Positions 1 to 55,009 of a stretch of DNA of 55,009 nucleotides are shown one piece after another. The notes under the pieces are model-generated. The model was not told where the DNA came from and did not search any database. It worked only from the letters and a program-made list of their open reading frames with translations. This DNA is from Campylobacterota bacterium (lineage in GTDB: Bacteria > Campylobacterota > Campylobacteria > Campylobacterales > Sulfurovaceae): NCBI GenBank assembly GCA_003252535.1, contig QKDN01000033.1:1-55009 (forward strand). The letters run 5' to 3'. How positions within the stretch are numbered: position 1 is the first letter of the stretch; every line of letters starts with the position of its first letter. The position numbers and the translations under genes were made by a program.

Positions 1-275
1 GAGAGTAGATAACAAATACCATGACCAGCCTCGTGTACCATCCCCAAAGATCGATTTATAAGAAAATACAATCGATTAAATAGTGACTGTATCAAACTAC
101 CATCCTGTACTACACTGTTGAAAAATGCGTATTTTGGGAAGAGCAATAGAAACAGGATCAGGATAGTAAAAGTTATGACCTTGGTCACATAGGAGGTCTG
201 GATAGATGAGTCTACATTCGATGTGGGAAAATATTCTCGCAATGATCCAAGCATACTCTTTTTGCTCTTTTGCAT
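1..275 (-). CDS. Partial membrane protein with HEAGH zinc-protease motif (M50-like)
   Basis: An uninterrupted minus-strand frame runs from ATG at 275 off the left edge of the window (91 codons seen, no stop). The visible part has a basic N-terminus, one strongly hydrophobic stretch at about residues 37-50 (KVITFTILILFLLLFPKYAF), and the motif MVHEAGHGICYLLS at the edge. HExxH followed by GH is the zinc-binding signature of intramembrane or M50B-like peptidases, so a membrane metalloprotease is the likely identity. The second zinc ligand region lies outside the window. Base composition is lower in GC than metF. The frame is read directly; the function is inferred from one motif and is uncertain. 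Confidence 0.6.
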   Translation of the reverse strand, partial: MQKSKKSMLGSLREYFPTSNVDSSIQTSYVTKVITFTILILFLLLFPKYAFFNSVVQDGSLIQSLFNRLYFLINRSLGMVHEAGHGICYLL

Positions 276-412
276 TGTTGCACCTTTGGAAGTATCTTCA
301 ATATAGGGCGAGTATAGCATAAAGTTTTACCGATATGTAAAGAGTTATCGAAAGATATCGAGATGAAGTTTGAGAGTTGGTCATTCCCGTGAAAACGGAG
401 ATCTGGAGCATC

Positions 413-499
413 GTAGGGTGCATTTTAATGCACCGCTTACCGTGGATACAGTTGAATCACATTCCGTTGTGTATTTTGGTGCAATGAATTGCACCCTAC
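413..499. repeat. MITE-like inverted-repeat element overlapping the metF stop codon
   Basis: The ends are 22-bp inverted repeats (413-434 and 478-499) that agree at 19 positions and begin GTAGGGTGCA. Each arm is itself palindromic (GTGCA..TGCAC). The 43-bp centre has no coding potential. The minus-strand stop codon of metF (TAG, 496-498) lies inside the right arm, so the last metF codons read into the element. Short GTAGGGTGC-type elements are common non-autonomous repeats in bacteria; no transposase is nearby. Confidence 0.7.
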
Positions 500-1413
500 C
501 CTATCAGATCACTACACAAATCAAATCTATTATGCGTCATCAAATGCACTTTCCCGTGGAGTTGCATCATCTCGTCGAAGATGCGTTTGGAGAGGGTGAA
601 GCCTACCTCTTTCTCTTTCTCCACGCCGTCCATCGCGGCGAGGTTCATCTCGTCGATGATCGCCTTGGGGACGCTGATACCGGGGACTTTGTCGTTGATG
701 AAGTTCGCTGTCTTTGCCGCTACGATCGGGAACTGCCCGAGGACGAGCTGCGCCTCTTTGGCGGTGTCGCGGATGCTCATCGACTTGGCCTCTTCGAAGA
801 GCTCCAGCAACTCTCTGGCATTGTCCATATCGTAGACAGGCTGGGTGATGATCGCCCTTGTGCCGTAGTCGAGCTTCTTGACGATCCTTTTTTGGAGCTT
901 ACTCATATCCTTGGCGTAGGCGTTCGCCACCGCGAAGGGGTAGATCGGTTTGGGAGCCGGGGTGAGCGGCTTGTTGGAGTAGTCGACGCCGCGGTTGAGA
1001 TGGTAGATGATGCTCAGCAGCAGCGTCGAGTCGCGCTCGAGCACCCCCTTCACCTCCGGCTGGTCGGAGAACTTCGCCGGGTCACCCGTGAGGGCGAGGA
1101 TGCAGCGGAGGTCGAAGTCGTTGGCTCCGAGGAGCGAGGACTGGAGCGAGAGCTTGTTCTTGTCCCTCATGCTCATCGTCGCGATGACCGGTTTGCCAAA
1201 TCTCTCCTGGAGCTTGATCGCCGAAAGGATCCCCGACATCTTGAGCTTTGCCAGCGGGTTGTCGGTGACGGAGAAGCCTGTGATCTTCTCCTGGAGACCC
1301 GCTTTGGCGATGGAGTCGAGTATCCCCTCTATCGAGGCGCCGTGGGGAGGATTGACCTCGACGGTGATATAGGGCTTGTCGCTGCAAAGCGTGGCGTAAA
1401 ATTCTTCGATCAT
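496..1413 (-). CDS. metF: Methylenetetrahydrofolate reductase family protein
   Basis: The 305-residue product fits the MetF family in length and in its TIM-barrel pattern: an early VTVEVNPP-like strand (here ITVEVNPPHG), a VTDN segment, an ILALTGDP motif at about 108-115 that contacts the substrate/FAD, and an IITQPVYD strand at about 190. MetF reduces 5,10-methylenetetrahydrofolate to 5-methyltetrahydrofolate for methionine synthesis, using FAD in the cytoplasm. The ATG at 1413 is preceded by an AAGAGA ribosome-binding site. It is divergent from serB, with about 75 bp between starts. The C-terminus is defined by the repeat element at 413-499, which supplies the stop codon. Some members of this family act in other C1 pathways, so the exact substrate is less certain than the fold. 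Confidence 0.78.
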   Translation of the reverse strand: MIEEFYATLCSDKPYITVEVNPPHGASIEGILDSIAKAGLQEKITGFSVTDNPLAKLKMSGILSAIKLQERFGKPVIATMSMRDKNKLSLQSSLLGANDFDLRCILALTGDPAKFSDQPEVKGVLERDSTLLLSIIYHLNRGVDYSNKPLTPAPKPIYPFAVANAYAKDMSKLQKRIVKKLDYGTRAIITQPVYDMDNARELLELFEEAKSMSIRDTAKEAQLVLGQFPIVAAKTANFINDKVPGISVPKAIIDEMNLAAMDGVEKEKEVGFTLSKRIFDEMMQLHGKVHLMTHNRFDLCSDLIG

Positions 1414-1444
1414 ATATGTCTCTTGTCTATTGGGCTAATTTGGT

Positions 1445-1450
1445 TATAAT
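1445..1450 (+). promoter_or_regulatory. -10 box of the serB-aldolase-lsrK operon
   Basis: TATAAT lies 38 bp before the serB start in an AT-rich stretch, with no recognisable -35 box at the usual distance, as is common for sigma-70 promoters in Campylobacterota. Confidence 0.5.
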
Positions 1451-1487
1451 CTTACCCTAATAATTTAAATAAATTAAGGGATATCTA

Positions 1488-2117
1488 TTGAAATTAGCAG
1501 TATTTGACTTCGATTCGACACTGATGGACGGCGAGACCATCGACTTTCTGGCGGCACCCCTGGGGCTCGAAGCGCAGGTAGCCTCGATCACCGAGAGAGC
1601 GATGGCTGGAGAGCTGGACTTCTACAAGGCGCTCCGTGCGCGTGTGGCGCTGCTGGAAGGGCTCGAAGCGTCCCGAGTGGATGAGATATGCGCCAGTCTC
1701 CCGATGATGCCCGGAGCGGCAGAGGTCGTCGCAGGACTCACGGAGAGAGGCTATACTGTCGTCTGCTTCTCCGGCGGTTTCCGCAACGCTACCAAACCCG
1801 CCTGCCAAAGGCTCGGTATCCATGCCGACTTCTCCAACTTCCTCCATGCCGAGAACGGCGTCCTGACCGGACAGGTGGGGGGCGAGATGATGTACGGCGA
1901 GGCGAAGGGGGACATGATCGTCCGTATCCAGGGGCTGCTCGGTATCGGGCGCGAGGATACCCTCGTCGTAGGGGACGGCGCCAATGACCTGAGCATGTTC
2001 GCCCATGCCGATACCAGGGTGGCATTCTGCGCCAAACCGATCCTCCGTGAGGCCGCGACCCACTGCGTCGATACCAAAGACCTCACAGAGATACTGCACA
2101 TCGTAGACGCACTATAG
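1488..2117 (+). CDS. serB: Phosphoserine phosphatase (HAD superfamily)
   Basis: This 209-residue HAD hydrolase carries all the SerB motifs: the nucleophile motif FDFDST (D7, D9), the SGGF serine motif at about 95, a conserved lysine before the last motif, and GDGANDLSM at about 162-170 for Mg2+ binding. SerB dephosphorylates O-phospho-L-serine in the last step of serine synthesis. The start is TTG at 1488, chosen because AAGGGA lies at the right distance and the conserved MKLAVFDFDST N-terminus begins there. It is first of three closely spaced genes, only 15 bp before the aldolase. Placement beside a sugar kinase and aldolase leaves open that it acts on a sugar phosphate instead. Confidence 0.8.
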   Translation: MKLAVFDFDSTLMDGETIDFLAAPLGLEAQVASITERAMAGELDFYKALRARVALLEGLEASRVDEICASLPMMPGAAEVVAGLTERGYTVVCFSGGFRNATKPACQRLGIHADFSNFLHAENGVLTGQVGGEMMYGEAKGDMIVRIQGLLGIGREDTLVVGDGANDLSMFAHADTRVAFCAKPILREAATHCVDTKDLTEILHIVDAL

Positions 2118-2132
2118 ACAAAAGGAGACACC

Positions 2133-3305
2133 ATGCTAAGCAGATTCGATCCGCAGCTGGCCAAAGGGTTCGACGATCTCGAGATGAGAGTCTACACCTC
2201 GCGGCTGCTGGGGCAGGACAAGAGCCTCGTACTTCACGGCGGAGGCAACACCTCGCTCAAGTGGAGCGAGAGGATCTATGTCAAGGGGAGCGGATGGGAT
2301 CTGGCGACCATAGAGATCGAGGGGTTCTCCCCCGTGCGCACCGATGCGCTACTCGCGCTCCTCGAGTATGAGACCCTCAGCGACACCGACATGGTGAAGT
2401 ACCAGCGTGAAGCCCTCACCAGGCAGAGCGCCCCCAACCCCTCTATCGAGGCGATCCTCCACGCCCTCATCCCCTTCAAGTTCGTCGACCACACCCACGC
2501 CGATGCCATCGTCACGATCTCCAATACCGTACACGGCGAGAAGATCATCGAGGAGCTCTACGGGAGCCGCTACCTGATCGTCCCCTATGTGATGCCGGGC
2601 TTCGATCTGGCGAAGAAGGTCTACGAGATGACCCGCGGCATCGACTGGAATGCCATCGAGGGGATCATCCTCCACAACCACGGGGTCTTCACCTTCGACG
2701 ACGATGCCCGCAGGAGCTATGAGAAGATGCTCGAAGCGGTATCGCTGGCAGTATCGTACCTCAATCTCAACACCCAGGAGGTGGAGGATGTCATCGACCA
2801 CTTCCGCCCCGGGCAGATCAATTTCAACTTCACCAGGCTTCAGACGATCCTCTCCGAGGCCAAAGGCTACCCCGTCACGATCCGCGCCAACACCACGCCG
2901 CTCGCGCAGTACTTTGCCTCCGAGGTGGACGACAGCTGCTACCGCAAGGGTATCCTCACCCCCGAGCACATCATCCGCACCAAGCGTTTCCCGGCGGTCT
3001 TCTCCTATGACTACGAGAGTGAGCTGGCGGACTATATCGCGGAGTACAAAGCCTACTTCGACCGCAATGTGATCGGCGAGATCATGCTCAATCCCGCCCC
3101 CAACTGGGCGGTCATCCGCGACTACGGCATCATCGCCATCGGCAAGGATGACAAAGAGGCCTCCGTCATCGAGGATATCGTCATGCACACCATCGAGGCG
3201 ATCCTGCGCGGCGAAGCGATGGGGGGCTATCAGAGCCTCAGCGAAGAGGATTGCTTCGCGATGGAGTACTGGGAACTGGAGCAGATGAAGCTCAAGAAAA
3301 AATAG
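2133..3305 (+). CDS. Class II aldolase/adducin family protein
   Basis: The 390-residue protein shows the class II aldolase fold: a glycine-rich HGGGNTSLK phosphate-binding segment at about residues 35-43, the zinc ligands in DHTHAD (about 118-123), and HNHGVF at about 181-186. The closest recognisable pattern is the aldolase half of the long RhaD-type rhamnulose-1-phosphate aldolase/dehydrogenase fusions, but the dehydrogenase half is absent; about 150 extra C-terminal residues follow the core. Such enzymes cleave a phosphorylated ketose into dihydroxyacetone phosphate and an aldehyde. It starts at ATG 2133 after AAAGGAG and sits 15 bp from both neighbours, so it should act in one pathway with the downstream kinase. 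The natural substrate cannot be read from the sequence. Confidence 0.8.
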   Translation: MLSRFDPQLAKGFDDLEMRVYTSRLLGQDKSLVLHGGGNTSLKWSERIYVKGSGWDLATIEIEGFSPVRTDALLALLEYETLSDTDMVKYQREALTRQSAPNPSIEAILHALIPFKFVDHTHADAIVTISNTVHGEKIIEELYGSRYLIVPYVMPGFDLAKKVYEMTRGIDWNAIEGIILHNHGVFTFDDDARRSYEKMLEAVSLAVSYLNLNTQEVEDVIDHFRPGQINFNFTRLQTILSEAKGYPVTIRANTTPLAQYFASEVDDSCYRKGILTPEHIIRTKRFPAVFSYDYESELADYIAEYKAYFDRNVIGEIMLNPAPNWAVIRDYGIIAIGKDDKEASVIEDIVMHTIEAILRGEAMGGYQSLSEEDCFAMEYWELEQMKLKKK

Positions 3306-3320
3306 CACAAGGAGCTACCA

Positions 3321-4883
3321 ATGCGATACCTCATGAGCATAGATGCAGGGACAGGGAGCGTGAGAGCCGTACTCTTCGACGAGCTGGGGACACAGGTCTC
3401 GATAGCGCAGAGGGAGTGGACGCACCACGGCGAAGAGGGGGTAGCCGCCTCGATGAGCTTCGATACCCGTGCCAACTGGCAGCTTGTCTGCGAATGTATC
3501 AACGAGTCGCTCACCAAAGCCCGCATCGACCCCTCGCATGTCGCCGCCCTCACCGCATCGAGCATGCGCGAGGGGATCGTCCTCTACGACAAGGAGGGCA
3601 ACGAGCTCTGGGCGGTCGCCAATGTCGACGCGAGAGCATCGGCAGAGGTGATCGAGCTCAAGCTCCTCTCAGAGTCGATCGAGGAGGAGTTCTACCGCGA
3701 GTCGGGGCAGACCTTCGCACTCGGCGCCCTCCCCCGTCTCCTGTGGGTCAAGAAGCACCGCTCCGATATCTACGAAAAGACCGCGACCATCTCGATGATC
3801 AGCGACTGGGTGCTCGCGAGGATCAGCGGCGTCATCGCCACCGACCCGTCCAACGGCGGTACGACCGGCATCTTCTCCCTCTCCTCGCGCGACTGGCAGA
3901 GCTCGCAGGCGCGCCGTGTGGGTCTGCGCGACGATATCTTCCCACCTGTCTACGAGCCGGGGACGGTCATCGGTGAGATCACCGCCGAGTGCGCCGACAA
4001 GACGCTCCTCCCCAAAGGGTGCAAGGTGGTGATGGGGGGCGGCGATGTGCAGCTGGGCTCTGCTGGGCTCGGTGTGATCCGCGCGGGTCAGAGCGCGATA
4101 CTCGGCGGGAGCTTCTGGCAGCAGATCGTCAATATCGACGCCGCCACCCCTCCCCCCGCCGATATGAGCCTGCGGGTCAATCCCCATGTCATCCCCCACC
4201 TCTCGCAGGCGGAGGGGATCACTTTCTTCTCCGGGCTCATCATGCGGTGGTTCCGCGATGCCTTCTGCTCGCAGCAGGTGCTCGAGGCTGCCAAACGCAA
4301 TATCGACCCCTACGCCCTCCTCGAGGAGCTTGCCGCGGAGGTTCCCGTGGGTTCTTACGGGATCATGCCGATCTTCTCCGACGCGATGAGCTACGGCAAG
4401 TGGTACCACGCCAGCCCCTCATTCCTCAATCTCTCGCTCGATCCCGAGCGGTGCAATATCGCCTCGATGTTCCGCTCTCTCCAGGAGAATGCCGCCATCG
4501 TCTCGGCGATCAACCTCGAGAACATCACCGCCTACAGCGGCATGACGGGCGGCTCACTCACCTTCGCCGGGGGTGCGTCCAAGGGGTGGCTCTGGCCGCA
4601 GATCGTCGCCGATGTGACTGGGAGGCAGATCGATATCCCGGTCGTCAAGGAGGCGACCTCGCTCGGCGGCGCGATGGTGGCGGGGATCGCGGCGGGTATC
4701 TACACCGATATCGAGGAGGCGGTCTCCCTGTTGGTACGATGGGAGCGCTCCGTCGAGCCCGACATGGACAACCACCGCATCTACCAGGATATCAAGCACA
4801 AATGGCAGCAGGTCTACGCCAACCAGCTCGCGCTGGTCGACCGCGGACTCCTCGAGTCGATGTGGCGCGCACCGGGGGTGTGA
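3321..4883 (+). CDS. lsrK: Autoinducer-2 kinase homologue (FGGY family)
   Basis: This 520-residue protein is colinear with enterobacterial LsrK along its length. The recognised segments are the N-terminal MSIDAGTGSVRAVLFD ATP-binding strand, SSMREGIVLYD, ANVDARA, MISDW, VDPSN-like DPSNGGTTG, VMGGGDVQLG, RVNPHVIPH, MRWFRDAFC, MPIFSD, and the C-terminal FAGGASKG and PVVKEAT motifs of the second FGGY domain. LsrK phosphorylates AI-2 (the open form of DPD) in the cytoplasm, trapping it and starting its breakdown. No lsrACDB importer, lsrR or lsrF is seen here; the partners are instead a phosphatase and a class II aldolase, 15 bp upstream. Another C5-C6 ketose substrate is possible. ATG follows AAGGAG. 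Confidence 0.85.
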   Translation: MRYLMSIDAGTGSVRAVLFDELGTQVSIAQREWTHHGEEGVAASMSFDTRANWQLVCECINESLTKARIDPSHVAALTASSMREGIVLYDKEGNELWAVANVDARASAEVIELKLLSESIEEEFYRESGQTFALGALPRLLWVKKHRSDIYEKTATISMISDWVLARISGVIATDPSNGGTTGIFSLSSRDWQSSQARRVGLRDDIFPPVYEPGTVIGEITAECADKTLLPKGCKVVMGGGDVQLGSAGLGVIRAGQSAILGGSFWQQIVNIDAATPPPADMSLRVNPHVIPHLSQAEGITFFSGLIMRWFRDAFCSQQVLEAAKRNIDPYALLEELAAEVPVGSYGIMPIFSDAMSYGKWYHASPSFLNLSLDPERCNIASMFRSLQENAAIVSAINLENITAYSGMTGGSLTFAGGASKGWLWPQIVADVTGRQIDIPVVKEATSLGGAMVAGIAAGIYTDIEEAVSLLVRWERSVEPDMDNHRIYQDIKHKWQQVYANQLALVDRGLLESMWRAPGV

Positions 4884-4969
4884 TCCTTCCCTCCCACTCG
4901 CTCTTAAGTTGCACTTGGGAGCGCCCATGAAAGCTCCTTTGGTAATGTGTGTTGTATGCAAGTTCCCGT

Positions 4970-5000
4970 ATGTGTTCCCAAATGCAATTTGGGAACACAT
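4970..5000. repeat. Perfect 14-bp palindrome in the lsrK-kelch gap
   Basis: ATGTGTTCCCAAAT and its exact complement flank a GCA loop. The 200-bp gap (4884-5113) also holds related half-copies, such as TGCACTTGGGAGC near 4910 and GCAAGTTCCC near 4959, suggesting a decayed short repeat element. No T-run follows directly on either strand, so it is not a textbook terminator, although it may still end lsrK transcription. Confidence 0.65.
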
Positions 5001-5113
5001 TAAGCTATTCAATTATCACTTTTTTTCGCTCTTCAGACTCTCCAAACAGACCTTGTTGTTGTATAATATTCGCTGGATAAATGTTTTCATTTCAAACACA
5101 GGAGGAGGCTATC

Positions 5114-6169
5114 ATGGATTCCCATGCACGCTTCAACAAGGTACAAAAGAAGCGGCCTGAGCGCAGGCTGCTGGATCGCAAGATGCTCGACAGTATGCCG
5201 AACTGGCGTGATATCATCCTGGGCGGCGGTCGGGGCGGCAGTGTCACGGTCTGGAACGCCGGACCGTCTCTGTCGGCGCCGCGCTGGCATATGCAGGGGC
5301 TCAGCGTCGGAGGCAAAGTGTGGGCTGTCGGCGGCTATTACGAGAGCGGCTACTGCGCCGACATCGAGATATACGATCCCGCGAGCAGGACATGGTCGGT
5401 ACTGGCGAATCCCTTCAGCGGCTGGGGGCAGGCCTTCGCCGCAGCCAGTAACGGCAGGGTCTACGCCATGGGCGGTCTCGCGAGCTGCCTGACACTCGCC
5501 GGCACGGTCGAAGAGTACGATCCGGTCAGCGGCGTATTGACCTCTGTAGCCGACATCCCTGTCTCTACTTACAACCCCGGGATCGCAGCCTCGGCGGACG
5601 GCAAGATATATGTGGTCGGCGGATGTGTACCGCCGACGGCTGTGAACGACGCGGTCGGTCCTCCCACCTATCTCGATATCCTCCAGGTATACGATACGCA
5701 GAGCGGCACCTGGTCGATCAAACGCTCGATGCCCATCCAGCGCTTCGGTCTCGCCGCCGTGTTCGGGACGGATGGCAGGCTCTACGCGATGGGAGGTCAC
5801 ACCCCGGACGGCCACTCCGTCGCGCAGGTGGATGTCTACGATCCGGTGACCGACATGTGGGCGCCGTGCGCCCCGCTCCCTGGTGCGCGCTATCATCTCG
5901 TCGGCGTACGCGCCGGATCGACCGGCAGGCTCTTCGCCATCGGCGGTCTGGGCGATCTCACGGGTCTCACCGATGTGGACGAGTTCGACCCCGCCACCAA
6001 TATCTGGACCCCGCGCGCAGGGCTCACGCAGGGGCGCTGGTACCACGGTGCCACTGCCCTCGGCGATGCGATCTATGTGATGGGCGGGAAGACCCGCGTG
6101 GGGGACTATATCCCCGATAATTCGAATATAGAGGTCTTCGATTCGGTCGAGGTCGCGACTGCTTTCTGA
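5114..6169 (+). CDS. Kelch-repeat beta-propeller protein
   Basis: The 351-residue product contains six kelch blades between about residue 55 and the end. Each has the hydrophobic-GG turn (VWAVGG, VYAMGG, IYVVGG, LYAMGG, LFAIGG, IYVMGG) followed by a YDP-like tyrosine and a tryptophan (for example IYDPASRTWS). Kelch propellers bind other proteins or sugars. No signal peptide or membrane segment is visible; the first 45 residues are basic and probably a short extension. The start at 5114 is chosen over an upstream ATG at 5081 because AGGAGGAGG lies just before it. It stands alone downstream of the palindrome region. The partner and role are unknown. Confidence 0.75.
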   Translation: MDSHARFNKVQKKRPERRLLDRKMLDSMPNWRDIILGGGRGGSVTVWNAGPSLSAPRWHMQGLSVGGKVWAVGGYYESGYCADIEIYDPASRTWSVLANPFSGWGQAFAAASNGRVYAMGGLASCLTLAGTVEEYDPVSGVLTSVADIPVSTYNPGIAASADGKIYVVGGCVPPTAVNDAVGPPTYLDILQVYDTQSGTWSIKRSMPIQRFGLAAVFGTDGRLYAMGGHTPDGHSVAQVDVYDPVTDMWAPCAPLPGARYHLVGVRAGSTGRLFAIGGLGDLTGLTDVDEFDPATNIWTPRAGLTQGRWYHGATALGDAIYVMGGKTRVGDYIPDNSNIEVFDSVEVATAF

Positions 6170-6233
6170 GCGTCGTGAAGCTTCGGCCTACCCGGTAACG
6201 GGATAGCAACCAATATCTGAATGGAGGTGTACA

Positions 6234-6710
6234 ATGCAGGATATGGATCAGTTGATCTCAAGGAAGATGATGAGCTTCAGGATCATCCACATAGCGATGG
6301 TGATGGGGAGCGTGGTGTATGGGATAGTGATCCTTGCGATCCACAATCTCTCTCAGCTCCCTCCTTTCATCGAGGATGAGGGGCTCCTGGAGCAGATCGG
6401 GTATATGAGTATCTTTTTCGTCGTCATCATGGGGCTTTCTGCTGGTATGCTGCGCAAAAAGCTCCTCGCTTCCGCCCGGAGCGCTGTTCCGGCTGACGAA
6501 GCGGACGCGGCGAGGTATCTGGGGCGGTACATCACCTATCTCATCATCGTCTGGATGGTCATCGAGTCGATCTCGGTGGTGGGTGTCGTGTACTTCCTGA
6601 TGAGCGGCAAGATCATCTATCCGCTCACCCTGGTAGCCATCGCTGTAGTGCTCAAGATCGTGCACCGCCCTAAAAGGGAAGAGCTTGAGGGGCTTGTGGG
6701 GAGGTATTGA
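6234..6710 (+). CDS. Small four-helix membrane protein, unknown function
   Basis: A 158-residue protein with four predicted membrane helices, at about residues 17-37 (IHIAMVMGSVVYGIVILAI), 52-70 (IGYMSIFFVVIMGLSAGML), 98-120 and 124-142. A charged loop lies between helices two and three, and the tail is basic (KIVHRPKREELEG). ATG at 6234 is preceded by GGAGGTG. I do not recognise the family. It follows the kelch gene by 64 bp on the same strand and could be cotranscribed, but nothing else links them. Confidence 0.6.
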   Translation: MQDMDQLISRKMMSFRIIHIAMVMGSVVYGIVILAIHNLSQLPPFIEDEGLLEQIGYMSIFFVVIMGLSAGMLRKKLLASARSAVPADEADAARYLGRYITYLIIVWMVIESISVVGVVYFLMSGKIIYPLTLVAIAVVLKIVHRPKREELEGLVGRY

Positions 6711-6806
6711 TGGGGATGGGGTTATCTCATAATTATAGGGTTAATGTCTTCTAAAATGAATAAAACAAATACATTGTAAACTTCACTTTACAAATTTAGG
6801 AGTTAT

Positions 6807-9686
6807 ATGAATACAGATACAGATAGTGAAAAAATAATAAATTTTATCGAAAAAAAATATGGTAAAGTGTGGGATGATAAAAACAAATTATTGGAAATAA
6901 CTTCCTTGGATTTATCAAGTATGAATCTGAAAGACATTTCTGTTTTAGATGAACTAAAAAATCTCGATGTTTTAAATTTGTGGAATAATGAAATTACAAA
7001 CATTGGAGTTCTAAGCAAATTAGAACATTTATCATATCTAGTGTTGGGTTCAAATAGTATTAGAGATATTTCAGCATTATATAAATTGAAAAAATTATCT
7101 CATTTGAACCTGTGGAAAAATAATATTAGAGATATATCTGCTTTAGAGAATTTAATAAATCTTGTTTCATTAGACCTGGCATACAACCAAATAAAAGATA
7201 TTTCTGTACTTAGTAGACTTAGGAAACTAACGATAATTAATTTAACATCAAATAAAATTCAAGATATTTCTTCATTAAAAGAACTCAAAAATCTTACAAG
7301 TTTATCATTATCTAATAATCAAATTGAACTTATTAAACCATTAGAAGAGTTGAATAAACTTACACTATTAGATTTAAGTGCAAATTATGTTATTAGTATT
7401 GCTCCACTTAGACAACTAAAACACATTTCTTCACTTTATTTAGGTAACAATCAAATTCATGATGTATCTGCACTTCAGGCATTAAAGACACTAAAATTTG
7501 TAAGTTTAAATAGCAATGAGCTATCAGATATTTCTTTATTAACTGATCTAACTAATATTCAGGAACTATATTTAGGTGATAATAATATCATTGATATTTC
7601 TGCATTAAAAAACTTTAATAAATTGGTTTTATTAGATTTGCATGATAACGAAATCAAGGCAATTCCAAAAGAATTGTTTCAATTTGGTATGGAGATAAAC
7701 TCTTCTAAATGGAAGTCTAATGGTATCAATATCATGAATAATCCATTAGAAAGTCCTCCGTTTGAAATTATCAATCAAGGTCATGATGCTATTAAAGCAT
7801 ATTATATTTCTTTGGATGACAACAGTAAAGAGCTGAATGAGCTTAAAATTATTTTTATTGGTGAAGGAGGTGCGGGTAAGACATCATTGATTAGAAGAAT
7901 TTTAGATAATCAATTCAATAAAAATGAATCAATGACACATGGAATCAATATACGAGATAGAGATATTGCAATTCAAAACACTACAATAAAAACCCATTTT
8001 TGGGATTTTGGTGGTCAGGATATAATGCACTCTACACATCAGTTTTTTTTATCGCGTAGATCACTTTATGTACTTGTACTTGATGGCCGAAAGGAAGAGG
8101 ATAGTGAATATTGGTTAAATTTCATTAAAAGCTTTGGCGGTAATTCCCCTGTAATAATTGTTCTAAACAAGATTGATGACAATGAAAGTTTCGAGGTTAA
8201 TCGTAAATTCCTCAAAGAAAAATATCCTAATATCGTTGATTTTTATAGATTATCATGTTTGGGTAATCGTGGAGTCGACGAGTTTTATAGTGCATTAAAA
8301 CAAACTATGCTTCAGGTAGAGTTTATCCGTATGAAATGGCCAAAAAATTGGTTTGCTATAAAAAGTCATATTGAAAATCTTAGAGATAATTTCATCAATA
8401 AAACTCATTTCGAATCTATCTGTATACAAAATGGAATAGATGATGAACAAACTCAAAAAGTACTCAGTGATTATCTTGATGCTCTAGGAATAGCTATTCA
8501 TTTTAATGACTTTGAACTTAAGGATATCCATACACTTAAACCCGAGTGGGTAACTAATGGGGTCTACAGTCTTATCACTTCCCAGGAACTAAATAATCAT
8601 CATGGAGTCTTAAATAAATCTGTATTATCTAAACTTCTGGATAAAAGCATCTATCCATCTACAACACATCAATATATCATTGATCTAATGGAAAAATTTG
8701 AGTTGTGTTACAGTATCAGTAAACAAGAGGTGCTTATCCCTGCTTTGCTGGAGATAGAAGAGAAAATTTTTGATTTTGATTATACTCATGCACTTCGATT
8801 TGAACTTGAATATAACTTTTTACCTAAATCTATCATACCTGTATTTATTGTCAAAAGCCATGAAGACATCAAGGATAAACTCCGATGGCGAACGGGTGTA
8901 GTTTTAGAAGATAAAAAAACGAAATCAATAGCTGTTGTAAAAGTTGATATACGGGAAAAGCGCATATACATTTATGTTAATGGCGATCAGAAAAGAGATT
9001 TTTTTGCAGTCATACGAAAAAGATTTCATGATATCAATAGTAAATTTAATGAAATTGAAGTAATTGAATTAATTCCACTTCCAGAATATCAAAAAGAAAA
9101 AGTTGAATATTTAACCTTAATCGGCTATGAGCAAATGGGAGAAGATAAATATTTACATGGTAAAATAAAAAAGTACTTTAGTGTATCTAAGCTTCTTAAT
9201 GGCATAGAAAAACCAGAGCATAGAAGAGGTGGAGATACATATATTCTAGGCAATATAAACAAATTTACTGGAGGTAATGACATGGGAACTGGAAATATTA
9301 GTGTTGGTGGAAATGTAACCGGTGATATTACAGGTGGTGATAAAATCGATAAGAGTGTGAATGTTGGCGGTAATAATTCCGGTATCATCAATACAGGAAA
9401 CCACAATACCATCACCCAAACGATCACAACATCAAATACCGACCTCAAAGCACTTCTTGAAGCTTTCCAGACAGAAGCCAACAAAGTAGTTGAAGCTCTC
9501 CCGGAAGAGAAACAGACAGAGTTCAAAGATGATGCAGAAACCTTCATCGAAAAGGCTCAGGAGAACAAACTCGACAAATACTTCAATGTCAGCAAAGAAG
9601 GACTTCTCGAAGCAGCCAAAGCAGTGGGTGAAGTCGGTCTCGAACTTGCCAAAAAGATTCCTGAGATAGTAAAGATTTTGGGCTGA
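6807..9686 (+). CDS. LRR-ROC-COR (ROCO) GTPase with beta-repeat and helical C-terminus
   Basis: The 959-residue protein begins with about twelve 22-residue leucine-rich repeats (residues about 45-310, pattern LxxLxLxxNxIxDISxL). A Ras-of-complex GTPase follows: P-loop GEGGAGKTS at about 352-360, switch region THGIN, G3 motif DFGGQD at about 399, NKID at about 454 and a G5 SC motif. A COR-like dimerisation domain spans about 510-740. The tail carries glycine/asparagine repeats (GNISVGGNVTGDITGGDKI) at about 825-875, ending in an alpha-helical segment of about 85 residues. Catalytic GTPase residues look intact. The gene is far richer in AT than its neighbours except for its last 250 bp, which suggests transfer. 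ATG follows TAGGAG. ROCO proteins signal by GTP-controlled dimerisation; a role in phage or conflict defence is only an inference. Confidence 0.85.
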   Translation: MNTDTDSEKIINFIEKKYGKVWDDKNKLLEITSLDLSSMNLKDISVLDELKNLDVLNLWNNEITNIGVLSKLEHLSYLVLGSNSIRDISALYKLKKLSHLNLWKNNIRDISALENLINLVSLDLAYNQIKDISVLSRLRKLTIINLTSNKIQDISSLKELKNLTSLSLSNNQIELIKPLEELNKLTLLDLSANYVISIAPLRQLKHISSLYLGNNQIHDVSALQALKTLKFVSLNSNELSDISLLTDLTNIQELYLGDNNIIDISALKNFNKLVLLDLHDNEIKAIPKELFQFGMEINSSKWKSNGINIMNNPLESPPFEIINQGHDAIKAYYISLDDNSKELNELKIIFIGEGGAGKTSLIRRILDNQFNKNESMTHGINIRDRDIAIQNTTIKTHFWDFGGQDIMHSTHQFFLSRRSLYVLVLDGRKEEDSEYWLNFIKSFGGNSPVIIVLNKIDDNESFEVNRKFLKEKYPNIVDFYRLSCLGNRGVDEFYSALKQTMLQVEFIRMKWPKNWFAIKSHIENLRDNFINKTHFESICIQNGIDDEQTQKVLSDYLDALGIAIHFNDFELKDIHTLKPEWVTNGVYSLITSQELNNHHGVLNKSVLSKLLDKSIYPSTTHQYIIDLMEKFELCYSISKQEVLIPALLEIEEKIFDFDYTHALRFELEYNFLPKSIIPVFIVKSHEDIKDKLRWRTGVVLEDKKTKSIAVVKVDIREKRIYIYVNGDQKRDFFAVIRKRFHDINSKFNEIEVIELIPLPEYQKEKVEYLTLIGYEQMGEDKYLHGKIKKYFSVSKLLNGIEKPEHRRGGDTYILGNINKFTGGNDMGTGNISVGGNVTGDITGGDKIDKSVNVGGNNSGIINTGNHNTITQTITTSNTDLKALLEAFQTEANKVVEALPEEKQTEFKDDAETFIEKAQENKLDKYFNVSKEGLLEAAKAVGEVGLELAKKIPEIVKILG

Positions 9687-9694
9687 CATCCAAA

Positions 9695-9834
9695 ATTTGT
9701 AGGTTTGGCACCGCCAAACGATAGTGGTGATCCCGTATCCGGGCAGCCATACCGACCTGTGATCCATCCCGCATAAAGCATCTCAGATATCAGTAGAATT
9801 TCCCAGGGCGTTTGGCAGCGCCAAACCTACAAAT
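9695..9834. repeat. 140-bp MITE-like element behind the ROCO gene
   Basis: Two 26-bp terminal inverted repeats (9695-9720 and 9809-9834) start ATTTGTAGGTTTGGC and differ at two positions. Each arm contains its own palindrome (TTTGGC..GCCAAA). The element begins 9 bp after the ROCO stop codon and has no coding capacity. Its ends resemble the GTAGGGTGCA element at 413-499 in layout (GTAGG plus an internal palindrome), but the sequence differs. Confidence 0.75.
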
Positions 9835-9849
9835 CCCCAAAAACAAGAG

Positions 9850-9855
9850 TATAAT
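9850..9855 (+). promoter_or_regulatory. -10 box before the exported protein gene
   Basis: TATAAT lies 37 bp upstream of the start at 9893, just outside the right end of the inverted-repeat element at 9695-9834. No -35 box is evident. Confidence 0.45.
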
Positions 9856-9892
9856 TACACCTATAGATCATCCCACCAAAAGGAACTCTCAC

Positions 9893-10576
9893 ATGGGAAA
9901 AAGACGAATCGGGAAAGCGTTGCTGGCATTGGCGCTGCTGTGTACCCTAGGGTATGCCGGGGCGAAGGGGAAGTACAAGGATACGGAGGATTTCGACTGG
10001 GTCGTGATCGTCAAGGATGAGCAGACGATGAAAGAGATGAACGGCATGAGATTCATCCTCGACCTGCGCGCCGTCAACACCACCGGGGATATCAACGGCC
10101 CCTACAGCGGCTCCGCGACGCTCAAAATGCTCCTCGGCAAAGACGGTGTAGACTTCAACGGACTGATCAAGAACGAAGTCCATTTCCTCCTCTCCTCCCC
10201 CGTCGCCACACTCGACAAGAAAAAGTTCCAGACCTACTTCACGGGAGACGGGAAGATGTATATGGCAGGAGGCGCCAATGTCAGGGTGACATCAGACACG
10301 GGGGAGGTCTACGAAGGGAGCAAATCGGGCGCAGGGGTGCGCGAAGTGCATGTCGTCGTCGATGGGACGCAGGTGGAGTTCACCGTGACGATGACCCCCA
10401 ACCCGCCCCTCACCTTCCACGGCTATATGATCGGTGAAGGGAAGAAACCGCCCAAGAAAGGGACACCGAAGAAGATCAAGGATGAGGACGCCCTCGCTCC
10501 GCTCACACCTGCAGAACCTCTCGCGCCGCTCGTCCCCGAAGAGCCGCTCACACCCCTCGTCCCCACAGGGAAATAG
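9893..10576 (+). CDS. Exported protein with Pro/Leu-repeat tail, unknown function
   Basis: The 227-residue product starts with a clear signal peptide (basic MGKRRIGK, then ALLALALLCTLGYA and a cleavage site near AGA-KG). The mature part is beta-rich without a family I recognise. The last 30 residues repeat a LxPLxPxEPL pattern four times (LAPLTPAEPLAPLVPEEPL), a flexible proline-rich tail that may span the periplasm or cell wall. The start at 9893 is preferred to an in-frame ATG at 9812, since AAAGGA precedes it and the signal sequence begins there. It converges with the DUF6765-like gene, leaving 6 bp between the stops. Confidence 0.65.
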   Translation: MGKRRIGKALLALALLCTLGYAGAKGKYKDTEDFDWVVIVKDEQTMKEMNGMRFILDLRAVNTTGDINGPYSGSATLKMLLGKDGVDFNGLIKNEVHFLLSSPVATLDKKKFQTYFTGDGKMYMAGGANVRVTSDTGEVYEGSKSGAGVREVHVVVDGTQVEFTVTMTPNPPLTFHGYMIGEGKKPPKKGTPKKIKDEDALAPLTPAEPLAPLVPEEPLTPLVPTGK

Positions 10577-10582
10577 CGTACC

Positions 10583-11638
10583 CTACTCCATATCCCTCCT
10601 GATATGCGCGAGGACGAAATCCCTCTGGGCGAGCGCTTCGAGCTGGAAGTAGTACCATTTGTTGTCGTCGTTGTATTCGTAGGTGACCGACACATCGTCA
10701 TCGTAGCGGGTCATCGCCTCCCTCTCCCAGCTCATATCGTCGTAGCGGAGAGCTGCGGCATGCTGCGGGAAAACCTTGCGGAACTCGGCTATCTTCTGCT
10801 CCAGGCTCAACGTATCGAGACTGAAACACCGCTCAAGGGCTGGACGCAGTCCGCTCCACCTGTCAGCTGCCCCACTGATACCGCGCAGCAAGATGTAGAT
10901 ATGCTCCGCCGCATCGAGGAAGATACGGGTATTGTCCCGCACCTCCTTCACCTCCACGCGGCTCTGCGGGTCGCGGTAGCGGAGCGTCCACTCGAGATTG
11001 CTCTTGTCTGGGAGGAAGAGCGCCTGCGTGTGCCCTATCATCGTCCCCCGAAGCGCGTCGAAACCCCTCTGGACGAACTCGTCGAGCACCTTTTCGAAGA
11101 TACCCGGCTGGCACTCGTAGGAGACATCGTTGTCGAATCCCGACCTGCGTCCCGAAAAGCTCTCGTGCGCCCAGGTGTCGGCGTAGGTGTGGAGGGCGAT
11201 CCCCAGCTTGATGAGCTTGCGCTCACGCTGATCGCGTGTACGGGTCTCCCCGAGCTCCCGGACCGCCTGCGTGATCAAAGCATTGGCAAAGGGTGAATTG
11301 CGCCTGGTACTGTAACAGTAGGGACCTGTACCCGGATAGAGCTTCTCGGGGAGGAAGTGGAACGGGATATATATCTCCCGCTGGGTCTTGTGGAGCAGCA
11401 CGGCGGCCAGCCCGAGACCTCTGCACACTGTGGCGACACGCCTGATCCTGCCGCGGGAGATGAGGGGCGAGAGGAGCGCTTTGAGCTCAGATGGGAGCGA
11501 GGTGACCTTGATATAGGAGTAGTCCGAGCAGTCGTCGACATACTGCGAGGCATAGGCCAGCAGCTCTGCCTCCTTCTCGTCGAACCCCGACTCGAGCGCG
11601 ATCACCTTGAGCGCATAGTAGTGAAAATCGGTCTGCAT
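10583..11638 (-). CDS. DUF6765-like protein with conserved His/Asp cluster
   Basis: The 351-residue protein begins MQTDFHYYALKVIA, the typical opening of DUF6765 proteins. Its key central segment is ALHTYADTWAHESFSG at about residues 165-180, where the histidines and aspartate are spaced like metal ligands in zinc-dependent phospholipase C/nuclease folds; the histidine of DFHYY near the N-terminus would complete such a site. No signal peptide is seen, so a cytoplasmic metal-dependent hydrolase is plausible but unproven. ATG at 11638 has GGGAGG before it and is chosen over an upstream start at 11710 that lies inside the promoter. It converges with the exported protein gene. Confidence 0.55.
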   Translation of the reverse strand: MQTDFHYYALKVIALESGFDEKEAELLAYASQYVDDCSDYSYIKVTSLPSELKALLSPLISRGRIRRVATVCRGLGLAAVLLHKTQREIYIPFHFLPEKLYPGTGPYCYSTRRNSPFANALITQAVRELGETRTRDQRERKLIKLGIALHTYADTWAHESFSGRRSGFDNDVSYECQPGIFEKVLDEFVQRGFDALRGTMIGHTQALFLPDKSNLEWTLRYRDPQSRVEVKEVRDNTRIFLDAAEHIYILLRGISGAADRWSGLRPALERCFSLDTLSLEQKIAEFRKVFPQHAAALRYDDMSWEREAMTRYDDDVSVTYEYNDDNKWYYFQLEALAQRDFVLAHIRRDME

Positions 11639-11709
11639 AACGCCTCCCTCGATCATATCGGACTTTTGGACTCCCCGGAAAAGGGATATGCAAGAAGTCA
11701 CTTCCGACA

Positions 11710-11715
11710 ATTATA
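11710..11715 (-). promoter_or_regulatory. -10 box for the DUF6765-like gene
   Basis: On the minus strand TATAAT lies about 72 bp upstream of the start at 11638. A TTGACA lies 9 bp before it, too close for a normal -35/-10 pair. Confidence 0.4.
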
Positions 11716-11790
11716 CACTATCGCTGTCAAATATGGAACAACCATATACCAACTGCCATCAAATCCCTATCAAAGTTGTCAAAAATGTCC

Positions 11791-11796
11791 TATAAT
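11791..11796 (+). promoter_or_regulatory. -10 box for the SDR-lipocalin operon
   Basis: TATAAT on the plus strand with TTGTCA 9 bp upstream, mirroring the minus-strand arrangement at 11710. The transcript would pass through the hairpin element at 11824-11910 before reaching the start at 11959. Confidence 0.4.
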
Positions 11797-11823
11797 ATAC
11801 CAAGAAAGTACCTCAAAAACCAG

Positions 11824-11910
11824 TTCCAAAAGTGAGTGTTCCTGCGCCATGCGAACGCAAGCGCCCATTACATGGGTTGAGCGCATGGCTTGTCACACTC
11901 ACTTTTGGAA
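11824..11910. repeat. 87-bp nested hairpin element in the SDR leader
   Basis: The outer arms are perfect 16-bp inverted repeats (TTCCAAAAGTGAGTGT at 11824-11839 and its complement at 11895-11910). Inside are a second inverted pair, GCCATGCG..CGCATGGC, and a third small hairpin, CCCAT-TAC-ATGGG. The whole segment can fold into one long cruciform or RNA hairpin. It could be a short mobile repeat or a leader structure of the SDR-lipocalin transcript. Confidence 0.7.
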
Positions 11911-11958
11911 TATAGTATGATTTTTGGGGTATCTCCAAAAAGTCTCAAAGGAGATGCC

Positions 11959-13401
11959 ATGAAAGTATTGCTCACAGGCGCCAACGGATATATCGGCAGA
12001 AGGCTCAAGCAGAGACTCCTCGGGGAGGAGCTCTCGCTGCGCCTGCTCGTGCGCGACCCCCGGAGCCTCAGCAGCGGGATCGACTCCCGGGCGGAGGTGG
12101 TGCAGGGAGATACCTTCAACAGGGATTCCCTCCGCAGGGCTCTCGAGGGTGTCGATGTCGCCTACTACCTCATCCACTCCCTCCAGTCCCCCGACTACAA
12201 GGAGCTCGACCGCCAGAGCGCCCAAAACTTCCTCGAAGCGGCCATAGAGTGCGGCGTGAAGAGGATCGTATACCTCGGCGGCCTCGGGGTCAAGGAGCAC
12301 GCGAGCGAGCACCTCAAAAGCCGCATCGAGACCGGGGAGATACTCTCGGGCAGACCCGACGCGATAGAGACGGTATGGATACGCGCCGGGGTGATCATCG
12401 GCTCGGGGAGTGCGAGCTTCGAGATCATCCGCCACCTCACCGAAAAGCTCCCCATGATGGTCACACCCAGATGGGTTGCCACCCTCGCCCAGCCTATCGG
12501 CGTCGATGATGTGATCTCCTACCTTGCCCGTGCCAGGGATATCCGCTGCGACGGCAACCTCATCGTCGATATCGGCAGCGAACAGATGACCTACAAGGAG
12601 ATGATGCTCGGCTGCGCCCATGCCCTCGGACTCAGGAGGTGGATCGTCCCCCTCCCCGTCCTCACCATCGGTCTCTCCTCCTACTGGCTCAATATCTTCA
12701 CCCCAGTCCCCTACAATGTCGCCAGATCGCTCATCGAGGGGCTCTCCTCTGAGGTGGTGGTGCAAAACGACAATGCCCGAAAATACTTCCCTGATATCCA
12801 TGTCATGCCTTTCTCCGAGGCGGTCGAAAGGGCGATATCTGAAATGGAAAATAACCAGGTCTACAGCCGCTGGAGCGACGCGGGAGGGAGCGCGGTCGAT
12901 CTCTGGGAGACCAACCACCGCCGCGACCCCTCATCGGCGATCCTCCTCGACCGCCAGAGCATCCCTCTGGGTGATGTGTCGGAGAAGAGCCTCTATGACA
13001 CCTTCTGCTCCATCGGCGGCCGGGAGGGGTGGTTCGGCTACGAACTCCTCTGGGAGATACGCGGCGCTATCGACAAGCTCCTCGGGGGCGCCGGGCTCAA
13101 CAGGGGGCGCAGAGACCCCCGCAGTCTCAGGATTGGCGAGAGCGTGGACTTCTGGAGGGTGGAAGACCTCGTGGAGAACCAACGGCTGCTGCTGCGCGCA
13201 CAGATGAAGGTGCCGGGCAAGGCATGGCTGGAGTTCCGGATACAGGGCGGCGAGTTCATCCAGACCGCCTATTTCCACCCCCGCGGCGTATGGGGAAGGC
13301 TCTACTGGTATCTGCTCACCCCCCTCCACTACCTGGTCTTCGGCAATATGATCCGCACGATCTACGAGAGAGCAAAGAACACAAACGGAGAAAAGAGATG
13401 A
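11959..13401 (+). CDS. NAD(P)-binding SDR with DUF2867 domain
   Basis: The 480-residue protein has an N-terminal extended/atypical SDR Rossmann fold (TGANGYIGRRL at residues 6-16, VYLGGLG strand at about 100, PRW region at about 170). A C-terminal DUF2867-type domain covers about residues 320-475 (SIGGREGWFGYELLWEIRG, PRSLRIGESVDFWRVE, FHPRGVWGRLYW). Family members are usually annotated as nucleoside-diphosphate-sugar epimerase-like oxidoreductases of unknown substrate. The start at 11959 has AAAGGAGAT in front. Its stop overlaps the start of the lipocalin gene (ATGA), so the two are translationally coupled and may act on the same lipid or membrane-related substrate. Confidence 0.75.
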   Translation: MKVLLTGANGYIGRRLKQRLLGEELSLRLLVRDPRSLSSGIDSRAEVVQGDTFNRDSLRRALEGVDVAYYLIHSLQSPDYKELDRQSAQNFLEAAIECGVKRIVYLGGLGVKEHASEHLKSRIETGEILSGRPDAIETVWIRAGVIIGSGSASFEIIRHLTEKLPMMVTPRWVATLAQPIGVDDVISYLARARDIRCDGNLIVDIGSEQMTYKEMMLGCAHALGLRRWIVPLPVLTIGLSSYWLNIFTPVPYNVARSLIEGLSSEVVVQNDNARKYFPDIHVMPFSEAVERAISEMENNQVYSRWSDAGGSAVDLWETNHRRDPSSAILLDRQSIPLGDVSEKSLYDTFCSIGGREGWFGYELLWEIRGAIDKLLGGAGLNRGRRDPRSLRIGESVDFWRVEDLVENQRLLLRAQMKVPGKAWLEFRIQGGEFIQTAYFHPRGVWGRLYWYLLTPLHYLVFGNMIRTIYERAKNTNGEKR

Positions 13402-13910
13402 AAAAACTGCTCGCGATACTCGCTGCATTGGCAGCGCTGCTCGGCGGCTGTGTCGAACAGCCCGAAGGGATCAAGCCCGTAGAGGACTTCGATGCCCAAA
13501 GATACCTGGGGAAATGGTACGAGATAGCCAGACTCGACCACTCCTTCGAGAGGGGTCTGGAACAGATCACCGCGACCTACTCCCTGAGGGATGACGGCGG
13601 CATCAGGGTGATCAACAGGGGCTACAGCCTCTCTGAGCAGAAGTTCACCCAGGCCGAGGGGAAAGCCTACTTCGTACAGGGGAAAGAGAAAGGATTTCTG
13701 AAAGTATCGTTCTTCGGCCCTTTTTACGGCTCCTACATCGTCATCGATACCGACTATGAGAGCTATACGATGATCAGCGGGCCTGACCGCTCCTACTTCT
13801 GGATACTCTCACGCACTCCGAAGATGGATCGCCAGCTACTCGACAGACTTGTCGCCAGAGCCAAAACCCTGGGATTCGAGACCGACAGTCTCATCTATGT
13901 CAGGCAGTAG
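13398..13910 (+). CDS. blc: Bacterial lipocalin (outer-membrane lipoprotein Blc-like)
   Basis: A 170-residue lipoprotein with a signal peptide ending in the lipobox LGGC (Cys about 17). The mature part shows lipocalin motifs: the YLGKWYEIARLDHSFERG segment (GxW motif), ATYSLRDDG, the central YGSYIVIDTDYESYTMISGP strands and the C-terminal SRTP. The length matches Blc (about 177). Blc-type lipocalins sit at the outer membrane and bind lysophospholipids or fatty acids, often under envelope stress. It overlaps the upstream SDR by 4 bp (ATGA), which suggests coupled expression. Confidence 0.85.
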   Translation: MKKLLAILAALAALLGGCVEQPEGIKPVEDFDAQRYLGKWYEIARLDHSFERGLEQITATYSLRDDGGIRVINRGYSLSEQKFTQAEGKAYFVQGKEKGFLKVSFFGPFYGSYIVIDTDYESYTMISGPDRSYFWILSRTPKMDRQLLDRLVARAKTLGFETDSLIYVRQ

Positions 13911-13996
13911 TCCTGAATCTGATCTATAAACCGACATAATCCCACTACAAACCGCCCCGTTTTTGCTGTAAACTGCAAACAAAAACGAGGTAGAGG

Positions 13997-14935
13997 ATGA
14001 AAAAAGAACGAGCGCTGCTTCTCATGAACATGGGAGGCCCCAACAACCTCGACGAGGTCGAGCTCTTTTTGAAAAATATGTTCAACGACAGGAGGATCAT
14101 CTCCGCCCCGCAGCCTATCAGGAGCCTCATCGCCAGGCTCATCACATGGAGACGTGCAGATGAGGCTAGGAGCAACTACGCAGCGCTCGGCGGGAAGTCC
14201 CCCATCGTCGCCTACACCCAAAAGCTGGTCGAAAAGCTCGGGGAGACGATAGACGCGTCGGTGCACATGGTGATGCGCTACACTCCCCCGTTTGCCGCAG
14301 ATCACATTGCACGGCTCAGAGAGGTAGACGAGATATACGCCATCCCCCTCTATCCCCACCACTCCTCGACGACCACCCTTTCGAGCTTCGACGATCTCCA
14401 CGACACCCTCAGACGCCACGGGATCAAAGCCGAGCTCAGATATGTCGAGCACTACTACGCCGACCCTGCTTATATCACCTCTATAGTCTCACGCATCAGG
14501 GAAGCACTGGACGGCGACGATCCCGCCGGGTACGAGCTGGTGTTCTCAGCGCACGGTCTGCCGCAGAAGATCATCGACAGGGGCGACCTCTACCAGCGCC
14601 ATATCAGGTACACCCTCTTCCATGCCCGCAAAGCGCTGCTGCTCGAGGGGATACGGTTCCACCGTACCCACCTGGCGTACCAGTCGAGGCTCGGCCCGCT
14701 GGAGTGGATACGCCCCTACCTCGACGACAAGCTCAGAACCCTACGGAAGAAAAAGGTGATCATCTTCCCGATCGCATTCACGATAGACAACTCCGAGACA
14801 GAGTATGAGCTGGCGATGGAGTACAGGGAGCTGGCGGAGACTCTAGCCTTCGAAGAGTACCGGGTCGCCAGAGCCCCCAATGACCACCCCGATTTCGTCG
14901 CCTGCCTCAGAGGACTGTATGGAAAGATGCTCTGA
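13997..14935 (+). CDS. hemH: Ferrochelatase
   Basis: The 312-residue product is a typical-length HemH. It opens with the LLMNMGGP motif, and contains YTPPFAAD, the IPLYPHHSS strand, the catalytic histidine in FSAHGLPQK (about residues 183-190), and FTIDNSETEYEL at about 263-275 carrying the conserved metal-channel glutamates. HemH inserts Fe2+ into protoporphyrin IX in the last step of protoheme synthesis, peripheral to the inner membrane. ATG at 13997 follows CGAGG. The gene is transcribed alone: 86 bp separate it from blc and 185 bp from the cyclase gene downstream. Confidence 0.9.
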   Translation: MKKERALLLMNMGGPNNLDEVELFLKNMFNDRRIISAPQPIRSLIARLITWRRADEARSNYAALGGKSPIVAYTQKLVEKLGETIDASVHMVMRYTPPFAADHIARLREVDEIYAIPLYPHHSSTTTLSSFDDLHDTLRRHGIKAELRYVEHYYADPAYITSIVSRIREALDGDDPAGYELVFSAHGLPQKIIDRGDLYQRHIRYTLFHARKALLLEGIRFHRTHLAYQSRLGPLEWIRPYLDDKLRTLRKKKVIIFPIAFTIDNSETEYELAMEYRELAETLAFEEYRVARAPNDHPDFVACLRGLYGKML

Positions 14936-15120
14936 TCTTGGGAAAGGGGATATCAGGATAAATTAAATCAAAAATATTTCAGTTAAATGATATATCATGG
15001 AAATATCCAAAAATTAATCAGTAAAAAGGATACAAATATGACAAAAATTGAGTATAATGAAACAAGATAATCAATAATTTTGAACATGAGAGGCAGCGGA
15101 GGGTAGCAGGAGGAGAGCAG

Positions 15121-17004
15121 ATGCGTACAGGATATATTATTTTTCTCATGATGCTCTTCCTGTCTTTCTCGGAGGCAAGAGTAGTAACGCTCTATGTCAA
15201 TGCCCACAACGACGAAAACCTCACCCGCAACCAGTGGCAGCCCACCGTCGACCTGCTCAATCAGAAGATCACCGACCACCATTTCGAACTCCTGCCGATC
15301 AAACCCACGCAGATCAGACTCATCAAAGAGCTCCTGGACCAGAAGAAGATCGACTTTCTCATCACACAGCCTGCGATCTATGTCGAGCTCGAGCACAGCA
15401 ACCATCTCATCAGGATGCTCACGATGGTCAACAAATACAACATGACGAAATTCGGCTCGGTCTTCATCACGAAAAAAGAGAGTGATATCCGAACCATCGA
15501 CGACATCAGGGACAAAAAGATCGCCGCGGTCGCACCCATGGGGTTCGGGGGATGGCTGATAGGATACAACGAGCTCTACAATCATGGTATCGACCCACTG
15601 AAAAAGAAGCTCGTGACCTTCACCGGGAGCCAGGAAGGGGTCATCAAAGGGGTGCAGGAAGGGCTCTACGACGTGGGGATCATCCGTACTGGGATGCTAG
15701 AAATGCTGACAGGCAAGGGGAAGATCGATATGAACGACTTTTTCATCGTCAATGAAAAAAAGAACTGCTCCCCCGTCAGGATAAGCACCAGGCTCTACCC
15801 CGAATGGATACTCTCGACCGCTGCTCATGTCGACACACGGCTGGTCAGGGATGTCTTCAAGGTGATGAACTCCATCGAAGCGAACTCCACCGCTGCACGT
15901 ATGGGAGGCTATATCAACTGGCACCTTGCCGAGAACTATACCGTCGTCGATGAGCTTTTCAGGAAGTTCCATATCGGCCACTACAGGAACACTCCCCGGT
16001 ATACCGGGACTGAGATCACATTTCTTGTGGTTTTTTTCGCCTCACTGACACTTTTGACAGGTTTTCTCTTCCACTACCGCTATACCCTGAGGATCAACGA
16101 AGAGCTGGAGACCGATGTCAGGGAGAAGGTCGCTGAGCTCGAACATATCAACGAAGAGCTCAACCATATCTTCGATATCGCCCCCAATATCATCATCATC
16201 ACCCTCGGGAACGAGATCGTCAAGGCCAACCGCGCATTCCTGAAGTTCACCGGGTACGATACCATGGAGGCTTTCAAGGAGGACCATGACTGTATATGCG
16301 ACCTGTTCGTAGAGGCCCAGGGGTACCTCCAGCCGGTCATGAACGGTGTCTACTGGGTCGAATATATCTACAGGAACCCCCATACGGACCACTACGCCAT
16401 CATCCGCAGGAACGGTCAGGAGAACATCTTCAATGTCAATGTCGAGGCATACCGCGAGGAGCACGGCCTCCACTACGTCGTCCTCTTCGACAATATCACG
16501 CAGCTGAGCAAAGCGGCGATGAGCGACCATCTCACTTCGCTGGCCAACCGTCTCAAGCTCAATGAGAAGCTCGAAGAACACGTGATGGAATACGAACGCT
16601 ACAAACGTCCGTTCTCTTTTATCATCGTCGATATAGACCATTTCAAAAATGTCAACGACACCTACGGCCACCTCGCCGGGGATATGGTGCTCAAACAGAT
16701 CGCGGGATTGCTCCGGGGGCACTGCCGCAAGAACGATACGGTAGGACGATGGGGCGGAGAGGAGTTCGTCATCATCTGCTCCGAAACACAGCTGGGCGGA
16801 GCCGGGACCCTCGCCGAGCACCTGCGTGTCAGGATCACATCAACCACATTCGGGGAGGTGGGAAAGGTGACGGCGAGTTTCGGCGTAGCGGAATACTATG
16901 AGGGGATCAGCGTCAACGATCTGATCCTCAATGCCGACAAGGCGCTCTACTACGCCAAAGAGAACGGCAGGAACCGCATCGCGGTGTTCGAGCACCCCTG
17001 CTAG
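15121..17004 (+). CDS. Diguanylate cyclase with PhnD-like periplasmic sensor and PAS domain
   Basis: The 627-residue protein has a signal anchor (MRTGYIIFLMMLFLSFSEA), a periplasmic PhnD/substrate-binding-protein-like domain (about 20-290, ending in a typical FKVMNSIEANS segment), a membrane helix at about 300-322 and a PAS domain at about 345-460. A GGDEF domain at about 465-620 has the active site GRWGGEEF at about 543-550 and the inhibitory I-site RxxD (RKND), five residues before it. All residues for making c-di-GMP from two GTP are present. Its job is likely to sense a periplasmic ligand (phosphonate, phosphite or another anion) and set c-di-GMP level. AGGAGGAG precedes the ATG. Its stop overlaps the antiporter stop in the shared CTAG. 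Confidence 0.88.
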   Translation: MRTGYIIFLMMLFLSFSEARVVTLYVNAHNDENLTRNQWQPTVDLLNQKITDHHFELLPIKPTQIRLIKELLDQKKIDFLITQPAIYVELEHSNHLIRMLTMVNKYNMTKFGSVFITKKESDIRTIDDIRDKKIAAVAPMGFGGWLIGYNELYNHGIDPLKKKLVTFTGSQEGVIKGVQEGLYDVGIIRTGMLEMLTGKGKIDMNDFFIVNEKKNCSPVRISTRLYPEWILSTAAHVDTRLVRDVFKVMNSIEANSTAARMGGYINWHLAENYTVVDELFRKFHIGHYRNTPRYTGTEITFLVVFFASLTLLTGFLFHYRYTLRINEELETDVREKVAELEHINEELNHIFDIAPNIIIITLGNEIVKANRAFLKFTGYDTMEAFKEDHDCICDLFVEAQGYLQPVMNGVYWVEYIYRNPHTDHYAIIRRNGQENIFNVNVEAYREEHGLHYVVLFDNITQLSKAAMSDHLTSLANRLKLNEKLEEHVMEYERYKRPFSFIIVDIDHFKNVNDTYGHLAGDMVLKQIAGLLRGHCRKNDTVGRWGGEEFVIICSETQLGGAGTLAEHLRVRITSTTFGEVGKVTASFGVAEYYEGISVNDLILNADKALYYAKENGRNRIAVFEHPC

Positions 17005-18812
17005 ACCTCGATCTCTATCTTGTTGCTGTAGACGGAGCGCTCGAGGGTCTCGTATATCTTTTCGTAGATGGTCTGCATATCGTCGCTGGGTGTACGGGTG
17101 GTGATACCGAAATCAAAGCTGAGCTTGTCGTTGAAGCTTCTGGCGATCTCGACGAAACCGTCGCGAAGCCTCCCTGCAAGGACGTTCGCACCGCTGAGGG
17201 GGGTGTTGGTGGTAACGATGATGAAGACATTCTCCTCGATCTGCCCGAAATAGTCGTACTCCCTGATATTGCGGTTGACCTTCTCCCCCATCTGCACCAG
17301 GAAGCTCTCGCGGTCGCGGTAGGCAATGGTATCGAGCGCATTGATGCGGAAAGTGATGATGGAGAGCTCAAGGTGGTAACGTATGGCCCTTGAGAGCTCG
17401 TTCTTGAGTATCTGGTCGATGAAAGGTTTGTTGTATGCCTTGATATCGCTGTGCTTTTCAAGGATGTTCCTGATATGGAGCAAATGGACCTTCTCATCCT
17501 CCCTGGCGATCACTTCCTGCATCGATTCTTTCTGGAAGAGACGATCCTTCGACTTGATATAGGGGACCAGGATGAGAGTGTAGAGAAATGTGCTCAGTAT
17601 CACGTTCCCGATCACCACCGCTTCGAAGAGCTCCCTGTAAGCAAAGCTCTCGGGGATGGAGTTGAGCATCAGGATACTCAGCGCCCCTTTGACCCCGGCC
17701 AGCGTCAGCGAAACAGACCAGTAGAACGGACGGCCGAGATAGATGAACATCGCGTGGACGAACCCGAAGCGTATCGCGGTCGTCATCACGAATACGATGA
17801 GGATCTCGTAGATATAATGAGAAAGAAGAGTGATATCGAATACCTGGCTCATCAGGATGAAAACGATACCGTTCGCCACGATACCGATGGTATAAGCCTC
17901 CCTTTTGTACCCCTGGAACTCTTTTTTGGTGATCGTTGGGATGTATTTGTCTATCTCGAGGAGGACGCGGTAGATATTGTTGTTGTGGGCGAGCCCTTCG
18001 CTGTGCCTGTAACGCTGGTACATCAGCCGCGGGTTCTTCTCCAGCTCTTTGTCTATAAGTATCTTGAAAGTGACCACCGCAATAATGACGCCGAGTATCC
18101 CCGATACATGCAGGTGTTCAGCCGTAAGGAATGCCAGGATGGCGATCAGATAGATGATGACGAACTGCTCGATGGGGTCTTTGAGCATCTTCACTCCGCT
18201 GAATCCCGCATAGCCGAAAAAGAGCCCTATCAGCACAGATTCGAAGATGACGGAGACGATCACGACATGGATCCCTTCGACACCCGATCCTTCGCCTGAG
18301 AGCATCGGCATCGCAACGAAGTAGAAGATCACCAGCGCCGTGACATCGTTGAGGAGGCTCTCCCCCTCGGCGTACATCTTCAGGGAATGGGGGACGGAGA
18401 AGTTGATGAAGATCGACGATACAGTGATCGCATCGGTCGCCATCAGGATCGTAAAGAGCGCCAGCCACGCCCCGAACTCTATCGGGTACTCGCCGAGTAT
18501 CCCGAGTGCCCCGAAGGAGCCGATGATGATGGAGAAGATGACGGCGACGACCGCGAGGTAGAGCACCGGCCCCGCATCCTTGCGCACCTCTTTGACAGAG
18601 AGGCTCAGCAGGTCGGGAAGCAGGATGATCGGGATCATGATATAGAGGATGGAGCTGAACTGCTCCTTCGTAATAGTGATAAGGTGATCGAACAGGTGTG
18701 TGCCAATATAGGCATAGACGATCAGGAAGAGCGTCGCCGGGATCGAAGTATACTGCTCGCTGACACGCGAAAGGAGGATCACAAAAAGGACAAAGGCTAC
18801 TATCTCTATCAC
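17001..18812 (-). CDS. Na+/H+ antiporter-like transporter fused to a degenerate GGDEF domain
   Basis: From a GTG start at 18812 (20 bp after the HMA gene stop) the product has 603 residues. Residues about 1-420 form a 12-helix cation:proton antiporter of the CPA type, with the conserved ATDAITVSSIF helix and LNDVTALVIF (the NDA-type motif of CPA1). A helical linker at about 430-475 leads to a GGDEF-like domain (ELSIITFRINALD, then FGQIEENVFIIVTT at about 520-533). There GGDEF is replaced by GQIEE and the I-site is absent, so it cannot make c-di-GMP but may bind a nucleotide or a partner. It shares a CTAG end with the diguanylate cyclase. The fusion is unusual. Confidence 0.78.
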   Translation of the reverse strand: MIEIVAFVLFVILLSRVSEQYTSIPATLFLIVYAYIGTHLFDHLITITKEQFSSILYIMIPIILLPDLLSLSVKEVRKDAGPVLYLAVVAVIFSIIIGSFGALGILGEYPIEFGAWLALFTILMATDAITVSSIFINFSVPHSLKMYAEGESLLNDVTALVIFYFVAMPMLSGEGSGVEGIHVVIVSVIFESVLIGLFFGYAGFSGVKMLKDPIEQFVIIYLIAILAFLTAEHLHVSGILGVIIAVVTFKILIDKELEKNPRLMYQRYRHSEGLAHNNNIYRVLLEIDKYIPTITKKEFQGYKREAYTIGIVANGIVFILMSQVFDITLLSHYIYEILIVFVMTTAIRFGFVHAMFIYLGRPFYWSVSLTLAGVKGALSILMLNSIPESFAYRELFEAVVIGNVILSTFLYTLILVPYIKSKDRLFQKESMQEVIAREDEKVHLLHIRNILEKHSDIKAYNKPFIDQILKNELSRAIRYHLELSIITFRINALDTIAYRDRESFLVQMGEKVNRNIREYDYFGQIEENVFIIVTTNTPLSGANVLAGRLRDGFVEIARSFNDKLSFDFGITTRTPSDDMQTIYEKIYETLERSVYSNKIEIEV

Positions 18813-18831
18813 TGAATCTTCTTTGGCCCCG

Positions 18832-19104
18832 CTACATCTTGCCGATGGCACATGAGACGAAGCTCTTTGCCTTTGCAGTGCCCTGCTCGAACTTCCCGAG
18901 CTTCGCGGAGCTGAACGGATACCCGAGCTTCCTGAGCGCACTGCCGAGCTCTTCGATATCTGCCTCTTCTATATCGAGGGTGATCTCCCGGGGCATCTTC
19001 TCCAGGTCGACCTCCACTTCACCGAACCTTTCTTGAAGTTTGGTCCTGAGGGTGTTGGCACACCCACCGCACTTGACATTCTCTACCTGGAAGGTCTGTT
19101 TCAT
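18832..19104 (-). CDS. Heavy-metal-associated (HMA) domain protein
   Basis: The 90-residue protein is a single ferredoxin-like HMA domain with the metal-binding motif KCGGC at residues 11-15 (consensus CxxC) and the usual beta-alpha-beta-beta-alpha-beta order. A 20-residue tail with one more cysteine (SFVSCAIGKM) is extra. Such proteins carry Cu(I) or other soft metals in the cytoplasm. AAGGAG stands before ATG 19104. It lies 74 bp after the RND gene pair and directly before the antiporter, all on the minus strand, which suggests metal or ion homeostasis for the set. Confidence 0.8.
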   Translation of the reverse strand: MKQTFQVENVKCGGCANTLRTKLQERFGEVEVDLEKMPREITLDIEEADIEELGSALRKLGYPFSSAKLGKFEQGTAKAKSFVSCAIGKM

Positions 19105-19178
19105 TCTGAACTCCTTATTATCGAGTATTCACTGAAGTATGTTATAACAAACCCATTGATAAGAGACTTAATGAAACC

Positions 19179-20966
19179 CTATTCGCACTCCTCTTTCCTC
19201 CTCAGGTAGAAGAGCTCTCCGATATTCTCGGTGAGGGTGCACCATGTGCTCTTCGCCGGCATATCCTCGTCGAAGCAGTAGTCGTCGGGGAGCATCGCTT
19301 TGGTATTGTCCATCAGTACCGGGATGAAGAAGAGCGATACCAGCGTCGCCGCCATCGAGCCGAAGATCAGGGCGATACCGAGCCCCCCGAAGATCGGGTC
19401 GGTCGCCAGCAGCAGCGAGCCGAGGATGATCGCGACGGCGGTGAGCATGATCGGTTTGGCTCTCGTAGCGGTGGCGTGGGCTATCGCCGCCTTCTTCTCC
19501 ATCCCTTTCTCGGAGATGAGGGAGCGGGAGAAGTCGATGAGGAGCAGCGAACTCCTCGCGCTGATCCCCATCAGCGAGATGAAGCCGATCAGCGAGGTAG
19601 CGGTGAGGAAGAAATTGGTCTCAGTGAAATAGAGCTGTATCTTGTCGGTGACCCAGTGTCCGACGATCACCCCGATGATCGAGAGGAAGCTCCCCGCGAG
19701 GACGATACCGCTGAGCGCGAACGATTTGTAATAGACCACCATCAGGAGGAACATCAGCACAAGCGCGGCGATGAACGCCCCGCCGAGGTCGCGGAAAGTA
19801 TCGAGCGAGACCTTCATCTCCCCGTCCCAGCGTACCAGCAGCTCTTCGCCCGTTTTTTTGTCCTTCAGTTCGAGGTCGAACATATAGGTGTTGATCCCTT
19901 CGACCTTCCTGACCTCGTAGTCGACTGAGAGCTGGTTGATCATCCTGTCACGCGCTTCGAGGAGCGGATAGACCTGCGATACCATGTCGCACTCGGCGGT
20001 GACGGTGACCATCTTCTTGAGGTTCTTGCGGTAGATCGTGGGGCTCGACTCGCTCTCTTTGAGGATCATCACTTCGCTCAACGGCACCATCATCCCCATC
20101 TGGTTCATCAGACGCAGCGAGGAGAGCTTCACTTCGAGCGCCTCTTTCGAATCGAAGGCGACCGTCCTCGTTTCGTTGTTGAGACGGACGAAGATCGGCA
20201 CCTGATCCTGCTGGTTCTGGGTATTCTTGACCGCTACGGGCATCCCCTGGAAGGCGAGGTAGATGATCTGGTTGACCTGGTCGACCCCCAGGCCGCTGCG
20301 GATCACCTTCTCCTTGTCGGGGAGGATATCATACTTGGTATAGAGGTCGTCGTTCATGATATCGATATCGACGAGCCCCTCGGTCTGCCCGAGTATATCA
20401 GAGACCTGCACCGATGCCCTGCGGAGGAGTTTGTCGCTTTTGGCATAGAGCTCGACGACGATGGTAGCGAGGGTCGGAGGACCCGAGGGCATCTCAGTGA
20501 ATCTGATCGAGGTGTTGGGGGTGAGGGAGCCGCACCCCTTCTGTATCTCGGGGCGGAGACGGTGTACCAGCATATAGGAGGGTTCGTCGCGGTGGTGCTT
20601 GTCGGTGAGGTTGATGACGATCTCTGCCTGGTTCTTGAGCGACTTGAGAGCGCTCCCTTTGACCAGACCGGCATAGTCGAGCGGCGCCCCCTGCCCGAGG
20701 TAGACCTCCATATCGGTGATCTCTTTCTCTTTTTTGAGCCGTTCGACGACGCAGGTCGTGACCTTCTGCGTCTCCTCTATCGAGGCATTGGTGGCGGTGT
20801 CGATATAGATGGTGTAGGTGTTGGCGCTCTTGCCCGGCAGCATCTTGGCGAGGACGAGCTTGGTCGGGATCATCATCACCGCTCCCCCCATCGAAGCGAG
20901 GACGATGAGAATCACGAAGAGCTTTTTGCGGGGGTTTTTGAGGATCGAGAGTATCAGTTTTTCCAT
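19179..20966 (-). CDS. RND efflux pump, C-terminal half
   Basis: The 595-residue protein matches the second half of an RND permease: a first helix at about 15-33 (equivalent to TM7), a large periplasmic porter/docking loop to about 370, then five helices. TM10 carries GISARSSLLLIDF, where arginine stands at the lysine position of AcrB TM10 (GLSAKN). The closing segment GIALIFGSMAATLVSLFFIPV is typical for TM12. It begins at an ATG that shares its A with the stop of the N-terminal half (TGATG), with no lost or added sequence in between. The two halves would have to assemble into one 12-helix protomer. Metal or hydrophobic-compound export is inferred from the family. Confidence 0.8.
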   Translation of the reverse strand: MEKLILSILKNPRKKLFVILIVLASMGGAVMMIPTKLVLAKMLPGKSANTYTIYIDTATNASIEETQKVTTCVVERLKKEKEITDMEVYLGQGAPLDYAGLVKGSALKSLKNQAEIVINLTDKHHRDEPSYMLVHRLRPEIQKGCGSLTPNTSIRFTEMPSGPPTLATIVVELYAKSDKLLRRASVQVSDILGQTEGLVDIDIMNDDLYTKYDILPDKEKVIRSGLGVDQVNQIIYLAFQGMPVAVKNTQNQQDQVPIFVRLNNETRTVAFDSKEALEVKLSSLRLMNQMGMMVPLSEVMILKESESSPTIYRKNLKKMVTVTAECDMVSQVYPLLEARDRMINQLSVDYEVRKVEGINTYMFDLELKDKKTGEELLVRWDGEMKVSLDTFRDLGGAFIAALVLMFLLMVVYYKSFALSGIVLAGSFLSIIGVIVGHWVTDKIQLYFTETNFFLTATSLIGFISLMGISARSSLLLIDFSRSLISEKGMEKKAAIAHATATRAKPIMLTAVAIILGSLLLATDPIFGGLGIALIFGSMAATLVSLFFIPVLMDNTKAMLPDDYCFDEDMPAKSTWCTLTENIGELFYLRRKEECE

Positions 20967-22603
20967 CAGTGGTGCTCCCCTGCTTTTTCGTATTTGATCA
21001 GTTTACGCGCGAGATACGGGGCGAATACATACGCCACGAAGAGCGATACCCCGAGCGCCACGGGGACATTGAGCGGGATGGGCTTCATGAACTGCCCCAT
21101 CATCCCGCCGACGAATGCCATCGGGATCATCGTGAGCATGATGGCGATGGTGGCGATATTGGTCGAGGGGCCTATCTCGTCGGTCGCTTCGATGATGATC
21201 TCGTTGAAGGTCTTATCCTTGGCGTCTGGCATATGGAGACGGCGGTGGATGTTCTCGATGACGATGATCGCATCGTCGACGATGAGCCCCAGCGAGAGGA
21301 GGAAGGCGAAAAGGGTGATACGGTTGATCGTCTGGTCGGTGATCATCGCGAGGAAGAGGGTCGTTGCGAGGATCATCGGCACGGCGATGGTCACGACCAG
21401 CGATTCGCGCCATCCGAGGAACGGCACGAGGATCAGCGCGATGATGGCGATGGTGAGGACGAGGTGGTGGACGAGCTCGTTGACAGCTTCGTTAGCCCGG
21501 ATACCGTAGTTGCGTGTGACGATGAACCCTACGCCGTGTTTGCGCAGCTCCTCTTTGGATCGGTTCAGCTCTTCGATAGCTTTCTGGGCGATGATGACGG
21601 CGTTGGTTCCTTTGAGTTTGGAGACGGTCATCGTGATCTGGTCGCCGGCATCCCTGAACTCTATCTTGTTGTGCTCAGCCCCCTCGTGGTGCTCGTGGTA
21701 CTTGTGTACCTTGTCCTCAAAGCCCTTCTGGTAGACGATCTGCGATGAGTCGTACTTCTGGATATCGTAGCTGTACTCGATGGAAGCGATGCTCTTGAGG
21801 TAGATCGGGGAGTCCATGTACTGGGCGATGATCAGGTCTTTGAGATCGTCGATATCGTCGATGGCGTTGCGCATCCCGAAGACCACGAGTTTCCCCTCCG
21901 GCGTGGGGGTGTCGATCATCGGGGCGTTGCCGGAGATCGACTTGATCGCCTGGGCGACCTGTCCGAGGGAGATATGGAAGGCAGAAAGCTTGTCGAGGTC
22001 GACGAGGACATTGAACTGCGGTCTTTTGACCCCCTTGAGGGTGGTCTTGGAGACATTTTCGAGGGCGTTGATGTTCTGCTGTATCTCCCTGATGGTCTTG
22101 TAGAGGCTGATGGTGTCCATATCGTGGTGGTCTTCGAGCTTGTAGAAGGCGACGGTGAGGATGGGGATATCGATATCGATATCGAACGGCTTGATCAGCG
22201 GCGGCATCGTCCCCGTAGGGAGCTGATCCATGTTCTGCATCACTTTGTCGTAGAGCTTGAGGTTGGACTCCTCCCTGTTCTGCCCGATCAGGTACTGGAC
22301 ATTGATCATACCGACATTGTTCATCGCCGTGCCATAGACATGCTCCACCCCTTTGATCTCTCGGATACGCCGCTCGAGGGGCTTGATGATGACATTGGTG
22401 ATCTCCTGCGGTGTAGCGCCGGGGATCGCTACGATCACCGACCCGCCGCTCACCTGTATCTGGGGGTCCTCTTCTCTGGGCATCACTTCGAGGGAGATAT
22501 ATCCCAGTCCCAGTATCGCGACGGCGAGTATCATCGTCAACGGGTTGCTCAGAAACGCTTTGGCCAAATGTCCTGCAATGTTCTTTATCTTGTACTTTTC
22601 CAT
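20966..22603 (-). CDS. RND efflux pump, N-terminal half
   Basis: The 545-residue protein carries TM1 (NPLTMILAVAILGLGYISLEVMP), the first periplasmic porter domain, and TM2-TM6, including the proton-relay motif LGLIVDDAIIVIENIHR in TM4 with both aspartates intact. It stops after TM6 (VAYVFAPYLARKLIKYEKAGEHH), exactly where the cytoplasmic loop joins the halves in normal RND pumps of about 1040 residues. The next gene starts at the overlapping TGATG. Together the halves total 1140 residues. No membrane-fusion or outer-membrane channel gene is adjacent; 170 bp upstream is noncoding apart from an AAA-ATPase remnant. Confidence 0.82.
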   Translation of the reverse strand: MEKYKIKNIAGHLAKAFLSNPLTMILAVAILGLGYISLEVMPREEDPQIQVSGGSVIVAIPGATPQEITNVIIKPLERRIREIKGVEHVYGTAMNNVGMINVQYLIGQNREESNLKLYDKVMQNMDQLPTGTMPPLIKPFDIDIDIPILTVAFYKLEDHHDMDTISLYKTIREIQQNINALENVSKTTLKGVKRPQFNVLVDLDKLSAFHISLGQVAQAIKSISGNAPMIDTPTPEGKLVVFGMRNAIDDIDDLKDLIIAQYMDSPIYLKSIASIEYSYDIQKYDSSQIVYQKGFEDKVHKYHEHHEGAEHNKIEFRDAGDQITMTVSKLKGTNAVIIAQKAIEELNRSKEELRKHGVGFIVTRNYGIRANEAVNELVHHLVLTIAIIALILVPFLGWRESLVVTIAVPMILATTLFLAMITDQTINRITLFAFLLSLGLIVDDAIIVIENIHRRLHMPDAKDKTFNEIIIEATDEIGPSTNIATIAIMLTMIPMAFVGGMMGQFMKPIPLNVPVALGVSLFVAYVFAPYLARKLIKYEKAGEHH

Positions 22604-22703
22604 AATGAGATTATAGACAAAATTCTATTTGAAGATAAGTATTATTTATCAATTTTTATGATTTTGATATAAAAATGTACTTATCTACACAGTGGAGAGA
22701 GCG

Positions 22704-22799
22704 TTGGATCAGAACGAAGTACCCGAAATTCCGTATGGATCCCAGACGTTCTTCGATATCAGGAAGAGGAGCTTTTCAGTAGCCGATAAGACGGCAGTC
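22704..22799 (+). pseudogene. N-terminal fragment of an AAA-ATPase-like (DUF1703-type) gene
   Basis: A plus-strand frame beginning at TTG 22704, with GGAGAG before it, reads VPEIPYGSQTFFDIRKR and then SFSVADKTAVIF. This matches the opening of the AAA-ATPase-like/PD-(D/E)XK family (pattern IPxGxxxFxxIRxxxxxYVDKTxxI). After about 32 codons the frame enters the 3' end of the oppositely oriented gene at 22776 and loses all resemblance. It is therefore a leftover 5' end, presumably after deletion. These genes are often multicopy and mobile in bacteria. The identification rests on a short match. Confidence 0.5.
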
Positions 22800-23834
22800 A
22801 TATTCAAGTGTACTGTCCTTGAGAGCGTCTATATCCCATCGTTCACGGGGATTTACCGGAGAGCAGTCGAGGATATTGTCGCGGTAATTGTCCCTGGCCG
22901 AGGTGATCATGATGGATACAGGATACCTCCGGTCATCTTTGGGCTTGAAACCGTTCCTCGTATAGGGGACATAATGGATATAGACATTTTTGTTGGGATC
23001 GACCACCGTTTCGCTCGAAGCGATGTTCTCCCTCTCCACAGACTGCTCCCTGTACTCATCGACGACTACCCATACTTTGACCCGCTCCCGTGATCTTTTG
23101 AGCTTGTTCAGGGCTGCCCTCGTATATCTGATGGAGAGGTTGAGGTTGAGAAGGATCGAATTGTTGAGCTTTGTCTGGTAGCGCGAAGAACGCTCTTCAC
23201 TGTTTTGGGCGGGACTGGAGAGCGGTTTGACCCATCGCACCACGTCAGCTCCTTTGTAGTCGAACCTGAGAAGAGCGACGCCGCAGGAAAAACTCCCCTC
23301 CCCTTCGTAGCTGGTCACGTCTGCCTCGACCAGGTCCCCGTCTACTTTTCCAAAACCTGAGACCCAGGTGCCGAAAGCATTTCTGGGCTTTGTCCATGAG
23401 AAACGTGACCCCTCCGAACCGGAGCCCATCAGTGCTCTTGAAGGACGTTTCTGGAACTCGAAATCGATCCAGCTCAACCGTCTGAAAAGTGTGGGAGAGA
23501 CATCGCTCTGGTGCTCCGGGGCAAGGAGGTCATAGTGACCGTCACTGTCTATGTCGAAGAAGAGCTGCGGCAGAGAGACTCCCGTGTGGAGGGCACTGTA
23601 GAGGTCGGGGTTGGTGATACGCTTCTGGCGCGACCCCCGCCACAACAGCGTGCCGTCGTCATCGAAAAGATCGATAGCGAAGTACTCCCCGAGCTGGTCA
23701 CTGCCGATGCTGCTCCATAGCAGCTTCTCCTCTTTGCCATCCCGGTCGATATCGACAGTGAACTTGCCACCCTCGGCAACGAGCAGTGCCGACCCCAAAA
23801 GTCCGAATAAAACAAAAGCTTTCAGTCTTATCAT
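22776..23834 (-). CDS. Exported protein with Ca-binding FG-GAP/VCBS-like repeats
   Basis: From ATG 23834 the 352-residue product begins with a signal peptide (MIRLKAFVLFGLLGSALLVAEG). Two calcium-loop motifs follow, VDIDRDGKEEKLLW (about 27-40) and FDIDSDGHYDLLAP (about 92-105), of the DxDxDG type found in FG-GAP/VCBS blades. The rest is unassigned, with a basic helical stretch (YTRAALNKLKRSRERVK) in the middle. It is likely periplasmic or surface attached. The extreme C-terminus (DCRLIGY) lies over the AAA-ATPase fragment and may have been altered by the same rearrangement. AAGGGA is the ribosome-binding site. Confidence 0.6.
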   Translation of the reverse strand: MIRLKAFVLFGLLGSALLVAEGGKFTVDIDRDGKEEKLLWSSIGSDQLGEYFAIDLFDDDGTLLWRGSRQKRITNPDLYSALHTGVSLPQLFFDIDSDGHYDLLAPEHQSDVSPTLFRRLSWIDFEFQKRPSRALMGSGSEGSRFSWTKPRNAFGTWVSGFGKVDGDLVEADVTSYEGEGSFSCGVALLRFDYKGADVVRWVKPLSSPAQNSEERSSRYQTKLNNSILLNLNLSIRYTRAALNKLKRSRERVKVWVVVDEYREQSVERENIASSETVVDPNKNVYIHYVPYTRNGFKPKDDRRYPVSIMITSARDNYRDNILDCSPVNPRERWDIDALKDSTLEYDCRLIGY

Positions 23835-23870
23835 GCGCAAAAATCCCTTATTATCGATACTTAGCCGTAT

Positions 23871-23876
23871 AGTATA
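23871..23876 (-). promoter_or_regulatory. -10 box for the FG-GAP-like exported protein
   Basis: On the minus strand TATACT lies about 37 bp upstream of the start at 23834, in an AT-rich stretch without a clear -35 box. Confidence 0.4.
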
Positions 23877-23980
23877 ACGAAATTTTAACAATTTAAAAAC
23901 AATTTTCACCCCTATGCAACCAAAAAATGGAAAATGACTCTTTGTTCGCGGACTCTCATGTGAACTTGAACTCCTTATGC

Positions 23981-23986
23981 TACAAT
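23981..23986 (+). promoter_or_regulatory. Extended -10 box for the YfcH-like gene
   Basis: TGC-TACAAT (extended -10) is placed 40 bp before the start at 24026. Confidence 0.4.
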
Positions 23987-24025
23987 ACTTCCAGCATTTG
24001 GCATCAATTCTCAGAGGATCATGTT

Positions 24026-24895
24026 ATGAAAAAGATTGCTATCAGCGGCGCAAGCGGCTTTGTGGGAGAAGCCCTCCAGAATGAGTTCAAAAGACGTGGT
24101 GTTGAGGTCGTGGTGGTCCCGAGAAGTGCCCTCAACAACAGTGTCAAGGTAAGCCAGATCATCTACGGCTGCGAGGCGGTGATCAATCTCGCCGGCGCTT
24201 CCATCATCGGTAGATGGACACCCGAATACAAGGAGCTCCTGTACCACAGCCGCATCGATACCACCAGGACCCTTGTCGAAGCGATGGGCATGTGCAAGCC
24301 AAAGCCAGAACTCTTCATCTCCACATCTGCGGTGGGAATCTATCCGACAAACCGGCGCGAGAGGGAGTTCACCGAAGATGATTACGAATACGGTGACGAC
24401 TTCCTCTCGAACCTCTGCAAACGCTGGGAGGGGGAAGCCATGGTGGCCAATACCATCGGCATCCGCACGATCGTTTTCCGTCTCGGGATCGTCCTCGGAA
24501 AGAACGGCGGTGCCCTTTTGAAGATGATCAAACCTTTCAGCTACGGGGTCGGCGGGATCATAGGTGACGGTGCCCAGCCTGTCTCCTTCATACATATCGA
24601 CGACCTTATCCGGGCTTACTGGTTCGTGATAGGGCATTCGAACCTTTCGGGAGTGTTCAACCTCACCGCCCCCAAACCCAGTACCAACAAAGGACTTACC
24701 AAGGCGCTCGGAGACTCCCTGAACCGGCCTACGATCTTTCCCGTACCCGGGTTCGTCCTCAATATGCTCTTCGGTGAGGGTGCCGTGATCCTTACCGAAG
24801 GGCAGAAGGTCATCCCCAAACGGCTGATCGAAAACGGCTTTATATTCAACTTTAACAAGATCGAAGATGCTATAGAGGATATCATCTCCCACTGA
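24026..24895 (+). CDS. TIGR01777/YfcH-like epimerase
   Basis: The 289-residue protein is an atypical SDR of the TIGR01777 (YfcH) family: GASGFVGEAL at residues 8-17, AVINLAGASIIGRWTPEYK at about 55-73 (LAGA motif followed by RWT), ISTSAVGIYP at about 101-110, the FRLGIVLGKNGGAL strand and PVSFIHIDDL near 192. The C-terminal half resembles DUF1731. The family includes cell-division inhibitor SulA-like annotations, but its true reaction is unknown. ATG 24026 follows AGAGGAT; an ATG five bases upstream is out of frame. It is monocistronic. Confidence 0.85.
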   Translation: MKKIAISGASGFVGEALQNEFKRRGVEVVVVPRSALNNSVKVSQIIYGCEAVINLAGASIIGRWTPEYKELLYHSRIDTTRTLVEAMGMCKPKPELFISTSAVGIYPTNRREREFTEDDYEYGDDFLSNLCKRWEGEAMVANTIGIRTIVFRLGIVLGKNGGALLKMIKPFSYGVGGIIGDGAQPVSFIHIDDLIRAYWFVIGHSNLSGVFNLTAPKPSTNKGLTKALGDSLNRPTIFPVPGFVLNMLFGEGAVILTEGQKVIPKRLIENGFIFNFNKIEDAIEDIISH

Positions 24896-25005
24896 TCCCT
24901 CCCCGGCGCGGTATGAATTGGGTAGATTCGTATCACGCTTTTTTAACCCAAACAACTATTGATCATCTAATTGGCTGAAATAAAAACTCTCAAATCTAAA
25001 AACAC

Positions 25006-25011
25006 TATAAT
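25006..25011 (+). promoter_or_regulatory. -10 box for the rhodanese-BFD pair
   Basis: TATAAT lies 27 bp before the rhodanese start at 25038, in very AT-rich DNA. Confidence 0.45.
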
Positions 25012-25037
25012 TTGAAAATTTTTTTGAAGGAACTCTT

Positions 25038-25448
25038 ATGAAAAAGATAATATTAGCAATATTTACTCTTCTTTTAGCGACATTTTCACATGCCAAACCA
25101 TATAAAGACGACTGCGTACTCGAAGACAAACATATCGAAAAAGATGCGATCATCATCGATGTCAGGACAAAAGAGGAATTCGAGAGAGGACACCCCAAAG
25201 GTGCCGTCAACATACCATATATGTTCGACCTGCCAAACGGTAACAGGGAAATCAACAAGAACTTCATCAATGAAGTCAACAGACTGACCAAAGAGAACTA
25301 TGAACAGCCGATCATCGTGATCTGCCGTATCGGTATCCGTTCCGTCCAGGCAGCCGAAGCGCTTGCCGAAGAGGGGTACGAAGACCTCACCAATATCCAG
25401 CAGGGATTTGTCAAAGGTTGGAAAAAAGCAGGTATGCCTGTAGAATAA
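25038..25448 (+). CDS. Periplasmic rhodanese-like sulfurtransferase
   Basis: The 136-residue protein has a signal peptide (MKKIILAIFTLLLATFSHA) and a single rhodanese domain: IIDVRTKEEFERGHPKGAVNIPY at about 35-58, and the active-site loop CRIGIRS with catalytic cysteine at about residue 96, followed by a helix and the typical GFVKGWKKAGMPV end. It would transfer sulfane sulfur in the periplasm. ATG follows AAGGAA. The BFD-like gene begins 18 bp later, forming a two-gene unit. Sulfur-oxidising or sulfur-reducing Campylobacterota carry many such proteins. Confidence 0.88.
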   Translation: MKKIILAIFTLLLATFSHAKPYKDDCVLEDKHIEKDAIIIDVRTKEEFERGHPKGAVNIPYMFDLPNGNREINKNFINEVNRLTKENYEQPIIVICRIGIRSVQAAEALAEEGYEDLTNIQQGFVKGWKKAGMPVE

Positions 25449-25466
25449 CACCGAAAGGAGATCGGT

Positions 25467-25700
25467 ATGAATGTCGATGAGATCAGGGAACTCGGGGATG
25501 ATGTCGAGGCATGTCCCTGTATGACCACCACGATGGGTGAGCTCCGTCAGGCGATACGCGGAGGGTGCCGGAGTATCGAGGCGCTTATCGAGGCTACCGA
25601 TGTCGGTACCGGATGCGAACTCTGCCACTCCCGGGAGGTCGATACGGATGAGGAGCGCGAGATCCATCTCTCCGATGTCCTCAGCTCCATGGAAGTATGA
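25467..25700 (+). CDS. BFD-like [2Fe-2S] small protein
   Basis: The 77-residue protein has four cysteines: CPC at residues 16-18 and GCELCH near 50-55, with a GGCRS between. The order and spacing resemble the bacterioferritin-associated ferredoxin (BFD) fold, in which CxC and CxxC ligate a [2Fe-2S] cluster; the sequence TMGELRQAIRGG is the typical helix after the first pair. AAAGGAG precedes ATG. Placed after the rhodanese, it could pass electrons or sulfur, but the partner is unknown. Confidence 0.7.
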   Translation: MNVDEIRELGDDVEACPCMTTTMGELRQAIRGGCRSIEALIEATDVGTGCELCHSREVDTDEEREIHLSDVLSSMEV

Positions 25701-25729
25701 CGGGATACCAAAATCGTCACCTCTTGTGA

Positions 25730-25735
25730 TATAAT
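25730..25735 (+). promoter_or_regulatory. Extended -10 box for the LprI-like gene
   Basis: TGA-TATAAT (extended -10) is positioned 26 bp before the start at 25761. Confidence 0.5.
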
Positions 25736-25760
25736 CGTAAAAAAAATACGGAGTATCACA

Positions 25761-26375
25761 ATGCCCAAAATCCTCTCTTTGTTATTTCTCTCGCTTTTGA
25801 TCCCTTCCCTTGGCAATGCTGCCAGCTTCGACTGCCGCAAGGCCTCCAGCAATGTCGAATATATGATCTGTGATGACGACGAGCTCTCGCGTCTCGATGA
25901 GGAGCTGGCCCGAGCCTACAGTGACGCCAGGAGCCGCAGGGATATCGCCGAGCTCAAAGCCGAACAGCGAGACTGGATATACTATACCCGCAACAGCTGC
26001 TCGAGCATCGGGTGCCTGCTTCGCGTCTACCGCAAACGGATCGACGAGCTCTATGCCTACAGCGATGTACGCCACAGAGGAGGGAGTACAGGATGGAAAG
26101 GGGAGTATTTTCTCGGTGATGCCTACCTGAAGATCAATCGTGACTTTTCGTTCGAGTACAATGCTCCCGGCGGCGGGGATCATATGTGCTATATCAATGC
26201 CAGATTCACGGACAACGGAAGCTCGCTTGATTTCTTTGATGATATGGGGAGCAGTGCGTGTACCCTCAGCGTCAAAAAGCTCAACGGTACCACACTGTCC
26301 GTCAGGGCAAGGGGATGTTCCGGATTCTGCGGCGCGAGGGCACAAATGAAAAGCGGATACTTTTACCGCAGATAG
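25761..26375 (+). CDS. Exported LprI/DUF1311-domain protein
   Basis: The 204-residue product has a signal peptide (MPKILSLLFLSLLIPSLGNA). An LprI-type domain (DUF1311) at about 23-90 shows the hallmark spacing FDCRKASSNVEYMICDDDELSRLD, then QRDWIYYTRNSC and GCLLRVYRKRI, giving two disulfides. The C-terminal 100 residues form a beta-rich domain with paired cysteines (GGGDHMCYI, SSACTLSV, GCSGFCGAR). LprI-type proteins are known as lysozyme inhibitors in Mycobacterium, but in other bacteria the role is open. It converges with the SDR gene, with 2 bp between stops. Confidence 0.75.
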   Translation: MPKILSLLFLSLLIPSLGNAASFDCRKASSNVEYMICDDDELSRLDEELARAYSDARSRRDIAELKAEQRDWIYYTRNSCSSIGCLLRVYRKRIDELYAYSDVRHRGGSTGWKGEYFLGDAYLKINRDFSFEYNAPGGGDHMCYINARFTDNGSSLDFFDDMGSSACTLSVKKLNGTTLSVRARGCSGFCGARAQMKSGYFYRR

Positions 26376-26377
26376 TC

Positions 26378-27193
26378 CTAGCCTATCTGCAGCAGTATCC
26401 TGTCGAGAAGCCTTGTGCTCAGGGCGCGTTTGAGATACCCCAGCAGGTAGGTCGCCTTGGTGATATAGTAGCGCGGCCTGGGTCTGTTGACCCGCACGAT
26501 CTCGTAGACCACTTTGGCTACCGCCTCGGCGGGGAGGTTGAAAGGGACCTTGCTCTTGTCGGCATTGAGATTTTTGTGGTACTGCCTGAAGAAGAGCGAG
26601 TGTTCGATATCGACATTCTCCCTGAGCTTTTTGAGCGCGTTTTTGCGGAAGTCGCTCGTGATGGGGCCTGTGTTAAGGATGACCGGGTAGATATTCGTCC
26701 CGTCGAGTTCGAGTCTGAGGGTATCGGTGAGCCCCTCGATGGCGTACTTGCTGGCATTGTATGCGCCGCGCCCGAATAGCGCTATGAGCCCCAGCACCGA
26801 ACTGTGCTGTATGATCTTTCCATGCCCCTGGGCACGCATCACCGGGATGATCTGCCTGGTGCACTCGTGCATGCCGAAGAGATTGGTCTCGAACTGTTCG
26901 CGCAGCGCTTCGGTAGTGATGTCCTCTACGGCTCCGGGCTGGCCGTAGCCGGCGTTGTTGAACCATACATCGATCACACCCTCTTTCGTCTTGACTGTTT
27001 CAATGACACTGTTGATCTCTTCAGCCTTTCTTACATCGAGCTGCATCGCCGTCTCAAACCCCAGAGCCCGGAGCATCTCCACATCTTCGCTCTCCCTGGC
27101 GGTGGGATAGACGCGGAGCCCTTTCTCACGGAGATATTTCGCGCACTCCAGGCCTATACCGCTGCTGCACCCGGTGATGACGACGACGCTCAT
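26378..27193 (-). CDS. Classical short-chain dehydrogenase/reductase
   Basis: The 271-residue protein has all classical SDR motifs: TGCSSGIG at 7-14 for NAD(P) binding, NNAGYG at about 83, the active-site serine in HSSVLG at about 133, and YNASK at about 146-150. The C-terminal 60 residues are longer than the minimum and hydrophobic, as in SDRs acting on lipids or ketones. Its start overlaps the mnmA stop (ATGA), so both are on one transcript; no functional link to tRNA thiolation is evident. Confidence 0.85.
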
Positions 27194-28242
27194 TGTGCTC
27201 CCTCTGTAACGATCCTGCTGATCGTCCCGCCGCCGATGAGCATATCACCGTCGTAAAATGCCGCAGCCTGCCCGACCGCGATCCCAAAAACGCTCTCATC
27301 GAGCTGCACGAGCGCCCTCTTGTCATCATACTCATCGACCTTCACGCTCCCGGCTATTCCCCTCGTACGGTAGCGCACCTTGATCTCGCATTCGAGCTCT
27401 TTGGCACTCTGGAAAAGATTGAGATGGGTCACTTCGAAGCTGTTCTCCTCGAGCGCCTCTCGCTTACCAACGACTATCTGGTTCGATTCGGGCCTGATGG
27501 CGACGACGAAATGTGGATCATGTGCACCGTTGACGAAGAACCCCCTTCTCTTGCCAATGGTATAGTGCATATACCCCTTGTGGGTGCCGACGACATTCCC
27601 TTCGGTGTCGACCACTTCACCGGGAAGATCGATCGCCATATGTCTCGAGAGGACATCGGTATATTCGTTCTCTACGAAGCATATCTCGCTGCTCTCTTTC
27701 TGGGTAGCGATATCCTGGAGCACTTCGATATCTTTGGCGAACTCCTTGACATCTTCCTTGAGCCAGTCACCCAGCGGAAAGAGGAGCCTCGGGATCACAC
27801 CTACATCGATCTGACAGAGGAAATAGCTCTGGTCTTTCCCCTCGTCGGTCCCTTTGTAGATATGAGTACCGTCACACCGGACATAGTGCCCCGTAGCGAT
27901 ATAATCGAACCTTTTGGAGTCGGCATAGTCGATCAGCCTGCCAAACTTGATCGTACGGTTGCATTTGACGCAAGGATTGGGGGTGTGACCCTCTTTATAG
28001 GTTTGGACAAAATAGTCGTAGACCTCCTCCCTGAACTCGGCCGTGAGGTCGAGGATATGGACGGCTATCCCCAGGTAGGCCCCTACCCTCTGGGCTCTTG
28101 CTATATTCTCCTCATGATAGTCCTCATTCTCGTGGAGCTTCATATAGACCCCCTCTACCTCATACCCCTCCTTCTGGAGCAGAATCGCGCTCACCGTAGA
28201 GTCCACGCCACCGCTGAGACCTATCAATACTTTCCTGGACAT
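27190..28242 (-). CDS. mnmA: tRNA-specific 2-thiouridylase MnmA
   Basis: The 350-residue protein is a typical MnmA: PP-loop [10 protein letters not shown] at 9-18, [13 protein letters not shown] with the first catalytic cysteine at about 90, [30 protein letters not shown] with the second catalytic cysteine at about 191, and the C-terminal beta-barrel beginning TIGKRRG. It makes 2-thiouridine at U34 of Glu, Gln and Lys tRNAs, using ATP and persulfide sulfur. An ATG at 28242 with GGAGG upstream is used. It lies in the same operon as the SDR downstream and is divergent from rnpB. Confidence 0.95.
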
Positions 28243-28350
28243 CGCTGTACCTCCGGTTTTTCTTGAAAAGATTATATCAAAAATACATTAGTCAAGGCAC
28301 GCGATGATATATACTTTCATGCTCTAAGCTCTAAGCTCTGAGCTCTACGC

Positions 28351-28356
28351 TATAAT
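28351..28356 (+). promoter_or_regulatory. rnpB -10 box preceded by heptamer repeats
   Basis: TATAAT lies 8 bp before the first base of the RNase P RNA. Just upstream, four head-to-tail copies of GCTCTAA-like heptamers (28321-28349; GCTCTAA, GCTCTAA, GCTCTGA, GCTCTAC) take the place where a -35 box would be. Confidence 0.6.
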
Positions 28357-28363
28357 TGCGCCC

Positions 28364-28695
28364 AAGGTGCGACAGGTAGTTGCTGGCGGCGTGAGCCGCG
28401 AGAGGAAAGTCCGGGCTACAGTGAGACAGGACTCCATCTAACGGATGGCCAGAGTAATCTGAGGGCAAGTGCAACAGAGAGTATGAAAACCTCCCTTCGG
28501 GGGCGGTAAAAGGTGAAAGGGTGGGGTAAGAGCCCACCGGTGCTTTTGGCAACAAAGGCAGCCAGGTAAACCCTGTCCGTAGCAAGAAGCATATGGTATA
28601 AGTCTCACATTTTCATGCTTCGCTCGAGCTCTATGGTGACATAGGGCCTAGATAAATAACTACCCACGACAGAACCCGGCTTATCGTCGCGCCTT
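28364..28695 (+). ncRNA. rnpB: RNase P RNA
   Basis: This 332-nt RNA has the universal RNase P core: GAGGAAAGTCCGGGCT near the 5' end (28399-28414), the GGTAAACCC and GTAGC region, and the closing ACAGAACCCGGCTTAT near 28669-28684. The 5' AAGGTGCGAC pairs with the 3' GTCGCGCCTT to form helix P1 and defines both ends. A T-rich stretch (CTTCTTTTTCTTC) directly behind acts as the likely terminator. It processes tRNA 5' ends together with RnpA. The prophage attachment fragment lies 110 bp downstream. Confidence 0.95.
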
Positions 28696-28805
28696 GCTTC
28701 TTTTTCTTCGTATAAAGAATTACAGTAACGATCATTTATTCAGTCACTATGAAGTTGATTTATTTTATTGTTTTAATGGATTTTTTGTAGGATTTTTGTG
28801 TGTGG

Positions 28806-28825
28806 TGGCGGACAGTGAGGGAATC
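28806..28825 (-). other. Attachment-site duplicate: tRNA 3'-end fragment
   Basis: Read on the minus strand, GATTCCCTCACTGTCCGCCA fits the end of a tRNA exactly: T-loop end (GATT), T-stem strand CCCTC, acceptor strand ACTGTCC, discriminator G73 and encoded CCA. Nothing upstream of it forms the rest of a tRNA. It sits between host rnpB and the first phage gene, the usual place for the duplicated core of a tRNA-integrating phage. G73 together with an acceptor of the form GGACAGT would fit a serine (or Asn/Asp) tRNA. Confidence 0.75.
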
Positions 28826-28879
28826 ATAAAATCTCTCAAAGTTACGATTTTACGCACTTTTTAAGATGTGCAACTCGGT

Positions 28880-29365
28880 TTATACCACTTTAGATACCAC
28901 TTCGATCATACGCTTAGCTATCACTGATATTCTCCAAGCTTTGTCAAGCCCATTGATACATCTTCTGGCACCAATGAAATCAGACTTACCGTTTCCGATG
29001 TAGTCAGATATCTTTTTCCCTGTGAAAGTTCCGTGCTTGAATCCGTGAACCAATATGAACATGGAGTGCTTTGGATTGAGCACCTTGTCAGGCTTTGATA
29101 CGAAGTCTACACCGATGATATCGGAGTACTTCTTATAGTTCGCTTTCCAAGTGATCTGAACAAAACCCCTGCCGTAGTACGGGTAGTATCTGAGATTACG
29201 CTTTCTCCATGCCTCGCTTAGCCAATACGCCTCTTTGACTGGCTTTAGCGTCCTGTTGGTCTCCCAATACGCTGTAGCGATAATATACGCTATCTGGTGC
29301 TTATTGGTGATCCCTTGACGAACGCACTCATCAATGAATGGCTTTGCGAGGTCTGTAGAAATCAT
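28880..29365 (-). CDS. Phage endolysin, GH19 chitinase/lysozyme-like
   Basis: The 161-residue protein resembles GH19-type phage lysins: an N-terminal helical ITNKHQIAYIIATAYWETN with the catalytic glutamate in WETN, then YYGRGFVQITWKANYKKYS, the substrate-groove signature (GRGxxQxTxxxNY), and SDFIGARRCINGLDK. There is no signal peptide, so release depends on the holin encoded just upstream. ATG at 29365 overlaps the holin stop (ATGA) and is chosen over a longer frame that would overlap the holin gene fully. It would cut peptidoglycan glycan chains at lysis. Confidence 0.75.
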   Translation of the reverse strand: MISTDLAKPFIDECVRQGITNKHQIAYIIATAYWETNRTLKPVKEAYWLSEAWRKRNLRYYPYYGRGFVQITWKANYKKYSDIIGVDFVSKPDKVLNPKHSMFILVHGFKHGTFTGKKISDYIGNGKSDFIGARRCINGLDKAWRISVIAKRMIEVVSKVV

Positions 29366-29562
29366 TTGCTTGAGATGCCTGTGTTGGTCATAAATCTTAG
29401 TGCCATGTTCCCGACTGCGAGGAATGCAACAACATACTGGTTGTAGTCTCCTACGAGCTGCTGGAATGTAGCGTCTGTTGCAAGCGTGGCAACTGTCGTG
29501 ACTACTAATGTAGCCGCGTTGAACCAAAGAGTTTTTGACTGAGTAGCGTTTTTTGTATCCAT
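29362..29562 (-). CDS. Putative holin
   Basis: The 66-residue protein has the pattern of small phage holins: SKTLWFNAATLVVTTVATLA, a short polar turn, then VVAFLAVGNMALRFMT, giving two hydrophobic segments with the charged tail typical of the KSKTVWFN holin type. ATG 29562 lies 1 bp after the stop of the coiled-coil protein and follows AAAAAGG; an ATG at 29586 would overlap that gene. Its stop overlaps the endolysin start. It would form pores that release the lysin. Confidence 0.65.
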   Translation of the reverse strand: MDTKNATQSKTLWFNAATLVVTTVATLATDATFQQLVGDYNQYVVAFLAVGNMALRFMTNTGISSK

Positions 29563-29563
29563 G

Positions 29564-29884
29564 TTATGCCTTTTTCTTGTCTTCAATTATAAAATCGAGC
29601 TTCATGTTGATCTTGTCAAACATCAAGCCCACCTCAACCCTTGTCACGAAGTCCTGATACGCTTTCTCAGATAAGATATAGTTGGAAGCTTTCTTCTCAA
29701 GATCGGTGATCGCCTTTTTCTTCTCGTCAAGTCTAACCTCGATTGACTCCAAGTCTTTTTGAAGCGTTGCGTTTTTATCCTTGACGGATTTGATCTCGTG
29801 TTTGGTGGCTACATAGTTAGCTATCCAGCCACCCAGCACAGTACCTATGGTGATCATCTCTGATATTGAAAGGTCAAGATTCAT
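29564..29884 (-). CDS. Membrane-anchored coiled-coil protein, spanin-like
   Basis: The 106-residue product has one N-terminal hydrophobic segment (about 9-27, EMITIGTVLGGWIANYVAT) and a long charged coiled coil (about 30-75, KDLESIEVRLDEKKKAITDLE). That layout and its position beside holin and lysin genes match inner-membrane spanins (Rz-like), although no embedded Rz1 lipoprotein was seen. Its ribosome-binding site and start codon lie inside a possible hairpin (29872-29922). The role is inferred from layout only. Confidence 0.45.
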   Translation of the reverse strand: MNLDLSISEMITIGTVLGGWIANYVATKHEIKSVKDKNATLQKDLESIEVRLDEKKKAITDLEKKASNYILSEKAYQDFVTRVEVGLMFDKINMKLDFIIEDKKKA

Positions 29885-29923
29885 ATTGACTCACTTTTTT
29901 GAAAAATGATAGTGTCTTGACCG

Positions 29924-29945
29924 TTTTAAAGTATATGGGTTTACT
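29924..29945 (-). promoter_or_regulatory. Late promoter-like motif before the lysis genes
   Basis: On the minus strand AGTAAACCCATATACTTTAA (with two further A) matches the motif at 48709-48730 with two differences in 22. It includes a TATACT -10 box and overlaps the stop of the large ejection protein. An 8-bp inverted repeat (29915-29922 with 29872-29879) begins 7 bp downstream and spans the spanin-like ribosome-binding site. Confidence 0.5.
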
Positions 29946-32900
29946 TTTTTCTCTGCTCTCTTTTGAGGTTGTCTTTGTCATAAGTCATGGTGTTCAGCCC
30001 GAGTATTTTCAAAATGCTTTGTTCCTGAGTTCTCGGCTCAACAACCGAGTTCTTTTTTCTTTTCTTCTGGTCTCTTACAAGACTTTCCACATAGTCGTAT
30101 GCCGAGTATGCAGTACCTGGGAGAGGAACATAGCTCTCTGTTAGATACTTTGCAGTGTCATAGGCTCTTTGTGACGCATCTTTTTTCATCGTTACCGCTT
30201 TCCCGGTGTATGTGTCCACCATACCGTTTTCCGATCCGGCAGTAGCAAGGTTCGTGATAGCTTTTACAGTTGGGCCGCTGATCTGGCTCAGAACGAAGTT
30301 TGGAGGGTTCTGCAACTCAAGGTATGGTATCCATCTATCGATCTTCAGCGTATCTATCTTACTGCCATCCCGACCAATGGCAAACCGTCTCCCCTTGAAC
30401 TCGTCTGGCTTATTGCCATCGTAGAATGGGAGGTTATCGAGTGGCGTTACCTGCCCGTCAGATAGCATATATTCCATCGCTGAGACAAGTCCTACAGCTT
30501 TTGCCATTTGCGTGGCCCCCTCTTTTGTTTTCATCAGCTTCCAAATGGCAGGCATTGTGTAGTATGTCCACGATATGAACGGGCTCACGCCTGTATCCCT
30601 CAAGACGCGATACCCCTTTGGCATAGGCTTCGAGTAGTCAGGCATTACCTTGAGCACCATGCTCTTGGCTTCATCGATACCGAGCCCCATCTTGTCACGG
30701 AGATGGGTGTACATAGCTATCCTGTTTATAGCATCACCGTTGTGATACAATTCCTGCGCTTTCTTGTCCAGTGCCCCAAGCAGACTCTTTGCTACGGAGT
30801 TCTGCCTACCGTCAGTGATGTCATTGAGCTGGCTTCTACCGAGTAGCCCTCCCTCCTTTGCCTCAACAAGGTATCGCAGGTCTTTACCTAAAGTACTGAG
30901 CTCAGCCATGTCTTCAAGGGTATTTTCGCCACGGAGTCCCTTAGCGATGAGCTCTTCGTATTTACCCTCATGGTACATCATCTTTCCTGCTTTCCCGAGG
31001 GCAGATATGATCTCATGGCTCTTCATGCCGGACAGGTGCATGATGAATAGGTTGGATGCAAAGTTGTTGATGTGAGACGGGACATTCCATACGGTTTTAG
31101 ATTTCTTCCATAACGACAGATACCCCTTCCACACCCGAGCCAAAGCACCATCTGCACCATGTAGAGTTCCAAACAGATCATCATTCATGGCAACGATATC
31201 GTCATACACATCTTTTCTGATAGCCTTTCCGGCAAGTGCTCCGAACCTGGGATGATTGCTCACTTCAACAAAGCCCATAGCTTTTAGCTCTTCACTGTTG
31301 TATTTTGCCTTTCCGTCAATTGGGTTTCCGTCGAGATCAAACACCCTCTCCCGGAAGTCCTTTAGTACAACACTATCCATATCAGATACCTCTTTGAGGA
31401 AATTAGCGTTATCGACCATCCTTTTCATACGCATAAGTGTATCAGGGATCGTGATAGAGGCATCCCTTATCTCTCCCATAGCCTCACGCTCCGCCCTGGT
31501 CCAGTCTCTTCTTATTTCAAACTTGCCGTTACCGAGATCGACAACGCGAACGCCGCCGTCTCTCAGAGGTATATTGAGCGGATTATCTGGCGTATTAGTC
31601 CAAAGGTTCTGTACGATCTTATCAGCCTCGTCCTTGCCTACTACATCTACCTTGCCGCGTTTGTGGATATCCTCAACGGTAAAGCCCCTCCCTACAAGGT
31701 TCTTTATGTCACGAAAGAAGTGCTTTTCATAGTTTCTGCGTATGTAGTATCCTGACCATTCATCGAATGACTCTTTCGACAGTACATTAAGGTTCACCGC
31801 CTGCTCTCCAAGTGACCGGATATCGTTTTTTATAAGGTCTGCAAATGGTTTTAGGTCACTTGATAGAGCCGATCCCTCTCCAGTTATGTAATCGTGCATA
31901 TCGAGACGGTCTTTTTCGCTTAGATCAGTCAATACTTTGTGAACTCTTTCTATCATCACGCTATCGCCGCTAGATTTTGCTGTAACCTTTTCCCTTGCAT
32001 TGTGGTACTCTGAGCTCAAACTATCCCTAAAGAGATTCCAAAGGGATGAGCTCGCATCTTTCCACTCCTTGACTCGATCCTCTCCGACAACATCCTTTAA
32101 GTGGTCAAGATTTTTCTCCATCTTGGAGCGGTTAAAGTTGATGATCGCATCGGCTTTGTCAATCCCTGCACTCCCGGTGTTCTTCAATCTGCCCTCAAGC
32201 ATTGCGTTCTTCGTAGCTTCTCTCAATCCGCTCTCATCGTCGATCTTTGACAATACCACACGGAGCTCCTCCGGGGATTTATCTGCCAACTGTGGCATTG
32301 ATCTTTCGAGACTTCCCATGTGCTCTATAAAGCTGCTTGCATCGCCACCATTGACCTTGAAAAAGTTGGTTTCTTCAATAGGTATTTTCCCGTCCATGTA
32401 GTCAGCGAGATCGACAAAATCCCTCATGGCTGCCGTCTCTTCACTGTTTTTTCTACCGTATGCCGTCACAGCGTTCTCGTATGGGTTTATTGCCTCTCTT
32501 TCGCCTTTGGTAAGCCCACGCCTTGCCTCTACTTCTCTGGCTTCAATTTCGCCAGCCAGACGCTGATATCGATTGAAAGCCTCCTCAGACTTATTGCCCT
32601 TGAGATACTCAAGCTCATCCTTGTACCTGATAGCATCTGCCGGGGAAAGATCACCTTGTTTTTCGAGCTTGTAGATGCTTGACTCTACATTCTGCATCAT
32701 CGCTTTTTGGCTTCCACCTGTGGCGAACCCCTCCTTGAACTGTATCCAGTGCTGAATCTCATGCACCGCCGTATCGAGGAGCTCTTTGTCTGTAGTTCCC
32801 TTTGGGATACCGAGCACACCGTCCTTGAACCAACCACTGCCAGGCTGGAGCGAATCGTCAACCTTTATCTTTATGTTCGCCGCATCAGGGTAGTTGTCGT

Positions 32901-34623
32901 AGAGCTCTTTGTGGTCGATCACATCGGCTATCTTCATCTCACCCTTGCCCTCAAGGGTCGAGATAGCATCTGGCTTGAGTGACATCTTGCTATCGTCGAT
33001 CTCGAAGCGGCTCATGTCGTCATATTTACCATCGTGCTTTACGGGAGCAGCATCGTATCCCTTTGCCCTCGCTCCGGCGAACAGCCCTGTACCCTCTGCC
33101 TTGCCACCGTACTTATACCCTAACCCGGCACCGACTGCCGCGCCGATACCTATTCTGGCCAGGTAATCTTTCATGGTGAGGTCTTTGCCGTCAACGATAT
33201 CTTCGTAGGCAGCATCCATACCGCCTACAGTACCTCCACCGAGAGCACCACCCAGGGTATTTGTTCCGGCATTTGCGAAGATAGCCATACCGTTTTCGCC
33301 TATCGGAGCACCATCTTTGTCGTATCCATACCCGCCTATGCCGTTATCTTTTGCAGGGTTGTCTTTGGAGATCGGTACACCGTTCTCATCGTACCTCTGA
33401 TCCATCCACGGGGATTTGCTCGTATCTGTATTTGATTTGGACCAGGCGGGATCATTATCAAGTCTATGCAGGTCTTGAGTAAGCTTGTCCATGAGCTTCT
33501 CATCGATATTGCCTTTTTTGAGGTTTGCTATATCCTGTTTGGTGGTCACGAAGTCAGCGTCATAGTTCTTGCTGTAGTCAGCAGGGGTGACTATTGTTTC
33601 GTCCTTTCCGCTTCCTGGTATGATATGGCGTTTGGCATTGAGAACATTGTCATACTGTATGTTCTTTGCAGCCACATTCTCCCTCATGCCTATCAATTCA
33701 TCAAAGCGTGGATGGGATGCTATGCTCTCAAGCCTTGCAGCGGGATCGTATGGAACCGGTAGATTTGATACTTCATCACGGTTGACTGGCACCTGTTCCG
33801 GCTTCCTGCCCGTCTCTTCCCTTTTGAATTTCGGGTCTACATCATGGTATGTCGATCTAATTTTCTTGATCTCTTCGAGGTGATCGCCGGATATGCCGTA
33901 GTGTTTTGCAAGGTTAGGATCATCGGCAATAGCCATGATTGCTCTTTTTGCTTCGTCGCTACTGTCTATATCTTCTACTTTTTTGATGGCATTTGTCACT
34001 TTACCTTTGGTGAACGCTGCGATAACTCCGTTTAGCACCCCGACGATACCGCCGCCAATAGCCATCTCACCGTACTTTTGCTCATCAGTCTTAGTGGTAT
34101 CGCCGTAGTTCTTGAACGCACTCGTGGAAGCACCTACCGCCGCACCACCGACGACAGACTTGATGATCCTGTTTGCTTTGCTACCCTTGCTTGCAATCCC
34201 TGTAGGGGTAAGGTTGAGCGGGTCAAGGAGTATCTCACCACCGAGCGAAGCCCACTCGTGATCTTTTGTCTTGATCTTCTCTTTTGTCTTGAGCTGCTCC
34301 CAATACTTTTGATTATCCTTGAAGAACCCAGTATTGTACTCATCCGGCACTATCGCATCGGTTACCTTTTGAAGCCCCTTATTGATTGATGATCCATACT
34401 CAGCAAATCCCTGTAGTCCACCTGACAGGAAGCTATCTGCCGTACCATGCTTGTTGTCTTGAGATTTATGGAAATCATTGTTGGAGATCGCCGCCTCATA
34501 TGGGTTCGTGTCGCCGCCAGATGCCTTTGAAAACTGATCATATGGGTTATTCTTAACCTCCATACCGCTGTATGGATTTGATTGCTTTTGGTCGGTGGAG
34601 AATTGATCGTATGGGTTAGCCAT
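29941..34623 (-). CDS. Very large ejection-type structural protein with zincin-like motif
   Basis: This 1560-residue protein has NPYDQFS-type repeats at its N-terminus (NPYDQFS, NPYSG, NPYDQFS, NPYEA in the first 45 residues), glycine-rich hydrophobic segments at about 145-210 and 470-510, and a zincin motif HEIQHWIQFKEGFATGG at about residue 620, as in large polyvalent protein-associated domains. A C-terminal part around 1250-1450 has conserved NRIAMYTHLRDKMG and PFISWTYYTMPAIWKLM. Proteins of this size and make-up in podovirus-like phages are internal virion proteins ejected into the cell with the DNA; the peptidase-like motif could open the cell wall. The ATG overlaps the preceding stop (TGATG). 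Confidence 0.65.
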   Translation of the reverse strand: MANPYDQFSTDQKQSNPYSGMEVKNNPYDQFSKASGGDTNPYEAAISNNDFHKSQDNKHGTADSFLSGGLQGFAEYGSSINKGLQKVTDAIVPDEYNTGFFKDNQKYWEQLKTKEKIKTKDHEWASLGGEILLDPLNLTPTGIASKGSKANRIIKSVVGGAAVGASTSAFKNYGDTTKTDEQKYGEMAIGGGIVGVLNGVIAAFTKGKVTNAIKKVEDIDSSDEAKRAIMAIADDPNLAKHYGISGDHLEEIKKIRSTYHDVDPKFKREETGRKPEQVPVNRDEVSNLPVPYDPAARLESIASHPRFDELIGMRENVAAKNIQYDNVLNAKRHIIPGSGKDETIVTPADYSKNYDADFVTTKQDIANLKKGNIDEKLMDKLTQDLHRLDNDPAWSKSNTDTSKSPWMDQRYDENGVPISKDNPAKDNGIGGYGYDKDGAPIGENGMAIFANAGTNTLGGALGGGTVGGMDAAYEDIVDGKDLTMKDYLARIGIGAAVGAGLGYKYGGKAEGTGLFAGARAKGYDAAPVKHDGKYDDMSRFEIDDSKMSLKPDAISTLEGKGEMKIADVIDHKELYDNYPDAANIKIKVDDSLQPGSGWFKDGVLGIPKGTTDKELLDTAVHEIQHWIQFKEGFATGGSQKAMMQNVESSIYKLEKQGDLSPADAIRYKDELEYLKGNKSEEAFNRYQRLAGEIEAREVEARRGLTKGEREAINPYENAVTAYGRKNSEETAAMRDFVDLADYMDGKIPIEETNFFKVNGGDASSFIEHMGSLERSMPQLADKSPEELRVVLSKIDDESGLREATKNAMLEGRLKNTGSAGIDKADAIINFNRSKMEKNLDHLKDVVGEDRVKEWKDASSSLWNLFRDSLSSEYHNAREKVTAKSSGDSVMIERVHKVLTDLSEKDRLDMHDYITGEGSALSSDLKPFADLIKNDIRSLGEQAVNLNVLSKESFDEWSGYYIRRNYEKHFFRDIKNLVGRGFTVEDIHKRGKVDVVGKDEADKIVQNLWTNTPDNPLNIPLRDGGVRVVDLGNGKFEIRRDWTRAEREAMGEIRDASITIPDTLMRMKRMVDNANFLKEVSDMDSVVLKDFRERVFDLDGNPIDGKAKYNSEELKAMGFVEVSNHPRFGALAGKAIRKDVYDDIVAMNDDLFGTLHGADGALARVWKGYLSLWKKSKTVWNVPSHINNFASNLFIMHLSGMKSHEIISALGKAGKMMYHEGKYEELIAKGLRGENTLEDMAELSTLGKDLRYLVEAKEGGLLGRSQLNDITDGRQNSVAKSLLGALDKKAQELYHNGDAINRIAMYTHLRDKMGLGIDEAKSMVLKVMPDYSKPMPKGYRVLRDTGVSPFISWTYYTMPAIWKLMKTKEGATQMAKAVGLVSAMEYMLSDGQVTPLDNLPFYDGNKPDEFKGRRFAIGRDGSKIDTLKIDRWIPYLELQNPPNFVLSQISGPTVKAITNLATAGSENGMVDTYTGKAVTMKKDASQRAYDTAKYLTESYVPLPGTAYSAYDYVESLVRDQKKRKKNSVVEPRTQEQSILKILGLNTMTYDKDNLKREQRKK

Positions 34624-35573
34624 CACTTACCCCTTGAGTTGGTGTAGTAATCCCATGCCTGCTGAGTAGATATAGTCTTGCCATCAGGGAGTACTATATC
34701 GCCGTTTGAATCCCTCTTCACATCAGACAATGAAACACCATAGTTCTTTGCTACATCGTGCATAAGCTCATTGCTTTGGTTGATGTCAAGGTTCACTTTT
34801 GTCTTATTGTCGTCAGTGCTTTTGTTCTGGTCTCCAGCTTGGTTCTGCTGTAGCACATAGTCGGTACCGCCGTACCAATTGCCTTTTTGAGTGAATTGGG
34901 GCTGATTTCCTGTTTGCAGGAAGTGATTGTATGCGGCAGTGATATCTTCGCTGCTTGCACTATCGGCAACATTTGATCCCAAAGCCCCCTTGAAGCTCTC
35001 TGCATCTGGGTAAAGCTTCTTTCGCTTGATCATCTCATCGTAGACGCTGTTATTACCATTTTGCATTTCGATAGCTTTTTCCCTGATCTGGAGCTCACGG
35101 TCTCTTTGATTCATCGTGTCACTATGAAACTTAGCGTCCTGGGCCATCTTGTCCCTTGAGAGTTGATCATTGGCGAAGCTGATCCCTGTTCTTGATAACA
35201 GGTCATTGTTGTTCATCCTCTCCCTGGCGTCGATCTCCTGTTTGGTTTTGGCTAGATCGGCGACTATCCTGTTTTGCTCCATGTTCTGCTTGGCAAGGTT
35301 TCTTATGTGAACATTCTGCATGGCAGTGTTCGCCATGTCGCTGTAGTGACCGCCGTAGAACTGTGCAGGTTGATACTTTTTGCTCTCATCATTCCCCGGG
35401 TCAAACTCCCTTGCATTGTAGTTCAGGCTTCCGTTCTCGACCCTTGCCTGTGCGACTGGTGACATATTTGGGCTACCAGGTGTCTGAGATAGCTTGAGCG
35501 GCTCTGTGGACGGCTCTCTCCTTGGCTGCATAGACCCCATATTGATTACATTGTCTTTTTCGTTTTGATCCAT
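34623..35573 (-). CDS. Phage structural protein, coiled-coil, unknown
   Basis: The 316-residue protein is rich in Q, N, D and K. A predicted coiled coil lies at about 85-180 (NLAKQNMEQNRIVADLAKTK through RDRELQIREKAIEMQ), followed by a polar segment. It has no recognisable family. Its place directly before the giant ejection-type gene, with a TGATG overlap, suggests it is another internal virion protein that assembles with it. AAGGAAA is the ribosome-binding site. Confidence 0.5.
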   Translation of the reverse strand: MDQNEKDNVINMGSMQPRREPSTEPLKLSQTPGSPNMSPVAQARVENGSLNYNAREFDPGNDESKKYQPAQFYGGHYSDMANTAMQNVHIRNLAKQNMEQNRIVADLAKTKQEIDARERMNNNDLLSRTGISFANDQLSRDKMAQDAKFHSDTMNQRDRELQIREKAIEMQNGNNSVYDEMIKRKKLYPDAESFKGALGSNVADSASSEDITAAYNHFLQTGNQPQFTQKGNWYGGTDYVLQQNQAGDQNKSTDDNKTKVNLDINQSNELMHDVAKNYGVSLSDVKRDSNGDIVLPDGKTISTQQAWDYYTNSRGK

Positions 35574-35575
35574 AG

Positions 35576-36787
35576 TTATTTCCTTAGAAGTTCAAAAAGC
35601 TCAGTGGATACAGTAGAACCGCTGAGACAAATTTTTCCGAAGTATCCCACAACGCTATCAGAATAGATGTTCAAAAATCTAGTAGTATCGCACGGCAGAG
35701 TGAATTTGATCTGTGTGTCGAGAAAGTGCTTGAAGTCGTAAGTGTGTATCACGCTTCCTGTCGATGATCTCTTTTGAAAGTCACCGTACTGGTCAAACGG
35801 TATGAGTATCTCTTTTACTGGCAGATCGGGAGTCCATGTACCGTATTTCCTGAGATTGTACTTGTATCGTGCACCACGGTATGCGCCGAACTCGTAGAAA
35901 TCGTATAGGCCCATGACCCGGTACTCGCTCCATTTCTTGTTTATGGTCTTTTGCTCCCATGTCTTCGCGTTGAGCACTGTAGTCTTGCCGCTGAGCTCCA
36001 AAAAGAAATACCGATCTTTCCAGTAGAACCGTGGGGATGGTGATACATTGTTGAGAGTCGCCTTGAGCTCAAGGTTTCTGTCGTATACATAGGTGGTAGT
36101 TCCGTATCTGTTGAAAAAGTGATCACCATACCCGTACAGCGTGCCTATGTTTGGTAGCTTCTTTTTGACCTGAATGAAAGGTGGCTCATGCGTGATGATC
36201 TCAACGCCGGCAAGGGTGCTTCTCACACTGAATCCGTCACACGGTATAGGCTTGCTGCCCCACATGGTTTCGTCCATAGAGTATGTAGTCTCATTTGTGA
36301 GCAGATCGATATGACCGAACTTGTAGATGTAGTCACTGTCACTACTTTTTACCTTTGGTCTGTACATGAAGATGAAGCCACTGTTGATCCCACCGTTATA
36401 CGGTGAGCCAGCGTACTCATATTGCTCTGATAGCTGATAATCAATCCTGCCCTGCCACCGTATTCGCCTGTAGTATCTCCGTGGATCATACACTATATCG
36501 AGCTTGCCATCAGGGATGTCGATGTAGTATGGAAGTATTGACCACTCCTTTATCTTTGGCATATCAATCACCTCGTTGTCGCCGTCGATATCATAGGAGG
36601 TACGCTCGCCCCGTGACAATCTGTCCACGATGCTATCGTCAAGGTTAATGTAGCGGTCAAGTGGGTTCTTGCTTTGCGAAAGAGAGTTCTTTGTTGCCTT
36701 GCGAAATGACCCGTTGGATATCTCTATAGCCAATAGAGACTCAGGGTCTCTGTATGGTCTCGGGTACGGGGTTATTTCTCTAGGCAT
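35576..36787 (-). CDS. Phage structural protein, aromatic-rich, unknown
   Basis: The 403-residue product is beta-rich with many Tyr, Trp and Phe residues and no transmembrane segment. The beginning, MPREITPYPRPYRDPESL, is proline rich; the middle shows repeated RFYWKDRYFFLELSG-like strands suggestive of a propeller. I recognise no family. The order of genes suggests a tail-tube or nozzle protein of a short-tailed virion, but this is guesswork from position. The start overlaps the previous stop (TAATG). Confidence 0.5.
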   Translation of the reverse strand: MPREITPYPRPYRDPESLLAIEISNGSFRKATKNSLSQSKNPLDRYINLDDSIVDRLSRGERTSYDIDGDNEVIDMPKIKEWSILPYYIDIPDGKLDIVYDPRRYYRRIRWQGRIDYQLSEQYEYAGSPYNGGINSGFIFMYRPKVKSSDSDYIYKFGHIDLLTNETTYSMDETMWGSKPIPCDGFSVRSTLAGVEIITHEPPFIQVKKKLPNIGTLYGYGDHFFNRYGTTTYVYDRNLELKATLNNVSPSPRFYWKDRYFFLELSGKTTVLNAKTWEQKTINKKWSEYRVMGLYDFYEFGAYRGARYKYNLRKYGTWTPDLPVKEILIPFDQYGDFQKRSSTGSVIHTYDFKHFLDTQIKFTLPCDTTRFLNIYSDSVVGYFGKICLSGSTVSTELFELLRK

Positions 36788-38001
36788 TACATATCAGGAT
36801 AGTTTATGTTCTCTACTACGACCCATGTCTCGTAATCGTATCTGAGCCTGAGCAGGGTAGCACCGTCCGGTGATATAGTAGCGTTGCCGTATAATGTCTG
36901 CGATGGATCAAGCGTAATGGTCGATGAGGCGGCAAAGATCATAATTGATATCTCCATCCCCTCCCAACACTTTACAGTCGTACCGCTACCATCGTCAAAA
37001 CTCTTGAAGATGATCGTAGCGTCCCCATCTGGTGCGAGAACAAAGCTATTATAGTTCTCGGTATCGATCTCGATATCTCCAAAGCCAGATTCAATAGCTT
37101 GTCTGTATACCCCGAACCTTCCTGACCCCGTAGCCGTTGCCCCGCCTGTAGGTGCATCAACAAGTACAATACCGTCACCGTTCGCGTTTACGGCTACAAA
37201 CTTGCCAGCAGTGAGCGTAGCAGGAGTGTCGGATAGTCCAACAAAACTTGTAGCACCACCGCCCTCTCCTGCGACCATATCGATGAACTCAAAGCCGTCC
37301 TCCGTCTTCTTGACAGCGATCACCTTGCCGCCCATGCCATCAAATGAATCAGGCGTGTCTGAAAGTTCAAGTAAGCTTGCTTCGGCTGCATCCCTGCCTA
37401 CGAATCTGATAGCAGGGCTCCATAGCCCCTGGTCACCGCTCTTGAAGCTTATGAAGATATCACCTCCAACATACGACTCATGAAAATTGATCCCGTCACT
37501 CGAATATCTGAAATATACTACTGCATCTGCCACTGTATCATCTCCTGTAAGTTTTTTTTGAATTTGCATATCCCGGTATGCAGCATTGTACGCACGGTAA
37601 ATCTCATCGGCTATCTGCTTGTATCTGCTCTCCTTAGAGTACAGGAAGTAGATCGTCATGTGGATCACCCCGTGAGCAAGCCCATCGTCGATGTCGAGCT
37701 CTTCTCCGATCACCGGGAATCTTGGTATCCTGATGTAGAACTCGCTAGATACCCTCTTGAACTCTGTGTATACGCTTGAATTTGGCACCATGAGCTTGAG
37801 AGGGTTTGTCCTGATGGCACACTCCTTGAGAGCACTGTCAATGCTGTAGAGTATGTCGTCTGATACCATGTCCTTTAATGGGTGCTCTATGGGTGTTCTT
37901 GACCCGTCGGCAGCTACCTTTAGGCTTGGGTTTGTGTCGTACTCCCTTATTGTCCTCTGGATGAGATTTTTCACTCTGTCTACAGCTTCACTTACCAACA
38001 T
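36787..38001 (-). CDS. Tail protein: connector-like head fused to fibre-type repeats
   Basis: The 404-residue protein appears to be two parts. Residues about 1-150 resemble the whole of the 136-residue connector at 47315-47725 (shared order: a helix ALKECAIRTNPLKL, PRFPV near LDIDDGL, a YF helix, SK, then AYN). Residues about 210-285 contain two LSDTPxxxxxxxGKxxAV repeats, the typical tail-fibre attachment motif, ending in a beta-rich domain. It may bind at the same connector interface and present a fibre. ATG follows GGGGG. Confidence 0.55.
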   Translation of the reverse strand: MLVSEAVDRVKNLIQRTIREYDTNPSLKVAADGSRTPIEHPLKDMVSDDILYSIDSALKECAIRTNPLKLMVPNSSVYTEFKRVSSEFYIRIPRFPVIGEELDIDDGLAHGVIHMTIYFLYSKESRYKQIADEIYRAYNAAYRDMQIQKKLTGDDTVADAVVYFRYSSDGINFHESYVGGDIFISFKSGDQGLWSPAIRFVGRDAAEASLLELSDTPDSFDGMGGKVIAVKKTEDGFEFIDMVAGEGGGATSFVGLSDTPATLTAGKFVAVNANGDGIVLVDAPTGGATATGSGRFGVYRQAIESGFGDIEIDTENYNSFVLAPDGDATIIFKSFDDGSGTTVKCWEGMEISIMIFAASSTITLDPSQTLYGNATISPDGATLLRLRYDYETWVVVENINYPDM

Positions 38002-38002
38002 T

Positions 38003-38956
38003 TTAAACCCCCGATGCCTGGATCGTCGCTACAACGATACTGGTTTCATTTTTCTTATCCTCTATACGCTCATTGACATCAAACGACTTACCTATAGCCG
38101 CCGTCTGCTCTTTCCTATACTCTATCTCGGCTCCCATTTGAGCAATCTTTTCCTGCTCGGTAAGGGTCTGTGCGTACATGAGTGCGTTTCTGGTCTGCTC
38201 AGCCGCAGTCTGCGCTTCCATGAGTGGTATCTTGGCTTCCTCGATCTTGATCTGCTTGGCTTTCAACCCCAACTCTGCGTCGGCAAGCTCGAGCTCTTTT
38301 TGCTTTGTCAAAATGTCCTGTGCCATTAGGTCAAGCTTCTTTTCGTCAATAGCAATCTGAGCAGTCTTTGACTCGATGTCCTTATCCATGAGCTCAAGCT
38401 TTTTCTCTTCGGTGTGAGCCTGTGCAACGATGAGTGGTATCTTTGCTTCCTCGATGGATACCTGTTTTTCCTTGATGAGGAGCTCTTTGCCGGATATCTC
38501 TATCTCTTTCGTCTTGAGCTCTATGTCCTTATCCATAAGGGACAGCTTCTTGGTGTCAAGATTGAGTTGAGCATCCTTGATCTCAAGCTCTTTGGTGTTG
38601 AGGGCTATTTGAGACGGGATGAGCTGCTCGATCTCTACTTTAGCTTTGGCTACCCTGGCTGCAACATCGTTCTTTTTCACAAGATCGTCATTCTGCATAG
38701 AGATGATTTGTTGCTCATTGACAGGGGATTGAAGTGCAATCCTCTCAGCAGCACCGACCGCCGCGTTGATCGTAGAGGTTGTTACTGTGGTTAGGAAGCT
38801 TGAGTAGTACTTTGCCTTTTCATCGTCAGATATTGAAGTGCTTTTACTCAGAAACTCCTTGAGCTCATCTTGAGCTTTTTTGAGAACCGCATCATCATTC
38901 AATACAACCGTCTCAACGGTGTTTTTGATGACATCGTTGAATAGTTCCAAATCCAT
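38003..38956 (-). CDS. Long coiled-coil phage protein with internal repeats
   Basis: The 317-residue protein is almost wholly alpha-helical after residue 90, with strong heptads of K, E, L and I. A segment of about 65 residues is duplicated, visible as IEEAKIPLIVAQAHTEE and IEEAKIPLMEAQTAAEQ, each preceded by LMDKDIELKTKEI- or LMAQDILTKQKEL-like stretches. The duplication is still visible in DNA (38219-38245 and 38430-38456 nearly identical). Such rods occur in phage tails and internal virion proteins. The start follows AGGGAGATA. Confidence 0.6.
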   Translation of the reverse strand: MDLELFNDVIKNTVETVVLNDDAVLKKAQDELKEFLSKSTSISDDEKAKYYSSFLTTVTTSTINAAVGAAERIALQSPVNEQQIISMQNDDLVKKNDVAARVAKAKVEIEQLIPSQIALNTKELEIKDAQLNLDTKKLSLMDKDIELKTKEIEISGKELLIKEKQVSIEEAKIPLIVAQAHTEEKKLELMDKDIESKTAQIAIDEKKLDLMAQDILTKQKELELADAELGLKAKQIKIEEAKIPLMEAQTAAEQTRNALMYAQTLTEQEKIAQMGAEIEYRKEQTAAIGKSFDVNERIEDKKNETSIVVATIQASGV

Positions 38957-38957
38957 T

Positions 38958-39563
38958 CTATATCTCCCTTATCACTACATTTCCCAATACTGAATTGAGA
39001 GTAGCGTCACTTAGTTCTATGTCCTGTAGCGATATGTCACTGAGCGACACATCGCCTATTGACGAGTCTGCATACGATGAGTCGATGATTCCGTCATCCA
39101 TGCTTATCTCGTAGTTGAGGTTTGATGGATTTCTGTTTATCATGAATTTCTTACCGAGCGTCTCAATGACCATTACGCTGTCGGTAACTTTTGCGAAGTA
39201 GAATCCGTCTGCAATCGCACTCATGCTTCCGGCATACAACTCATTACCGTTAGCGTCAAGGGCCCTATATGGTATCGTTACATTTGGCTTGTAGCCTATG
39301 ATAAAGGTTGTGAGTGGATACCCGATACGCTTTACAATTCTCTGGTTGTTGATCCTCGCAAGCATGAAACCGTGAAGAGACGGTGCCTTACTCATGAATC
39401 GCTGCACTGACCAGGATACAGTGTGTGTATGCTCCAGCTCAATGAAAGTCTTTGATATCGGATCGAAAGCATAGATGCTTACTGACGGTGTTGTGTTCGC
39501 GTAAGTGTAAAGCGAGAATTCACCGCCGCTTGATATGCTTGTAGTATCGATCCTCACTACCAT
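38958..39563 (-). CDS. Phage structural protein, unknown (201 aa)
   Basis: A beta-rich 201-residue protein without membrane segments; the C-terminus has short runs of the form SLSDISLQDIELSDATL that could form a beta-helix. No family is recognised. Its start overlaps the upstream stop (TGATG) and it ends 2 bp before the coiled-coil gene, so it belongs to the late transcript. Confidence 0.5.
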   Translation of the reverse strand: MVVRIDTTSISSGGEFSLYTYANTTPSVSIYAFDPISKTFIELEHTHTVSWSVQRFMSKAPSLHGFMLARINNQRIVKRIGYPLTTFIIGYKPNVTIPYRALDANGNELYAGSMSAIADGFYFAKVTDSVMVIETLGKKFMINRNPSNLNYEISMDDGIIDSSYADSSIGDVSLSDISLQDIELSDATLNSVLGNVVIREI

Positions 39564-40117
39564 CAGTATCCTACCGCTACGACCTCATCGTTATTTCCGT
39601 CAACCACAACCACATCCTCTTCGACTATTTTGATTCTTTGCTCCACAAGGATACTATACTTGCTACCCTCCACTGATACAATGTACTCGCCTGGATCGGC
39701 AATGGAGATGTCTTGCGTGGTATACTCACCGAGTTTTACGCTTTGGTTGATCGTAGCACCACTTGGTACGGCAACCAGAAGTTTTTTGTTGATGTAGATA
39801 GTTGCGCCATCGATCTTTTTGATGTATGCGTATTTGCCCGTGGAGTACTCGATAGTATCACCCTCAAGAAGAGTATTTGTGGATGAGTCTACTGTGAGGG
39901 TTGTTGCGTTGATTGCCGCATTTGCCGTGAGTGTTGCCGATCTACTTGCGGTTGCAAGCTCAGCCTCGGTAGCTCCACCTGCAACCACTGTTTTTTGCTG
40001 TAGGTTATCTACTGGAGCATAGTAGGCACTGAAATCGCCAGATTGTGCTCCGAAGAGTGTTTTTTTGGTTGATACTACAACCTTGAATGCTTCTCCAACT
40101 TTTCTTGTGATCATCAT
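39563..40117 (-). CDS. Structural protein translated from a hairpin-gated start, possible decoration protein
   Basis: The 184-residue product is a soluble, Ala/Thr/Val-rich beta protein (TATLTANAAINATTLTV-like strands), as seen in capsid decoration or tail-tube proteins. The start at 40117 is picked because AAAGGA stands 5 bp before it; a methionine follows directly. Its ribosome-binding site and the first two bases of the ATG lie in the stem of a perfect 13-bp hairpin (40116-40155). The same layout appears at the capsid gene, suggesting that both are abundant structural proteins. Confidence 0.55.
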   Translation of the reverse strand: MMITRKVGEAFKVVVSTKKTLFGAQSGDFSAYYAPVDNLQQKTVVAGGATEAELATASRSATLTANAAINATTLTVDSSTNTLLEGDTIEYSTGKYAYIKKIDGATIYINKKLLVAVPSGATINQSVKLGEYTTQDISIADPGEYIVSVEGSKYSILVEQRIKIVEEDVVVVDGNNDEVVAVGY

Positions 40118-40155
40118 ATAGTCCTTTAAACATGGTTTGAAATAAAGGACTATAT
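40116..40155 (-). promoter_or_regulatory. RBS-sequestering hairpin at 40117 gene
   Basis: ATATAGTCCTTTA and its exact complement pair over 13 bp with a 14-nt loop. The 3' arm contains the AAAGGA ribosome-binding site and the AT of the start codon. A degenerate copy of the late promoter-like motif (TTTACTTTTAAAC, 40169-40181) lies upstream. No T-run follows, which argues against a terminator. Confidence 0.7.
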
Positions 40156-40184
40156 TAGTGATGATCTCGTTTAAAAGTAAAGCA

Positions 40185-41231
40185 CTATTGCTTATCAGCC
40201 CAGCTTGAGAACTCCACCCACGGGTTCTGTGAGTACCCAAAGTTTAAACCAAATGCGTTTGACCACATATAGTCGGCAGCAAGCACATCGCACATGAACA
40301 TATCCGTTGTGTCGCTCTCGTAAATGGTTGCCACCTTATCGTACCCATTCATATCAGAAGTATCAAATCTCGACATAGTGCTTTCTTCAAACACGATCTC
40401 CCCATCTTTGATGTAGTACTTCACATCTGACACATCGCCCCTGCACCCGTCATTTTTCTGAAGTTCAGTAGGAGCACCCAAATCGAAAGCAACGACATAT
40501 CCGAGTTCACCTACGCCGGACCACCCGCCACCAACTGCTTTGTGATCGTCGATGTATTGTATTTGATCGGGCCCGAAAGGGATACTGCACTTATAAATAC
40601 TGTGGTTGTACTGGCTGACATATACGCCATCGTAGTACTTAGAGTGACCGCCTACGACAATGATGCCTGTAGCTGTCACTACGCCTGATCCAGTGTCTAC
40701 CACGCCGCTCTCGTCATACAGTACGCCATCGACTACAATTCTACCGCTCGCCCCGAGATGGGAACCGTTTGTACCGTCAAGTACTGGCACTGTTGTATTT
40801 GTAAGCCTGTCCATCATATATTGCTTGCTGAAAGTCCACACTTTCCCATCGAGACTACCTACATTGTTGTACTCTTTGAATAGCCTCAACCCGCCATTGA
40901 TTGTAGTTCCAAAAGCGAGGCAGATACCGTTCAGGTATCTAATGTGAAGCATATTGTCGATAACAGATATCTCCACAGCCTGTCTGAATTGCTCAGCAAC
41001 CTCATTCATTTGTATTGAATCAAGGTCGCTTTGTGCCTGAGTCCATACAGCACCCACTATGTTATTCGACACTGTGCTGATCTCATGGCAAGTTACAGCC
41101 CCATCATTAAGTATGAACAGAATCGGTATCTTTACAGCCAATCCAACATTGAACACCACGATATCTTCAGCAGTCACACCTATGGTCGTCGCCGCCGGGA
41201 TAATCGTTGTGACTCTATCGCATCCTACCAT
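40185..41231 (-). CDS. Phage structural protein, unknown (348 aa)
   Basis: The 348-residue beta-rich product has many Gly, Val and Tyr residues and no membrane segment. The middle region (GRIVVDGVLYDESG, VGGHSKYYDGVYVSQYNHS) looks like a carbohydrate-binding or concanavalin-like fold used by tail appendages. Not recognised by family. It overlaps the end of the preceding gene by 7 bp and ends before the hairpin-gated gene. Confidence 0.45.
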   Translation of the reverse strand: MVGCDRVTTIIPAATTIGVTAEDIVVFNVGLAVKIPILFILNDGAVTCHEISTVSNNIVGAVWTQAQSDLDSIQMNEVAEQFRQAVEISVIDNMLHIRYLNGICLAFGTTINGGLRLFKEYNNVGSLDGKVWTFSKQYMMDRLTNTTVPVLDGTNGSHLGASGRIVVDGVLYDESGVVDTGSGVVTATGIIVVGGHSKYYDGVYVSQYNHSIYKCSIPFGPDQIQYIDDHKAVGGGWSGVGELGYVVAFDLGAPTELQKNDGCRGDVSDVKYYIKDGEIVFEESTMSRFDTSDMNGYDKVATIYESDTTDMFMCDVLAADYMWSNAFGLNFGYSQNPWVEFSSWADKQ

Positions 41232-41629
41232 GACATCCTCCTTAATGATCCCCAGTCGTATGCCAGATACCCGGCAGGAACTACCTCTGATCCTGCCACC
41301 TCAAACTTTCTGAAATTTGCACTCTTGTAGTTTAATGGCTTGATCGCTCCGTCGGCAGTCATAGCCAGATTTACAGTCTCGTCCTGAACCTCAAGAGCAA
41401 TTTGCTTCCACTTTTTAGTCCCATACGGATTGTTTGGATATAGCGAGGAGCTTTTTGTCTCCCCGGTGATCTCTTTGATGATGGTTTCTTCAGGCGGGTT
41501 GCTGAGGTTGAATGTGATAACCGCATCACCGAGCCCAAAAGATACAGATTGACCCTCTGGCTTCATCTTCTTTGGGGTGATCGTTACACTGTTGCCAGTC
41601 CATTTGTATGTGACATCATAGATACCCAT
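41225..41629 (-). CDS. Small phage protein, unknown (134 aa)
   Basis: The 134-residue beta-rich protein opens with MGIYDVTYKWTGNSVTITPK and carries no motif I recognise. Coupled to both neighbours by overlapping start and stop codons (TAATG upstream), it is probably made in fixed ratio with the large tail protein before it. Confidence 0.45.
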   Translation of the reverse strand: MGIYDVTYKWTGNSVTITPKKMKPEGQSVSFGLGDAVITFNLSNPPEETIIKEITGETKSSSLYPNNPYGTKKWKQIALEVQDETVNLAMTADGAIKPLNYKSANFRKFEVAGSEVVPAGYLAYDWGSLRRMSW

Positions 41630-44508
41630 TACGCATTACCTCCGTCGATTGATTTGTGCATGAATGTATCTTCAAGCGTGATGGTACTGAACCTGTCGGT
41701 GATATCGTTACCGTCTTTGTCTGTAGCCATATAGGTGACCGTTACGGACCCGTCGCCATTGTCGGTAAAGCTGTACTCCACCTTATCGGCTTTTGTGTCG
41801 TATACTGGCTCCTGTAGCCCCTCTATGCCTACCTGGTTGCAAGCCTCAAGTGTAGGTAGCCCTCTGAACTGCTCAGCTTTGAAATTCATATTCTCCACAT
41901 CGAATACAAAGTCAAACTTCTCATACGATCCGCTTTTATCAACGCAGTATGAGCATCTTATGAATTTTGTTTCACTGTCGTAGTCAAAATCTGAATGCAG
42001 CTTGCTAAGCACCTGTGCTTCAAGCACTTCACCAGAGTTAGTGATATCACATATATCTCCCATGAAGTTTGACTTTAGATGAGTCCTCGACACCATTTCG
42101 TTGTAAAGAGATATTTCGTACTCTGTCTCGATGGTCATTACATCATGGTATTCAACCGTAATGGTATCGCCATAGTAGTCCTGCTCCCTCGTATACACCT
42201 CACCGTTCAGCACTTCCGGAACAATGCTGAATGTCAATGTGTCACCCTTGATAAGCCTGATGAGCCCTTTCCCGTTGAATAGCTCCTTGTGGAAAGCTTT
42301 ATACTTGAATGAATTTACATATCCATCCCCGAAATACGAATCATTTTCGTCAGTATTGTATACCTGAGGGTTGTAAGTTCTGATTACATCTGCCTTTACT
42401 GGCGAATACTCATCGTCGGTTATTGGGGTTGAATTAGCCGTAACAATCTCAACGAACTTTTTAGCTATCTCTGTAATGAACCACTTGTCACTGTCACGGA
42501 TCATGAAGTCAGATTTAACCTCAACAAGCTGTGGTTTAGATAGTGCCATTTCGGTCATTCCGTTTGCATCAAGCAATGGAACTCCGTTTACATAAACATG
42601 CTTCCAAAGATAGTCTGTGTACGGGAGATAATCTATCATGTGCAATACGCCGTTTTGATCAGGTGACGGTATATTCTTGTAGGCAAAAATCGACGCTTCA
42701 TTTTGAGAAACCTGCGTATCTACTGTTACATCGGAGATACCCGCAAGTGATAAAGCGTATGACGCTTCCGGTGGTATCATATTAAACTTGTTGATTCCTT
42801 GCCCGTACCAGTCAAGCACTTCACTATCCCAGAACGCAAGTCCATCGGGCAAGTTTGTATCTTCGTCAACCATTGAAGCTTTGTTGTTGCTGATCCTTAT
42901 AAGGGCACTTCCATAAAGATTGATAATCTTGGACGGGTCCTTGATGAGGCTATATACATCTCTGCCTACTTTGTAATAGCTTGAAACAAATGCAGGTTTT
43001 ACAGTAGAAAGATCGATATATGAGCCGTCAAGGGAACCTTTATAGTCATACACATCAATCACATTTGCCTTTTTTGCTACAGGAGTTGCCAATAGATCAT
43101 GGTATCCAACAACAGGGGTTGCTTCAAGATATCTATACCTGACATTGAGGATACCCCAGTAGTACAGGTAGTTCTTTTCACCTATGCCACCGCTACTCAA
43201 ATACGCCCTCAGCTCAATCACATTGATATTTGGGGCGAACAGTGCCGAGGCATTTACATCGCTTGTAAGCAGATACTCAATATTTGCAAGAAGTTTATCG
43301 GACAAAACAACATCGTGCTTTACGCCGATCTTCTTAATCACGATTACTGTGTTGCACTCACCTGGAGGTACGGTAGACGAGATGCCGACAAACTCTTCGA
43401 GAACCTCTATCTGATCTGCTCCGATCCATTCGTTTTGAGGATCATTCAGCCCCCTACTCCCGTAGATTGCGCCGCCGTTTCTGATGCCGTGCTCACCGTC
43501 ATCGCTTAGAGGCACATATTCCATGAACACAGTAAGATCGCTGTTATCGATTATGATAATGTTCTGTATGAATGTGAAGTGAGTTAGCACCTCATATAGT
43601 GCGAGGGCGAGCATCTTGTTTGATGTAGTGCCGCCATCGATATACCCGGTAAGCGTTACCGTTCTGAAGTTAAGATTGAACCGTACACCGAAGCTTGTAG
43701 TGATATCGATTTCGTCTTGAGCCCAGGCATTTGAACAGTCGAAATTCTTCACTATGGTGTCGAGGGATACCGATGTAGCATTGGTAGAAATTTCTGCCTT
43801 GATTGCATCGCTCAACGGCTGCTGAGAGTGTACATACACTACGCTTCCGTTGCTTTGCGACAGAGTGTATTCGCTCAATGAGTCAGAGTAAGCTATCGTT
43901 TTGATCCCGTCTCCATACTGAGTATCATTCATCGCAGCATACACATCATCTACAGACGGAAAGCTGCCACCTGAAAGATATGAAGCATACTCCTCTACGG
44001 TATGACTGGAAATGATCGAAGCCAATTCCGAGTCGGCAGATAGCCCAGTGTAGCCAAGTGCCGAGTATACGCCGTTGATATCTTTTGCGAGCTGATCGGC
44101 AGTTATGCTTCCATCTACATACTGAGAGAACAACGACGCAATATTTATCTTTACCCCGTAAGGATAAATAGCGTCCTCTACTGCCTGAAGTGAATCTGGC
44201 TTGATAGTGAGGTCGCCATCCATAGAGCACACTTTACCTACCAGGCACCCGGTCAAGGTATTGATATATGCAGTCCCATCTACAAATTGAATCTTGAGTG
44301 CCTCATCAACATCAACACTCTTCCAAAACACATTTTCAGAATCTGGAGCAACATCGAAGCTGATGGATTTTTCGATGATATCACTGATAGGTATTCCCGA
44401 TACAGACACGCTACCATCCTGATTGATAGTAGCTGTAGCACCAGGGTACACCGCAAGAATATCATCACTGATAGTAACCGATCCGTCCTTGATTATGATT
44501 GATCCCAT
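41629..44508 (-). CDS. Large tail/fibre protein, unknown (959 aa)
   Basis: At 959 residues this is the second-largest phage protein. It opens with MGSIIIKDGSVTISDDILAVYP and a run of beta strands, has mixed alpha/beta segments in the middle and ends in GDGSVTVTYMATDKDGND, a typical immunoglobulin- or bacterial-adhesin-like beta domain. No catalytic motif is seen. The gene lies among fibre-like genes and would fit a tail spike or a baseplate-like hub. TAATG overlaps couple it to both neighbours. Confidence 0.5.
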   Translation of the reverse strand: MGSIIIKDGSVTISDDILAVYPGATATINQDGSVSVSGIPISDIIEKSISFDVAPDSENVFWKSVDVDEALKIQFVDGTAYINTLTGCLVGKVCSMDGDLTIKPDSLQAVEDAIYPYGVKINIASLFSQYVDGSITADQLAKDINGVYSALGYTGLSADSELASIISSHTVEEYASYLSGGSFPSVDDVYAAMNDTQYGDGIKTIAYSDSLSEYTLSQSNGSVVYVHSQQPLSDAIKAEISTNATSVSLDTIVKNFDCSNAWAQDEIDITTSFGVRFNLNFRTVTLTGYIDGGTTSNKMLALALYEVLTHFTFIQNIIIIDNSDLTVFMEYVPLSDDGEHGIRNGGAIYGSRGLNDPQNEWIGADQIEVLEEFVGISSTVPPGECNTVIVIKKIGVKHDVVLSDKLLANIEYLLTSDVNASALFAPNINVIELRAYLSSGGIGEKNYLYYWGILNVRYRYLEATPVVGYHDLLATPVAKKANVIDVYDYKGSLDGSYIDLSTVKPAFVSSYYKVGRDVYSLIKDPSKIINLYGSALIRISNNKASMVDEDTNLPDGLAFWDSEVLDWYGQGINKFNMIPPEASYALSLAGISDVTVDTQVSQNEASIFAYKNIPSPDQNGVLHMIDYLPYTDYLWKHVYVNGVPLLDANGMTEMALSKPQLVEVKSDFMIRDSDKWFITEIAKKFVEIVTANSTPITDDEYSPVKADVIRTYNPQVYNTDENDSYFGDGYVNSFKYKAFHKELFNGKGLIRLIKGDTLTFSIVPEVLNGEVYTREQDYYGDTITVEYHDVMTIETEYEISLYNEMVSRTHLKSNFMGDICDITNSGEVLEAQVLSKLHSDFDYDSETKFIRCSYCVDKSGSYEKFDFVFDVENMNFKAEQFRGLPTLEACNQVGIEGLQEPVYDTKADKVEYSFTDNGDGSVTVTYMATDKDGNDITDRFSTITLEDTFMHKSIDGGNA

Positions 44509-45023
44509 TAGATCACCGCCCCATCGCCACCACAGTTCTCACCTATAGTGAGTTGATACCCTGTGCCTACGACTTCATCAGGTACAACAATGTTGAATGT
44601 GGTATCATCAACCTTTGTCACTGAAGCATTGGAAATGATCGATCCGTCGGACGCTTTTACACACGCTGTCATGCTGATTGCAAGCTGCTCTTTCAACGCA
44701 TTTGTTACCGACACCGTGAGGTCATGGATGATCTGATTGTAGTATGCAGAATCTGGAGAAATGTCAGCTACTGCATTACCGCCGTTAAACTCGAAGTGAT
44801 TGCTCTTGTCACTCAATACAATCTTTTTGGCTTCAGGGATATAAATGACTGCTACCTCATTATCACCAATGCTACTCTTTATCGTAGACAATAGTGTTGC
44901 CTCATCTTTACTTCCGTTGGAAATAAAGAATACCATTTCAGTACCATCGACAGACACATTGAGTCCTACAGACTCAAAGTATCCATCTTCAATATACCCA
45001 TCCTCGATATATTCATTGCTCAT
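44508..45023 (-). CDS. Small tail-fibre-associated protein ending GGDGAVI
   Basis: The start at 45023 is chosen over an ATG 12 bp upstream because GGAGG lies 5 bp before it. The 171-residue product has a repeat YIEDGYIEDGYFE near the N-terminus and a helical LTVSVTNALKEQLA middle. Its last seven residues, GGDGAVI, match the end of the 305-residue fibre protein at 46331-47248 (GGDGMVI). It is probably part of the same appendage. Confidence 0.5.
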   Translation of the reverse strand: MSNEYIEDGYIEDGYFESVGLNVSVDGTEMVFFISNGSKDEATLLSTIKSSIGDNEVAVIYIPEAKKIVLSDKSNHFEFNGGNAVADISPDSAYYNQIIHDLTVSVTNALKEQLAISMTACVKASDGSIISNASVTKVDDTTFNIVVPDEVVGTGYQLTIGENCGGDGAVI

Positions 45024-45035
45024 AGCATCCTCCAT

Positions 45036-45902
45036 TTACACAGCATTTGCATCAGGCACAAGGTTTACATACTGTCCGTAAATCCTGTCGAATCCTCCAT
45101 CGTACAGTGTTACAGTGTACACTATATCAACCACATCGGAAGTACTGATGGCTATTGCGTTGTTGAAGTAGATACTAGGTGTGACGATAACACCATCAAT
45201 CAGATTGTCCCCATGCGTGTTAAGTATAGATATGGTTCCATTGTCGTTGTGAATAAGCACTTTGAATTCAAACCCAAGGTATGTGCTGTTGCTTGATTTT
45301 TTAAGGAAACCTGATACTGTTGCAGTAGCAAAACTTCTTGACAAGAATGAATCGTTAAGTCCACATACCCACTGGTTTGACAGCTTTGCACCCAAAGATT
45401 CCTTGCTTGTAGATAGGTTGTTTCGAGAGATCATGTACTCTATTGCAGCATCCTTTTCGCCAAGTGCAATAGCCATAGCTTCGACCATTGAGATATTCGC
45501 ATCCATTTCCTCTATGGTTACAGGTGCATCCTTGTCCGATCTCATCGTAGCATTGAATACATTTGCCACTAGTTTTGCACTACTGATTTTCGTTGTATCA
45601 TAATTGACTACGACGAAGAATGCAAATCCTGCTTCGCTCATCCAGTTATCCGGCACATACGCAACTGTTCCATCTACATCCGTGTAAAATGTTTTTGCGT
45701 ACTTGCAGTCACCGTTCGTATCGTAGATATAGAACTTCACCGCTGTTGGGGTGTCTGTCGCCTTAACCGTGAATTTGTACACACTGTTTTTTGATGGATG
45801 AACCTTGAATTTTGCAGTATCCACATCTGCCGCAGCAACCTCAACATCAATACCGATAGGTAGCTCCTGAGAGATATCAACATTATATTCCTTTGTAACC
45901 AT
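45036..45902 (-). CDS. Phage structural protein, unknown (288 aa)
   Basis: The 288-residue product has a beta N-terminal half (VDISQELPIGIDVEVAAADV, KFKVHPSKNSVYKFTVKA) resembling a pre-peptidase or carbohydrate-binding jelly roll, a helical linker at about 130-160 (EEMDANISMVEAMAIALGE) and a second beta domain. No family is assigned. AAAGGA precedes the ATG. It sits in the cluster of fibre-type genes. Confidence 0.45.
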   Translation of the reverse strand: MVTKEYNVDISQELPIGIDVEVAAADVDTAKFKVHPSKNSVYKFTVKATDTPTAVKFYIYDTNGDCKYAKTFYTDVDGTVAYVPDNWMSEAGFAFFVVVNYDTTKISSAKLVANVFNATMRSDKDAPVTIEEMDANISMVEAMAIALGEKDAAIEYMISRNNLSTSKESLGAKLSNQWVCGLNDSFLSRSFATATVSGFLKKSSNSTYLGFEFKVLIHNDNGTISILNTHGDNLIDGVIVTPSIYFNNAIAISTSDVVDIVYTVTLYDGGFDRIYGQYVNLVPDANAV

Positions 45903-45913
45903 TGCTTGTCCTT

Positions 45914-46291
45914 TTAAATTATGTTTGCCTGAACAGAATCCGATCCGAGCTCTAGCGAAGTTATCCTGTCATCATGATTTTGAAGCATACTCTCTATACT
46001 TGGTGAATCGATCATCTTCATCTCGATTCTGCCCGTTGCCGCAGGTGTGAGTCCGTACATGGACTGGCAAGCAGGTGTATAGATACGCCATAGTTGACCG
46101 CTGTTCGTTGAGTGTCCGTATGAGAAAAACACATCGGCAAAGAAGTAGTCAATGTAGTTTCCGTTTGCATCTTTATTCTCCGGCTTGTCCTGAAATGTAG
46201 TGTTGAGCCAGTTGAGAGATGCGAGCATAGCGGTCTCGAAATTTGCGGTAGAGTTTGGTCTTACCAAAATATCTTTTTTGTATAAAGCCAT
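45914..46291 (-). CDS. Small phage protein, unknown (125 aa)
   Basis: The 125-residue protein has a mixed fold without a recognisable motif and a C-terminal helix (SIESMLQNHDDRITSLE) that could trimerise with a fibre. A strong GGAGG ribosome-binding site stands before its ATG, and a 7-bp hairpin (46307-46327) separates it from the fibre gene read before it. Confidence 0.45.
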   Translation of the reverse strand: MALYKKDILVRPNSTANFETAMLASLNWLNTTFQDKPENKDANGNYIDYFFADVFFSYGHSTNSGQLWRIYTPACQSMYGLTPAATGRIEMKMIDSPSIESMLQNHDDRITSLELGSDSVQANII

Positions 46292-46306
46292 ATTACCTCC
46301 TTGGCA

Positions 46307-46327
46307 ATAGCCCCGATAGAGGGCTAT
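46307..46327 (-). promoter_or_regulatory. Intercistronic hairpin between fibre genes
   Basis: ATAGCCC and GGGCTAT pair around a 7-nt loop just after the stop of the 305-residue fibre gene and 16 bp before the next start. Without a T-run it is more likely an RNA processing or stabilising element than a terminator. Confidence 0.5.
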
Positions 46328-46330
46328 GGG

Positions 46331-47248
46331 TTAGATCACCATTCCGTCGCCGCCGTCGCCGCCAGCACCTGTGTTGCCAGTAGCAACGCCTGAAGTGATG
46401 TATGAGATTCTCACATCTGTCCCTACATACACGGACGGATCGTCGGTGATGATCGTAGCACTCGCACCGTCCGAAGCCATAGCTACGAATACAGGGATGA
46501 TACCCTCTGCCATTACGACGAAAGCCATACCGTTGGCGGCTTCACCTTTTGCAACCTTGGTGAGCTCGATCACACCACCTGCAAGTACCGTTGTATCATC
46601 TACAGCCATGACCAAACCGCTGATCCCGGCAGCAATAGACTCTGAAAGCAATCTACCCTGGTTGGCTGATAGCGGCTTATCTACCGCAATACTGGTCAGA
46701 CTGTCTACCACATCGCTGTATCTTACAAGCTCAGACACATCGGTTTGTCTGTACTGGAGCGTTCTGATGAGTACCCAGTCAGTACCGTTGTAGATGTAGT
46801 GAGCACCAAAAGGCGTACCGTCAGTGTCGTATCCAACTTCAGGATCAGAACTTGCATTCGCAACGAATACCCTTACACCCTGTCTCTTCGGAATTACAAG
46901 CCCGATAGCGTCGTCATCCCTCTCTGCGAGGTCTGCCGCAAAGTATGTGTCATCTACCTCAGCGATATACGCCTTGATCTGGTCAATCGACCATGTGGCA
47001 GTTGTCCCGGCAGTTGATGTATCCTGGATCATCGCGTCGATACGCTGAGTGTTCAGATCGGTCTTTGAATTGAGCTCCGTAAGTGCCGCTGTAGATACTG
47101 GAGCTGTTGGGCTGTTTGACGCTGTTGCGCTTGATAGCGTACCGATTACGGAATTTTTGTCAAGCTTTGCGAGAAGCGTAGGGTTGAGGTCCTTGATTGT
47201 TGACATACCGAGTTTTACTTGGTTACCAATAGATGAAAGAAATCCCAT
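46331..47248 (-). CDS. Tail fibre protein with SANQGRLL motif
   Basis: The 305-residue product has the phage-fibre signature DSLTSIAVDKPLSANQGRLL (about residues 187-206), used as a flexible trimeric spacer in many tail fibres, and a preceding globular segment with GTPFGAHYIYNGTDWVLIR, also typical of fibre proteins. The C-terminus GGDGGDGMVI is glycine rich and shares GGDGxVI with the protein at 44508. AAGGA precedes the ATG. It is probably a host-binding or fibre-adaptor protein. Confidence 0.65.
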   Translation of the reverse strand: MGFLSSIGNQVKLGMSTIKDLNPTLLAKLDKNSVIGTLSSATASNSPTAPVSTAALTELNSKTDLNTQRIDAMIQDTSTAGTTATWSIDQIKAYIAEVDDTYFAADLAERDDDAIGLVIPKRQGVRVFVANASSDPEVGYDTDGTPFGAHYIYNGTDWVLIRTLQYRQTDVSELVRYSDVVDSLTSIAVDKPLSANQGRLLSESIAAGISGLVMAVDDTTVLAGGVIELTKVAKGEAANGMAFVVMAEGIIPVFVAMASDGASATIITDDPSVYVGTDVRISYITSGVATGNTGAGGDGGDGMVI

Positions 47249-47280
47249 CGTTTTTCCTTTGTGTTAGTGTTATGGAGAGC

Positions 47281-47324
47281 TGTAGGCTCACAAAGCCCAT
47301 TGGTGTGGGCTCAGTCAACCTACA
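47281..47324 (-). promoter_or_regulatory. Two-level hairpin after the connector gene
   Basis: An inner 6-bp stem (AGCCCA/TGGGCT, 6-nt loop) and an outer TGTAGG/CCTACA pair lie between the connector gene stop and the fibre gene start. It may process or attenuate the late mRNA. Confidence 0.45.
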
Positions 47325-47725
47325 ATGTTTGAGTTATAGACAGATATGACCCTTTCGGCTCTTTGTTCAAAAATAGACTTCTTTTCGTAGAGTGGATTAT
47401 CGCTGCTTGCCTTTTTGGATAGGTATGAGCATACGAAGTACACCACCGCAAAAAAAAGAGCGTCATCGATAGGTATTTGCTGATCTGCTATTTCTGAAAT
47501 TTCCTGAGTTGGGAACATTGGGTGCTTGATATATTTTTCATCATGTATGACCCTGAATACATCGGTTGAGTCGTCTGTGAGATCGGCGATAAGCGACTGA
47601 GGTTCGCACCTCATGGCTACCTCGTATAGGGCTGCCTTGAAGTGGAGCTTTGATGGTACGGTTTCTATGTTGTCGCCGACCATGTAGAGCGATATGAACT
47701 CAAGAGCCTCGCCGTAGGTCATCAT
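47315..47725 (-). CDS. Head-tail connector/adaptor-like protein
   Basis: The 136-residue helical product directly follows the capsid gene (TAATG overlap), the classical position of head-tail adaptors. Its sequence order (LYEVAMRCEPQSL, then a Pro-Phe strand, IPIDDALFFAVVYFVCSYLSKKA, YEKKSIFEQRAERVISVYN) is shared with the first 150 residues of the tail protein at 36787-38001, suggesting duplicated connector domains. Family assignment is by position and this resemblance. Confidence 0.55.
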   Translation of the reverse strand: MMTYGEALEFISLYMVGDNIETVPSKLHFKAALYEVAMRCEPQSLIADLTDDSTDVFRVIHDEKYIKHPMFPTQEISEIADQQIPIDDALFFAVVYFVCSYLSKKASSDNPLYEKKSIFEQRAERVISVYNSNIVG

Positions 47726-48660
47726 TACTTGAGCCCTGACCCACAGGCGAAGTAGTCATCTTTCTTCATCTCTACTGTACAGGAGGTGTAGTAACGACCG
47801 AATCTTGCAGTTTTTGAGGTAGGCGGCTCGCTGAACTTCGTAGCGATCTTGTTCATAAGGTTGATCTCATTGAGTCTGCCAATAAACACTTTGTCACTGA
47901 GCTTAGCATGAGCGAATAGCCTGTGCATCTTTACCTTTACCGATCCAAAGTCCGTCTCAAGTTCGTACAGTGTTGGGTCAAACTTCTTTTCGTCTTTGAC
48001 TTTTCTGAAGTATTGATCCCCGGCGAACTTGTTGATAGCTTTCTTGAGTGATGGACCTACTACAAGGGTGAAAGATTCATCCTCGATACCGCCGTTCTCC
48101 CAGATAGGCTGTAACATTTCGCCGAGCTTTTCGTATGTGAAGTCAGTAAGCGACCCTGTACCGTTGCTGTTTGTATCGAACATCTTCCTGTGAGCTGTCG
48201 GTACATAGTTGAAGATGCCAGCCATTTTTGCAGGGGTAGTAGGAGTTCCGGCAGTGTAAGAGTCAAAAACGCTTGCATTATGAAGCCCTAGCATTGCGTA
48301 TTCAATGTCTTTTGCGTGTTCCTTGCCCTTTTTGGCGGTTCTGTAGGGCCATTCTTTTTGACCGTACTTGCTGTTGTCCGCCTCTTCATCTGACATACCG
48401 TAGTCTGTTTTGATGATCTGCACCACATTCTCTTTCATGTACTTTGTGTCGGTGGTATTCTCCTCGATATCTGTGATCTCAAGGTTGAAGTTTTGACCTG
48501 CATCTGCGTATCTGTCGAGAATCCATGAGTGCTTTGGTGCCGTCACCTTACCTCTTCCGCACCATTCGAGGAAAGGAGTGGTATGCACCCCTTGCAAGAT
48601 GATAGCGTCGAGAATGGACGGCTTTTGATTCACCTGATTGTGATAGTATAGAAGTGCCAT
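47725..48660 (-). CDS. Major capsid protein, SU10/DUF5309-like
   Basis: The 311-residue protein shows the pattern of SU10-family (DUF5309) capsid proteins: an N-arm (TTPFLEWCGRGKVTAPKHSW), a helical spine with DIEYAMLGLHNAS, the KMAGIFNYV loop, LTDFTYEKLGEMLQPIWENGG, and LYELETDFGSVKVKMHRLF with the P-domain strands that follow. Its place after the scaffold-like gene agrees. The ATG at 48660 is preceded by AAGGAG, which lies in the 3' arm of an 11-bp hairpin. A promoter-like motif directly before the hairpin suggests this gene has its own strong, gated expression. Confidence 0.75.
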   Translation of the reverse strand: MALLYYHNQVNQKPSILDAIILQGVHTTPFLEWCGRGKVTAPKHSWILDRYADAGQNFNLEITDIEENTTDTKYMKENVVQIIKTDYGMSDEEADNSKYGQKEWPYRTAKKGKEHAKDIEYAMLGLHNASVFDSYTAGTPTTPAKMAGIFNYVPTAHRKMFDTNSNGTGSLTDFTYEKLGEMLQPIWENGGIEDESFTLVVGPSLKKAINKFAGDQYFRKVKDEKKFDPTLYELETDFGSVKVKMHRLFAHAKLSDKVFIGRLNEINLMNKIATKFSEPPTSKTARFGRYYTSCTVEMKKDDYFACGSGLK

Positions 48661-48670
48661 TTATCGTAAT

Positions 48671-48706
48671 CTCCTTATTGGGTTTATGGCATTTTCCAAT
48701 AAGGAG
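48671..48706 (-). promoter_or_regulatory. Hairpin burying the capsid gene ribosome-binding site
   Basis: CTCCTTATTGG and its exact complement CCAATAAGGAG form an 11-bp stem with a 14-nt loop. The AAGGAG of the 3' arm is the only good ribosome-binding site for the capsid start 10 bp further on. The 5' arm begins 8 bp after the -10-like TATACT at 48715-48720, so an RNA starting there would begin with this hairpin. Confidence 0.7.
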
Positions 48707-48708
48707 AG

Positions 48709-48730
48709 TTTAAAAGTATACGGGTTTACT
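48709..48730 (-). promoter_or_regulatory. Late promoter-like motif before the capsid gene
   Basis: On the minus strand AGTAAACCCGTATACTTTTA (plus two A) contains a TATACT -10 box and overlaps the scaffold gene stop. It matches the motif at 29924-29945 at 20 of 22 positions, and its right part matches 40169-40182. Confidence 0.5.
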
Positions 48731-49241
48731 GCACACCTAAGATGTAGTCGCCAAGATCAAAGTCATTTGCCTTTCCGCCCTTGACCGCATCTTCGAGATA
48801 CTCCCTTGACGGTGAACCCTCGCCCTCTGTGATTTTGTCAGGATCTTCCTGCGGCTCTATGGCTACCTTTGCAGCCCTGTAAGCCATCTCCATACCGTCT
48901 TTAGTGCTTCTCATCTTCTTTGCGAATTCTGGGCTGATAGCTTCTACTTTGGCGATCTCTTTCTCCACAAGATCAAGTGGAATCCCCGGATACTTCCTGC
49001 TCATCTCGCTTGATATCTCGTTTCTGGTCATCTCATCGATCCTGTTTTGCAACTGCTCAATACTGCTTGCTTGCTGATCGATACCAAGGAGACTCTTTGC
49101 CTGTGCGATATCATCGCCATGTTGCTGCTGAGGTTGCTGTGGCTGCTGCATTTGCTGTTGTTGCTGTGCTTGCATTTCCGCTATCTGATCGGCTGTAGGC
49201 TGCTGTTGTGCCGGGGGCATATCGTTGTATTTATTTTCCAT
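48726..49241 (-). CDS. Scaffold-like head protein, Q-rich
   Basis: The 171-residue protein has a glutamine/proline-rich N-terminal third (QAQQQQQMQQPQQPQQQ), a helical middle (SIEQLQNRIDEMTRNEISSE) and a charged C-terminus. Composition, size and position between portal and capsid genes are those of phage scaffolding proteins, which fill the procapsid and leave or are cleaved before packaging. The ATG follows AGAGGATAAA. Function is inferred from position and composition. Confidence 0.55.
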   Translation of the reverse strand: MENKYNDMPPAQQQPTADQIAEMQAQQQQQMQQPQQPQQQHGDDIAQAKSLLGIDQQASSIEQLQNRIDEMTRNEISSEMSRKYPGIPLDLVEKEIAKVEAISPEFAKKMRSTKDGMEMAYRAAKVAIEPQEDPDKITEGEGSPSREYLEDAVKGGKANDFDLGDYILGVQ

Positions 49242-49242
49242 C

Positions 49243-49473
49243 TTATTTATCCTCTACCTTGATCCAGTCTGTAGCCATAACATCTTCGATTGACGGTTGG
49301 TATGCAAAGTCGCCTTTACCGATAACAAGGTGTGGTTTTGTTTCATTTTTTGGAGTGTAGATGTACCACTCTTTCCATTCCGATCTCTTCATTTTAGCGT
49401 CCTTTGACGCAATGATGGCATCGTAGATATTCATACCGTCAATAACGCCTGTTTCAGTCTTTTCTTTCTCCAT
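49243..49473 (-). CDS. DUF2829/Tad2-like protein (possible anti-Thoeris)
   Basis: The 76-residue protein matches the DUF2829 layout: IYDAIIASKDAKMKRSEWKE at 16-35 (pattern F/IxxAlxxlkxgkxvrRxxW), a WYIYTP strand, and the conserved closing FAYQPSIEDVMATDWIKV at about 56-73 (pattern xPSxxDxxAxDWxxv). DUF2829 members include Tad2, a phage protein that sequesters the cyclic-ADP-ribose isomer signal of Thoeris defence. It lies between the scaffold-like gene and a small unknown gene. The start at 49473 has AAAGGGAAC and overlaps the upstream gene by 20 bp. Function is inferred from the family. Confidence 0.65.
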   Translation of the reverse strand: MEKEKTETGVIDGMNIYDAIIASKDAKMKRSEWKEWYIYTPKNETKPHLVIGKGDFAYQPSIEDVMATDWIKVEDK

Positions 49474-49726
49474 TTTGTTCCCTTTCTGTTTCTTCTTGTA
49501 GTGATTCTATGAGCCCGTCAATGAGTATCATAACCGATCCCATTCCAGCCATCTCTTTTACCTTGTGTACCCTCGATGAATCTGAGAGCTCATCATCAAG
49601 AACACCGTTCCATAATGACTTGCGCCTCATCTCTATCTCTTCGGTAAGCATCATGTAGCCGCAGCTACCCCTGAAGTCAGTGAGGCTTTTCAGGCACTCA
49701 TGCTTATCAACGATCTCATTGCTCAT
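49454..49726 (-). CDS. Small phage protein, unknown (90 aa)
   Basis: The 90-residue product is mostly helical (MRRKSLWNGVLDDELSDSSR, IDGLIESLQEETEREQNGER) with two cysteines. No family is recognised. It overlaps the portal gene by 11 bp and the DUF2829 gene by 20 bp, so translation of the three is coupled. Confidence 0.5.
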   Translation of the reverse strand: MSNEIVDKHECLKSLTDFRGSCGYMMLTEEIEMRRKSLWNGVLDDELSDSSRVHKVKEMAGMGSVMILIDGLIESLQEETEREQNGERKD

Positions 49727-51236
49727 CTTTTTCCTCCATTATGTGTGATACCGTCTTCAGCCTCAATAGCTTCATTTTTTCCTTGTATAGCTCATCTAGT
49801 ATGCTGAGGTATTTTTGTGTTCTTGAAGCATCCTGTATCTGCATCGCAACGGATAGCATTTCATGTGCGCTCTTTTCTGCCGTGCTGATATTGTTGAGTT
49901 GGATTTCGCTGTTTATCGCTCCAACCCCTGTGTTGATGCTGATTGAGAAGAGAAGCCTTTTTGACCTGTCTGCCTCATAGAGCAATGGGTTCGTGTCGTA
50001 CTTGTAGAGGAGTATGACTATCCTTGCTATCATCGGCTCAAAGAAGCTCTCATTTAACGATCTGATAATGTCCTCGATTACACTGTTGCCCTCCTGTGTT
50101 AAGATTGATACACCTGTCGCCGTCTGGTTGAGGTTCGCCTTATCGTTCATACCCTGGTTGTACTTTGTGATACCGCTCACCTCCTGCATCTCGCCGTCGA
50201 TCCTGTCGGCGTTGTACATAGACTGATTGATGTCAGGTACTGGTATCTCTTTCACCTCCTTGAGATTTGATACAGACACCTTTTTCCTATTTGCGAGCAG
50301 ATCGGCTTCGCTTAGACCTGAAGCTTTTGTTGCAAGGTAGCTTGGATTTAACTGTCTGTCGATCATGTCTATCTGCTGATTTCTGGCAATTGTGTACTCC
50401 TCCTGGAGCGGAACCATAGACTCTATGAAGCTTCCTCCGTAAGCCTCTACAGAATTCTGCTCATCGATACCTACGAACTGAGGCTCAACATTTCCTATGA
50501 TGAACGGCAGACCATCCTTGAGCTTACGGTCAATAGAGATGATCTCATCGTTTGGAAGAACTGTAGACACATACCAGTTCCCATCCTTGAGCCTGTAAAC
50601 ATCCCTCACCTCGACCCTTGAGGCATCACCGAGGTCAACGCTTGAAACCATACTCGTATCATAGTCGCCTATGAAGTTTTTCCACGCCTGTTTACGACCA
50701 TATTGAGCTTTTAGCTTCCCGATTGTGGTGGTGACACGGTGCACACAGTACTGGATATCAAAGTGATTTTCAGCATTTGGATCGAGGTGTAAGTCTTTTA
50801 TCTTTACCCTGTTTACCCTCAGTCCATTTTTCCAGTACACCTTTGCGTATGGCGTACCGTAGACAAGAGAATCGATCACTGACGGCTTGAGTCTGGTGTA
50901 CAGGTTGATCTTTTTTGTAGTCCACTCGTTAAGCAGGGCCTGTACCCTGCCATACAAGGTGAGATCATCGTCGGTTGCCGGGAGTATCTTCGCAAACTCG
51001 TCGCTCTCAAAGTAGGTTTTCATTACGGATATTGCGACCCTCCTCACCTTTGCCTTGATGATCTTTGGTGCAATATGGCTCTTCCTCCTCGTCCTGAGGC
51101 TATCGATGAGCTCCTGCGTGAGCGTGTTTGTGTACCCGTTCTCAAGGCGTATGAATTGATCCTTGTATGCCTCATACCCTTTCTTAGCCTCATCAACCAT
51201 ATCGAGTATCAATCTCTTTGTTTCATCGTTACCCAT
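49716..51236 (-). CDS. Portal protein
   Basis: The 506-residue protein follows the terminase genes and has portal features: an N-terminal helix, DPNAENHFDIQYCVHR in the wing, a YGGSFIESMVPLQEEYTIARNQQIDMIDRQLNPSYL stem-helix region, and the later VSGITKYNQGMN and TATGVSILTQEGNSVIEDI helices (crown). It resembles portals of P22/podovirus type. Twelve copies form the DNA channel at one capsid vertex and bind the terminase. ATG overlaps the upstream gene by 8 bp. Confidence 0.75.
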   Translation of the reverse strand: MGNDETKRLILDMVDEAKKGYEAYKDQFIRLENGYTNTLTQELIDSLRTRRKSHIAPKIIKAKVRRVAISVMKTYFESDEFAKILPATDDDLTLYGRVQALLNEWTTKKINLYTRLKPSVIDSLVYGTPYAKVYWKNGLRVNRVKIKDLHLDPNAENHFDIQYCVHRVTTTIGKLKAQYGRKQAWKNFIGDYDTSMVSSVDLGDASRVEVRDVYRLKDGNWYVSTVLPNDEIISIDRKLKDGLPFIIGNVEPQFVGIDEQNSVEAYGGSFIESMVPLQEEYTIARNQQIDMIDRQLNPSYLATKASGLSEADLLANRKKVSVSNLKEVKEIPVPDINQSMYNADRIDGEMQEVSGITKYNQGMNDKANLNQTATGVSILTQEGNSVIEDIIRSLNESFFEPMIARIVILLYKYDTNPLLYEADRSKRLLFSISINTGVGAINSEIQLNNISTAEKSAHEMLSVAMQIQDASRTQKYLSILDELYKEKMKLLRLKTVSHIMEEKDEQ

Positions 51237-51696
51237 CAGTATCCTTTATCTTGTTGATTATAAATCTTGCTTTGTACCTCGACACGCCGACCGCTGCCAT
51301 GATCTGATCCTCGCTCCAGCCGGAAGCAGCCAAATCTTCAACGATCAATGTTTCAACTATTCGTTTTGATACCGGGATCGGGGTACTGTAATCAGTGGCG
51401 TTGTTGACAATATCAAAGAAGTCACCTGATATCATCGCATATCGCTTGAAGCTGTCTGATATCTTGAAGCTGTCCTTGCGCGACATATAGTATGTGACCG
51501 GGATCATCTCTCTTATCTGCCTTGGAGTGAAGCCAAGTTCTTTGAGAATGTAGACTGCAAAGGCATTTGCCTGTTGCTTCTTGGCAGACACTTTCATATC
51601 TCCATGCTCGCACACAGCCTTGTACACCTTGAGTAGATCATTTCCGAACATTTCCCTGATAGCCGATCTGTTGACTTCTCGTGTTGATATCACCAT
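51229..51696 (-). CDS. Helix-turn-helix protein between terminase and portal
   Basis: The 155-residue product has two likely helix-turn-helix segments, FTPRQIREMIPVTYYMSR at about 54-71 and WSEDQIMAAVGVSRYKARFI at about 126-145. It could be a DNA-binding packaging helper or a late-gene regulator; its position does not decide. It overlaps the terminase gene by 7 bp and the portal by 8 bp. No family name can be given. Confidence 0.5.
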   Translation of the reverse strand: MVISTREVNRSAIREMFGNDLLKVYKAVCEHGDMKVSAKKQQANAFAVYILKELGFTPRQIREMIPVTYYMSRKDSFKISDSFKRYAMISGDFFDIVNNATDYSTPIPVSKRIVETLIVEDLAASGWSEDQIMAAVGVSRYKARFIINKIKDTDG

Positions 51697-53090
51697 ACAC
51701 CCCCTGCGTGGCTGTATGGTGTGGCGGATATGGAGGCACCGTATAGATCGTACTCCTCTTCGTAAACAGACTCGTCGTAGATCATCGTGTTCATAGATAT
51801 TGCGAAAGCATCAGCTTTGTCCGGCGATCTTCCCAAATCTTTCTTGATCTGCTTCTTATCAACAAGCTGAATCTTTCCGTAGGTGTTTATGAAATACCTC
51901 TGAGCCATGAGCTCCCCTACGAGTTCATCGTCATCAGGAAGCTTTGCATCTTCAAGAGCCTCTTCAAGCTTGTAGTACCACTCTGCTCTCTTATTCTGGT
52001 AGGTATCCGAGTCATCAGCCGTGTGAGATGCTTTGACCCCGATCACAATATCAAGCCCTGCCTCATGGCACACAGACGGTAGACCGCTACCAAGTCCGAT
52101 TGCATCAACGAAGATCACCGACGGCTTCCTCACCGATCGGTTATACTCGTATAGTAGCCACCCCTTGAGCGTTGCAAGGTCGGCTCCCTCTTTGGTTTTA
52201 ACCTCGTAGAAGTGAAGCCCCTTTCTCTTTACAAGGACAGACTTATCATCCCCGAAGTCTGCTACATCAAGAGCCCACACCTCAGCACCGCTTGAGTCAA
52301 ATTGCTCATTTTGCTGAGCGTCTTCAATCTTATCGAGAGAGAAAACAGCGTCTGAGCTCTGTTTCGGGAAGTCACCTTTGACCCTTACCCGGTACACATC
52401 GCTATTTTCACCGTACTGCCTCTTCTTTTCAGCGATCCACGCCTTTGATACATTCTTCGAGTTTTCAGCGTTGAACTGGTAAACGCTCCACTGCCATCGA
52501 TTTTTGTGGTGAGAATCGTAGAAATACCCCTCTACTCTGGTTGGGTTCGCCGTCATTACAACAAATGATCCGTCCGTGGTTAGCGCACCCTCGACAACCT
52601 CGAAGATATTTTGTGGGATACCTGAAGCCTCGTCTATTATGAATAGGATATTGGTAGCGTGAAACCCCTGCAATGCTTCAGGCTGATCTTTACGGGCGGT
52701 TCTTGCAACGGCAAAGTTGCCATTCTCGAAGTCAACCCTTTCGGACTTGATATCTACCTCTTTTTTCAACTGGAGCGGCAGCTTATCGCGCCATTTGCGT
52801 ATCTCGGGTAGCAGTAGATCGTAAAGCTGAGGTGCGGCGGGGGCGGTCATCGGTATCTTTGCATCATCTTTGAATAGCCCCCACCACAGGATGATCCATG
52901 AGAGCATCGAAGTTTTACCAGTACCGTGACCGGATCGTATCGATATCTTGCGCTCACCATTGTCTATATCGTTGAGTACAGTTTCCTGGTCCTCTGTAGG
53001 CTCAGCCTTGAGCATCATTACAACGAAGAACCGTATGCTCTTTGAAGCAGCCATCAGCAGTAGCTTATCCTCACTGTTGAGCTTAGCCAT
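51690..53090 (-). CDS. terL: Terminase large subunit
   Basis: The 466-residue protein has the packaging ATPase motifs: Walker A SGHGTGKT (residues 53-60), Walker B ILFIIDEASG with catalytic D153/E154, and the coupling segment VVMTANPTRVEGYFYDSHH. The C-terminal RNase H-like nuclease includes WALDVADFGDDKS (about 266-278) and IFVDAIGLGSG (about 325-335) for metal-binding acidic residues. It powers DNA entry and cuts the concatemer. It overlaps the small-subunit gene by 8 bp. Confidence 0.92.
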   Translation of the reverse strand: MAKLNSEDKLLLMAASKSIRFFVVMMLKAEPTEDQETVLNDIDNGERKISIRSGHGTGKTSMLSWIILWWGLFKDDAKIPMTAPAAPQLYDLLLPEIRKWRDKLPLQLKKEVDIKSERVDFENGNFAVARTARKDQPEALQGFHATNILFIIDEASGIPQNIFEVVEGALTTDGSFVVMTANPTRVEGYFYDSHHKNRWQWSVYQFNAENSKNVSKAWIAEKKRQYGENSDVYRVRVKGDFPKQSSDAVFSLDKIEDAQQNEQFDSSGAEVWALDVADFGDDKSVLVKRKGLHFYEVKTKEGADLATLKGWLLYEYNRSVRKPSVIFVDAIGLGSGLPSVCHEAGLDIVIGVKASHTADDSDTYQNKRAEWYYKLEEALEDAKLPDDDELVGELMAQRYFINTYGKIQLVDKKQIKKDLGRSPDKADAFAISMNTMIYDESVYEEEYDLYGASISATPYSHAGGVW

Positions 53091-53688
53091 TGTCTACCTC
53101 TACAGTATCCACATCGATGAATTTCTCAGGCTCATCGCGGGTCATCCTGAAGTTCTCAAGCAGTTGCTGCACATCGTCATCGGTTACCGAACTGTCATTC
53201 TTGATCTGGTCGCGAACCGATACGGTGACATTGAGATCGACCTGAGCACGGAACATATCTATCGACTTACCGAGGAGCTCAAGTACCCTGGTCCTGTCGT
53301 TGAGAGATATTTGTACCGACTCTTCAACACCAAACTCCGTATCTTTTTTGGAGAGCTTTATGGACTTAACCATAAGGGCAGTGTAGGAGTCGATATCTTC
53401 CCTGACCTTTCCTGTTGCAGGATCGATGATATCAAAGACGCTTGTGGTACTCATGGCGTTCAGCCTGGCGATCACATCGGCACTTGTTACCTGTATCGTT
53501 TTCTTTGCCTGTTCTCTGAGCTTTTTGAGCCTTGAGGATACCAGTGGAGTGTCAAGTAGCTTTATCGCTTTGTGAGGCGAATCTACCCCGAAAGCTTCCT
53601 TGTATGAGCGTGACAGGTTGTTGGTTGCAAAGTAAGTCTCGATGAACTTCTCTTCCCGTGGCGATAGTACTTTGCGAGTTTGTGACAT
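53083..53688 (-). CDS. terS: Terminase small subunit
   Basis: From ATG 53688 (AGAGAGATACGG before it), the 201-residue product begins LSPREEKFIETYFATNNLSRSY, the helix-turn-helix DNA-binding start of Terminase_2 type small subunits, followed by a helical oligomerisation part and a C-terminal tail (VTDDDVQQLLENFRMTRDEPEK) that probably contacts TerL. It recognises the phage DNA end for packaging. The frame is open 36 codons further upstream, but that part carries no family similarity and lacks a ribosome-binding site. Confidence 0.8.
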   Translation of the reverse strand: MSQTRKVLSPREEKFIETYFATNNLSRSYKEAFGVDSPHKAIKLLDTPLVSSRLKKLREQAKKTIQVTSADVIARLNAMSTTSVFDIIDPATGKVREDIDSYTALMVKSIKLSKKDTEFGVEESVQISLNDRTRVLELLGKSIDMFRAQVDLNVTVSVRDQIKNDSSVTDDDVQQLLENFRMTRDEPEKFIDVDTVEVDNG

Positions 53689-54610
53689 CCGTATCTCTCT
53701 ATGCTTCTTATTGGCTAAAATAATCCATCCGTAGATGAGTTGTTTTAGCCCCCGTAGGGGCGAGCGATTTCCTTGAGCCTTGCGATCAAAGATCATGGCT
53801 AACCATAATCGATATGCTTTAGAGTTCTCATCTCGAACTCCAGGCTACTCCTTGCTTGAACATCGGTCGCTATGAACACCCTGCTACGAATGTAGTAGTA
53901 TGATAAAAGCGAGACCAGATGTCTTTTGAAAAATGACCACATTCTATATCATTAAAATAATCTTAAAGTGTTCAGACCAAAACCGCAAAATTTTATTGGG
54001 GTAGAGGTGGGATAATATATAGATTTTCCGCAAAATCTCGGGGGGGGTGGGGTGGGTGCATCTACCGGGCGCGAATCTCTGCACAGTGGTACAAAGTGGC
54101 TTAAATAAGTGGTATATCTACACGCATACGCACACAAACCACCTAAAATACGGGCTTATCTATGCAAGTGTGAATCCCTAGACAAGAATAACACAACCAA
54201 AGAGCAGGCAAGCAGGGGGCAAAGATCAGCCCCGGGACGATCCCCACACGCACACGCGCACGGAAACAAAAACTTTTGCCCTCGCTGATACGGTTCCTTT
54301 CCCTCTATCCTCTCAAGCCAAAAGCCCCCAAAGCTTTAACCCTCGAAGCCCTTAAACCTCTAAGTCAAAGCGCACCTTTAACCCTGGTCCCGCCAAGATC
54401 GTCACCCCGAAAAGCAAAACTTTCCCCATACTTCTTAAGATATGTATAGTTACTCTATAAGTAATCAACACTTACAAAACTTATTATCAGAACTTTAAAC
54501 GAACACGGGGAGAGGAGAGAACGGACACGAACCGAGACGAAAGAGCCCGACTTCCTTAACCCCCTTTCCCCCTTGTGAAAGTATATGATATGCCGCTGGC
54601 TCTGGCACTG
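53689..54610. other. Noncoding phage region with a G-run and direct repeats
   Basis: No convincing gene is seen in about 0.9 kb on either strand, unusual in so compact a phage. It holds a four-tract G-run (54040-54056; tracts of 8, 4 and 3 G split by single T) able to form a quadruplex, two direct copies of CTTTAACCCT (54334-54343, 54376-54385), two CCGCAAAAT copies flanking the G-run, and an AT-rich stretch near 54425-54490 that could hold the late leftward promoter. A packaging (pac/cos) or replication site is plausible. Confidence 0.5.
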
Positions 54611-54628
54611 GTTGATATATATTGCAAC
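54611..54628. promoter_or_regulatory. Operator-like palindrome 1
   Basis: GTTGATATATATTGCAAC is an 18-bp imperfect palindrome of the form GTTG-N10-CAAC, with ATATAT in the centre shared with the second site 51 bp to its right. Confidence 0.5.
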
Positions 54629-54679
54629 TTCGTAACCTGCCGTTTAAGTCGCTTTGCCTGTGGGATCGTCTGTTATGTA

Positions 54680-54697
54680 GTTGCAATATATGGCAAC
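54680..54697. promoter_or_regulatory. Operator-like palindrome 2
   Basis: GTTGCAATATATGGCAAC is an 18-bp palindrome with one mismatched pair. It contains the exact complement of ATATATTGCAAC from site 1. A third half-copy, TTGCAATAT, begins at 54781. Paired sites like these usually bind a dimeric phage repressor. Confidence 0.6.
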
Positions 54698-54803
54698 ATT
54701 AAAAGCCTAACTTTGGCTCTAAGCTTAAATTCTATAAATTTGCCTATATATAGTATGCGCGAAAAGAAATTTCACTAAATTTGCAATATTTTTAAAAAAG
54801 CAC

Positions 54804-54833
54804 TTGACAAACTCACAAATCTTGTGATATACT
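54804..54833 (+). promoter_or_regulatory. Strong rightward phage promoter with internal operator
   Basis: A consensus TTGACA (54804-54809), an 18-bp spacer and an extended -10 TGA-TATACT (54828-54833). The spacer is filled by TCACAA-ATC-TTGTGA (54813-54827), a perfect 6-bp-arm palindrome, the ideal place for a repressor to block RNA polymerase. It reads out of the window and would drive early or lysogeny genes. Confidence 0.75.
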
Positions 54834-54843
54834 TCGTTTAACA

Positions 54844-54996
54844 GTTGGATTTAACAACTCCAACGCGATCTTTAACAAATAAAAATAAGTTTTCCGGCTC
54901 TGTCTAGCAAATAGCACTTTGAGGAGTGTTACCTGGTAGACAATTAGAGGCGAAACGGCGGTAACCGTTTCTGTGGCTTGGTTTGGTACCCGAGCC
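54844..54996 (+). other. Structured leader of the rightward transcript
   Basis: Downstream of the promoter no start codon with a ribosome-binding site appears for over 160 bp. Three hairpins can form: GTTGGA/TCCAAC (54844-54864), GAAACGG/CCGTTTC (54952-54971) and GGCTTGG/CCCGAGCC (54975-54996). It may be an antitermination or attenuation leader or a small RNA; it runs to within 13 bases of the window edge. Confidence 0.5.
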
Positions 54997-55009
54997 TTTG
55001 CAAAAGACA

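Follow-up and report, generated by a model that had tools for sequence, protein, structure and literature searches.

The Roco GTPase encoded in the 55,009-nucleotide stretch of Campylobacterota DNA analysed here, which comes from a bacterium of a sulphur-oxidising group (contig QKDN01000033.1; the whole stretch is called the window below), belongs to a known protein family, and the exchangeable module at its C-terminus is undescribed. This module is mobile, since it occurs on COR bodies that do not share a common clade and also on a leucine-rich repeat (LRR) protein without ROC-COR. The chances are about even that the window protein is an NLR-like, GTP-switched sensor, most likely in defence against phages or other mobile elements, a reading that draws on its relatives and not on the window copy itself.

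Domain architecture of the Roco protein

The 959-amino-acid protein carries its domains in the order LRR, ROC, COR-A and COR-B, each of them above the Pfam cut-off, and its open reading frame coincides exactly with the interval 6807-9686 in which a preliminary description of this DNA had placed a ROCO GTPase. At the N-terminus, Pfam recognised seven LRR_8 and nine LRR_4 stretches. The tandem of ROC and COR (Pfam, above cut-off) makes the protein a Roco family member, and the N-terminal LRRs found by Pfam place it in group 1, to which, to our knowledge, all known prokaryotic members with their N-terminal LRRs belong. COR-A and COR-B form the dimerisation unit of Roco proteins. In the translation, the P-loop GEGGAGKTS, the switch II motif DFGGQ and the NKID motif are all intact; with these motifs as the basis, GTP binding, hydrolysis and a dimer/monomer cycle are putative properties of the window Roco. 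The closest solved relatives were the bacterial 'Rab family' Roco structures 8r4b and 6hlu (E ~1e-187), with LRRK2, the human Parkinson's protein and a Roco relative, further off. Behind COR-B follow Gly-Asn-rich repeats (LGNINKFTGGNDMGTGNISVGGNVTGDITGGDKI...) and then a helical end; the repeat tail noticed earlier is thus present in the translation, at residues ~822-877.

Table 1 Features of the Roco gene in the window
Feature	Position	Strand	Basis
Whole Roco gene, 959 aa	6807..9686	+	ORF, Pfam, solved relatives
AGGAG Shine-Dalgarno-like site of the full-length gene, 4 nt 5' of ATG	6798..6802	+	Sequence reading
Leucine-rich repeats, residues ~30-290, putative sensor	6894..7676	+	Pfam LRR_4 1.4e-37, 9 stretches
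ROC GTPase core, residues 347-457	7845..8177	+	Pfam Roc 4.1e-32
COR-A (residues 512-648) and COR-B (residues 662-799)	8340..9203	+	Pfam 7.8e-39 and 1.2e-26
Gly-Asn repeat linker, residues ~822-877, with composition step at codon 847 (about 9345)	9270..9437	+	Translation, change-point analysis
GGAGGT Shine-Dalgarno-like site, 7 nt (aligned spacing) 5' of internal ATG	9270..9275	+	
C-terminal module, 134 aa, from in-frame ATG codon 826; candidate separate product	9282..9686	+	
Four-helix tail domain, residues ~878-958	9438..9680	+	AlphaFold2; common to other proteins

The same domain order is found in the Roco of Chlorobium tepidum (3dpu, 5il7 and related entries) and in Roco2 of Methanosarcina barkeri (4wnr), and these group 1 structures are strongly related in sequence to residues 107-818 of the window protein. 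Rocos of the Chlorobium tepidum/Methanosarcina type have been described as ending with ROC-COR (PMC6337361), whereas the window Roco has an additional module made of the Gly-Asn repeats and four helices.

Structure and family searches with the tail

The AlphaFold2 model of the module, which was built from just five sequences, has helices at module residues 53-72, 75-93, 99-115 and 117-133, with pLDDT values mostly of 85-92. The repeat part looks disordered (40 of the 134 residues under 50). Foldseek searches with the tail model gave nothing better than E ~1; the best PDB match had an E of 1.8, and the Death fold was unmatched. Convincing matches of the tail were likewise missing from Pfam, NCBIfam, PHROG, PADLOC and PDB sequences. 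Neither the protein nor its last 128 residues matched a known EAD in Pfam at E <= 1, and Pfam gave no bDLD/TRADD-N match for the window protein, whose module is modelled as four helices. A Death-like or known EAD tail was rejected, as Pfam, NCBIfam, PHROGs, PDB sequences and Foldseek gave no match, and the profile search against effector-associated and death-like domains that the preliminary description had proposed as a check came back empty.

The AbiTii proteins at loci L074 and L075 have ends of similar appearance, but a profile comparison of the tail with AbiTii and with the Gly-Asn tails of small proteins gave a probability of just 20% and did not confirm the likeness. A 178-aa protein found in two genomes (L044 in G205 and L046 in G297) has the repeat ISVGGNNHGSIITGNNNTV and a hydrophobic C-terminus; possibly, it belongs to a wider family of Gly-Asn-repeat ends.

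Composition of the gene and its surroundings

The GC content of the Roco gene is 0.307, against 0.54-0.64 in the flanking genes, and the GC3 of its body is ~0.2, against 0.76-0.85 in the neighbours. Roco is rare in the phylum, with COR-A above cut-off in four of 397 genomes. This rarity and the foreign composition agree with the horizontal acquisition that had been suggested for the gene. An AT-rich body followed by a host-like last 250 bp had been suggested as well, and the first half of this holds: the single best change point at synonymous sites is at codon 847, with a GC3 of 0.18 before and 0.45 after it (LLR 18, matched in 0 of 1000 permutations). The second half does not hold, as the last ~250 bp (GC 0.447) have a GC3s of 0.45, and 384 host windows of 82 codons each went no lower than 0.51 (median 0.78); a host-like tail was thus ruled out. 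The composition of the window tail is closer to that of the module in the low-GC Sulfurovum and Sulfuricurvum copies (GC3 0.34-0.43) than to that of the host. In one of these copies (G036, see below) the GC3 of the module, 0.43, is above that of its own COR, 0.31. Since the tail lies below the host range and the module has this lower GC3 elsewhere, we conclude that body and tail are both foreign and have separate histories.

No tRNA, integrase or Rfam feature was found at the Roco site or in its region. Nine other genomes of the genus, searched for an empty site, had no match to the flanking genes (158 aa and 254 aa) and so offered none for comparison. At 9 bases past the Roco stop codon, a MITE/REP-like element begins (window positions 9695-9834); its inverted ends (ATTTGTAGGTTTGGCACCGCCAAACG) are 26 nt long, and it has partial copies at several other sites of the same genome. 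Some 25 kb away from Roco, the minus strand of the window (~34600-53800) carries a prophage or other phage-derived region, with genes for terminase small and large subunits, an SU10-like portal, a major head protein and tail-like proteins.

Occurrence of the module on different bodies

The tail module is present at four other places, all in one order: in Sulfurovum SulCav_AS07-7 (G036), twice in Sulfurovum FS08-3 (G019) and in Sulfuricurvum SulCav_FS06-10 (G308). A pattern scan of contigs of 84,980 genomes gave only four tail loci. In G036 the module stands behind a COR body; the tail is 73% identical to that of the window, the COR 33%. In the COR tree, the window protein grouped with G004, G040, Nostoc UHCC and Photobacterium (98/99), and G036 with G020; forcing the CORs of the window and G036 into one clade cost 91.5 lnL units (AU p = 2e-7). 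The G308 copy forms the end of an LRR protein, and no ROC-COR was found in this protein. A tail common to incongruent COR bodies and to this protein upholds the earlier proposal that a body had been joined to a C-terminal module. All three copies extending far enough share the DNA stretch ACCATCACCCAAAC letter for letter, which is compatible with module exchange by recombination.

The module was absent from the plasmids and viral contigs searched. The full window protein was not found in the pattern scan of genome contigs, nor was the Roco of a relative in viral contigs, and phage matches were LRR/internalin-like only. A tail-nuclease fusion on contig C62 of G019 was ruled out, as the DNA reading puts the tail in another frame behind a nuclease-like ORF; we treat this copy as a remnant. 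At this locus (L016, 4849-5924) the remnant lies directly behind the nuclease-like gene, which looks Rpn-like by eye; next to a run of N, part of the end of this gene recurs at its front in inverted orientation.

A candidate internal start at the front of the module

ATG codon 826 (9282) has GGAGGT 7 nt before it, and the other nine of the ten internal in-frame ATGs have no Shine-Dalgarno (SD) match of at least 5 nt. In G036, AGGAG lies 7 nt before the aligned ATG, although the encoded amino acids around it differ; 61 bp before this ATG, the COR frame stops at a TAG, which separates COR from the tail ORF. In the G308 gene, scanned blind, just one ATG was preceded by an SD; it lies at the front of the module, 124 codons before the end, with AAGGAGGT just behind it and ahead of a GTG. 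An SD-preceded start was thus found at the module front in three of three readable copies, and the 16 other Roco genes scanned had one SD-preceded internal ATG, near an N-terminus. Under synonymous shuffling, which is a conservative null here, the chance of an SD match of at least 5 nt was 0.55 for the window, 0.20 for G036 and 0.20 for G308, or jointly ~0.02, so the support is modest. These sites are suggestive of a module that may also be translated by itself. Rpn genes work in this way: their C-terminal piece is also made as a protein of its own, which inhibits the complete defence toxin (PMC10327210).

The C-terminal slot in relatives

We read Roco relatives from plasmids and Campylobacterota to their C-terminal ends. 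The place behind COR was occupied by CHAT in Nostoc (8e-35), TIR_2 in Niveispirillum (1.6e-9), EAD1 in Calothrix (1e-26) and EAD11 in two Haliscomenobacter proteins (2e-7 and 2e-6, both above cut-off). By eye, the ends in G020 and Pseudanabaena are apparent membrane helices and those in Spirosoma and Photobacterium look like PD-(D/E)XK, the latter without confirmation by Pfam. From the TIR, CHAT, EAD1 and EAD11 ends we conclude that a variable output slot is a property of the Roco family and that the window module sits in that slot. The effector- or adaptor-like end proposed earlier therefore fits the slot as relatives use it, and the defence genes beside several relatives support the general idea as well; the window tail itself matches no EAD or Death-like domain.

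Neighbourhoods of Roco genes

Plasmids, in which defence genes abound, supply most of the evidence from gene neighbourhoods, and it stands without matched control genes. On Haliscomenobacter plasmid pHALHY02, a BREX cluster (DUF1788, brxC ... pglZ) follows a Roco gene immediately and in the same direction, with DarT/DarG-type genes (DUF4433, macro domain) on the other side of Roco; on pHALHY01, Roco adjoins hsdM/hsdS, and hsdR is further on. In Photobacterium, the Roco gene is part of a Tn7-like transposon of the type I-F CRISPR-associated kind, where TniB and TniQ flank it. In G042 (L022, contig C1, 831-6035), a Roc-COR protein is encoded beside SLFN_AlbA_2, a type II DNA methyltransferase and a PD-(D/E)XK protein. 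G004, from the same genus as the window, has Roco head to head with a weakly AbiTii-like gene (E 0.007). About half of the plasmid Roco loci examined had no defence neighbour, and no defence gene was recognised near the window Roco among the proteins checked.

Two Roco genes of G040 surround an ATPase like PD-T4-4_A (8e-27), AriA and PtuA. At this locus (L017, contig C149, 4940-9993), the pair flanks a two-gene unit, in which the gene of this AAA_15 ATPase is joined by a small one with weak likeness to PD-T4-4_B. All four genes may form one defence unit.

A Roco part on a plasmid of Nostoc UHCC 0926 is in an operon with a MoxR ATPase and a SAV_2336 protein. Such a setting was described by Kaur et al. 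(2020, PMC7159879) for AP-GTPase-COR proteins, which are components of ternary conflict systems of the MoxR-vWA kind; their ROC-COR GTPase is like that of the window, and the Nostoc relative shares the place beside MoxR. In contrast to them, the window Roco has LRRs and stands alone, with no MoxR or vWA gene recognised beside it.

Possible function and alternatives

From the observed architecture, intact GTPase motifs, foreign composition, tail shared by incongruent bodies and slot domains of relatives, we infer a course of sensing, defence and module action. The LRRs would recognise an invader-derived or damage signal, which would shift ROC-COR in its nucleotide state and between dimer and monomer; a nucleotide-dependent dimer/monomer change is established biochemistry for bacterial Roco proteins. 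This change would release or cluster the C-terminal module of Gly-Asn repeats and four helices. The module, which takes the place of the TIR, CHAT or EAD domains of relatives, may serve for output or for regulation; it is mobile and would recombine between bodies. Such a protein would share with STAND/NLR sensors (AVAST, bacterial NACHT) the combination of a repeat sensor, a nucleotide switch and a variable output slot. It differs from them in having a Ras-like ROC GTPase instead of a STAND ATPase, with the LRRs N-terminal and the output slot C-terminal; indeed, Pfam gave no NACHT or NB-ARC match for the window protein, the nucleotide domain of which is Roc/Ras-like. The domains in the slot of relatives and the defence genes beside several of them make the NLR-like immune reading plausible, although indirect. 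PADLOC has no Roco model, and the window protein gave just weak P-loop matches to LeoA/LeoBC (E 3e-4). In the openly accessible literature covered, we found no paper with a phage-defence role for Roco/COR; for the ROCOs of brown algae, a role as immune receptors has been suggested (PMC11378527).

An ordinary accessory signalling GTPase, for example in motility, polarity or biofilm formation, acquired by chance and with no role in defence, is a rather unlikely alternative. It would agree with a literature in which we found no established function for bacterial Rocos, and with a window copy that has neither recognised defence genes beside it nor a tRNA or integrase in its region; the patchy presence of Roco, the diversification of its C-termini into death and defence effectors and the defence neighbourhoods of relatives are, however, atypical of housekeeping signalling. 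We consider it still less probable that the tail is a homotypic EAD-like adaptor recruiting a separate effector with the same module. Its slot, size and helical make-up are EAD-like, bona fide EAD1 and EAD11 occupy the same place in other Roco proteins, and the module is present on different proteins. However, EAD coupling requires a second copy in the same genome, and here the module is single, with no other copy at E <= 1, on an effector or elsewhere, in a genome that is 99.95% complete; nor does any Pfam EAD match the tail.

The internal start leads to another reading of the tail, which is possible although we incline against it. One mRNA would yield both the full-length Roco and the 134-aa module from 9282, and the latter would oligomerise with the long form and restrain or complete it. 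This would be compatible with defence, and a regulatory role would replace the 'effector output' role of the tail. The lone GGAGGT-type site among the internal ATGs, its counterparts in G036 and G308 and the near absence of such sites from other Roco genes argue for it. A precedent exists in RpnL/RpnS, where the short form restrains or completes the long one (PMC10327210): like RpnS, the window module is a variable C-terminal piece, for which an internal start is a candidate, and it can be split off as an ORF of its own. In contrast to the Rpn proteins, the window module showed no nuclease, nor a sequence relation to them, and its short product is putative. Moreover, Gly-Gly codons favour GGAGG anyway, a sequencing error may have produced the TAG in G036 (the contig name gives a coverage of 6.7), and only three copies are readable.

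Significance

Taken as a whole, the NLR-like sensor reading would make bacterial Rocos a GTPase-based counterpart of NLRs with an interchangeable output slot, filled here by an undescribed mobile module that may also be translated by itself and may check or complete the sensor; that all of this holds together is doubtful. Bacterial homologues of LRRK2 have long been used as structural models, and the papers we found assign them no biological function. Acting as immune sensors that can exchange their TIR, CHAT, EAD or unknown outputs would, if true, be such a function. NLR-like bacterial immunity would then gain a class based on a GTPase, and proteins of the LRRK2 type would have their evolutionary root in immunity.
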